Origin: a virus
Length of the DNA stretch: 22,620 bases
Virus record (IMG/VR): IMGVR_UViG_3300013133_001731
Coordinates: 1-22,620 of that record
Strand: one strand, 5' to 3'
In this document: positions 1 through 22,620 of the stretch, in pieces
Numbering within the stretch: the stretch's first letter is position 1
Layout of the letters: each line of letters opens with the position of its first letter
The notes under the pieces: model-generated
The model's input: only the letters and a program-made list of their open reading frames with translations
What the model was told of the DNA's origin: nothing
Database searches by the model: none
Translations under genes and position numbers: made by a program

Positions 1-338
<338 letters not shown>

Positions 339-353
<15 letters not shown>

Positions 354-944
354 TACAATTCGACAAATATGTTCTAATCTTTCTAGATGTTCGAATGCGC
401 GCCATGGGCTGGTATCCACTGCAATAGCACCATGGCGGTCCATACCAATAATATTATATTTTATACTTCCGTCATTTCGAACACCAATATTTTCAATACA
501 AGCATCGGCTAATTCTTGAGTAATAGGTGGAATCATAGGTACGGTAGGTCCTACTGTGGTATATCTACTGAGTTCAGGGAATTCGTCTACTAAATTTGGT
601 AAATTAATACCTTGATACATAGCAGCGGTGATATAAGTAGGATGCATATGAAGCACTACACGAGTTTCGGTATTGATTTTTCGTTGCAAACCCCAGTGCA
701 TAGGAATCTCTCCGCTGGGTTGCAGTTTACTGCTGATGTCAGTGTAGGTCATTTCTGACCAGGAATTTCCCCCAATACCAATTTTTTTAAACAGTTCAGG
801 TTGTAGATTTTGTTTACGAACACCGCGAGGTGTGATATAAAAATGATCCAGTTCTCGTTGTCTTAAACTAGCGTTGCCGTCACGGGTGGTAATCCAACCA
901 CGACAATATCCTTCTCGAAAAATCTCGCCAATGGTTTCTAACAT
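339..944 (-). CDS. Class II aldolase/adducin-family protein
   Basis: This 201-residue protein has class II aldolase (fuculose/ribulose-phosphate aldolase, adducin head) signatures. They are GNAS near residue 24, SGEIPMHWG near residues 77-85, a HMHPTY zinc-ligand segment near residues 99-104, and a DRHGAIAV segment near residue 170, followed by a helix. In this family three His residues bind a divalent metal and a Glu acts in aldol cleavage or epimerisation of sugar phosphates. The substrate cannot be told. The ATG at 944 lies 3 nt after the 51-residue gene, with AAGAAGG upstream as ribosome site, so it is the last gene of a three-gene operon. Its 3' end overlaps the convergent Ala-Pro gene by 15 nt. 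It is likely a host-derived metabolic gene; a role in making surface or nucleotide sugars is conceivable. Confidence 0.8.
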
Positions 945-947
945 AAT

Positions 948-1103
948 TTATACCTTCTTTTTGGCATCAAAGGCATCAAAAACTTCTTTGACAAATTTCA
1001 TCACACGGCGATGATTGTCGAAAATATATTCGCGAGTTTCTTCCTCGTCGTTTACTATGACAATATAGCCATTTGCTACTCGACGGATTTCAATTGATTC
1101 CAT
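948..1103 (-). CDS. Small conserved-looking protein, 51 residues
   Basis: Reading the minus strand from the ATG at 1101-1103 to the TAA at 948-950 gives 51 residues, starting MESIEIRRVANGYIVIVND and ending with a helical KEVFDAFDAKKK tail. TAAGGAAA sits 7 nt upstream as ribosome site, and the aldolase ATG follows 3 nt after the stop. The pattern of a short beta strand with NGYIV, an acidic turn, a Tyr-Ile/Val-Phe strand and a C-terminal amphipathic helix resembles small phage proteins of unknown function. No catalytic motif is visible. The tight packing and good ribosome site support a real gene. Confidence 0.7.
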   Translation of the reverse strand: MESIEIRRVANGYIVIVNDEEETREYIFDNHRRVMKFVKEVFDAFDAKKKV

Positions 1104-1125
1104 GAATTAGTTTCCTTAGATGATA

Positions 1126-1374
1126 TTAACTGTATTTGAGAGCCAAAATTAAGGCATGATGTTCGTCGTTGATGTCTACTATAAGTCGAGATGAATTTGT
1201 GCTATACAACAATCCATGCCATTGAGTGCTAATTCTCCAATGCCGACCTCCAAAATAACCATTGATAAAATAAGTTTTTTCACCAATCTCATTTTGACAA
1301 TACGATTCAATTTCGGCATGATATTGTGCGTCGACTATGACTTGATATTTAAAAGTGTTTTCGAATACAGACAT
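1126..1374 (-). CDS. Unrecognised 82-residue protein, first gene of the aldolase operon
   Basis: I do not recognise this protein. It is a mixed alpha/beta sequence with no signal peptide or membrane segment, containing an aromatic, glycine-rich middle (NGYFGGRHWRISTQWHGLLY) and an Asp-rich INDEHH turn near the end. There is no Shine-Dalgarno sequence before the ATG. Instead a sigma70-like promoter (1384-1412) ends only 9 nt upstream, so the transcript may start within a few bases of the start codon. The 51-residue gene begins 22 nt after its stop. The single Met and the promoter position support the start chosen. Confidence 0.65.
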   Translation of the reverse strand: MSVFENTFKYQVIVDAQYHAEIESYCQNEIGEKTYFINGYFGGRHWRISTQWHGLLYSTNSSRLIVDINDEHHALILALKYS

Positions 1375-1383
1375 ATTAGATTA

Positions 1384-1412
1384 ATAATAACATCAACGTT
1401 TTACAGTGTCAA
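1384..1412 (-). promoter_or_regulatory. Sigma70-type promoter (TTGACA-17-TATTAT) for the aldolase operon
   Basis: On the minus strand TTGACA (1407-1412) is followed, after exactly 17 bases, by TATTAT (1384-1389). This is one base from the perfect host consensus and lies in the gap between the amidoligase stop and the 82-residue gene. The predicted start of transcription is about 2-3 nt before the ATG, so the message would be nearly leaderless. Confidence 0.7.
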
Positions 1413-1430
1413 CGTAAATGGCAAAACTGT

Positions 1431-3752
1431 TTAGTTATTAGTGACTGGTACTACTTCTACTTCAGCACCTTCGTGGGGGGCGAGTAATCCACGACGAATT
1501 TGATCCAATATCCAATCTCGTGCTGCAGAATTAGCTTCCCCTTGATTATTACGGTTCCAGAATCTATGAACTTCTTCACCATCTACTAATATACGCCATT
1601 GAACGCTTTGTGGTTGTGACGAAACATATGGACGAACTGGTTCATATCTATAGATATCGGACAGCCTTTCGAGATCATCGCCCATGGTTCGCAACCATCT
1701 CGAATAGGCTCGAAATGCTTCTATGGGTGTGTTTCTTGTGTAATATTCAATCACCGCATTGTCACTGTTGCGTATGATGGCATAATTGGCATCGGGATTG
1801 CTTTCTGGTGCTGTGAGATTTAGGGAAGGATATGAAGACTGCGATGGGGTTGATGCGGGTGGCTGTGATTGAGCACTTCCTGCAGGTTGGCCTCGCTCTT
1901 GGCGTGGGTCTGGTCTCCAAACATAATTTCCGCCATAGGTTCTTTCCCATTGATCTAGCACTGTGCGAGCATCGTCGCCATCCGCGGCCATAAATCTATA
2001 TAATGGTGTATCAGGTTGTTGAATTGTGGCAATATAGGCATTGCCATCGGGATTGCTGGGTCTACCATTTAGTTCTGGTGGCGGCAATCCGCTGACATTT
2101 GCTCGAGGAGGGGCAGGTCTGGCAATCAGTTGATCGGGATCCAACCAAGTCCATCCCATTCCGGAAGTAGTTGCTTGTTCACGTGCTTCAGATTCTGATG
2201 CTGCTACAACTCGTAGTGAATTTCGATTTGGATTGTTGATGTCCGATCGTTTTGATACTTCCCATTCTATTTTTTGTCCTGCTGCTAATTGTTGTCGTTG
2301 TGCTTGCCTTTGTAATTGAGTTTGTTTGATGAAACTTTTTAACGCACTCTTGGGCAACTCACCTGCACTGTATCTAGCAAAGTACTGTATAGTGTCTGTT
2401 GGTGTTTGTTTAGGCGGAGTCAACAATCGAGTCAACTTGCTGATATATTCGCGTCGATCAGCATCGGGATCTATTGCTGATTTTGTAGCAACAATGAATC
2501 TTTGTAGAGTATTGACCAATTTGTCTGTGGGTTCATTTAAATAATCTCCACCTGGACTGCGAAATTCAATATAGCCCGACTTGGGATTGATACTGGTATA
2601 CTTGCCAAATCCCGATATTGACAATAATTCGCTGGCACGTTTGTTGAGGCCACTTTTGATTTGATCTAGATATTTTTCCATCGCTGTAGTATCTAATTTT
2701 TTAACTCGGTCTTGAATTTGTTTTAGAGCACTGACTGTATAAGTATTGGCCTCTCTACCGAATTGTTTCAATACGTATTCATCACCCAACAACACAGCCA
2801 GTTTGACATAGTCCAAATTTTGATCATTGAGATTAGGAATACTGATGTTCATATGTAATCCGGTGGATTTGTTGGTATAAGCACCAACACGGTTGGCCCA
2901 TTTTTTAATTGCCTCAATATCTTTGATGATCTCATTGAGCGGCAGCGGTGGGCTGATAAATTCTAATCCCAACTCATCTGACCCGGCACTGATACTGCTG
3001 TCGGGTTCAATGACATAACTTTTGTCATCTCTGGCACCACCTTGATATCTATCGCTTAGAATCACCGGTCTACCCACAGCCTCACTAAATTCATCTGCTA
3101 TCATTTGTCTAGAGTCATCCTCATCGGGATCGTATTGTGTCCAAAAAGGCCATGATATAGTAAAACTATCACTGATATCACTCATGTTCCTATATTCACT
3201 ACGGACCCAACTGTCGATGTCGCTGTCTTCGAAATATTCTTCTTGAGCTTGGTCTCGAGCTTGTTCGTAGTAGGGTTCTTGCTCGATCTCCCATACTCGT
3301 TCAGCAGCTTGGTTCAATTGTTCTCTAGTAATAACATCAAGATCTTGGTCTTCTAGTCCCAAAATACTCATAATATCTTCGGGTTTGACATTGTTGGCCA
3401 ACCAATCCGATATAAGAGAGATACCATTAGTCCCCCATGCTTGGTCAAATTTTCCAATTGTATCTTCTGAATAGGCTTCTGTCAGATCTCGTTCTAGTCG
3501 TGCTATTTCACGTCGACTGTTATAGTCACCGTCATTGAAAAAATCCAAAACATCGCCGAGATTCCTGGGACGACGATCATAATCATAATCAGGTTCAGGT
3601 TCAAAATCGTCTCCGCCACCACTGCCAGGCACCACCATTTCAAACTCTATACCCACACGAGCATCTATGTCCTTTGTGGCCCTGGCCAAACTGCTGGGAT
3701 CCATCCGTATTTCGTTGATGTCCTGAGATCCGATTAATTCTTGTAATATCAT
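1431..3752 (-). CDS. Putative amidoligase (COOH-NH2 ligase superfamily) with C-terminal repeat region
   Basis: From the Met at 3752 this is about 773 residues. The first part carries the motif order I associate with phage and bacterial amidoligases (glutamine-synthetase-like fold): GIEFEM at about 34-39, EPDSSI then LGLEFISPPL at about 249-271, TGLHMNIS at about 297-304, and GYIEFRSPGGDY at about 393-404. Such enzymes are predicted to join carboxyl and amino groups using ATP. An acidic, helical insert separates the first two motifs. The last 280 residues are Gln/Pro/Ser-rich with about four divergent modules. The longer reading frame starts at 3791, but that Met lies inside the terminator stem, so I prefer 3752. 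This ATG lies just behind an exact T4-type late box and has no clear ribosome site. Late expression suggests a role in virion assembly, cell-wall attack or release. The target is unknown. Confidence 0.7.
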   Translation of the reverse strand: MILQELIGSQDINEIRMDPSSLARATKDIDARVGIEFEMVVPGSGGGDDFEPEPDYDYDRRPRNLGDVLDFFNDGDYNSRREIARLERDLTEAYSEDTIGKFDQAWGTNGISLISDWLANNVKPEDIMSILGLEDQDLDVITREQLNQAAERVWEIEQEPYYEQARDQAQEEYFEDSDIDSWVRSEYRNMSDISDSFTISWPFWTQYDPDEDDSRQMIADEFSEAVGRPVILSDRYQGGARDDKSYVIEPDSSISAGSDELGLEFISPPLPLNEIIKDIEAIKKWANRVGAYTNKSTGLHMNISIPNLNDQNLDYVKLAVLLGDEYVLKQFGREANTYTVSALKQIQDRVKKLDTTAMEKYLDQIKSGLNKRASELLSISGFGKYTSINPKSGYIEFRSPGGDYLNEPTDKLVNTLQRFIVATKSAIDPDADRREYISKLTRLLTPPKQTPTDTIQYFARYSAGELPKSALKSFIKQTQLQRQAQRQQLAAGQKIEWEVSKRSDINNPNRNSLRVVAASESEAREQATTSGMGWTWLDPDQLIARPAPPRANVSGLPPPELNGRPSNPDGNAYIATIQQPDTPLYRFMAADGDDARTVLDQWERTYGGNYVWRPDPRQERGQPAGSAQSQPPASTPSQSSYPSLNLTAPESNPDANYAIIRNSDNAVIEYYTRNTPIEAFRAYSRWLRTMGDDLERLSDIYRYEPVRPYVSSQPQSVQWRILVDGEEVHRFWNRNNQGEANSAARDWILDQIRRGLLAPHEGAEVEVVPVTNN

Positions 3753-3760
3753 AGCACATA

Positions 3761-3768
3761 TATTTATA
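3761..3768 (-). promoter_or_regulatory. T4-type late promoter box, exact TATAAATA
   Basis: The minus strand reads TATAAATA, identical to the T4 late -10 consensus, directly after the terminator of the barrel gene and 8 nt before the preferred amidoligase ATG (3752). In T4 this box alone, with the gp55-gp33-clamp machinery, directs late transcription. Start of transcription is expected about 6 nt downstream, so the leader would be only a few bases. Confidence 0.7.
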
Positions 3769-3773
3769 ATATT

Positions 3774-3803
3774 AAAAAAAATAGGTCCCAAAGGACCTAT
3801 TTT
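3774..3803 (-). terminator. Intrinsic terminator after the outer-membrane barrel gene (possibly bidirectional)
   Basis: An 11-bp perfect stem (arms 3778-3788 and 3793-3803, core AGGTCC/GGACCT) encloses a 4-base loop. On the minus strand the stem runs into eight T residues (3774-3781). On the plus strand the second arm is also followed by a T-rich run, so it could work both ways. It lies 20 nt after the stop of the barrel gene, isolating that gene from the amidoligase gene. Confidence 0.88.
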
Positions 3804-3822
3804 ATTTTTTAAGGTCTAGTAT

Positions 3823-4269
3823 TTAAAATGAATATTTTAGTCCTAGTCCTGCGGTAGTGCCATCATGCACTTTCATGTCCCCGCTGCCGATGTTTCGACG
3901 AACATTAGATGTGACAGAAATATTACGATAAAGTGGCATACTGGCACCTAGCCCAACTACACCGATCAGTCCATCTTTGGCCACGTCGCTGGTGATATAG
4001 CTGGCACCAAATTGTCCCTCAATGGCCACTCCGGCCACTTTGATTAGTTGATAACCACCGATCAATGATACTTGATCATGATTACCACCAGCCACATCAA
4101 AACGTTCAGCCGATGCAGTCAGACTGAAATTTTTCCAGGATTCGCCAACGCTGATTCCCACACCATTGACATCATTGCTGATGTCACGGCTGTAACCAAC
4201 GCCAAAATCCAATGCCGAAGCAGAACCAATGGTTGATAATAGAGCAAGACCGATAAGAGTTTTTTTCAT
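3823..4269 (-). CDS. Phage-encoded outer-membrane beta-barrel (porin-like) protein
   Basis: This 148-residue protein starts with a classic Sec signal peptide: MKK, a hydrophobic core to about residue 16, then SASA and predicted cleavage before LDFGVGYS. The mature part is a run of alternating amphipathic strands (GVGISVGESW, FSLTASAERF, VSLIGGYQLI, VAIEGQFGASYI) and ends GLGLKYSF. A C-terminal Phe after alternating hydrophobics is the usual outer-membrane assembly signal. The size fits a small barrel of about eight strands. GAGGAAAATCT gives a strong ribosome site, a late box lies upstream and a terminator follows, so it is probably a stand-alone late gene. It may alter the host surface, for example to block superinfection (as proposed for Lom-like proteins) or change permeability. 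That role is inference. Confidence 0.82.
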   Translation of the reverse strand: MKKTLIGLALLSTIGSASALDFGVGYSRDISNDVNGVGISVGESWKNFSLTASAERFDVAGGNHDQVSLIGGYQLIKVAGVAIEGQFGASYITSDVAKDGLIGVVGLGASMPLYRNISVTSNVRRNIGSGDMKVHDGTTAGLGLKYSF

Positions 4270-4292
4270 AGATTTTCCTCAGAAGTATTAGT

Positions 4293-4300
4293 TATTTATC
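4293..4300 (-). promoter_or_regulatory. T4-type late promoter box, GATAAATA
   Basis: The minus strand reads GATAAATA, one base from TATAAATA, in the 43-nt gap before the barrel gene. Transcription would start near 4287, giving a leader of about 18 nt that contains the GAGGAAAA ribosome site. The box sits in the loop of a short inverted repeat (TATTAG at 4286-4291, CTAATA at 4300-4305). Confidence 0.6.
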
Positions 4301-4312
4301 TAATATAGATCA

Positions 4313-4645
4313 TTATGAGATTTTTTGCTTGGCAATACGAATATCAGTATTCAGTGAAGGGTGATATTGTTTGATCAATTCACGTTCAAGTTGATGAGCA
4401 TGAATTTTTCCGCGAACAATTTCCACTATGTTAACGACAAACGCACTGGCACCGTGATCTCGAATAGCTTGATACAATCGCCAATCTCGATTTTCGCAAC
4501 GGGCACGATAGATATGTTTATTCCATCGAACCTGAACACTGCGATTCACAGTGGATTGTGTTTTTGCAGTAACACCAATATAAAACTCTTCACCACATGC
4601 CAACATGTAGATGATATGAGTTCGATCGCTGCGTTTTTTTCTCAT
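4313..4645 (-). CDS. GIY-YIG-domain endonuclease, single-domain
   Basis: This 110-residue protein is essentially one GIY-YIG nuclease domain. IIY at residues 11-13 stands for GIY, YIG is at 22-24, an Arg-containing helix ([10 protein letters not shown]) spans 39-48, the family Glu lies near residue 88 (LERELI), and an Asn near residue 99 (SLNT) closes the domain. These residues place a metal ion and cut DNA. With no DNA-binding tail it resembles small phage GIY-YIG proteins more than full homing enzymes such as I-TevI or Seg proteins. There is no Shine-Dalgarno sequence. The perfect promoter just upstream would start transcription almost at the ATG. It could be a mobile nuclease or a host-DNA-degrading early enzyme. 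Confidence 0.75.
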
Positions 4646-4680
4646 GTTGTAATTATATTACAACTGTCAATTGATGTCAA
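4646..4680 (-). promoter_or_regulatory. Perfect sigma70 consensus promoter with palindrome over the -10 box
   Basis: On the minus strand TTGACA (4675-4680) and TATAAT (4652-4657) are separated by exactly 17 bases, the full bacterial consensus. A second TTGACA lies inside the spacer. The -10 box is in the middle of a perfect palindrome, GTTGTAAT-3 nt-ATTACAAC (4646-4664), which could be a repressor site or a hairpin. The -35 overlaps the stop codon of the upstream gene. The -10 ends 6 nt before the ATG at 4645, so the GIY-YIG message is probably leaderless. Confidence 0.85.
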
Positions 4681-5054
4681 CCTTTATTGGGACAATAATT
4701 TTCAAGAAATTTATCTATATCGTTATACAATTTCAACCATAAAACCATGCCACTGTCACCAAAAACATGCAACTCCAATGGAGTATTTTTTTTGGCTGTA
4801 TAGAAAAAAGGATCCGAAAGTTTCCGATCCAATAGTAATACTTGATGATATTTTAGATCGATATCAAAATTTATACAATGATGAGTGAGATTACTGATTT
4901 GTTGAAATAATCTAAAACCAATTTGACTTAATCTAAAACTTTGGGGATTGGGGTTCATCCAAAGTCCAGTGGTGTAATTGCGAAATTCGTGAATTACAAA
5001 ACCTTGTGATATTAATTGTTGTTGAATATATTCACTATACTGATCTTTAGTCAT
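4677..5054 (-). CDS. Conserved-type phage protein, 125 residues, unknown function
   Basis: I recognise the general style of this protein from T4-like marine phages (an LRLSxxGFRxF-like segment, a middle with LLLDRKLSDPFFY, and a C-terminal MVLWLKLYNDIDKFLENY helix), but no function is known to me. It is soluble, mixed alpha/beta, with no catalytic motif that I can name. Its ATG overlaps the end of the preceding 97-residue gene by 8 nt, indicating coupled translation. The stop codon is shared with the -35 box of the next promoter, so this is the end of an operon. Confidence 0.7.
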   Translation of the reverse strand: MTKDQYSEYIQQQLISQGFVIHEFRNYTTGLWMNPNPQSFRLSQIGFRLFQQISNLTHHCINFDIDLKYHQVLLLDRKLSDPFFYTAKKNTPLELHVFGDSGMVLWLKLYNDIDKFLENYCPNKG

Positions 5055-5340
5055 TGGGATAAATTTTTTGCCCAGCCTTTAACAATACCACTGAAAATTT
5101 GTCAGTTTTGAATTGTGTATTTAACTTTCGAGCAAGATTTATGGCATGACCTTTGTTGCTGAAGCTGACTTTTTTATATTTGGGACCCGGCACACTGGTC
5201 AATAAATTACAGGTTTTTAAATTTATGGGTTGTTCATTGTAAAATACTGCCCAAATACCCTCACTGGCCAATACTTGGTCACTACGGTAAGTATTACGGT
5301 TAGTAAGTTCTGCAATGATTTTGGGTTTGGGCCTACTCAC
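5047..5340 (-). CDS. Conserved-type phage protein, 97 residues, GTG start
   Basis: The start codon is GTG (5338-5340), supported by a textbook AAGGAG seven bases upstream. The protein has an N-terminal RPKPKII segment, a PGPKYKKVSFSNKGHAINLARKLN core, and a basic, hydrophobic end. The GPKYKKxSFxNxGHAxNLAxKLN block looks like a conserved small phage family, but I cannot assign a function. A late-type box (5370-5377) sits 30 nt upstream in the only gap, so this gene and the next (overlap 8 nt) form a two-gene unit that could be expressed late. Confidence 0.75.
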   Translation of the reverse strand: MSRPKPKIIAELTNRNTYRSDQVLASEGIWAVFYNEQPINLKTCNLLTSVPGPKYKKVSFSNKGHAINLARKLNTQFKTDKFSVVLLKAGQKIYPND

Positions 5341-5369
5341 AAGTTTCTCCTTGAATTATGTATTCAGTT

Positions 5370-5377
5370 TATTTATC
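5370..5377 (-). promoter_or_regulatory. T4-type late promoter box, GATAAATA
   Basis: The minus strand reads GATAAATA overlapping the TAA stop of the 67-residue gene. Expected transcription start is near 5364, leaving a leader of about 24 nt with the AAGGAG site of the GTG-start gene. The same one-base variant occurs before the barrel gene and before folE. Confidence 0.55.
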
Positions 5378-5576
5378 GAAAATTCCCGCCTGTTAGATCT
5401 ACAGTAATAGTGGATTCAGGAGATTTCTTATGTGAATTTTCTTCCAATCGAGATAGTAATCGAGTGATATCAAGTAAAAGATTTTTAGCATCTTTCATGG
5501 GAATCACAAAATCTTGACGACCACGAGATTCTTGTGCAGCGAGTTGATCCACAAATTTATTGATATGTAAACTCAT
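5373..5576 (-). CDS. Small conserved-type phage protein, 67 residues
   Basis: This short, mainly helical protein (FVDQLAAQESRGRQDFVIPMKDAKNLLLDITRLLSRLEE) has an amphipathic helix with LxxDITRLL spacing that could form a coiled coil or dimer. No catalytic residues stand out. Its ATG overlaps the stop of the MazG-like gene in an ATGA arrangement, so it is translated as the last gene of the nuclease/MazG operon. The function is unknown. Confidence 0.7.
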   Translation of the reverse strand: MSLHINKFVDQLAAQESRGRQDFVIPMKDAKNLLLDITRLLSRLEENSHKKSPESTITVDLTGGNFR

Positions 5577-5950
5577 TTTGATACTTTATTGAGAAATAAT
5601 GTTAATTGAGGTGATTGCCACCCCATGGGTTTAAGCACCTTGCCATCTTCGCGTTTACGAACCTTGCCGGTCTCACGGTCGATTTTGGCAAAATTTGTAC
5701 GCATGACTTCTTTCCACGCACCTTCTGCGTCTGCACCCATACTGTGTATAGCGCCAATAGTGACTACAAGTATGTCAATCAGTGCATCCAACATTTCCAG
5801 TCTGTTGTTGTCTTGATTAGCTTGAAATAATTCTTGATATTCTTCTTTGATGAGATTGAGATAAAGTGTAAATTGTTGACTATTGAATTCGTCGACAGTT
5901 TGATCGCAAGCTCGCATGAATTTTTCTTGATCACGAAATGCATTAGACAT
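5573..5950 (-). CDS. MazG-like nucleotide pyrophosphohydrolase, about 125 residues
   Basis: The preferred start is the Met of MSNAFRDQEKFM at 5950, with AAGGAAA six bases upstream. A longer frame to 6013 exists but would overlap the previous gene far more and has no ribosome site. The protein is all-helical with the MazG/PRA-PH layout: LIKEEYQELFQA for the first ExxE metal site and MLDALIDILVVTIGA for the second ExxD-like site, here with Asp residues (DALID). The C-terminal tail has KVRKREDGKVLKPMGWQSP, typical of phage forms. Such enzymes hydrolyse (d)NTPs to monophosphates. In phages they are thought to trim host nucleotides or modified dNTPs. The substrate is unknown. Confidence 0.78.
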   Translation of the reverse strand: MSNAFRDQEKFMRACDQTVDEFNSQQFTLYLNLIKEEYQELFQANQDNNRLEMLDALIDILVVTIGAIHSMGADAEGAWKEVMRTNFAKIDRETGKVRKREDGKVLKPMGWQSPQLTLFLNKVSK

Positions 5951-6410
5951 GATTTTCCTTTGATTGACAAATTTCCATATTTGATGCTGATTGTGAGTTA
6001 GAGAATGGGCCAAGAAATTCGTGACGATTAACTACTATCAGTTTGGGATTTTGTAAAACACACCATTGATTACGAATTCGAACTCGATACCACCCTGCTG
6101 CAAACCAACAACGACTTTTTTTTCTTTTGGTAAAAAGGGGAATCTTTTTCTTTAGATCCCACACTGGATTATATGCCGGACAGCCAGTATTATATCCATA
6201 GACTTGATTGAAAACTTGAGATTTTTTAAAATTGATTTTTTCAAAAACTACATTGTTTTTTCTAATAGATTGAATGTTTTTCACTGTGAACTTTTGTCCA
6301 CCGATAGTAACTGCATATCCATGGCTAGACAGTTCTATATTACCAATTTTTTCTTGATTTTTTTGTAGAATCCAAAATTCATTTTTCAATACAGGTTTCG
6401 CTACTATCAC
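5943..6410 (-). CDS. Conserved-type phage protein, 155 residues, GTG start
   Basis: The GTG start (6408-6410) has AAGGAG six to seven bases upstream inside the nuclease gene, which it overlaps by 32 nt. The protein is strand-rich at first (NEFWILQKNQEKIGNIELSSHGYAVTIGGQKF). It continues with YGYNTGCPAYNPVWDLKKKIPLFTKRKKSRCWFAAGWYRVR, a basic, aromatic block with a TGCPAYNPVWD signature that I associate with T4-like marine phage proteins of unknown function. The clustered Lys/Arg and Trp residues suggest nucleic acid contact, which is inference. It lies between the 5' nuclease and MazG genes in one operon. Confidence 0.72.
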   Translation of the reverse strand: MIVAKPVLKNEFWILQKNQEKIGNIELSSHGYAVTIGGQKFTVKNIQSIRKNNVVFEKINFKKSQVFNQVYGYNTGCPAYNPVWDLKKKIPLFTKRKKSRCWFAAGWYRVRIRNQWCVLQNPKLIVVNRHEFLGPFSNSQSASNMEICQSKENHV

Positions 6411-7404
6411 TGAGCACTCCTTGATATTTTTGATTTAACCATCTACTGAATTGATCAGAAGATTCGCTGAGTTTAATTAACTCATATTTGCCACAAAATT
6501 TGATGAATCTCAATCCAACTTGTCCAATGTCTTGTGTTCGAATTTGTTGTTGTATAGCTTCATCAATGGCTTGTTTAATAGGTTGAGGTTGTGCTGTTAG
6601 ATCAATCAATGTTCGATTACGATGATAATCATCTAATACACGATGCTCGACACCCAGATGATCTACCCATCTCTGTAGCATGAGATTATTCCAGGCAAAT
6701 CCACGTTGATGACGGTCTTGAAATGCTTCTAAAAGACCAATTTTGTTTTTACTGCTTTTTAGTCGAACATTGGGAAAAGCCGAAAACACATTGTCTGTGG
6801 GATCACCACGCATACATTTTTCAAACAACAACCATTCAGGGTCGGGAATTTGTTTGGGTTGTTGAGTTCGCCGATCTCGACATAATTGTCCACGTGAATT
6901 GAAAATTCCCTCAACAGTCAAAAGTTCATCGGCAATGCCATTATACTGTCGAACATTGGGTGTTAATAGTTGAACAAAATCAGTGTCACTGCTGATGATA
7001 ATGTGTTCATCATTGGGATGCAATGAAATCCATCTTGCAATGATGTCATCAGCTTCGGCATTGGGGTGTCTGATCACAGAACAATTAGTTTGTTGAGTAA
7101 GATATTCCACAAATCGGTCATAGGTATCCCAAAATAATTGATCTTCTTTTTGTTGTGTTGCTGTTTGTGCTGCACGAGTCACAGCACGATTCTTCTTATA
7201 TGGTTCATAATGATCTTTACGCCAACTACGACCTTCCAATGCGAATACTACATGATCAGCAGGGTATTGTCGATATACTCGATTAATAGAACTCAATGTC
7301 ACATGTAGTGCATATTCTATTTTTTCTTGTTCGTCTGTGGCACGAAATGCAGTATGTCGAGCTCGAAAAAAAGTGTTTGCTGTATCAATAATGAGATATC
7401 GCAT
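6379..7404 (-). CDS. 5'-3' exonuclease / T4 RNase H-like FEN nuclease
   Basis: This 341-residue protein follows the FEN/5' nuclease plan. The first metal Asp is in LIIDTAN (residue 7), a basic arch region follows (FALEGRSWRKDHYEPYKKNR, about 54-73), then AEADDI with acidic residues near 117-120, SSDTDF at about 138-143, and RGDPTDNV at about 199-206, the entry to the helix-hairpin DNA-binding part. In T4, RNase H removes RNA primers and 5' flaps during lagging-strand synthesis. That fits a phage with its own polymerase and clamp in this window. The ATG lies 21 nt after the -10 of a consensus promoter and no Shine-Dalgarno sequence is visible. It heads the operon with the 155-residue, MazG-like and 67-residue genes. 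Confidence 0.9.
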   Translation of the reverse strand: MRYLIIDTANTFFRARHTAFRATDEQEKIEYALHVTLSSINRVYRQYPADHVVFALEGRSWRKDHYEPYKKNRAVTRAAQTATQQKEDQLFWDTYDRFVEYLTQQTNCSVIRHPNAEADDIIARWISLHPNDEHIIISSDTDFVQLLTPNVRQYNGIADELLTVEGIFNSRGQLCRDRRTQQPKQIPDPEWLLFEKCMRGDPTDNVFSAFPNVRLKSSKNKIGLLEAFQDRHQRGFAWNNLMLQRWVDHLGVEHRVLDDYHRNRTLIDLTAQPQPIKQAIDEAIQQQIRTQDIGQVGLRFIKFCGKYELIKLSESSDQFSRWLNQKYQGVLSDSSETCIEK

Positions 7405-7420
7405 GATAAAAAATGTTGAT

Positions 7421-7460
7421 TATGGTAATAGATTATACCATATTAATGTTTTTTTGTCAA
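7421..7460 (-). promoter_or_regulatory. Perfect sigma70 consensus promoter with inverted repeat at the -10/start region
   Basis: On the minus strand TTGACA (7455-7460) and TATAAT (7432-7437) are separated by exactly 17 bases. A 7-bp inverted repeat, TATGGTA (7421-7427) and TACCATA (7436-7442), straddles the -10 box and the expected start near 7425. This could be an operator. The promoter follows the stop of the 63-residue gene directly and drives the 5' nuclease operon, consistent with early expression by host polymerase. Confidence 0.85.
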
Positions 7461-7461
7461 C

Positions 7462-7653
7462 TTAAAATTGTTTAAAATCACTCAAAATCAACCAAACCTC
7501 CATTTTGGGATCCTGAACTTCAATGACGATTTTTCTATAATTACCTGTAAATTGCCACGATTGTCGTCCAGGCATTCCCCATTGTGTTCTAAGATTTCTC
7601 AGTTTAGTGACTATTTCTTGTTGAGATCCTTGATAAAAAAATTGTTTTTTCAA
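7462..7653 (-). CDS. Small conserved-type phage protein, 63 residues, TTG start
   Basis: The frame opens with TTG at 7651-7653, overlapping the TGA of the previous gene as TTGA, with AGG-rich sequence about ten bases upstream. The ATG-only alternative would start at residue 27 and remove half the protein. The protein contains QEIVTKLRNLRTQWGMPGRQSWQFTGNYRKIVIEVQDPKMEVWLIL, a helix followed by three strands with an aromatic W-x-F-x-G-N-Y turn. It resembles small phage proteins of unknown function. The start codon is the least certain point. Confidence 0.6.
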   Translation of the reverse strand: MKKQFFYQGSQQEIVTKLRNLRTQWGMPGRQSWQFTGNYRKIVIEVQDPKMEVWLILSDFKQF

Positions 7654-8015
7654 CTGATTTCTGACCTACCGTTGCCAATATCTCGCACTTTGGTATAATT
7701 ATTGGAATTAATAGCTTGTTCTTGTTCCCAAGTCTCCATGACCACATGTCGACAAATAGTTTGAAACCAACGATCAACTATTTCAGTGTCGGTGTCATCC
7801 TTTTTGATTTGATATCCTGCTCGAATCAAATTGGCAACAAATTTGTCATTCCAATCCAGTTCAAAACTGCCCTGGTGAGGATTGTCAATATCAATTTCAA
7901 AACTCACAATTTTGATATAGGGTTCTCCACGCTCTGTGGCCAATTGTTTTTGAGTATGTATAGACTCAGTTTGAGTTTGAGACTTTTTATTAAATTTTTT
8001 TAACCAATTCCACAT
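7650..8015 (-). CDS. Conserved-type phage protein, about 121 residues
   Basis: I place the start at the ATG of MWNWLKKF (8015), two bases after the TAG of the preceding gene. The longer version would begin with a TTG. The N-terminal MWNWLKKFNKK is amphipathic and basic. The core reads RGEPYIKIVSFEIDIDNPHQGSFELDWNDKFVANLIRAGYQ, followed by a TDTEIVDRWFQTICRHV helix. The GEPY and NPxxGxFELDWNxxFVxxLxxAGY pattern looks like a conserved T4-like phage family with no known function. It belongs to the operon downstream of queE. Confidence 0.7.
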   Translation of the reverse strand: MWNWLKKFNKKSQTQTESIHTQKQLATERGEPYIKIVSFEIDIDNPHQGSFELDWNDKFVANLIRAGYQIKKDDTDTEIVDRWFQTICRHVVMETWEQEQAINSNNYTKVRDIGNGRSEIS

Positions 8016-8017
8016 GT

Positions 8018-8200
8018 CTACCAACTTTCTATATCGGTGATATCAACTTTGATACGTGATTTAGATTCAAATTCGGCAGTGATTGTGGGTCCTATTCCTG
8101 AACTATGATCGTAGATCAACATCAAATTCTCGGGATCATATTTTTTAAAAATTTCTTGTAGTTTAAGAAATTGTTGTTTGGTAATAACAAAAGATTTCAT
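8018..8200 (-). CDS. Small conserved-type phage protein, 60 residues
   Basis: The ATG at 8200 overlaps the TGA of queE (TGATG), with GGGGAA upstream as ribosome site. An in-frame TTG four codons earlier is less likely. The protein begins MKSFVITKQQFLKLQEIFKK, a predicted helix. It then has LMLIYDHSSGIGPTITAEFE, a strand-turn-strand with an HSSGIGP loop that looks conserved in phages. The function is unknown. Close coupling to queE ties it to the 7-deazaguanine operon, perhaps only by position. Confidence 0.7.
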   Translation of the reverse strand: MKSFVITKQQFLKLQEIFKKYDPENLMLIYDHSSGIGPTITAEFESKSRIKVDITDIESW

Positions 8201-9081
8201 CAAGTTCCCCAAGCATTTTTAAACAAATCAATTTGCAAACGAGCACTATATCTCAAACCCAATTTCAACGCCAATTCAGCCACTGCTCGATTATGTTGAT
8301 AATAGACTTCGTCAACTCCTCCCACTGGCATTAGATATACCGGGCCACGAAACCCTGCATTGCGATAAAGATCAATTGTGTGTTGAATTTCTTCAATGTC
8401 CTGTTGGCTGTCTACCACAAATTTCAAATAAGTATAACCCACAGATTCATAATCGACTACCACATCTGGACATATGGCCTCACTGCGTAATTCTCCGCTG
8501 GCCATGAGTTTGGGACTGACACTAAACGTGATCTCCCCGCCCGGACCGTGTGGGAATTGTCTTTGATTCCAACCTTGTAGATATTGACGAAAATCATCAG
8601 TGAGGGGTTGAGTTCCATTGGTCTCAAATGTCAATTCTCTTAGAGATTGCATCAATGGATGATCTAGCAATTCTGGATAAGCACGTTGCCACCCCAACAG
8701 TGGTTCTCCACCGGTGATAACTAGATGTTCATCTCTCCACTGTCGATAAGGCAGTAGATCTACTAGAGATTGTGCCAGCTCTGCTGCACTGGCTTTGACA
8801 ACAAACTTTTTAAATTCTGGATAGATAGAACTATAGCTGTCACATCCAGTAGATACCAATGGTAGATCTTTGAAATTTTGATATTGATCAATATTGCGGA
8901 TGATTTCCACTACTTCGGGATTGTGTGTGACCGATCGATCTAAAATATGTTCTTGGTAACGATTAAAGTTTCGACAGCGAAAATTACAGCCAAACATACG
9001 GAGGAACACACTGGGCACTCCCATATAACGAGCTTCTCCTTGATTTGAATAAAATTTTTCTGTATAGTGAAATTTTGACAT
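8200..9081 (-). CDS. queE: QueE-like radical SAM enzyme (7-carboxy-7-deazaguanine synthase)
   Basis: This 293-residue protein fits QueE, which turns 6-carboxy-tetrahydropterin into 7-carboxy-7-deazaguanine (CDG). It has FYSNQGEARYMGVPSVFLRMFGCNFRC near the N-terminus (substrate loop then cluster Cys), VITGGEPLLGW for SAM binding near residue 142, FETNGTQ near 172, and SVSPKL near 208. The usual CX3CX2C cluster motif is altered. C32 and C36 are present, but the third position is Phe39. The next Cys is C80 in STGCDSY, so a spacing of about 43 residues is implied. This may be a phage variant with an insertion in the cluster loop. The gene follows a MazG-like gene by 10 nt and overlaps the next gene. 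It forms one arm of the DpdA pathway. Confidence 0.88.
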   Translation of the reverse strand: MSKFHYTEKFYSNQGEARYMGVPSVFLRMFGCNFRCRNFNRYQEHILDRSVTHNPEVVEIIRNIDQYQNFKDLPLVSTGCDSYSSIYPEFKKFVVKASAAELAQSLVDLLPYRQWRDEHLVITGGEPLLGWQRAYPELLDHPLMQSLRELTFETNGTQPLTDDFRQYLQGWNQRQFPHGPGGEITFSVSPKLMASGELRSEAICPDVVVDYESVGYTYLKFVVDSQQDIEEIQHTIDLYRNAGFRGPVYLMPVGGVDEVYYQHNRAVAELALKLGLRYSARLQIDLFKNAWGT

Positions 9082-9091
9082 AGAATTGCTT

Positions 9092-9364
9092 TCAGTTAAA
9101 AATATTTGACCACTGTTTTAATTTTGCTCGTTTATTTAGAGCTGCAGTGTCGACATTTCGAGACTCGACAATTTTGTTTTCGATCAATAATTGAACCATA
9201 CAGACTAAATCACCCAGTTCTTCTTCGAGATGCTGTTGATTACTGCGGTGATCTCGAGGGTTTAGTCCAGTAAATCCAAATCGGTTGATTTTACTAATGG
9301 CCTGTATTACTTCGGCACATTCTTCTTGAAGAATAGCTAGAATTTCGTTGTCTTGATTGTTCAT
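9092..9364 (-). CDS. Short MazG-like (all-alpha NTP pyrophosphatase) protein, 90 residues
   Basis: The sequence shows the minimal MazG motifs. ILQEECAEVIQAISK gives the first ExxE pair and LEEELGDLVCMVQLLIE the second ExxD pair, which together bind Mg2+ around the pyrophosphate of a (d)NTP. At 90 residues it is a single four-helix unit that would need to dimerise. It starts by ATGA overlap from the methyltransferase gene and lies 10 nt before queE, so it is made together with base-modification enzymes. It might clear a toxic or competing nucleotide, but that is inference. This is the second MazG-like gene in the window. Confidence 0.8.
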   Translation of the reverse strand: MNNQDNEILAILQEECAEVIQAISKINRFGFTGLNPRDHRSNQQHLEEELGDLVCMVQLLIENKIVESRNVDTAALNKRAKLKQWSNIFN

Positions 9365-10140
9365 GATTTTTTAATGGCCTTGACACAAAGATGCCAACCC
9401 AGATGTCGACGTATAGCTGTTTTTATGGATTCCGGCATAGCTGCAAACCAGGGTTCTAATACATATTGTCCTTGGCGGTAGTGTTCTACATTATACATGA
9501 AACAATGATCTTGTCTAATGTCAATTATATCAAAAAAACCAGTGACCAACCAATGTATTTTGTCCTCATCGTAGGTTTCGGCATAGGGACATCCGGCTTG
9601 GGCTTCAAATTGGTCCAATCCGGCTTGAATCATAGCCGATTTCCAACTATGTTGAGCATAGACCAAAAATCTAAATTCTCCCCAGGGTTTCAACAAATTA
9701 TAGGCATTTTCTATTATTTTTTGTGGACTAGGACTATGATGTATGACTCCCATGCTGTAGATCAAATCAAATTCTCTAAGATTTTTAATTTGATCTAGAT
9801 CTGTGGAATCTCGACAATAAAATTCTCCGGATAAATTTTGCACAGAGAATCTTTTTTTACAAAGATCTATACTGTTTTGACTGATATCAATGCCCACATA
9901 TTCAGCACCATGACGAACAAATTGTTCAGCATCGGTGCCAATACCACAACCAATTTCCAATACTCTACGACCTTGCCAAATATGAAAGTTGGCTAGATCA
10001 TGTATATGAGGTTCAACATGATATCTACGCTGAGTGATCTCATTCCAGTATTGTTCAGTATTGGGATCAGCTTGACTGTGTTGACTGTTGCAGGGTTGAT
10101 TATCCCAATATTGAATTGTTTTTTGTTCGAGTGCATTCAT
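9361..10140 (-). CDS. Class I SAM-dependent methyltransferase
   Basis: This 259-residue protein has a clear Rossmann methyltransferase core: VLEIGCGIGTDAEQF (motif I, about 60-74), YVGIDIS (acidic end of strand 2, about 81-87), FDLIYSMGVIHHSPSP (motif IV, about 124-139) and NLLKPWGEF (motif V-VI). The first 50 residues are Gln/Asn/His-rich, and the C-terminal 90 residues form a variable lid (YAETYDEDKIHWL, FMYNVEHYRQGQYVLEPWFAAMP). It overlaps the GT2 gene (ATGA) and the MazG-like gene (ATGA), so all three are translated together. The family often methylates small molecules or sugars, so a role on a sugar or modified base is possible. The substrate is unknown. Confidence 0.85.
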   Translation of the reverse strand: MNALEQKTIQYWDNQPCNSQHSQADPNTEQYWNEITQRRYHVEPHIHDLANFHIWQGRRVLEIGCGIGTDAEQFVRHGAEYVGIDISQNSIDLCKKRFSVQNLSGEFYCRDSTDLDQIKNLREFDLIYSMGVIHHSPSPQKIIENAYNLLKPWGEFRFLVYAQHSWKSAMIQAGLDQFEAQAGCPYAETYDEDKIHWLVTGFFDIIDIRQDHCFMYNVEHYRQGQYVLEPWFAAMPESIKTAIRRHLGWHLCVKAIKKS

Positions 10141-10964
10141 TGATCACTCACAATCTTTGCCAAACGGTTTTTGACATCTGCAGCATACATCTTTGCCCAT
10201 ATATCAGATTTGCCAGCACAGCCATCTCTAAACCAATCACAAATTCGATTTTCTTTTTTCTCAATATAACTACAGATCTTGGTGGCATCTCGTAATCGAA
10301 TTTTCCTCCAATTTTGATGATTGAAATCACGGGGATCATGATGATTGCCCTCCAACATGGGACGATTTTTATAAGTTTCATCGTGATTTAATCCAGTGAG
10401 ATCATATCTTTCGTGATGGATAAACACTGGAATATCAACCATGATGTCTAGTAGATAAGCAATGTGACTGATCCAAGCATCATTGATTTGATGAGGACTG
10501 ATATATCCAGTGACATCGGTCCACTCTCGAGGAATGATTGGAAATATTGCATAGGGGTGTTCGTTGGTAGTTTCGGCACGTAACACACGAAAATTTCCAG
10601 TATATTGTCGAATCACAGTGTCCCAACTCTTGGTGGACATCACAGCATCATCGTTGAAGAAAAACAACCAATCACCTTGGCTGACTCTTGATAATGCATT
10701 GAGATATTCGTTGAGTCGTATGTAACCAATGGGATTAAATGCAATAACAGTGTATCCACATTTATATGTGGTTTCCAACATTTTTTTAAGATCGTCAGTG
10801 GCAAATTTAATAACATCAGTGTCATCACGATCCAGGGCCAATAATATTTCAATTTCACAGGGATTATCGGCAGTTGACAACAAGGATGTCACAGATTTTT
10901 CCAGTGACTTGATTCGACCACGTGTGGGCAATAAAACACTGATTTTGTATTTTTGTTTGCTCAT
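10137..10964 (-). CDS. Family 2-type (GT-A) glycosyltransferase
   Basis: This 275-residue protein begins ISVLLPTRGRIKSLEKSVTSLL, the nucleotide-sugar-binding first strand of GT2 enzymes. It then has ILLALDRDDTD (about 40-50) and a DxD-type metal motif FFFNDDAVM (Asp105-Asp106). It has no membrane segments. The C-terminal half is His/Asn-rich (HHERYDLTGLNHDETYKNRPMLEGNHHDPRDF), perhaps the acceptor site. It overlaps both the small membrane-protein gene and the methyltransferase gene by ATGA. Placement between a queuosine-precursor transporter and QueE suggests a possible role in decorating DNA bases, though surface polysaccharide or virion glycosylation cannot be excluded. Confidence 0.85.
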   Translation of the reverse strand: MSKQKYKISVLLPTRGRIKSLEKSVTSLLSTADNPCEIEILLALDRDDTDVIKFATDDLKKMLETTYKCGYTVIAFNPIGYIRLNEYLNALSRVSQGDWLFFFNDDAVMSTKSWDTVIRQYTGNFRVLRAETTNEHPYAIFPIIPREWTDVTGYISPHQINDAWISHIAYLLDIMVDIPVFIHHERYDLTGLNHDETYKNRPMLEGNHHDPRDFNHQNWRKIRLRDATKICSYIEKKENRICDWFRDGCAGKSDIWAKMYAADVKNRLAKIVSDQ

Positions 10965-11200
10965 AAAAAAGATCCTATCAATGGGGGTATGTAAATTACA
11001 GTAATTACAATTTGAACAGTCAATAAACTATATTTTTTCCACAATGTAGCTTGTATAGCCCAACCTAAATTACTGAGAAAAAGAAACCAAATATTTAACG
11101 GATAATGGTTGAGTGAAGTCAGTATTGCACCCAAAATCAACAGTGCAGTAATACTCCACTCGAACCAAAAAGTCCAGGGTTGTTGAAACTTGACAATCAC
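10961..11200 (-). CDS. Small membrane protein, 79 residues, GTG start
   Basis: The GTG start (11198-11200) overlaps the TGA of yhhQ as GTGA. The protein is strongly hydrophobic with three predicted membrane helices (FWFEWSITALLILGAILT, IWFLFLSNLGWAIQATLW, LLTVQIVITVIYIPPLIGSF) and very short loops. I do not recognise the family. Direct coupling to the YhhQ-type transporter on one side and the GT2 gene on the other suggests it works with uptake or membrane-associated steps, perhaps as a partner subunit. This is positional inference. Confidence 0.7.
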   Translation of the reverse strand: MIVKFQQPWTFWFEWSITALLILGAILTSLNHYPLNIWFLFLSNLGWAIQATLWKKYSLLTVQIVITVIYIPPLIGSFL

Positions 11201-11892
11201 CTCATGTCTCTTGCTTCTTCTCGAGTAGGAGCAAGACTGACCAATGGAGTCAATGCCAATATGATAGCCAATTTAAACAAGGTAGATCCTGACACAATTC
11301 TAGCAATTGCAGTATTATAATTGATGATTGAACCACCGAGAATCATGGGAAAGACCACAAATGCCAGAATCACAAAAAATACTGCGTCAACTGGTAGGCT
11401 CAACAAATTACTGAAAAAAGTCCTGATCCAACTACCATAATCTCGATCCCATAGCCATTGATACACATAAGTATTGACCCATTGACTGATGACAGTGGCG
11501 ATTTCTGAACCCAATACAATGCCCAAACTCATACGAAATACAGCATCGAAATTGACACTGGGTCTAAAACTAGGAGCGGGCAAAAAAGTCATCATATACA
11601 TAAAGGCTGCGATTGCTAAATTTAAAATCACACCCAATAAAATGGTCTGTCGAACTATTTCGGCACCGGCTAGTTTATGCAACATGTCGCGAGTCACAAA
11701 TACCACAGCAAATAATAAAGCACCAGCCGGGGTCACTACCCAACCAAAATCTAGAAATTTAGCAGCAGCAAAATCTGCCACAGTCATGGTCATGATCAAT
11801 GTGGCAGCAAGACCAATGATCCAATATAGAGTTCGATGATCTAGTGTCATAGATGGATTGTTTAAAAATTTATCATGTAAAGAAGTTGTCAT
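11197..11892 (-). CDS. yhhQ: YhhQ-type queuosine precursor transporter (VUT family)
   Basis: This 231-residue protein has about six hydrophobic membrane helices. It shows the family pattern of an early TVADFAAAKFLDFG segment, then VTPAGALLFAVVFVTRDMLHKLAG (the conserved TPxG...F..RD.L.K..G signature at about 52-75), and later SEIATVISQWVNTYVY and FSNLLSLPVDAVFF. YhhQ proteins import 7-deazaguanine precursors such as preQ0 and preQ1. A phage copy next to pathway genes would raise precursor supply for DpdA. The ATG has AAGGAT seven bases upstream. A 60-nt gap before it holds only a weak late-like box (CTTAAATA), so it may also be read through from the QueD gene. Confidence 0.9.
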   Translation of the reverse strand: MTTSLHDKFLNNPSMTLDHRTLYWIIGLAATLIMTMTVADFAAAKFLDFGWVVTPAGALLFAVVFVTRDMLHKLAGAEIVRQTILLGVILNLAIAAFMYMMTFLPAPSFRPSVNFDAVFRMSLGIVLGSEIATVISQWVNTYVYQWLWDRDYGSWIRTFFSNLLSLPVDAVFFVILAFVVFPMILGGSIINYNTAIARIVSGSTLFKLAIILALTPLVSLAPTREEARDMR

Positions 11893-11952
11893 TGTTGATC
11901 CTTTGTGTTGAAAACATATTTAAGAAAACAGTTTTAAATCAAAATATTTGTG

Positions 11953-12486
11953 TCATTGACATTCAAATACAGCAGAATTACCTGCATGTTCAAATACTTC
12001 AGCGGAACGTAATCGCACACCTTGGCCCAATGAATATCGAGCCTCGAATACTCGACCGTCAGGGTGTGTCCAGGAATGACCTTGTTGATATGTTTGTAAA
12101 ATTTCTCTCATGGTTCGATATGCCAATTGGGCAAATTTTTCACAACCTACCCCATCGACAATTCTCAAATCCATGATGCCTTTGTTTTGAAAACCGCCGG
12201 CGATCTTGTTGAGTTTGACAAAAGTGTTATACTCGGGGTCATCTTGAGAAATAATTGTAGTATGATCGAATTGCCATTCTGCCCATTCTTTAAATGCCTT
12301 TAGCCCGCCAAAATCCATGACCCAATTGCGATCGTCTAGTGTATCACTTTCAAATACCAAACGAATACCAATGGAGTAGCCATGCAAAAAAGAACAATGA
12401 CTGTGAGTTGCACGCCATTGCCGAAAACAACAGCTCAATCCTCGGTCATTGCCATAGGTCTTTGTGGAAACATATTTGTAACTCAC
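11953..12486 (-). CDS. queD: QueD-family T-fold enzyme (6-carboxytetrahydropterin synthase or relative), variant metal site
   Basis: The frame opens with GTG (12484-12486), with AGGA ten bases upstream; no in-frame ATG is near. The 177-residue protein matches QueD in order: a Cys-containing CSFLHGYSIG (residues 31-40, normally CGxLHGHxY), WVMDFGGLKAF (55-65), FDHTTII (73-79) and the late catalytic Glu in EVFEHAGNSA (163-172). The catalytic Cys31, Asp74-His75 and Glu166 are in place. The second His of the zinc HGH motif is Tyr37, and the first zinc His must come from THSH (28-30). QueD makes 6-carboxy-tetrahydropterin from dihydroneopterin triphosphate. A related, changed activity such as CDG decarboxylation (DpdL-like) is an alternative. 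It lies between the BI-1-like gene and yhhQ. Confidence 0.8.
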   Translation of the reverse strand: MSYKYVSTKTYGNDRGLSCCFRQWRATHSHCSFLHGYSIGIRLVFESDTLDDRNWVMDFGGLKAFKEWAEWQFDHTTIISQDDPEYNTFVKLNKIAGGFQNKGIMDLRIVDGVGCEKFAQLAYRTMREILQTYQQGHSWTHPDGRVFEARYSLGQGVRLRSAEVFEHAGNSAVFECQ

Positions 12487-12492
12487 TGTAGA

Positions 12493-13188
12493 TTAATCCT
12501 CTCGATTGCCAAATAGATTAAGTAGTGATAGGAATATATTAATAAAATTCAAATACAATGTCAAGGCTCCCACAATCTCAATATTACCGTTGTTATCTAC
12601 ACTGACTTCTTCACGAATACGTTGAGTATCCCAAGCAGTCAATCCCAGAAAGATCACCACAGCCAATGCTGAAATCACCATAGCCATAACACTGCTGCCA
12701 ATAAAAATATTAATAATACTGGCAATGATGATACCAATAAGACCAATAAACATAAACTGGCCAACACTTTCCAAACTTCGCTTGGTAAAATATCCGTATA
12801 GACTCATTGTTCCGAATAAAACAGCAGCACCCATGAAAGCACTAACAATACTACCTAATTTAAAAACCACAAAAATACTAGCAAAACTCAAGCCCATCAA
12901 TGCTGCAAAACCATGCAACATCAACAAAGCAATTTCTTTGGGAGGATTTTTATTCAGTGCCACACCAATAGCAAACACTGCCACAAGAGGCAGAAGCATT
13001 GTGACAAATTTCATCCATCCTGTAAAGAAAAAGCTCATCAATCCCGGACTGAGACTGACGAGAAAACTCACTAACATGCTGGTAATCACTGCCAATGCCA
13101 TATGATTATAAACACGCAACATGGCGTTGTTGATTTCACTGGCACTGCGATACAATTTTACTTCATCACTGGTCATAATGTTCATCAT
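12493..13188 (-). CDS. Bax inhibitor-1 / YccA-family membrane protein
   Basis: This 231-residue protein has about seven hydrophobic helices and ends with the family's typical GALTLYLNFINIFLSLLNLFG segment, preceded by FLGLTAWDTQRIRE (about 185-198), the conserved L-T-x-x-D-T-Q-x-I block. Bacterial relatives include YbhL and YccA. YccA modulates the FtsH protease, and others act as pH-gated calcium leak channels. Two adjacent ATGs occur; the first (13188) is 12 nt from AAGGAG. It sits between folE and the QueD gene with small gaps of 16 and 6 nt. A direct part in base modification is not obvious. It may protect phage membrane proteins from FtsH or keep the host alive, which is inference. Confidence 0.88.
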   Translation of the reverse strand: MMNIMTSDEVKLYRSASEINNAMLRVYNHMALAVITSMLVSFLVSLSPGLMSFFFTGWMKFVTMLLPLVAVFAIGVALNKNPPKEIALLMLHGFAALMGLSFASIFVVFKLGSIVSAFMGAAVLFGTMSLYGYFTKRSLESVGQFMFIGLIGIIIASIINIFIGSSVMAMVISALAVVIFLGLTAWDTQRIREEVSVDNNGNIEIVGALTLYLNFINIFLSLLNLFGNRED

Positions 13189-13204
13189 GATTTAATTGTT
13201 CTCC

Positions 13205-13888
13205 TTAACGACAATTATTGACAATATTCATAAATTCAAGTCTCACTGAATTATCAGTCTTGAATACACCACCTAATTTACTGGTCACAGTGGAACTACC
13301 TGTGTCCTCAATTCCTCGGCTCTTTACACAATAATGTTGAGCATCAATTACCACAGCGATATTGTCGGTTTCTAAAATGTATTGTAATGCATGATAGATT
13401 TGTTCAGTAAGACGTTCTTGAATTTGAGGACGTTTACTGAAATATTCCACGATGCGATTAATTTTGCTCAAGCCCAATACCTTTTGATTGGGAATGTAGG
13501 CCACAGTGGCCAATCCATCAATGACTACACCGTGATGCTCACAATTACTTTGCACATTGACATTACGTTCTATGACCATTTCGTCATAGCGCATTTTGTT
13601 GTCGACAGTGGTGCATTTGGGAAAATTTTCTTCTTTAAGCCCAAAGTAAATTTCGTTGATATACATTTTGGCCATACGTTTGGGTGTTTCACGTAGACTA
13701 TCGTCATTGAGATCCATGCCCACAGTTTGCCAAATTGTGGTAAATGCCTGTTCTAAAATGTCAATTTTCTTTTTGTTTTCTAGAGCCAATGTGGAATCAA
13801 TAATGGGTGTTTCCACTCCCATTTTGATTAGATGTTGACGAATTTGGTGACCCAGAACAGGGTCACATTTGGTTTTATCGAAACTCAT
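13205..13888 (-). CDS. folE: GTP cyclohydrolase I (FolE)
   Basis: This 227-residue protein is a clear GTP cyclohydrolase I, which converts GTP to 7,8-dihydroneopterin triphosphate, the first step of both folate and 7-deazaguanine synthesis. The zinc and catalytic residues are visible: NCEHH (Cys116, His118-119) and the partner AQHYCV (His185, Cys187). So are YIPNQKVLGLSKINRIVEYFSKRPQIQERLT (about 131-161) and RGIEDTGSSTVTSKLGGVF (about 191-209). Length fits the family. The ATG has an AAGGAG site seven bases upstream. A late-type box and a 9-bp hairpin lie in its leader. It feeds QueD and QueE in this window. Confidence 0.95.
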   Translation of the reverse strand: MSFDKTKCDPVLGHQIRQHLIKMGVETPIIDSTLALENKKKIDILEQAFTTIWQTVGMDLNDDSLRETPKRMAKMYINEIYFGLKEENFPKCTTVDNKMRYDEMVIERNVNVQSNCEHHGVVIDGLATVAYIPNQKVLGLSKINRIVEYFSKRPQIQERLTEQIYHALQYILETDNIAVVIDAQHYCVKSRGIEDTGSSTVTSKLGGVFKTDNSVRLEFMNIVNNCR

Positions 13889-13927
13889 ATTTGTTCTCCT
13901 TACTCAAATATCGATATATTGTTGATT

Positions 13928-13956
13928 TATGTTGAGATCTATCATACCTCAACATA
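13928..13956 (-). promoter_or_regulatory. Hairpin in the folE leader
   Basis: A perfect 9-bp inverted repeat, TATGTTGAG (13928-13936) and CTCAACATA (13948-13956), with an 11-base loop, lies between the glycosyltransferase stop and folE. There is no T-run after it on the minus strand, so it does not look like an intrinsic terminator. The expected late transcription start (near 13953) falls in the upstream arm, so only read-through RNA would form the full stem. It could protect or process RNA. Confidence 0.6.
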
Positions 13957-13958
13957 GA

Positions 13959-13966
13959 TATTTATC
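13959..13966 (-). promoter_or_regulatory. T4-type late promoter box, GATAAATA, before folE
   Basis: The minus strand reads GATAAATA overlapping the stop codon of the GT-B gene, in the 76-nt gap before folE. Start of transcription would be near 13953, giving a leader of about 65 nt. The same one-base variant appears at 4293 and 5370. Confidence 0.5.
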
Positions 13967-15158
13967 AATACTTCTGTTGTCTTAGATATTTGCGATAATC
14001 ACTGCTATCTCTGATATATTGTTGACCTTGCCCTGTCATGATATCAATGATTCGATCGATGGTACCGTCGGTCCAATCACTGATTTGACCTTGCCTGACA
14101 TGTGGTTGAGTCAACAATGGCATGAGTTTTCTAATGGCATCATCCAATGACCAAGGCACATACATTCTTTCGTGGTCATTGGCCAATGTCTCAGGAAAAC
14201 TACGATAAGCTGGAAATAACACGTTGCACCCCAACGTATCAGCTTCACTGACAGTATTAGATACCCAATCTTGCAATGCACAATTAAACAATACACGAGT
14301 ATTATTCAACATTTTGTAGTAGGTATTTTTGTCGAGATTTTCGTAAATAGTCAAAAGACCCCGTTGTTCGAGATCTCGAGTTCTTTGCATGTAGCTAGAG
14401 TTATTGCTTTTGAGTTTACCGCCAGAAAAAATTGCAAATTCAATACGTCGATCTTGTGATAAACCATTGAGATCATGTCTACGATTCCATTCTTCGATGA
14501 GATCCATGTAGAAGTCTGGTTGTTTTTCTTGATCCCATCTAGCTGCGAATCCCACACGCAGTGGTCGTTGATTGAACGGTTGCAGTTGTGGCACTCTTTC
14601 CAGCACTTCTTGCTTGCCAAATGCCAAACCAGAAATATTATAGATTGGAGCAGACCAACCAGCAATACGCATATGTGCTACCATTTCTTCATTGGTGGCT
14701 AAAATCGCAGTGGCAAATTCGTTGACCATTTTTTCATAATGGCCCATCCACGTCGACATGCCCCAAACATGAACGAAATCGTCAGGGTCAATAGTTTGTG
14801 CAAGGCAGCGAATATAAATGCGAGGACGCATATTGCCAGGGATTTGATCGAGAATATAAGGTAAGCTCTCGATACCGGGTTGAAACATGTCTTCAAAATA
14901 GACCACATCTTGATCAGAGACCTCACCATTGCGCATCATTTTAACAAGATTCATCATTTGGCTCATACCAAAATATGAGCGTCCGTGGGCATCTAAAACT
15001 TGTCCCACTGAGATAGCTTGAGAATTGTCCAGTGTTTGTCCGGGCACATAGACCACATCAAGTCCTCGACGATCAAATACTCTCCGATTCCATTCTGTGA
15101 GTTGTAGAGTATATCTTTCTTGGTATGGCTCTAACATCATATAGATCAACTTACGCAT
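13965..15158 (-). CDS. GT-B fold glycosyltransferase (GT1/GT4-like)
   Basis: This 397-residue protein looks like a two-domain GT-B glycosyltransferase. The N-terminal acceptor half starts KLIYMMLEPYQERY. The C-terminal donor half opens with LRVGFAARWDQEKQPDFYMDLIEEW (about 199-223), the usual start of the nucleotide-sugar domain. It continues with LLTIYENLDKNTYYKMLNNTRVLFNCALQDWVSNTVSEADTLGCNVLFPAYRSFPE, carrying the Glu-rich signature of retaining GT4-type enzymes. No signal peptide or membrane helix is seen. AAAAAGG lies upstream of the ATG. It sits between the T-fold protein region and folE. In T4-like phages such enzymes can glucosylate DNA bases, so a modified-base acceptor is a candidate. 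Cell-surface sugar is the alternative. Confidence 0.82.
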   Translation of the reverse strand: MRKLIYMMLEPYQERYTLQLTEWNRRVFDRRGLDVVYVPGQTLDNSQAISVGQVLDAHGRSYFGMSQMMNLVKMMRNGEVSDQDVVYFEDMFQPGIESLPYILDQIPGNMRPRIYIRCLAQTIDPDDFVHVWGMSTWMGHYEKMVNEFATAILATNEEMVAHMRIAGWSAPIYNISGLAFGKQEVLERVPQLQPFNQRPLRVGFAARWDQEKQPDFYMDLIEEWNRRHDLNGLSQDRRIEFAIFSGGKLKSNNSSYMQRTRDLEQRGLLTIYENLDKNTYYKMLNNTRVLFNCALQDWVSNTVSEADTLGCNVLFPAYRSFPETLANDHERMYVPWSLDDAIRKLMPLLTQPHVRQGQISDWTDGTIDRIIDIMTGQGQQYIRDSSDYRKYLRQQKY

Positions 15159-15198
15159 TATTATACCTTTTTGATAATTCGTTGACTGTTTAGTTGGA

Positions 15199-15414
15199 TT
15201 AGACTTCTAATTTTTTGGCGTCTTCGGCCCATTGATTTTTGAAATTTTTGCCAGCAGCAAATTTACTGTATTGTTGCCAGGCATAACTGCGAAAATTGTT
15301 GATGTCATTTTCGCTATACCTATAGCCATATTCTCGACAGAAATCTAGATATTTTTCCAGTAGATCGAAAACTTCAGCAACTTGTGTATTGGGTTGAATT
15401 TTGATTTTTGACAT
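15199..15414 (-). CDS. Small conserved-type phage protein, 71 residues
   Basis: I choose the ATG of MSKIKIQPNT (15414), preceded by AAGGTAATATC. A longer frame to 15456 has no ribosome site. The protein reads VAEVFDLLEKYLDFCREYGYRYSENDINNFRSYAWQQYSKFAAGKNFKNQWAEDAKK, nearly all helix with many aromatic residues, and resembles a widespread small protein of T4-like marine phages. No function is known to me. It lies 40 nt before the GT-B gene and 62 nt after the T-fold gene. That gap shows nothing beyond the ribosome site. Confidence 0.72.
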   Translation of the reverse strand: MSKIKIQPNTQVAEVFDLLEKYLDFCREYGYRYSENDINNFRSYAWQQYSKFAAGKNFKNQWAEDAKKLEV

Positions 15415-15476
15415 GATATTACCTTGTTTGTGGATATTGTTTGATGTATGGACCAACAGATATTTTGTTTTTGCTG

Positions 15477-15926
15477 TCAGACACTGATTAATTGAGGTCG
15501 ATGTGTATCAAATTTAATAAAACAGCCATTCTCTCCATCTTCGCTGACTTCAATCCAAACATTGCGATGTGGATATCGAGCAGCAATCTGTAAGTATAAC
15601 TCCTCTGCGATCATTTCGCAACTGCGATAATTCAGTTGCAAAACACTCGATGGGCCAGAATACAGTTGTTCAAGCCAACGTTTGAATTGTATGAATTCCA
15701 CGTCTCGATCTGAATGTGTGACTGCAATCCAAACACGGAAATGAAAAATATGGCGATGAGGACTCGCCAAAAAACTGACATCATATTGATCTCCTGTGGC
15801 CAATGCGGGATCTACCGCTGCTGCTGGGTAACAATGAATTCCTTCTTTTTGGAACGTCACCCAGATCATCTTTTTAGCCGAATTTTTAATACGCTCGGCA
15901 GTTTCACGTAGTTCTTGTGTCATCAT
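15477..15926 (-). CDS. QueD-like T-fold phage protein, 149 residues
   Basis: This protein has the outline of a QueD/PTPS-type T-fold: VTFQKEGIHCYPAAA (about 23-37), PHRHIFHFRVWIAV with an HxH pair (57-69), HSDRDVEFIQFKRWLEQL (71-88), RSCEMIAEELYLQIAARYP (101-119) and IEVSEDGENG (125-133). The HRHxFxFxV block parallels the LHGHxYxVxV zinc strand of QueD, and the final Glu of EVSED parallels the catalytic Glu. The order of the Cys residues differs from QueD, so the reaction is probably different. The EFxxFKxWL stretch is also loosely reminiscent of QueF. It may act on a pterin or on a 7-deazaguanine. Two ATGs are adjacent and no good ribosome site is seen. It lies downstream of the DpdA group. 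Confidence 0.6.
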   Translation of the reverse strand: MMTQELRETAERIKNSAKKMIWVTFQKEGIHCYPAAAVDPALATGDQYDVSFLASPHRHIFHFRVWIAVTHSDRDVEFIQFKRWLEQLYSGPSSVLQLNYRSCEMIAEELYLQIAARYPHRNVWIEVSEDGENGCFIKFDTHRPQLISV

Positions 15927-15963
15927 ATTTATTTTTCAAATACCTTGTCTTGAATAATTTAGA

Positions 15964-16062
15964 TCAATCGACCAAACCCAGTTTGTTGGCAATCTCTTTA
16001 CGATCTTCTAGCACTATGCTAGAGCACGACGTGCCCTGTTCCATTGATTTTTTTGTGATCAT
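15964..16062 (-). CDS. Tiny protein, 32 residues, coupled to the DpdA operon
   Basis: An ATG at 16060-16062 overlaps the TGA of the 103-residue gene in the same ATGA arrangement as its operon neighbours. The frame runs to a TGA at 15964-15966. The peptide contains CSSIVLEDRKEIANKLGLVD, a short strand and an amphipathic helix. The function is unknown. The precise ATGA coupling is the main argument that it is translated. It could equally be a relic. Confidence 0.5.
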   Translation of the reverse strand: MITKKSMEQGTSCSSIVLEDRKEIANKLGLVD

Positions 16063-16370
16063 GGTTTTTTCAATGATTCCATAATGATAATTTTGTTGAG
16101 TTCTTCACCTATATTGTCGCTGTCATTGAGTATATAGAGATTGACTTGTTCTCGCTCAACACGATCTGAATCTTGTATGACTTGAATGATCATACCACCA
16201 TTGGCTCGATAGATATTAAATCGCATGGGATGACCAGCCAACTGTGACTGCATGGCAGAAGATAGTGCATTCAATCCCATCATTTGGGGTTGGGGAGATT
16301 CTAAGGATCGATGTTCCCAGGCCCATTGACATTTTTTTAAAAACCAACGATTGAATAATTTACCGATCAT
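16059..16370 (-). CDS. Conserved-type phage protein, 103 residues, in the DpdA operon
   Basis: The N-terminal MIGKLFNRWFLKKCQWAWEHR is basic, aromatic and amphipathic, and may bind membrane or nucleic acid. The rest reads HPMRFNIYRANGGMIIQVIQDSDR followed by VNLYILNDSDNIGEELNKIIIMESLKK, a strand-turn-strand unit with an RANGG turn and a conserved-looking IGEELxKII helix. I associate this pattern with T4-like marine phages but know no function. It begins by ATGA overlap from the 179-residue gene and ends by ATGA overlap into the 32-residue frame. Confidence 0.72.
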   Translation of the reverse strand: MIGKLFNRWFLKKCQWAWEHRSLESPQPQMMGLNALSSAMQSQLAGHPMRFNIYRANGGMIIQVIQDSDRVEREQVNLYILNDSDNIGEELNKIIIMESLKKP

Positions 16371-16906
16371 AATACTTGATCTTGCTCATAGTTGGACCAG
16401 TCAGTGAAAACTGTTCTTTTTGTCAAATCACTAAGTTGATGACACCAAACACCAGGATTGGTTTTGGCAAAATCAATGTCATCGATTTTTAATACTGCAT
16501 TATAACCCAATAAATTGAGATAAGGAATCGGTGCACTGATTATGGGAATAAATTTATTATTTTCGCAGAAACCCGATTCCAATAGTCCTTCGACTTGACC
16601 AATGTGAACATCAAGACTGCACCACAAATTTTGTGATAGACAACTGTCAATCATTTTTTCCCATTGGTGCCAATTTTCGTAGTCGTCGGTGGTAATTAAT
16701 TTGGGAAAACTTTGATTAGCACCAAAGTAAATATGAGTAATGTGTTGGTCAGGGTCAAGATATTCTTGAGATTTTTTTACAATTTTTAAAATTTCTTCCA
16801 CTGATTGAACACCCACAACAAACAAGGTCATTCGACCATGAGCCGGAGTAAATTCAACTTCTCGCCCAATGAAAAAATCTTTGTCATCATGATCGGGTCT
16901 ATTCAT
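16367..16906 (-). CDS. Unknown protein, 179 residues, translationally coupled to dpdA
   Basis: The ATG overlaps the TGA of dpdA (ATGA). The protein begins DFFIGREVEFTPAHGRMTLFVVG. It continues with ITHIYFGANQSFPKLI, WEKMIDSCLSQNLWCSLDVHIGQVEGLLESG, FIPIISAPIPYLNLLGYNAVLKIDDIDF and NPGVWCHQLSDL. The alternation of strands and helices and several buried Asp/His residues suggest an alpha/beta enzyme or a degenerate TIM-barrel-like fold. I cannot name a family. Strict coupling to DpdA makes it a prime candidate partner, for example a DNA-targeting subunit, or an enzyme acting on the inserted base. This is inference from position only. Confidence 0.75.
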   Translation of the reverse strand: MNRPDHDDKDFFIGREVEFTPAHGRMTLFVVGVQSVEEILKIVKKSQEYLDPDQHITHIYFGANQSFPKLITTDDYENWHQWEKMIDSCLSQNLWCSLDVHIGQVEGLLESGFCENNKFIPIISAPIPYLNLLGYNAVLKIDDIDFAKTNPGVWCHQLSDLTKRTVFTDWSNYEQDQVL

Positions 16907-18582
16907 TTTTGTTCCAATAGTTCCAGTAAAGTTGGGTCAAAGTCTTGTTGATCACAATCTTGGTCTATATCGATGTCTTGAGGATTTTCGGGTTCAAACA
17001 GTGAATTAAATACATCAGTATTGGGTCGCTTGAGTTTTTTACCAGTAAATCCTCTTGTGCCAATGATCTGATCAAAACAAGATTCATAGTATTCTATACG
17101 TTCAAGACTTTTTTGTCTATCTTTTTGGCTAAAAATATCATCAACAATTCGTCGAAAATCATAGTGTTCATCGGTTGATCCGGCCAACATCAAGGGCATT
17201 TGGTTATTTTGATAAAGTTGGTTAGCAGTTTGAACCGCATTGATATGATGCCAAACATTATGCGACATCAACAATGCGTAACTAAAACTATCCCAACTGG
17301 TATTACCAATATTACCTAATTTGTTTTTGTCATTGGGACCATAATAACAAATATCCGAAATTTTACATAGTTGAGAAACAGGACTGTCATCAAATACTTG
17401 ATGTATACCATCTTGTATCACTGTGTCACGAAACGATCTATGGTCATTTTTATATTTTTTGTCATCAGCCGTGGGTTCCATTCGATATACCCATTTAGAT
17501 CTGTGTTGACAGTCATTGTGAATATATAGTTGTCCATTGGCAGTGGCTAGAAATGGACTGGCACAATCAAAACTGATTGTGAAATTGGGGTTGTGATATT
17601 TTCGCACAGAATTTTGTATATCTGTCAATAGACAAGCCCATTCCAATTTGCTCGTGCCTAAGAAATGCATCCAATCATGCACCCCGGTTTGCAATAGCCC
17701 ATCATGTATGATATCAACTAGTCGCTTTAATACTAGATGGACATCACACATATTCTGACCCCCCATAGCCCATCCATCAAAATGTCGTCCTGGGTAGTGT
17801 TGGGGATCACAATAGTGTTTCATAGTTTGATACCATTGTTCAGCACTGGTATGATTATCACCTTGTAACACATTGAGAATTCGTGTACCACCATTTTCAA
17901 CACCACGACGATTATTGATAAAATATTCGTTGTTGTAGCGTGTGGCATCTACAGCTTCTTTCAATGTGGTAATACCACAAGCTCGTCCAGCTTCTTGATC
18001 ATGTATAACCCATGTGGGTATGTCCAATGTCATACTGTAATCGGCAATACTGTCTAACCAGGTCAATACTGCTCTACGACGTGCCTCAGTGGCATCAATT
18101 AATTTTTGATATTCGGCCACCGGATCAACTGTCACAGTGCGATTTTTCTTTTTGATTGTGGTTGTGCCCTGTGCCCTTAATTCAGCAAATTTTGCAGCAA
18201 CTTCTGCACTGTTGGGATCACGCCATTCACCTGGCCAACGAGCTTTGGCTATTTGAAAGCCCCCACTGTCACCCAACATAAATGTGCCAGGTTCTCTCTG
18301 GCGGACCATGTCTTCGCTGGGATCTGATTTAGTGAGATCCAAATTGGCATGTCCGGCACTATATAAGCTCCAACGATAAGGAAACAGAGCTTGTTGGCTA
18401 TTAAGCCAATTAAGTTGTTCCATGTCAGTAAGTCCTTGTGGAAAACGTGCAGGATCAACATAATTGCCCACACGTTGTCGGCCAATGAAAGTGGCATAAA
18501 ATCCAGAGATAGCTGGCAAAAAAACCGCCCATTGGCTGAGCCCATTGGGTCCTGTTTGTTTAGCGGTGAAATCGTCTTGCAT
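16903..18582 (-). CDS. dpdA: DpdA-type DNA 7-deazaguanine transglycosylase (TGT superfamily)
   Basis: This 559-residue protein is built like tRNA-guanine transglycosylase but is much longer than the usual 370-400. The key TGT positions are present. MLGDSGGFQ (Asp105) corresponds to TDSGGYQ, MTLDIPT (Asp187) to the base-reading Asp, and NVLQGDN (240) to VQGG. GWAMGGQN (about 270-277) corresponds to the GGL glycine pair, and ISFDCASPFLATANGQLYI (Asp339) to the catalytic nucleophile segment FDCVxPTRxARNG. A zinc-like set (CKISDIC, then LLMSHN) follows. DpdA enzymes exchange guanine in DNA for a 7-deazaguanine and protect phage DNA from restriction. Co-occurrence with folE, queD, queE and yhhQ supports DNA over tRNA as the target. 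AGGAAA lies in the end of the preceding nuclease gene. The next gene overlaps by 4 nt. Confidence 0.88.
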   Translation of the reverse strand: MQDDFTAKQTGPNGLSQWAVFLPAISGFYATFIGRQRVGNYVDPARFPQGLTDMEQLNWLNSQQALFPYRWSLYSAGHANLDLTKSDPSEDMVRQREPGTFMLGDSGGFQIAKARWPGEWRDPNSAEVAAKFAELRAQGTTTIKKKNRTVTVDPVAEYQKLIDATEARRRAVLTWLDSIADYSMTLDIPTWVIHDQEAGRACGITTLKEAVDATRYNNEYFINNRRGVENGGTRILNVLQGDNHTSAEQWYQTMKHYCDPQHYPGRHFDGWAMGGQNMCDVHLVLKRLVDIIHDGLLQTGVHDWMHFLGTSKLEWACLLTDIQNSVRKYHNPNFTISFDCASPFLATANGQLYIHNDCQHRSKWVYRMEPTADDKKYKNDHRSFRDTVIQDGIHQVFDDSPVSQLCKISDICYYGPNDKNKLGNIGNTSWDSFSYALLMSHNVWHHINAVQTANQLYQNNQMPLMLAGSTDEHYDFRRIVDDIFSQKDRQKSLERIEYYESCFDQIIGTRGFTGKKLKRPNTDVFNSLFEPENPQDIDIDQDCDQQDFDPTLLELLEQK

Positions 18583-18586
18583 TAAA

Positions 18587-20059
18587 TTATTTCCTATAAT
18601 AGATTAAGTTACCACAGTCCCATATTCTATAATATCCGTTCAAGGACATGTTTTGGTATTCGCTGAGATCTGGATCGTATGTTTTTAATTTTTTTTCTAA
18701 TAGATGTTTCTGAAATTGGTTTCTAGATAACATCAATTCTGGATCATTGAGGTGAAAATATTTATAGTTAGGCGATGATTGTCCCACTATTTCAAACCCT
18801 GCTGATTGATATAAATTGTTGTTAATATTAGTGGACCATCGACGATCGGCATAAGATATCAACGAATTTGGTCCATGAGTTTTGTCAAAATAATACAATA
18901 TTTTTGATAAACCGCCGACCACTGAGTGATATTTTTTAGAACAATATCTCAACAGTTCAAAATCAAAAGATCGGTTAAATCTAGAATTACCAAATCCAGC
19001 TGCTGCAATTAATTGGTCATTATAAAATAATCCTATTTTTATTCTACTAGATATTGCACCTTGCAAATGATTTTGTTCAACAAATGCTTTATAAGACTGG
19101 TTATCAATTTCTTTTACTTGACATTTTCTTGCTGGTATCTTGACACTGTTGCCCAACAAATGGTTTAGTTTGCTTTTTATTATATCGTTTTTTATGGGAT
19201 CATTCCATTCTGTGTCATAGATATGTAATAGATGTATGTTTTGTTTTTCGCATTCTAGAGTTTTGCTTATATGATATTTTTTTGATTTGCCCTTTTCTTC
19301 GCAATGCCAATATATTCCATTGACTTCTATAGCAAGATTTTTTTCAGGTAACCATATGTCGATTTCTTGTGATGTTAAAATCTTTCGATTGCTTTGTTCA
19401 ATAACTGTGTCAGTGATATTTGACAAATATTCTATTATGTCTTTTTCGACTGTTGACATAGAATGTCTAATCACCGACAAATCGTTCTCAGCAAACAAGT
19501 TCAGTATAGGAGTAGGTGATACCCTTAACTCTTCTGCGATTTGTTTACAAGATTTTTTAAGTTCATAATGTTGATGTTTGAGCCACTCAATGTCTTTCAT
19601 CAAATGCAAAGATTCTTGAGATATATGTATTTGTTTATTGGTGTTTCTACCAAATTTTTCTAAATTGGTTTTCTTACGTTTTTCTAGTATAAAATCCTTT
19701 TGAGTTTCAAACCGTTCAACTGCACTTTTTTGAATTTTTTCAACGATCTCTGGACTTTTACTGGGATTGTCTACTCCGTAATTGGCAACAAACGTTGCTC
19801 GCATTTTTTCTTTGACTACAGGACTTTTTGAGGGATTATCAACTCCATATTTGGCACGAAATGTATCAACCAGTTTTTGTCTTGACTCGGCATTGTGCAT
19901 GGGATGCCCACCAAATTTATTGATATTGGTTTTTTGTTTTTTTTCTAATATGTCTGGATCGATGCCCATGCACTTATTACTGCACCAATCCCAATACTGG
20001 TTTCGACTTTTTACGAATCTGGTGACTAAATTACCACAAATCTTACACTGTTTATCCAT
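18587..20059 (-). CDS. Free-standing homing-type endonuclease: Zn finger, repeats, Vsr-like nuclease, Mom-like GNAT
   Basis: This 490-residue protein has four parts. Residues 5-30 form a CxxC...CxxxC zinc knuckle. Residues 45-140 hold repeated KYGVDNPSKSP-type units, as in the DNA-binding parts of homing enzymes. A helix-turn-helix (CKQIAEELRVSPTPILNLF) spans 171-189. Residues 230-300 carry a Vsr/PD-(D/E)xK-like nuclease (EIDIWLPEKNLAIEVNG, WHCEEKG, HLLHIYDTEW). Residues 305-440 resemble the Mom-like GNAT domain fused to many phage homing nucleases (FVEQNHLQGA, LLRYCSKK, VVGGLSKIL, ISYADRRWS). It is inserted between the clamp gene and dpdA, looks even more AT-rich than its neighbours, and is probably mobile. 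Its ribosome site (GAGGTATTCAAT) is buried in a hairpin (20059-20113). The stop is 4 nt before dpdA. Confidence 0.85.
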   Translation of the reverse strand: MDKQCKICGNLVTRFVKSRNQYWDWCSNKCMGIDPDILEKKQKTNINKFGGHPMHNAESRQKLVDTFRAKYGVDNPSKSPVVKEKMRATFVANYGVDNPSKSPEIVEKIQKSAVERFETQKDFILEKRKKTNLEKFGRNTNKQIHISQESLHLMKDIEWLKHQHYELKKSCKQIAEELRVSPTPILNLFAENDLSVIRHSMSTVEKDIIEYLSNITDTVIEQSNRKILTSQEIDIWLPEKNLAIEVNGIYWHCEEKGKSKKYHISKTLECEKQNIHLLHIYDTEWNDPIKNDIIKSKLNHLLGNSVKIPARKCQVKEIDNQSYKAFVEQNHLQGAISSRIKIGLFYNDQLIAAAGFGNSRFNRSFDFELLRYCSKKYHSVVGGLSKILYYFDKTHGPNSLISYADRRWSTNINNNLYQSAGFEIVGQSSPNYKYFHLNDPELMLSRNQFQKHLLEKKLKTYDPDLSEYQNMSLNGYYRIWDCGNLIYYRK

Positions 20060-20113
20060 ATTGAATACCTCGCATGCAATATATTTATTTATGACTCAGG
20101 CGGGTATTCAATA
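20059..20113 (-). promoter_or_regulatory. RBS-sequestering hairpin upstream of the homing endonuclease
   Basis: On the minus strand TATTGAATACC (20103-20113) and GGTATTCAATA (20059-20069) form an 11-bp perfect stem. A CGC/GCG pairing extends it by 3 bp across one bulged base. The downstream arm holds the ribosome site and the A of the start codon. RNA read through from the clamp gene would therefore hide the start. The 33-nt loop region holds the late promoter box, so late RNA lacks the upstream arm. This is the same logic as reported for T4 e, soc and I-TevI. Confidence 0.85.
20082..20093 (-). promoter_or_regulatory. T4-type late promoter box (CATAAATA overlapping AATAAATA)
   Basis: The minus strand reads CATAAATA (20086-20093) with a second overlapping AATAAATA (20082-20089). 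Both are one base from the T4 late consensus. Expected starts are near 20080 or 20076, inside the loop of the hairpin and after its upstream arm, leaving the ribosome site free. Confidence 0.65.
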
Positions 20114-20131
20114 GGATTATTTTAAAACAAT

Positions 20132-20857
20132 TTATTTAGTGTAAGCCGAAAGACTATAATTGTAAGTGGCCAATCCAGAATTCACAGTGATTTGCATGGC
20201 ACCCACATCGCTAATGCGAATATATTTGTCGCCGGCCAAACTCAAAATTCCAATGATTTGATTAATCGGCCATGACCAACTGTTTTTTAGTATTCCGCCG
20301 ACATCAGGTTGAAACACAAAGTTTCCTGCATGACTACTGTGATTGCCAAAATGAAATTTCAAATCATTGTTTTTAGTTTCGGTTCGAAAAACTGTTTCCT
20401 CGGCATTGGCTTGAGCCTGCATTTTGAGTCTTTGTATGGAATTCACACTGGGTTCAAATTCTATACACCATGCAGGTTGTTTGAGATTATAAGTTTTGAG
20501 TTGTTCATCTATGATTTTGGCAGACATAAATCGATAGCTGTTATGAAAATCTCCCAAACTGTTTTCAAAATTAATACCGTCCAGCAATTGATCACTGGCT
20601 CGCTGTGACACACTGAGTTTGGCATTTTCTCGATATTCGGGCAAATTCAATAAAATTTTCAATTTATTGAGATTTGGCATTCCAAATGTGCCAGTGAATT
20701 CTGTAACAGCCTTGGCGAATTCACCATGTAATACCACAGATTTATCTTCGGCCATGGAATAGATTCGAGTTTGGTCTTGTGTTCCGGTGATTTTTATCAA
20801 ACTAATAAAACCTAGATCATAGGTATGTTGAACTAGGTCTAACAATTGGTCTCTCAT
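20132..20857 (-). CDS. 45: Sliding clamp, T4 gp45-like DNA polymerase processivity factor
   Basis: I choose the ATG at 20857, which has a perfect AAGGAG six bases upstream. A frame starting 16 codons earlier runs back into the methyltransferase gene and lacks a ribosome site. The 241-residue product is close to T4 gp45 in size. It shows the phage-clamp pattern: LLDLVQHTYDLGFISLIKITGT, RIYSMAEDKSVVLHGEF, and MPNLNKLKILLNLPEYRENAKLSV, like the gp45 LNGFLGILSL segment. Later it has AWCIEFEPS and, near the end, IIGILSLAGDKYIRISDVGAMQITVNSG. The trimeric ring tethers polymerase and, in T4, also activates late transcription, matching the late boxes seen here. It lies 31 nt after the methyltransferase-like gene. 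Confidence 0.85.
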   Translation of the reverse strand: MRDQLLDLVQHTYDLGFISLIKITGTQDQTRIYSMAEDKSVVLHGEFAKAVTEFTGTFGMPNLNKLKILLNLPEYRENAKLSVSQRASDQLLDGINFENSLGDFHNSYRFMSAKIIDEQLKTYNLKQPAWCIEFEPSVNSIQRLKMQAQANAEETVFRTETKNNDLKFHFGNHSSHAGNFVFQPDVGGILKNSWSWPINQIIGILSLAGDKYIRISDVGAMQITVNSGLATYNYSLSAYTK

Positions 20858-20888
20858 GATTTCTCCTTGAATAGTAATATTATATGAT

Positions 20889-21806
20889 TTATTTAGATTT
20901 CGCAATAATTTTTGCTAGAGTTTGCCCACCTCTCAATGAACTTATTTCTCCAGGTTTTTGTATTTCCCACCATGATATTCCGGACACATCTCGACTTTGA
21001 AAAATGATATGATATCCCATATCGAATATCATGGGTTTTAACATAGAACCAGAGATATAAGAATTTACATTGGATTCTGCCAGACTTATTTCGTGACTAT
21101 AATCGCAGTCGTTGAAACTAAAAGAACAAATTCCTCCGGGTTTCAACAGTTGATATATCTGAATTAGATATTGTTTGACTTGATCAATGTCTTTGTAGTT
21201 GAAATAACACAACGCAGTTATCAGTCCAAAATTACCAATGGGCAAAGGATGTAAAAAATTTTCTCGTGTGTGATCGATCACATAGGGGCGTAGTCTCTGT
21301 TGAAAAGCTTCGGGAAAAGTTGACACTGACACATCTAATAGTGCTCGATCGAGATCTACTAGATATAAAGGATTACATGACACCATAGCACGTATATCAT
21401 CCAGTGCACTGGGTCTAAAAATCAATCCCGAAAAAATCCAATCACTGTGAGATTTTAATTTATTGACAATCAATTGATGTGTCTGTGGACTGAGTTTCCA
21501 CCGGGTATTTGTTATGTAGTTGTAATCCTCGATGAGAATTTTTCCAAAAAATTCTCGACTTTGGTTTAGATATTTTTGTTGCAATGAACTTATTTGTTGG
21601 TCTAGACTGGCAATTTCTTGGTCGATTCTCGTTGAAAATAATTGATCAAGATCTTGATATTTACTGTCAATGTCATGAAATTTTTCTTTCAAATAATCAT
21701 TGATGTAAAACAATGTAGCTCGATTTTTTTGTCCTGTAGTCAAGAAAAAATTTTCTTTGAGATCATGTAATTTTTTTCTTTGAGCAACGATTTCGCTGAG
21801 TTTCAT
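20889..21806 (-). CDS. Methyltransferase-like protein with N-terminal coiled coil, between polymerase and clamp
   Basis: This 305-residue protein has a charged helical N-terminus (about 40-85, IDQEIASLDQQISSLQQKYL, coiled-coil-like) and a class I methyltransferase-like C-terminal part. NPLYLVDLDRALL (about 145-157) resembles the acidic strand 2, FGLITALCYFNY (193-204) motif IV, and IYQLLKPGGICSFSFNDCDYS (217-237) the post-motif. The Gly-rich SAM loop expected before NPLYLVD is degenerate (SGLIFRPSALDDIRAM), so SAM binding may be weak or lost. The ATG shares one base with the polymerase stop (TAATG), so it is translationally coupled to the replication genes. The target is unknown; a replication accessory or DNA/RNA-related role is possible. 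Confidence 0.7.
   Translation of the reverse strand: MKLSEIVAQRKKLHDLKENFFLTTGQKNRATLFYINDYLKEKFHDIDSKYQDLDQLFSTRIDQEIASLDQQISSLQQKYLNQSREFFGKILIEDYNYITNTRWKLSPQTHQLIVNKLKSHSDWIFSGLIFRPSALDDIRAMVSCNPLYLVDLDRALLDVSVSTFPEAFQQRLRPYVIDHTRENFLHPLPIGNFGLITALCYFNYKDIDQVKQYLIQIYQLLKPGGICSFSFNDCDYSHEISLAESNVNSYISGSMLKPMIFDMGYHIIFQSRDVSGISWWEIQKPGEISSLRGGQTLAKIIAKSK
20890..20897 (-). promoter_or_regulatory. Possible late-type box TCTAAATA before the clamp gene
   Basis: The minus strand reads TCTAAATA at the end of the methyltransferase-like gene, two bases from TATAAATA. CTAAATA-type boxes occur in some marine T4-like phages. A TATAAT also lies shortly downstream, but I see no -35 match. The clamp gene is expected to be early, so this may be chance in AT-rich DNA. 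Confidence 0.25.
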
Positions 21807-22620
21807 TATTCCAGTTCAAATAAAAGATTAAATGTATCACTGGTATTGGTGCTGTCTTTTAAATTCCAATTCAATACACCCAACAAGTTTTCTACTTTTT
21901 GGTCGACAATAGTGGATTCCATACCCGACTCGTCAAAGGGCAATTCTCGAAACCAGTCTGGCAATCGAGATTCGTCAGTAGGATAACCCACACTGGTATA
22001 ACCCAATGGGTTGGGGCGCAGTTTGCAAACAATGGTTTTCATACCATCCACAATTTGCATACTGTAGTTGTCGCTGTGCATACGTCTGAGATTATTCCAA
22101 TTCAATGCAGCACGAACATGACCGGGCATATTGGCTCGTCCTAGTTGTTGTTCTTTGCGACTGTAATTAGTGAGATTGTTGACTCGTTTGGGTGTGCCTT
22201 TTTCCCATGGCGGTCTCTGCGAAAACTCATTTTTGAATTCTCGAATTTTGTCCACAATTGAATCTTGTTGAGCTCCGGTCAATACTGACTTCAAAATTTC
22301 ATTGAGAAATTCCTGAACCACTTTGGGAGTATCACTGCGTTTCAAATCCAATCCCATGGCTTTGATTTTGCCAGGTTGTTGATCAGTGTCATATCGTCGA
22401 CCCTCTTTGTCGTAATACAGCAATGCATAGCGTTTCTTGGTGATAAACAAACCTCGCACTGCCACTATTTCTCGGCCACAGCGAATCACTGATCCCCGCT
22501 GTGATGGGCAATTAAATGCTTGACTCATGTATTCAGGAAAACTGTCATTGACTAGATCTGCAATATTATTGTAGACATCGACGGCAATATCTCGATTCCA
22601 TTGAGTAACACCGTTTTCAA
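21806..22620 (-). CDS. 43: T4 gp43-like family B DNA polymerase, C-terminal part (5' end outside window)
   Basis: The frame stays open through the internal Met at 22528 to the window edge, giving about 271 visible residues. TKKRYALLYYD is the family B Lys-Lys-Arg-Tyr thumb-side motif. The next block, MGLDLKRSDTPKVVQEFLNEILK, matches the gp43 MGxxxxxSSTPKxVQ segment. The thumb helices are followed by LPFDESGMESTIVDQKVENLLGVLNW. The tail SDTFNLLFELE resembles the gp45-binding C-terminal peptide of gp43/RB69 polymerase (LFDMF), and the predicted clamp is encoded two genes downstream. Palm motifs with the catalytic Asp residues lie upstream, outside the window. Confidence 0.93.
   Translation of the reverse strand, partial: ENGVTQWNRDIAVDVYNNIADLVNDSFPEYMSQAFNCPSQRGSVIRCGREIVAVRGLFITKKRYALLYYDKEGRRYDTDQQPGKIKAMGLDLKRSDTPKVVQEFLNEILKSVLTGAQQDSIVDKIREFKNEFSQRPPWEKGTPKRVNNLTNYSRKEQQLGRANMPGHVRAALNWNNLRRMHSDNYSMQIVDGMKTIVCKLRPNPLGYTSVGYPTDESRLPDWFRELPFDESGMESTIVDQKVENLLGVLNWNLKDSTNTSDTFNLLFELE

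Follow-up and report, generated by a model that had tools for sequence, protein, structure and literature searches.

Glycosyltransferase and methyltransferase genes within a phage 7-deazaguanine gene set and their possible role in DNA hypermodification

Why should genes for two glycosyltransferases and a methyltransferase lie among the 7-deazaguanine genes of a phage? In this work we have addressed this question on a 22.6-kb fragment of a freshwater phage (22,620 nucleotides, here called the window), in which these genes are embedded in the deazaguanine gene set, all on the minus strand. A megablast search of the window against phages gave no match. Judging from the sequence, the region is probably part of a phage DNA-hypermodification module in which a GT-B glycosyltransferase would glycosylate the 7-deazaguanine inserted by DpdA, with a GT2 glycosyltransferase and a methyltransferase (MT) elaborating the product.

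Gene arrangement in the window

The gene of a YhhQ-type queuosine-precursor/vitamin transporter (11197-11892; PF02592 (Vut_1), E 1.2e-27) is joined by a GTGA overlap to that of a 79-aa, DUF6552-like membrane protein (10961-11200; PF20189, E 5.6e-5, below the cut-off). ATGA overlaps link the latter to GT2 (10137-10964), GT2 to MT (9361-10140) and MT to a MazG-type nucleotide pyrophosphohydrolase (9092-9364; PF03819, E 1.2e-7), which is followed after 10 bp by QueE, the 7-carboxy-7-deazaguanine synthase (8200-9081). The initial annotation had described GT2 and MT as locked by ATGA overlaps between the YhhQ-linked membrane gene and the MazG-queE pair, and both the coordinates and the junctions hold. 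The membrane gene was found in 4 of the 80 close loci, each time with YhhQ and GT2 present. GT2 and MT are accessory members of the module. The former has an NDD motif and matches PF00535 (Glycos_transf_2; E 1.6e-5) and phrog_14945 (E 2.6e-14). MT matches Methyltransf_25 (E 2.6e-18) and phrog_22502 (E 9e-61); with its family matches to Methyltransf_25/11 (E 1e-17 to 1e-18) and the motif VLEIGCGIG, it is a class I SAM methyltransferase.

The precursor synthesis set folE, queD and queE is present in the window. QueE reaches 1.4e-11 against the NCBIfam models of QueE, without passing their cut-offs, and is 45% identical to QueE of BUCT-ZZ01; QueD (11953-12486) matches PF01242 (PTPS, E 1.6e-13) and phrog_2389 (E 2e-33), and FolE, GTP cyclohydrolase I (13205-13888), matches PF01227 (GTP_cyclohydroI, E 1.8e-60). 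The gene of the 397-aa GT-B (13965-15158), a core member of the module, does lie directly before folE, as previously noted, with a gap of 76 bp. Upstream of it come an 85-aa protein (15199-15456) found in 70 of 80 close loci, a 149-aa QueD-like T-fold protein (15477-15926), which is a near-obligate partner of GT-B, a 179-aa protein of unknown function (16367-16906) and, overlapping the last, the 559-aa DpdA-like DNA guanine transglycosylase (16903-18582). The profile of the 179-aa protein has matches in 31/80 close and 21/49 distant loci, and its homologue adjoins dpdA in ACP17.

Folds of GT-B, the T-fold protein and DpdA

Searches of Pfam, PHROG and NCBIfam with the window GT-B itself gave no match, and we assign it to the GT-B fold and the GT4 type because its distant relatives match Glycos_transf_1 and because of its predicted structure. 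The AF2 model (pLDDT 79.5) has the two-domain GT-B fold, with a VIA-align Z of 24.2 to sucrose-phosphate synthase and of 20-23 to MshA, BshA, SenB and BGluT. R207 and K212 of the GT4 donor motif R-x4-K are invariant; the E-x7-E motif is kept in PAC2, ACP17 and Phosso and reads D297-x7-E305 in the window clade. At least 597 relatives of GT-B were found in IMG/VR. A profile built from divergent members was too diverse for scanning, whereas one from three closer sequences worked, and the X1 GT-B as a lone query gave no match in IMG/VR. Matches of the ACP17 GT-B in PhiXhv and Ep032 were set aside: these are BshA-like, lie beside GlmS-like and GlcNAc-malate-deacetylase-like genes and are not accompanied by an ACP17-type dpdA. 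PhiXhv-12 carries FolE.

For the 149-aa protein the AF2 model (pLDDT 94.7) has E. coli QueD as its best Foldseek match (E 1.3e-5), and VIA-align gave Z 11.4 to QueD and 12.2 to PTPS; its sequence profile had only chance matches in the PDB, although the fold comparison did find QueD. Orthologues occur in all six GT-B lineages. A histidine and an HxH motif (H31, H57 and H59) are invariant in 44 sequences and are equated with the zinc ligands of QueD by their pattern alone, while no conserved cysteine was found at the place of the QueD catalytic cysteine before HxH. A canonical QueD sits in the same cluster as the T-fold protein. As to DpdA, the catalytic aspartates D105, in DSGG(F)Q, and D339 are invariant, and hhalign relates the window protein to the DpdA group of ACP17, X1 and BUCT (96.8%, E 2e-10). 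ACP17 DpdA in turn matches the tRNA-guanine transglycosylase model TIGR00449 (4.6e-7, below the curated cut-off). The window DpdA had no direct match in the PDB or Pfam, and the DpdA profile retrieved no TGT from the PDB.

Association with dpdA and possible explanations

Is the arrangement in the window a matter of chance? It is not, since it recurs in other contigs far above the level of a control gene from the same operon. Relatives of GT-B with about 20-66% identity accompany dpdA/que genes in the phages BUCT-ZZ01, Acidovorax ACP17, Xanthomonas X1 and Phosso and in the PA5oct group; six phage lineages show GT-B together with dpdA/folE/queE, down to about 20-26% identity. Of the close loci with full flanks, all 36 contain DpdA as well as Que genes, and 29 of the 31 distant loci have at least one of the two within 10 kb. 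The distance between dpdA and GT-B is 28-170 kb in several genomes. Where DpdA is not adjacent, it is often found elsewhere in the genome, as in Phosso (~170 kb) and in contigs of 306, 310, 465 and 85 kb. Two groups of DpdA are used with GT-B, so an exchange of the transglycosylase does not break the link. Contigs retrieved by MT alone contained FolE-QueD-GT2-MT-QueE in 20/21 cases with full flanks, and whole contigs found in this way carried DpdA (18/23) and GT-B (19/23). The passenger Bax1-I, our same-operon control, was so associated in only 4-5 of 34 contigs; at least two of FolE, QueD and QueE lay within 6 kb in 14 of 15 MT loci compared with 3 of 21 Bax1-I loci (dereplicated; Fisher p 3e-6). 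GT2 and MT are nested within the phages that have GT-B, while the converse is untrue; in ACP17 and PA5oct, which carry GT-B, we found neither MT nor GT2. Co-occurrence with dpdA, proposed earlier as a check, thus came out favourably, and the three genes are not equally common in relatives without dpdA, for all of them track the deazaguanine/DpdA pathway. The genes, their fold classes and their co-occurrence across divergent phages beyond that of the control gene are direct observations.

How might the module work? FolE, QueD and QueE would make the 7-deazaguanine precursor, and DpdA would exchange guanine in the phage DNA for it. GT-B with its QueD-fold partner may then transfer a sugar from a nucleotide-sugar donor to the deazaguanine, and GT2 and MT, where present, may add a second sugar and a methyl group onto that sugar. 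Some T-even phages extend glucosyl-hydroxymethylcytosine with a further sugar, which offers an analogy for the GT2/MT step. Four points are inferred: that the base in DNA is the acceptor, which sugar it receives, in what order the steps follow, and what the T-fold protein does. The travelling of these genes with the deazaguanine set in hundreds of related phages suggests, but does not prove, that sugars are placed on the modified base. The sugar- or methyl-decorated 7-deazaguanine envisaged in the initial annotation is partly supported, in that all three genes track the DpdA pathway, but the methyl group more likely sits on a sugar than on the base itself, given that outside the DpdA phages the closest relatives of MT lie in sugar cassettes.

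Could the three genes instead serve the glycosylation of LPS, capsule or virion proteins, with no link to the deazaguanine genes beyond a shared variable region? Relatives of MT and GT2 (27-46% identity) do occur in polysaccharide-like cassettes of marine phages without dpdA, as in cyanophage Bellamy and Pelagibacter phage HTVC008M, and several of the phages studied here carry, far from dpdA, another epimerase/DegT locus, which means that they make other sugars too. We nevertheless regard surface glycosylation as unlikely and, for GT-B, as fitting the pattern of co-occurrence poorly: GT-B keeps company with dpdA/que in the six lineages even when unlinked, a passenger of the same operon shows no such association, and its closest companion is a QueD-fold protein and no polysaccharide gene. 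Another target could be a small molecule, either a pterin or free deazaguanine ahead of DpdA. Cyanobacterial tetrahydrobiopterin glucosyltransferases (BGluT) glucosylate a pterin, pterins are products of FolE and QueD, and the GT-B fold also suits enzymes acting on small molecules. The BGluT structures 5ze7, 5zes and 9v0l are among the structural matches of GT-B (Z ~21.6-21.8), the module contains FolE and a QueD-fold protein, and the host of BUCT-ZZ01 is Synechococcus elongatus, the source of a solved BGluT. However, other GT4 enzymes match GT-B as well or better (Z 22-24), a sequence profile search matched no BGluT chain, and QueE and DpdA would not be needed for pterin glucosides, which leaves this explanation distinctly improbable. 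Lastly, one ancestral replication/modification region of large phages may have fixed the gene order, with the glycosyltransferases and MT playing no part in modification. Related freshwater phages are the source of many contigs, and DNA polymerase and clamp genes often adjoin the cluster; part of the linkage is thus due to common ancestry. As a full account, hitchhiking is very improbable, because neither the gene order nor the DpdA type and position is constant, GT-B occurs with dpdA even at 28-170 kb, and passengers turn over (Bax1-I is in 9/80 loci), whereas GT-B and the T-fold protein stay.

If GT-B acts on DNA, what would supply the sugar and the acceptor? Nucleotide-sugar genes recur inside the clusters of many relatives, namely GalE (over the NCBIfam equivalog cut-off), DegT, a cytidylyltransferase and Ugd. 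In nine genomes the GalE gene begins 9-30 bp away from GT-B, and 14 of 53 epimerase matches fell in the 2.2% of sequence that lies nearest GT-B. The acceptor group on the base may be the carboxylate, a nitrile that host QueC would help to make, or some later product. We found no queC in the 22.6-kb fragment, nor did the complete records of BUCT-ZZ01, ACP17, PAC2 and Phosso yield a match; X1 gave a weak one, and 2.275.O has queC but gave no match to a GT-B of this kind. The host QueC could supply the preQ0 step. A gene of the thymidylate synthase/hydroxymethylase family (PF00303) occurs in 8 of 16 records, but BUCT-ZZ01, ACP17 and X1 had no homologue, which makes a hydroxymethyl-pyrimidine an unlikely acceptor there, and we dropped the idea that GT-B acts on such bases. 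More tentatively, it is quite possible that phage DNA bearing a glycan on 7-deazaguanine forms a class that is both widespread and diversifying. A conserved first glycosyltransferase and a QueD-derived partner with a new function would form the base-sugar bond, and swappable cassettes (GalE, DegT, Ugd, GT2, methyltransferase, B12-radical SAM) would let the glycan differ between phages, in the manner of an O-antigen placed on DNA.

Relation to known modifications

T4-type phages glucosylate a modified base, hydroxymethylcytosine, likewise by GT-B enzymes and with sugar extension in some phages. Here, by contrast, the base would be a deazaguanine introduced by transglycosylation, GT-B is GT4-like with no Pfam match to the T4 AGT/BGT families, and the three isolates named above lack a hydroxymethylase homologue. 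A methyl group in a deazaguanine system also has a parallel: Cui et al. 2023, a study cited in PMC12783734, reportedly described methylated preQ1 (dPreQ1) in phage DNA, with DpdM having a fold new for nucleic-acid methylases, whereas MT belongs to the ordinary class I SAM methyltransferases and has GT2 as its partner. Modification of phage DNA with 7-deazaguanines through FolE, QueD, QueE and DpdA is known from phages 9g, nt-1 and CAjan, and these systems share with ours the precursor genes, a TGT-family DpdA and the YhhQ transporter (Hutinet et al. 2019, PMC6884629). That paper mentions no glycosyltransferase, while our loci conserve GT-B together with a second QueD-fold protein, and most relatives tested lack QueC. 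Sugar-decorated 7-deazaguanines occur in animal tRNA as mannosyl- and galactosyl-queuosine, where the sugar is also placed on the nucleoside after TGT base exchange (PMC12518689, PMC8654956). The nucleic acid is in that case not DNA, and the sugar is carried by the cyclopentenediol of queuosine, genes for which were not seen here. No sequence relation to this tRNA system was found, and membership in QTMAN/QTGAL was dropped, Pfam showing no match. The literature that we searched, with Cui et al. 2023 outside it, contained no description of a glycosylated 7-deazaguanine in DNA; to call such decorated bases not described, as had been done initially, is nevertheless too strong, given the tRNA sugars and the methylated preQ1 said to occur in phage DNA.

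If our reading is correct, a sugar-bearing 7-deazaguanine would join the known DNA hypermodifications, and large phages would possess, next to hydroxymethyl-pyrimidines, another way of shielding their DNA with bulky sugars from restriction and CRISPR. One T-fold family and one glycosyltransferase family, so far without a pathway, would find a place in one. At least 597 IMG/VR stretches contain the gene set, as do phage isolates of Pseudomonas, Sinorhizobium, Acidovorax, Xanthomonas and Synechococcus, and its occurrence in existing isolates makes the reading testable at once.

Deazaguanine genes of the window

The window is an IMG/VR virus record of 22.6 kb, and its relevant genes all lie on the minus strand. 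In transcription order, the C-terminal part of a DNA polymerase (21806-22528) comes first, followed by a methyltransferase-like gene (305 aa) and by a gene called clamp-like only from its position and from homologues annotated as PCNA or beta clamp (20132-20905). A homing-endonuclease-like gene (18587-20059; phrog_3339, E 2e-121), which also matches a Mom-like modification family weakly (E 1e-6), precedes dpdA (16903-18582), the gene of a DpdA-like DNA guanine transglycosylase. An ATGA overlap joins dpdA to the gene of a 179-aa protein (16367-16906), which gave no match in a family search and whose homologue adjoins dpdA in Acidovorax phage ACP17. Then come a 103-aa gene, a 149-aa gene (15477-15926; phrog_17812), an 85-aa gene and the glycosyltransferase gene GT-B (13965-15158), with folE, a Bax1-I membrane-protein gene (12493-13188; PF01027), queD, yhhQ, a gene for a 79-aa membrane protein, the second glycosyltransferase gene GT2 (10137-10964), the SAM methyltransferase gene MT (9361-10140), mazG and queE downstream. 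The initial annotation had described the placement of GT2, MT and GT-B, including the ATGA overlaps and the position of GT-B before folE, and the coordinates and junctions confirm this description. Elsewhere in the window, a 786-aa ORF (1431-3791) with an ARVGIEFEM motif resembles Amidoligase_2 proteins by eye, and a 201-aa ORF (339-944) looks, again by eye, class II aldolase-like; relatives of the latter directly follow queD in GT-B loci L015, L021, L025, L034, L038 and L040.

GT-B and its companion protein

Relatives of GT-B were found in at least 597 IMG/VR stretches. Among the best 80 loci, examined as the close set, 72 encoded DpdA, 77 the 149-aa protein and 67 FolE, counts which are limited by contig ends; all 36 loci with 6 kb on both sides carried both DpdA and the 149-aa protein. 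A second search, from the divergent group of PAC2, Phosso and ACP17, gave 50 distant loci, 31 of them with full flanks, where DpdA or a FolE, QueD or QueE gene was present in 29 and the 149-aa protein in 30. The co-occurrence with dpdA that the initial annotation proposed as a check is borne out for GT-B, by DpdA itself in the close set and by DpdA or a FolE, QueD or QueE gene in the distant one. GT-B keeps the same gene company in the isolates BUCT-ZZ01, ACP17, X1, PAC2 (PA5oct group) and Phosso. DpdA comprises two remotely related groups (hhalign 96.8%, 19% identity), both accompanied by GT-B and the 149-aa protein. Phosso and contigs of 306, 310, 465 and 85 kb do carry dpdA, at a long distance from GT-B; neither DpdA group was found in three contigs with GT-B and FolE (183, 77 and 55 kb), which may be fragments. 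We consider a functional link between GT-B and the DpdA pathway highly probable.

The window GT-B had no family match of its own in domain and family database searches; its distant relatives matched Glycos_transf_1. The predicted model, built on a rather shallow alignment, has a GT-B fold (pLDDT 79.5) and matched GT4 enzymes (Z up to 24.2), and the R-x4-K and E/D-x7-E positions are retained. The protein is strongly conserved, with 66% identity to its counterpart in Synechococcus phage BUCT-ZZ01, as against 55% for FolE, 45% for QueE and 41% for QueD. BUCT-ZZ01 has a second GT-B gene adjoining folE and dpdA (L002:17010-18353), and in 19 of the 80 close loci a relative of this second gene follows queE.

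The most constant companion of GT-B is the 149-aa protein, near-obligate in six phage lineages. It is predicted to adopt a T-fold (pLDDT 94.7, from 44 sequences), with E. coli QueD and archaeal PTPS as best structural matches (Foldseek E 1.3e-5; Z 11.4 and 12.2), and its profile aligned with QueD (87%), whereas seven other profiles all stayed under 1%. Three histidines (H31, H57, H59) never vary, which fits a zinc site; the QueD catalytic cysteine is absent, and a canonical QueD is also present. As a guess, the protein might prepare or present the sugar-receiving group.

GT2, MT and the sugar cassettes

Seen from the GT-B side, the two genes are infrequent: GT2 occurs in 9 and MT in 8 of the 80 close loci. 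The MT sequence alone retrieved 69 loci, and 20 of the 21 with full flanks showed the arrangement FolE-QueD-GT2-MT-QueE, GT2 likewise being present in 20. Whole MT-anchored contigs encoded DpdA in 18 and GT-B in 19 of 23 cases; the remainder were one 87-kb contig with neither, short contigs and one with a truncated GT-B. The tie to deazaguanine genes proposed earlier holds for GT2 and MT when MT is the starting point. The Bax1-I gene served as a passenger control: 34 long loci of its relatives held GT-B in 5 and DpdA in 4, and since these relatives occur mostly in phages without nearby deazaguanine genes, Bax1-I is a passenger in the window. After dereplication at 90% identity, at least two of FolE, QueD and QueE lay within 6 kb in 3/21 Bax1-I loci, compared with 14/15 for MT (Fisher p 3e-6), 17/24 for close GT-B (p 2e-4) and 18/28 for distant GT-B (p 5e-4), values which overstate independence because the phages compared are related.

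Outside DpdA phages, the closest relative of MT is in Synechococcus phage Bellamy (46%) and that of GT2 in Pelagibacter phage HTVC008M (27%); searches of both found no ACP17-group DpdA and no FolE. The surrounding cassettes contain nucleotide-sugar epimerases, UDP-glucose dehydrogenase, a carbamoyltransferase and other glycosyltransferases, and from this sugar context we infer that MT would act on a sugar.

Are sugar genes also found within the deazaguanine clusters? We clustered all ORFs between deazaguanine genes in 197 loci. Recurrent families were a GalE-like epimerase (64 loci; representative above the NCBIfam equivalog cut-off, 294.8 vs 262.3), HIT (54), phosphoribosyltransferase (45), a DegT-type aminotransferase (short form 43, full length 8), cytidylyltransferase (34), B12-binding radical SAM (30), GMP reductase (9) and UDP-sugar dehydrogenase (7), with alcohol dehydrogenase and others. 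Of the 53 epimerase matches in 40 long records, 14 fell within 2 kb of GT-B, a zone that makes up 2.2% of the sequence (p 5e-12), and nine of these 14 lay 9-30 bp from the gene. DegT matches were likewise concentrated within 2 kb (9 of 26; p 2e-9). Other epimerase and DegT loci lie elsewhere in the same phages. The window has the plain version of the cluster, without these cassette genes. The B12-binding radical SAM protein (for example L033:8969-10891, 641 aa) adjoins GT2 genes in 30 clusters and could methylate or rearrange a sugar. The phosphoribosyltransferase (L105:18976-19509) and GMP reductase (L019:10194-11288), both inside clusters, perhaps salvage the guanine released by DpdA.

The proposed base modification and its acceptor group

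We think it probable that a sugar is placed on the base in DNA; more tentatively, GT2 and MT might elaborate that sugar. This would work like the glucosylation of T4, although the window module is not a member of the T4 system; by gene content it belongs to the DpdA deazaguanine systems, with an extra glycosyltransferase layer. A survey of DpdA phages from 2019 makes no mention of glycosyltransferases (PMC6884629), and in tRNA sugar-bearing deazaguanines are known (PMC12518689, PMC8654956). No report of glycosylated 7-deazaguanine in DNA was found in the literature searched, which did not extend to a 2023 paper on further phage deazaguanines.

The complete records of BUCT-ZZ01, ACP17, PAC2 and Phosso yielded no QueC match and X1 only a weak one, so the phage product may be 7-carboxy-7-deazaguanine, unless the host QueC is used. 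Thymidylate-synthase-like genes are absent from BUCT-ZZ01, ACP17 and X1, which makes a hydroxymethyl-pyrimidine acceptor appear unlikely in these phages. QueC and a QueF annotation are present in the DpdA phage 2.275.O of Vibrio, where this GT-B was not matched. Its locus (L090:14797-17727) encodes a DpdA of the window type and then an Amidoligase_2-like protein, QueF, YhhQ and QueC, and the phage may make a different decoration.

Follow-up and report, generated by a model that had tools for sequence, protein, structure and literature searches.

A presumed homing-site copy, a putative late-type promoter and a predicted RBS-sequestering hairpin share the leader of a phage EDxHD endonuclease gene

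The window analyzed here is a 22.6-kb record (22,620 nt, a fragment) of an uncultured T4-like phage with its main genes on the minus strand. A database search returned no near-identical phage records for it, and the DNA polymerase of a relative is closest to those of T4-like jumbo myoviruses (Sinorhizobium phage Phosso and Agrobacterium phage Atu_ph07). The locus of interest is made up of the following genes and sites.

20132..20857, minus strand: tail-terminator-like gene, the conserved left neighbor of the insertion site (weak PF23932 match, PHROG 12062)
20060-20131, minus strand: leader of the endonuclease gene
18587..20059, minus strand: gene for an EDxHD (Vsr-like, Hef-type) free-standing homing endonuclease of 490 aa, with its ATG at 20059-20057
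16903..18582, minus strand: DpdA/TGT-like gene, 559 aa, the presumed homing target
18247..18270, minus strand: the window's own dpdA site, GACAGTGGGGGCTTTCAAATAGCC, diverged, with Ser codon AGT and Ile codon ATA

The nuclease had been called Vsr-like in the initial annotation, and this assignment was borne out by membership in PHROG 3339 (homing endonuclease, E=1.9e-121) and by a profile match of residues 205-293 to the EDxHD type structure I-Bth0305I in PDB (3r3p, E=1.5e-7). Residues E232/D234/E245/H252/H263 are conserved across six endonuclease members, the N-terminus carries a cysteine cluster (C5, C8, C26 and C30), and the protein shares 38% identity with its Hef-like counterpart in Acinetobacter phage KARL-1. 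Its subfamily consists of five members (n=5), found in the window (W) and in contigs L002, L105, L106 and L110, with W and L002 counted as one lineage. The endonucleases of L002, L105, L106 and L110 share 75%, 55%, 52% and 51% amino acid identity with that of the window, respectively, and no further members emerged when the collection was searched with the subfamily alignment.

The dpdA-like gene starts 4 nt past the endonuclease stop codon, with its Shine-Dalgarno (SD) sequence (AGGAAA) located inside the end of the endonuclease gene. The 559-aa product contains the LGDSGGFQ motif of tRNA-guanine transglycosylases; searches of PDB and Pfam gave no match for it, and its L106 homologue matches TIGR00449 tgt_general weakly (E=0.002). 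Also among the window's genes are those for GTP cyclohydrolase I, a QueE-like protein and a Vut_1/YhhQ-like transporter, and a QueD-like protein is encoded by a relative. From the motif, the weak TGT match and the GTP cyclohydrolase I/Que-type genes we infer that the 559-aa protein is DpdA-like. Members of the DpdA family insert 7-deazaguanines into phage DNA (PMC6884629). Elsewhere in the window, the phage gene at 12493-13188 encodes a membrane protein of the Bax1-I family (PF01027, E=2.6e-53).

All five endonuclease genes are located between the tail-terminator-like and the dpdA-like genes. The endonuclease is absent there in the other sampled relatives, in which the interval is 2-20 nt in length (a 19-nt gap in L017, for example) or contains assorted other DNA. 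The interval itself looks like an insertion hot spot, holding 0-1.7 kb of varied DNA (as in L022, L030 and L071). Free-standing homing endonucleases usually cleave one of their two neighbor genes in genomes that lack them (PMC6083498), and the layout beside the dpdA-like gene is the usual one for such enzymes.

The leader and its surroundings contain several overlapping elements.

20103..20113, minus strand: 5' arm of the hairpin, TATTGAATACC, with outer AUCC at 20114-20117 and inner CGC at 20100-20102
20059..20069, minus strand: 3' arm of the hairpin, GGTATTCAATA, holding the SD and the A of the ATG, with outer GGAU at 20054-20057 and inner GCG at 20071-20073
20068..20071, minus strand: Shine-Dalgarno GAGG, 8 nt before the ATG and inside the stem by sequence and fold
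20086..20093, minus strand: T4-late-type promoter CATAAATA in the loop, the conserved one, identical in L002
20082-20089, minus strand: overlapping AATAAATA in the loop, not kept in L002
20093..20116, plus strand: putative operator GACTCAGGCGGGTATTCAATAGGA, an inverted (relative to the genes) copy of the dpdA-like DSGG(F/Y)QI codons
20890-20895, minus strand: TAAATA promoter of the tail-terminator-like gene, with the same element in L014; proposed source of read-through

The two arms of the hairpin pair perfectly over 11 bp and are separated by 33 nt, and folding extends the stem by 3 bp (CGC/GCG) across a bulged A at the inner end and by four pairs (AUCC/GGAU) across a bulged U20058 at the outer end. 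The 11-bp repeat and its three inner pairs covering the ribosome binding site (RBS) and the A of the ATG had been described before, while the outer four-pair extension had been missed; with it, the SD, the whole AUG and codon 2 are placed within the stem. An 11-bp repeat is by itself unremarkable because about 0.5 are expected per window by chance: perfect inverted repeats with an arm of at least 11 and a loop of 3-60 numbered three in the window versus 0.5 per dinucleotide-shuffled window. It is the placement of the hairpin over the RBS, not the repeat itself, that is exceptional. Opening the RBS (−15 to +3) costs 23.6 kcal/mol in the read-through RNA versus 6.6 kcal/mol in the predicted late RNA. 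Among 116 leaders of the window and a related contig, for which the median is 4.6, the former value is the highest, and none of 200 upstream shuffles attained it. The leader has no Rfam match, and a search of viral and bacterial genome collections with the exact-arm pattern found only the known relative. Extra matches of the 18-mer CCGCCTGAGTCATAAATA in viral contigs L004 and L006 lie within an unrelated coding gene and were set aside as chance. Scanning other EDxHD leaders for a hairpin gave a single weak candidate, in L119 before 1207 (13.0 versus 0.9 kcal/mol in the short RNA), the loop of which has a TATAAT-like sequence without TAAATA.

That a late promoter is nested in the loop, as the initial annotation had proposed, is supported by two copies of ATAAATA at 20086-20092 and 20082-20088. 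TAAATA, which forms the core of late promoters of the T4 type, is more enriched upstream of genes in the window and the relative than any other hexamer (21 versus 2.8 expected, P=3e-12), although ATAAATA alone is no more frequent in the window than in shuffled sequence. A T4-type late system is plausible because a T4 gp55-like sigma gene is found in two larger contigs of the group, those of L105's phage (E=4e-9) and of another relative. Of the two overlapping elements, CATAAATA is favored as the promoter because L002 retains only the first TAAATA, and T4 spacing predicts a late RNA start at about 20080.

Read-through from a clamp gene had also been suggested. No clamp was identified, and the genes upstream of the endonuclease are those of a DNA polymerase, a 305-aa ORF and the tail-terminator-like protein. 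Given that the tail-terminator-like gene has a TAAATA of its own, the read-through RNA to be silenced may in part be late as well, which weakens a role of the hairpin in early/late timing.

TAAATA elements were also encountered in other settings. In several genes of the related contig (L012 14336(+) and 14294(-), L013 5358(+), and L015 ~2515(-) and ~11183(-)), TAAATA ends about 5 nt before the ATG and an SD is absent, so these may possibly be leaderless mRNAs from late-type promoters. At L012 ~14294-14337, two divergent genes each start with ATGATTGG and have mirror-image TAAATATTTCA promoters between them, so that a long, nearly perfect inverted repeat is formed and opening the RBS is very costly. 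At 13889-13965 of the window, a hairpin (TGTTGAGGTATGATAGATCTCAACAT) precedes the GTP cyclohydrolase I gene just past a TAAATA; it is kept in L013 and has no Rfam match.

The one syntenic relative carrying the endonuclease, L002, is 77% identical to the window at the nucleotide level over 1.1 kb. The longest identical run in this 1.1-kb alignment is 34 nt in length and comprises the 5' arm, the linker CGCCTGAGTC and CATAAATAAA. The invariance of the linker from the 5' arm to the promoter goes beyond what a T4 late promoter requires. The 3' arm, GGTATTCAATATGG, is identical as well, while the 3' part of the loop between promoter and 3' arm differs by a 7-nt indel and substitutions. The stem of L002 amounts to 12 bp with CCC/GGG at its inner end, and opening its RBS costs 19.3 kcal/mol in the long RNA versus 2.0 kcal/mol in the short RNA (rank 4 of 116 leaders). 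Alignment of leaders from related phages had been suggested as a way to look for compensatory changes in the stem. Stem and promoter are kept in L002, but only the inner end of the stem differs, and no covariation can be counted because the 11-bp arms are identical in W and L002, the two hairpin-bearing phages. Judged by RBS-opening cost, a strong hairpin is absent from the leaders of L105, L106 and L110, the subfamily members with 51-55% identity; the hairpin is therefore lineage-specific, and the earlier suggestion of a transferable control unit is not upheld.

A second relationship links the leader to the gene downstream. The 24-mer GACTCAGGCGGGTATTCAATAGGA is identical at 20 of 24 positions to the dpdA site of L105, GACTCAGGTGGTTATCAAATAGGA, which is its best non-self match in 1.16 Mb; a match as good anywhere in the 1.16 Mb was obtained by 1 of 300 permuted 24-mers. 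The hairpin's 5' arm is drawn from this copy, which directly adjoins the promoter. The initial annotation had missed that the 5' arm belongs to a copy of downstream-gene sequence, and its overall interpretation is thus supported in part. Variants of the element occur in all five subfamily leaders, although those of L105, L106 and L110 are otherwise unalignable. L105 has the copy in direct orientation, the leaders of W, L002, L106 and L110 have it inverted, and the occurrence of both orientations points to recognition of DNA, not RNA. The dpdA site that the leaders resemble lies about 300 nt downstream of the endonuclease gene in the five carriers.

When the five leaders were each compared with two dpdA genes, the DSGG site gave the best match in 9 of 10 tests, as opposed to 0 of 124 other EDxHD leaders and 2 of 228 leaders of other genes. 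In a second set of 79 dpdA loci, the five best matches were all on the DSGG site. Taken by itself, the match between the L106 leader and the L106 dpdA site does not reach significance (84 of 300 shuffles were as good). A site profile trained on endonuclease-less dpdA genes recovered the L105 leader as the third distinct non-trained match but missed that of W, the right half of which is nearer to the L105 allele. A comparison of other EDxHD leaders with their flanking sequence gave candidate copies in 13 of 66 cases at P<=0.05, but several of these are AT-rich or internal repeats. Before 1471 in L118, the leader has a 15-nt sequence (TTGAACCGAAAGTAG) with a perfect inverted copy about 190 nt upstream. 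Outside dpdA, the profile gave a 17-bit match at L012 9973 (-), possibly in another TGT-like gene or by chance.

Four of the endonuclease-bearing phages have a readable dpdA gene, and in each of them the Ile codon of the site is ATA; of 125 unique endonuclease-less alleles, 3 have ATA (P=6e-5 counting three lineages, for a contrast noticed after looking), although ATA accounts for 24% of the Ile codons in these genes. The window's own dpdA site is presumed to be a resistant homing site. In the leader copies this codon is ATA in W/L002, L105 and L106 and ATT in L110; the ATA codons of genes and leaders would fit a resistant allele and an operator that is bound but uncut, a post hoc reading over three lineages. 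The AGY Ser codon of the window's dpdA was considered as a resistance mark and rejected, with 24 of the 125 unique endonuclease-less alleles having AGY too. Since the GACTCAGG core persists in the dpdA genes of L105 and L106 themselves, immunity would depend on few bases.

A similar arrangement is known for I-TevI of T4, the operator of which resembles its homing site, overlies a late promoter, and is bound but poorly cut (PMC2988022). As predicted for the window, the RBS of I-TevI is hidden by a hairpin in read-through RNA and the late RNA lacks the 5' arm (PMC2988022). The leader sequence at the late promoter resembles the homing site in I-TevI (15/20 identity; PMC2988022) and the presumed homing site in the window (20/24 identity to the L105 site). 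By contrast, I-TevI is an intron-encoded GIY-YIG enzyme whose operator function has been tested, while the window's enzyme is free-standing, of the EDxHD type, and known from sequence; and the site copy in the window is inverted and is itself the hairpin 5' arm.

We regard it as probable that the leader exerts an I-TevI-like double control, in which an autorepression operator mimicking the presumed homing site is combined with a hairpin that stops bypass by read-through. According to this scheme, three layers packed into about 65 bp would govern the endonuclease gene inserted between the tail-terminator-like and dpdA-like genes. The T4-type late promoter CATAAATA would drive the endonuclease. 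Read-through RNA, coming from the DNA polymerase gene or from the neighbor's own late promoter, would fold so that SD and AUG are shut in the stem, while RNA from the nested promoter would be devoid of the 5' arm and hence translatable. The 24 bp that form the 5' arm and reach the promoter would, as a copy of the presumed dpdA homing site, serve as an operator to which the endonuclease would bind without cutting, thereby repressing its own promoter. The hairpin would be needed because read-through RNA, late RNA included, would otherwise bypass the repressed promoter. The stronger proposition that a single 24-bp target-site copy acts both as DNA operator and as 5' arm of an mRNA-silencing hairpin, and that the I-TevI scheme was here re-invented independently, and more compactly, by a nuclease family of unrelated structure, seems to us evenly balanced.

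Could the inverted repeat be meant for DNA recognition alone? If the repeat represented opposed endonuclease half-sites (GGTATTCAATA) flanking the promoter, it would form a bipartite operator with the RNA hairpin as a by-product, and the presence of the right half of the site copy (GGGTATTCAATA) in both arms agrees with this, as does the fact that the five subfamily leaders have the element, not the hairpin, in common. We nevertheless think it unlikely, as the 3' arm falls precisely on the SD and AUG, the inner and outer pairs across bulges fit RNA pairing, the stem outdoes nearly all other leaders in strength, and L105, L106 and L110 have one copy instead of two. The converse possibility, a plain late promoter/RBS hairpin whose likeness to dpdA is a relic of insertion or repair without a present role, appears similarly improbable. 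The hairpin statistics and the known precedents (PMC2988022, PMC3014915) speak for it, but the element is kept, in both orientations, by otherwise unalignable leaders, and a relic should decay, yet the element lies within the longest identical run of W and L002. It is very improbable that the element is a second cleavable target or a decoy by which the enzyme is attracted to its own leader, for instance in aid of cassette transfer: the element does resemble the presumed homing site, but cutting its own leader would be self-destructive for the enzyme's gene, and ATA, the variant of endonuclease-bearing alleles, is present in the copies of W, L105 and L106 (though L110 has ATT). A chance repeat, or an attenuator or terminator of the upstream gene, can hardly be credited either despite the roughly 0.5 perfect 11-bp repeats per window expected by chance, since a promoter/terminator scan called no terminator at the leader, a T run is absent after the stem, the stem overlaps the RBS exactly, and it is conserved in L002.

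The hairpin part of the favored reading has further precedents. The hairpin/late-promoter switch has been documented for I-TevI, I-TevII, I-TevIII, segB and Aeh1 mobE as well as for e and soc (PMC2988022, PMC3014915), so that the cases initially cited (e, soc and I-TevI) are correct but incomplete, I-TevII, I-TevIII, segB and mobE having been left out (PMC2988022). Like the window's gene, Aeh1 mobE and T4 segB encode free-standing endonucleases with an RBS-sequestering hairpin and a late promoter (PMC2988022, PMC3014915), but they are HNH and GIY-YIG enzymes, respectively, and the reviews PMC2988022 and PMC3014915 make no mention of a homing-site-like operator for either. Because mobE is a free-standing HNH enzyme, a different nuclease class with this switch was already on record (PMC2988022). 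T4 e and soc also have a late promoter nested in an RBS-hiding structure (PMC3014915), but they are structural or lysis genes with no nuclease operator. Within the window endonuclease's own family, Hef of phage U5 and the Hef-like proteins of KARL-1 and Acj9 (31-38% identity) are likewise free-standing, and Hef too adjoins the gene it is thought to cut, nrdB (PMC2988022). Their insertion sites, nrdA/nrdB and head genes, differ from that of the window, and U5 hef overlaps nrdA and has no such leader. In the literature searched, outside of which most subscription journals fall, we came across neither a description of such control for EDxHD enzymes nor a homing endonuclease directed against dpdA. 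What appears to be new in the window is the I-TevI logic in a different, free-standing nuclease family, with putative operator and 5' arm formed by the same nucleotides.

Taken together, these results suggest that layered control of the I-TevI type arose again in an unrelated nuclease family, which would imply strong selection on homing endonucleases to be late and self-limiting. The presumed target is a dpdA-like gene, probably involved in DNA base modification, and would be hit at a conserved active-site motif. If the operator reading is true, the leader reveals the homing site without cleavage data, and comparison of leaders with flanking genes may expose the targets of other free-standing endonucleases.
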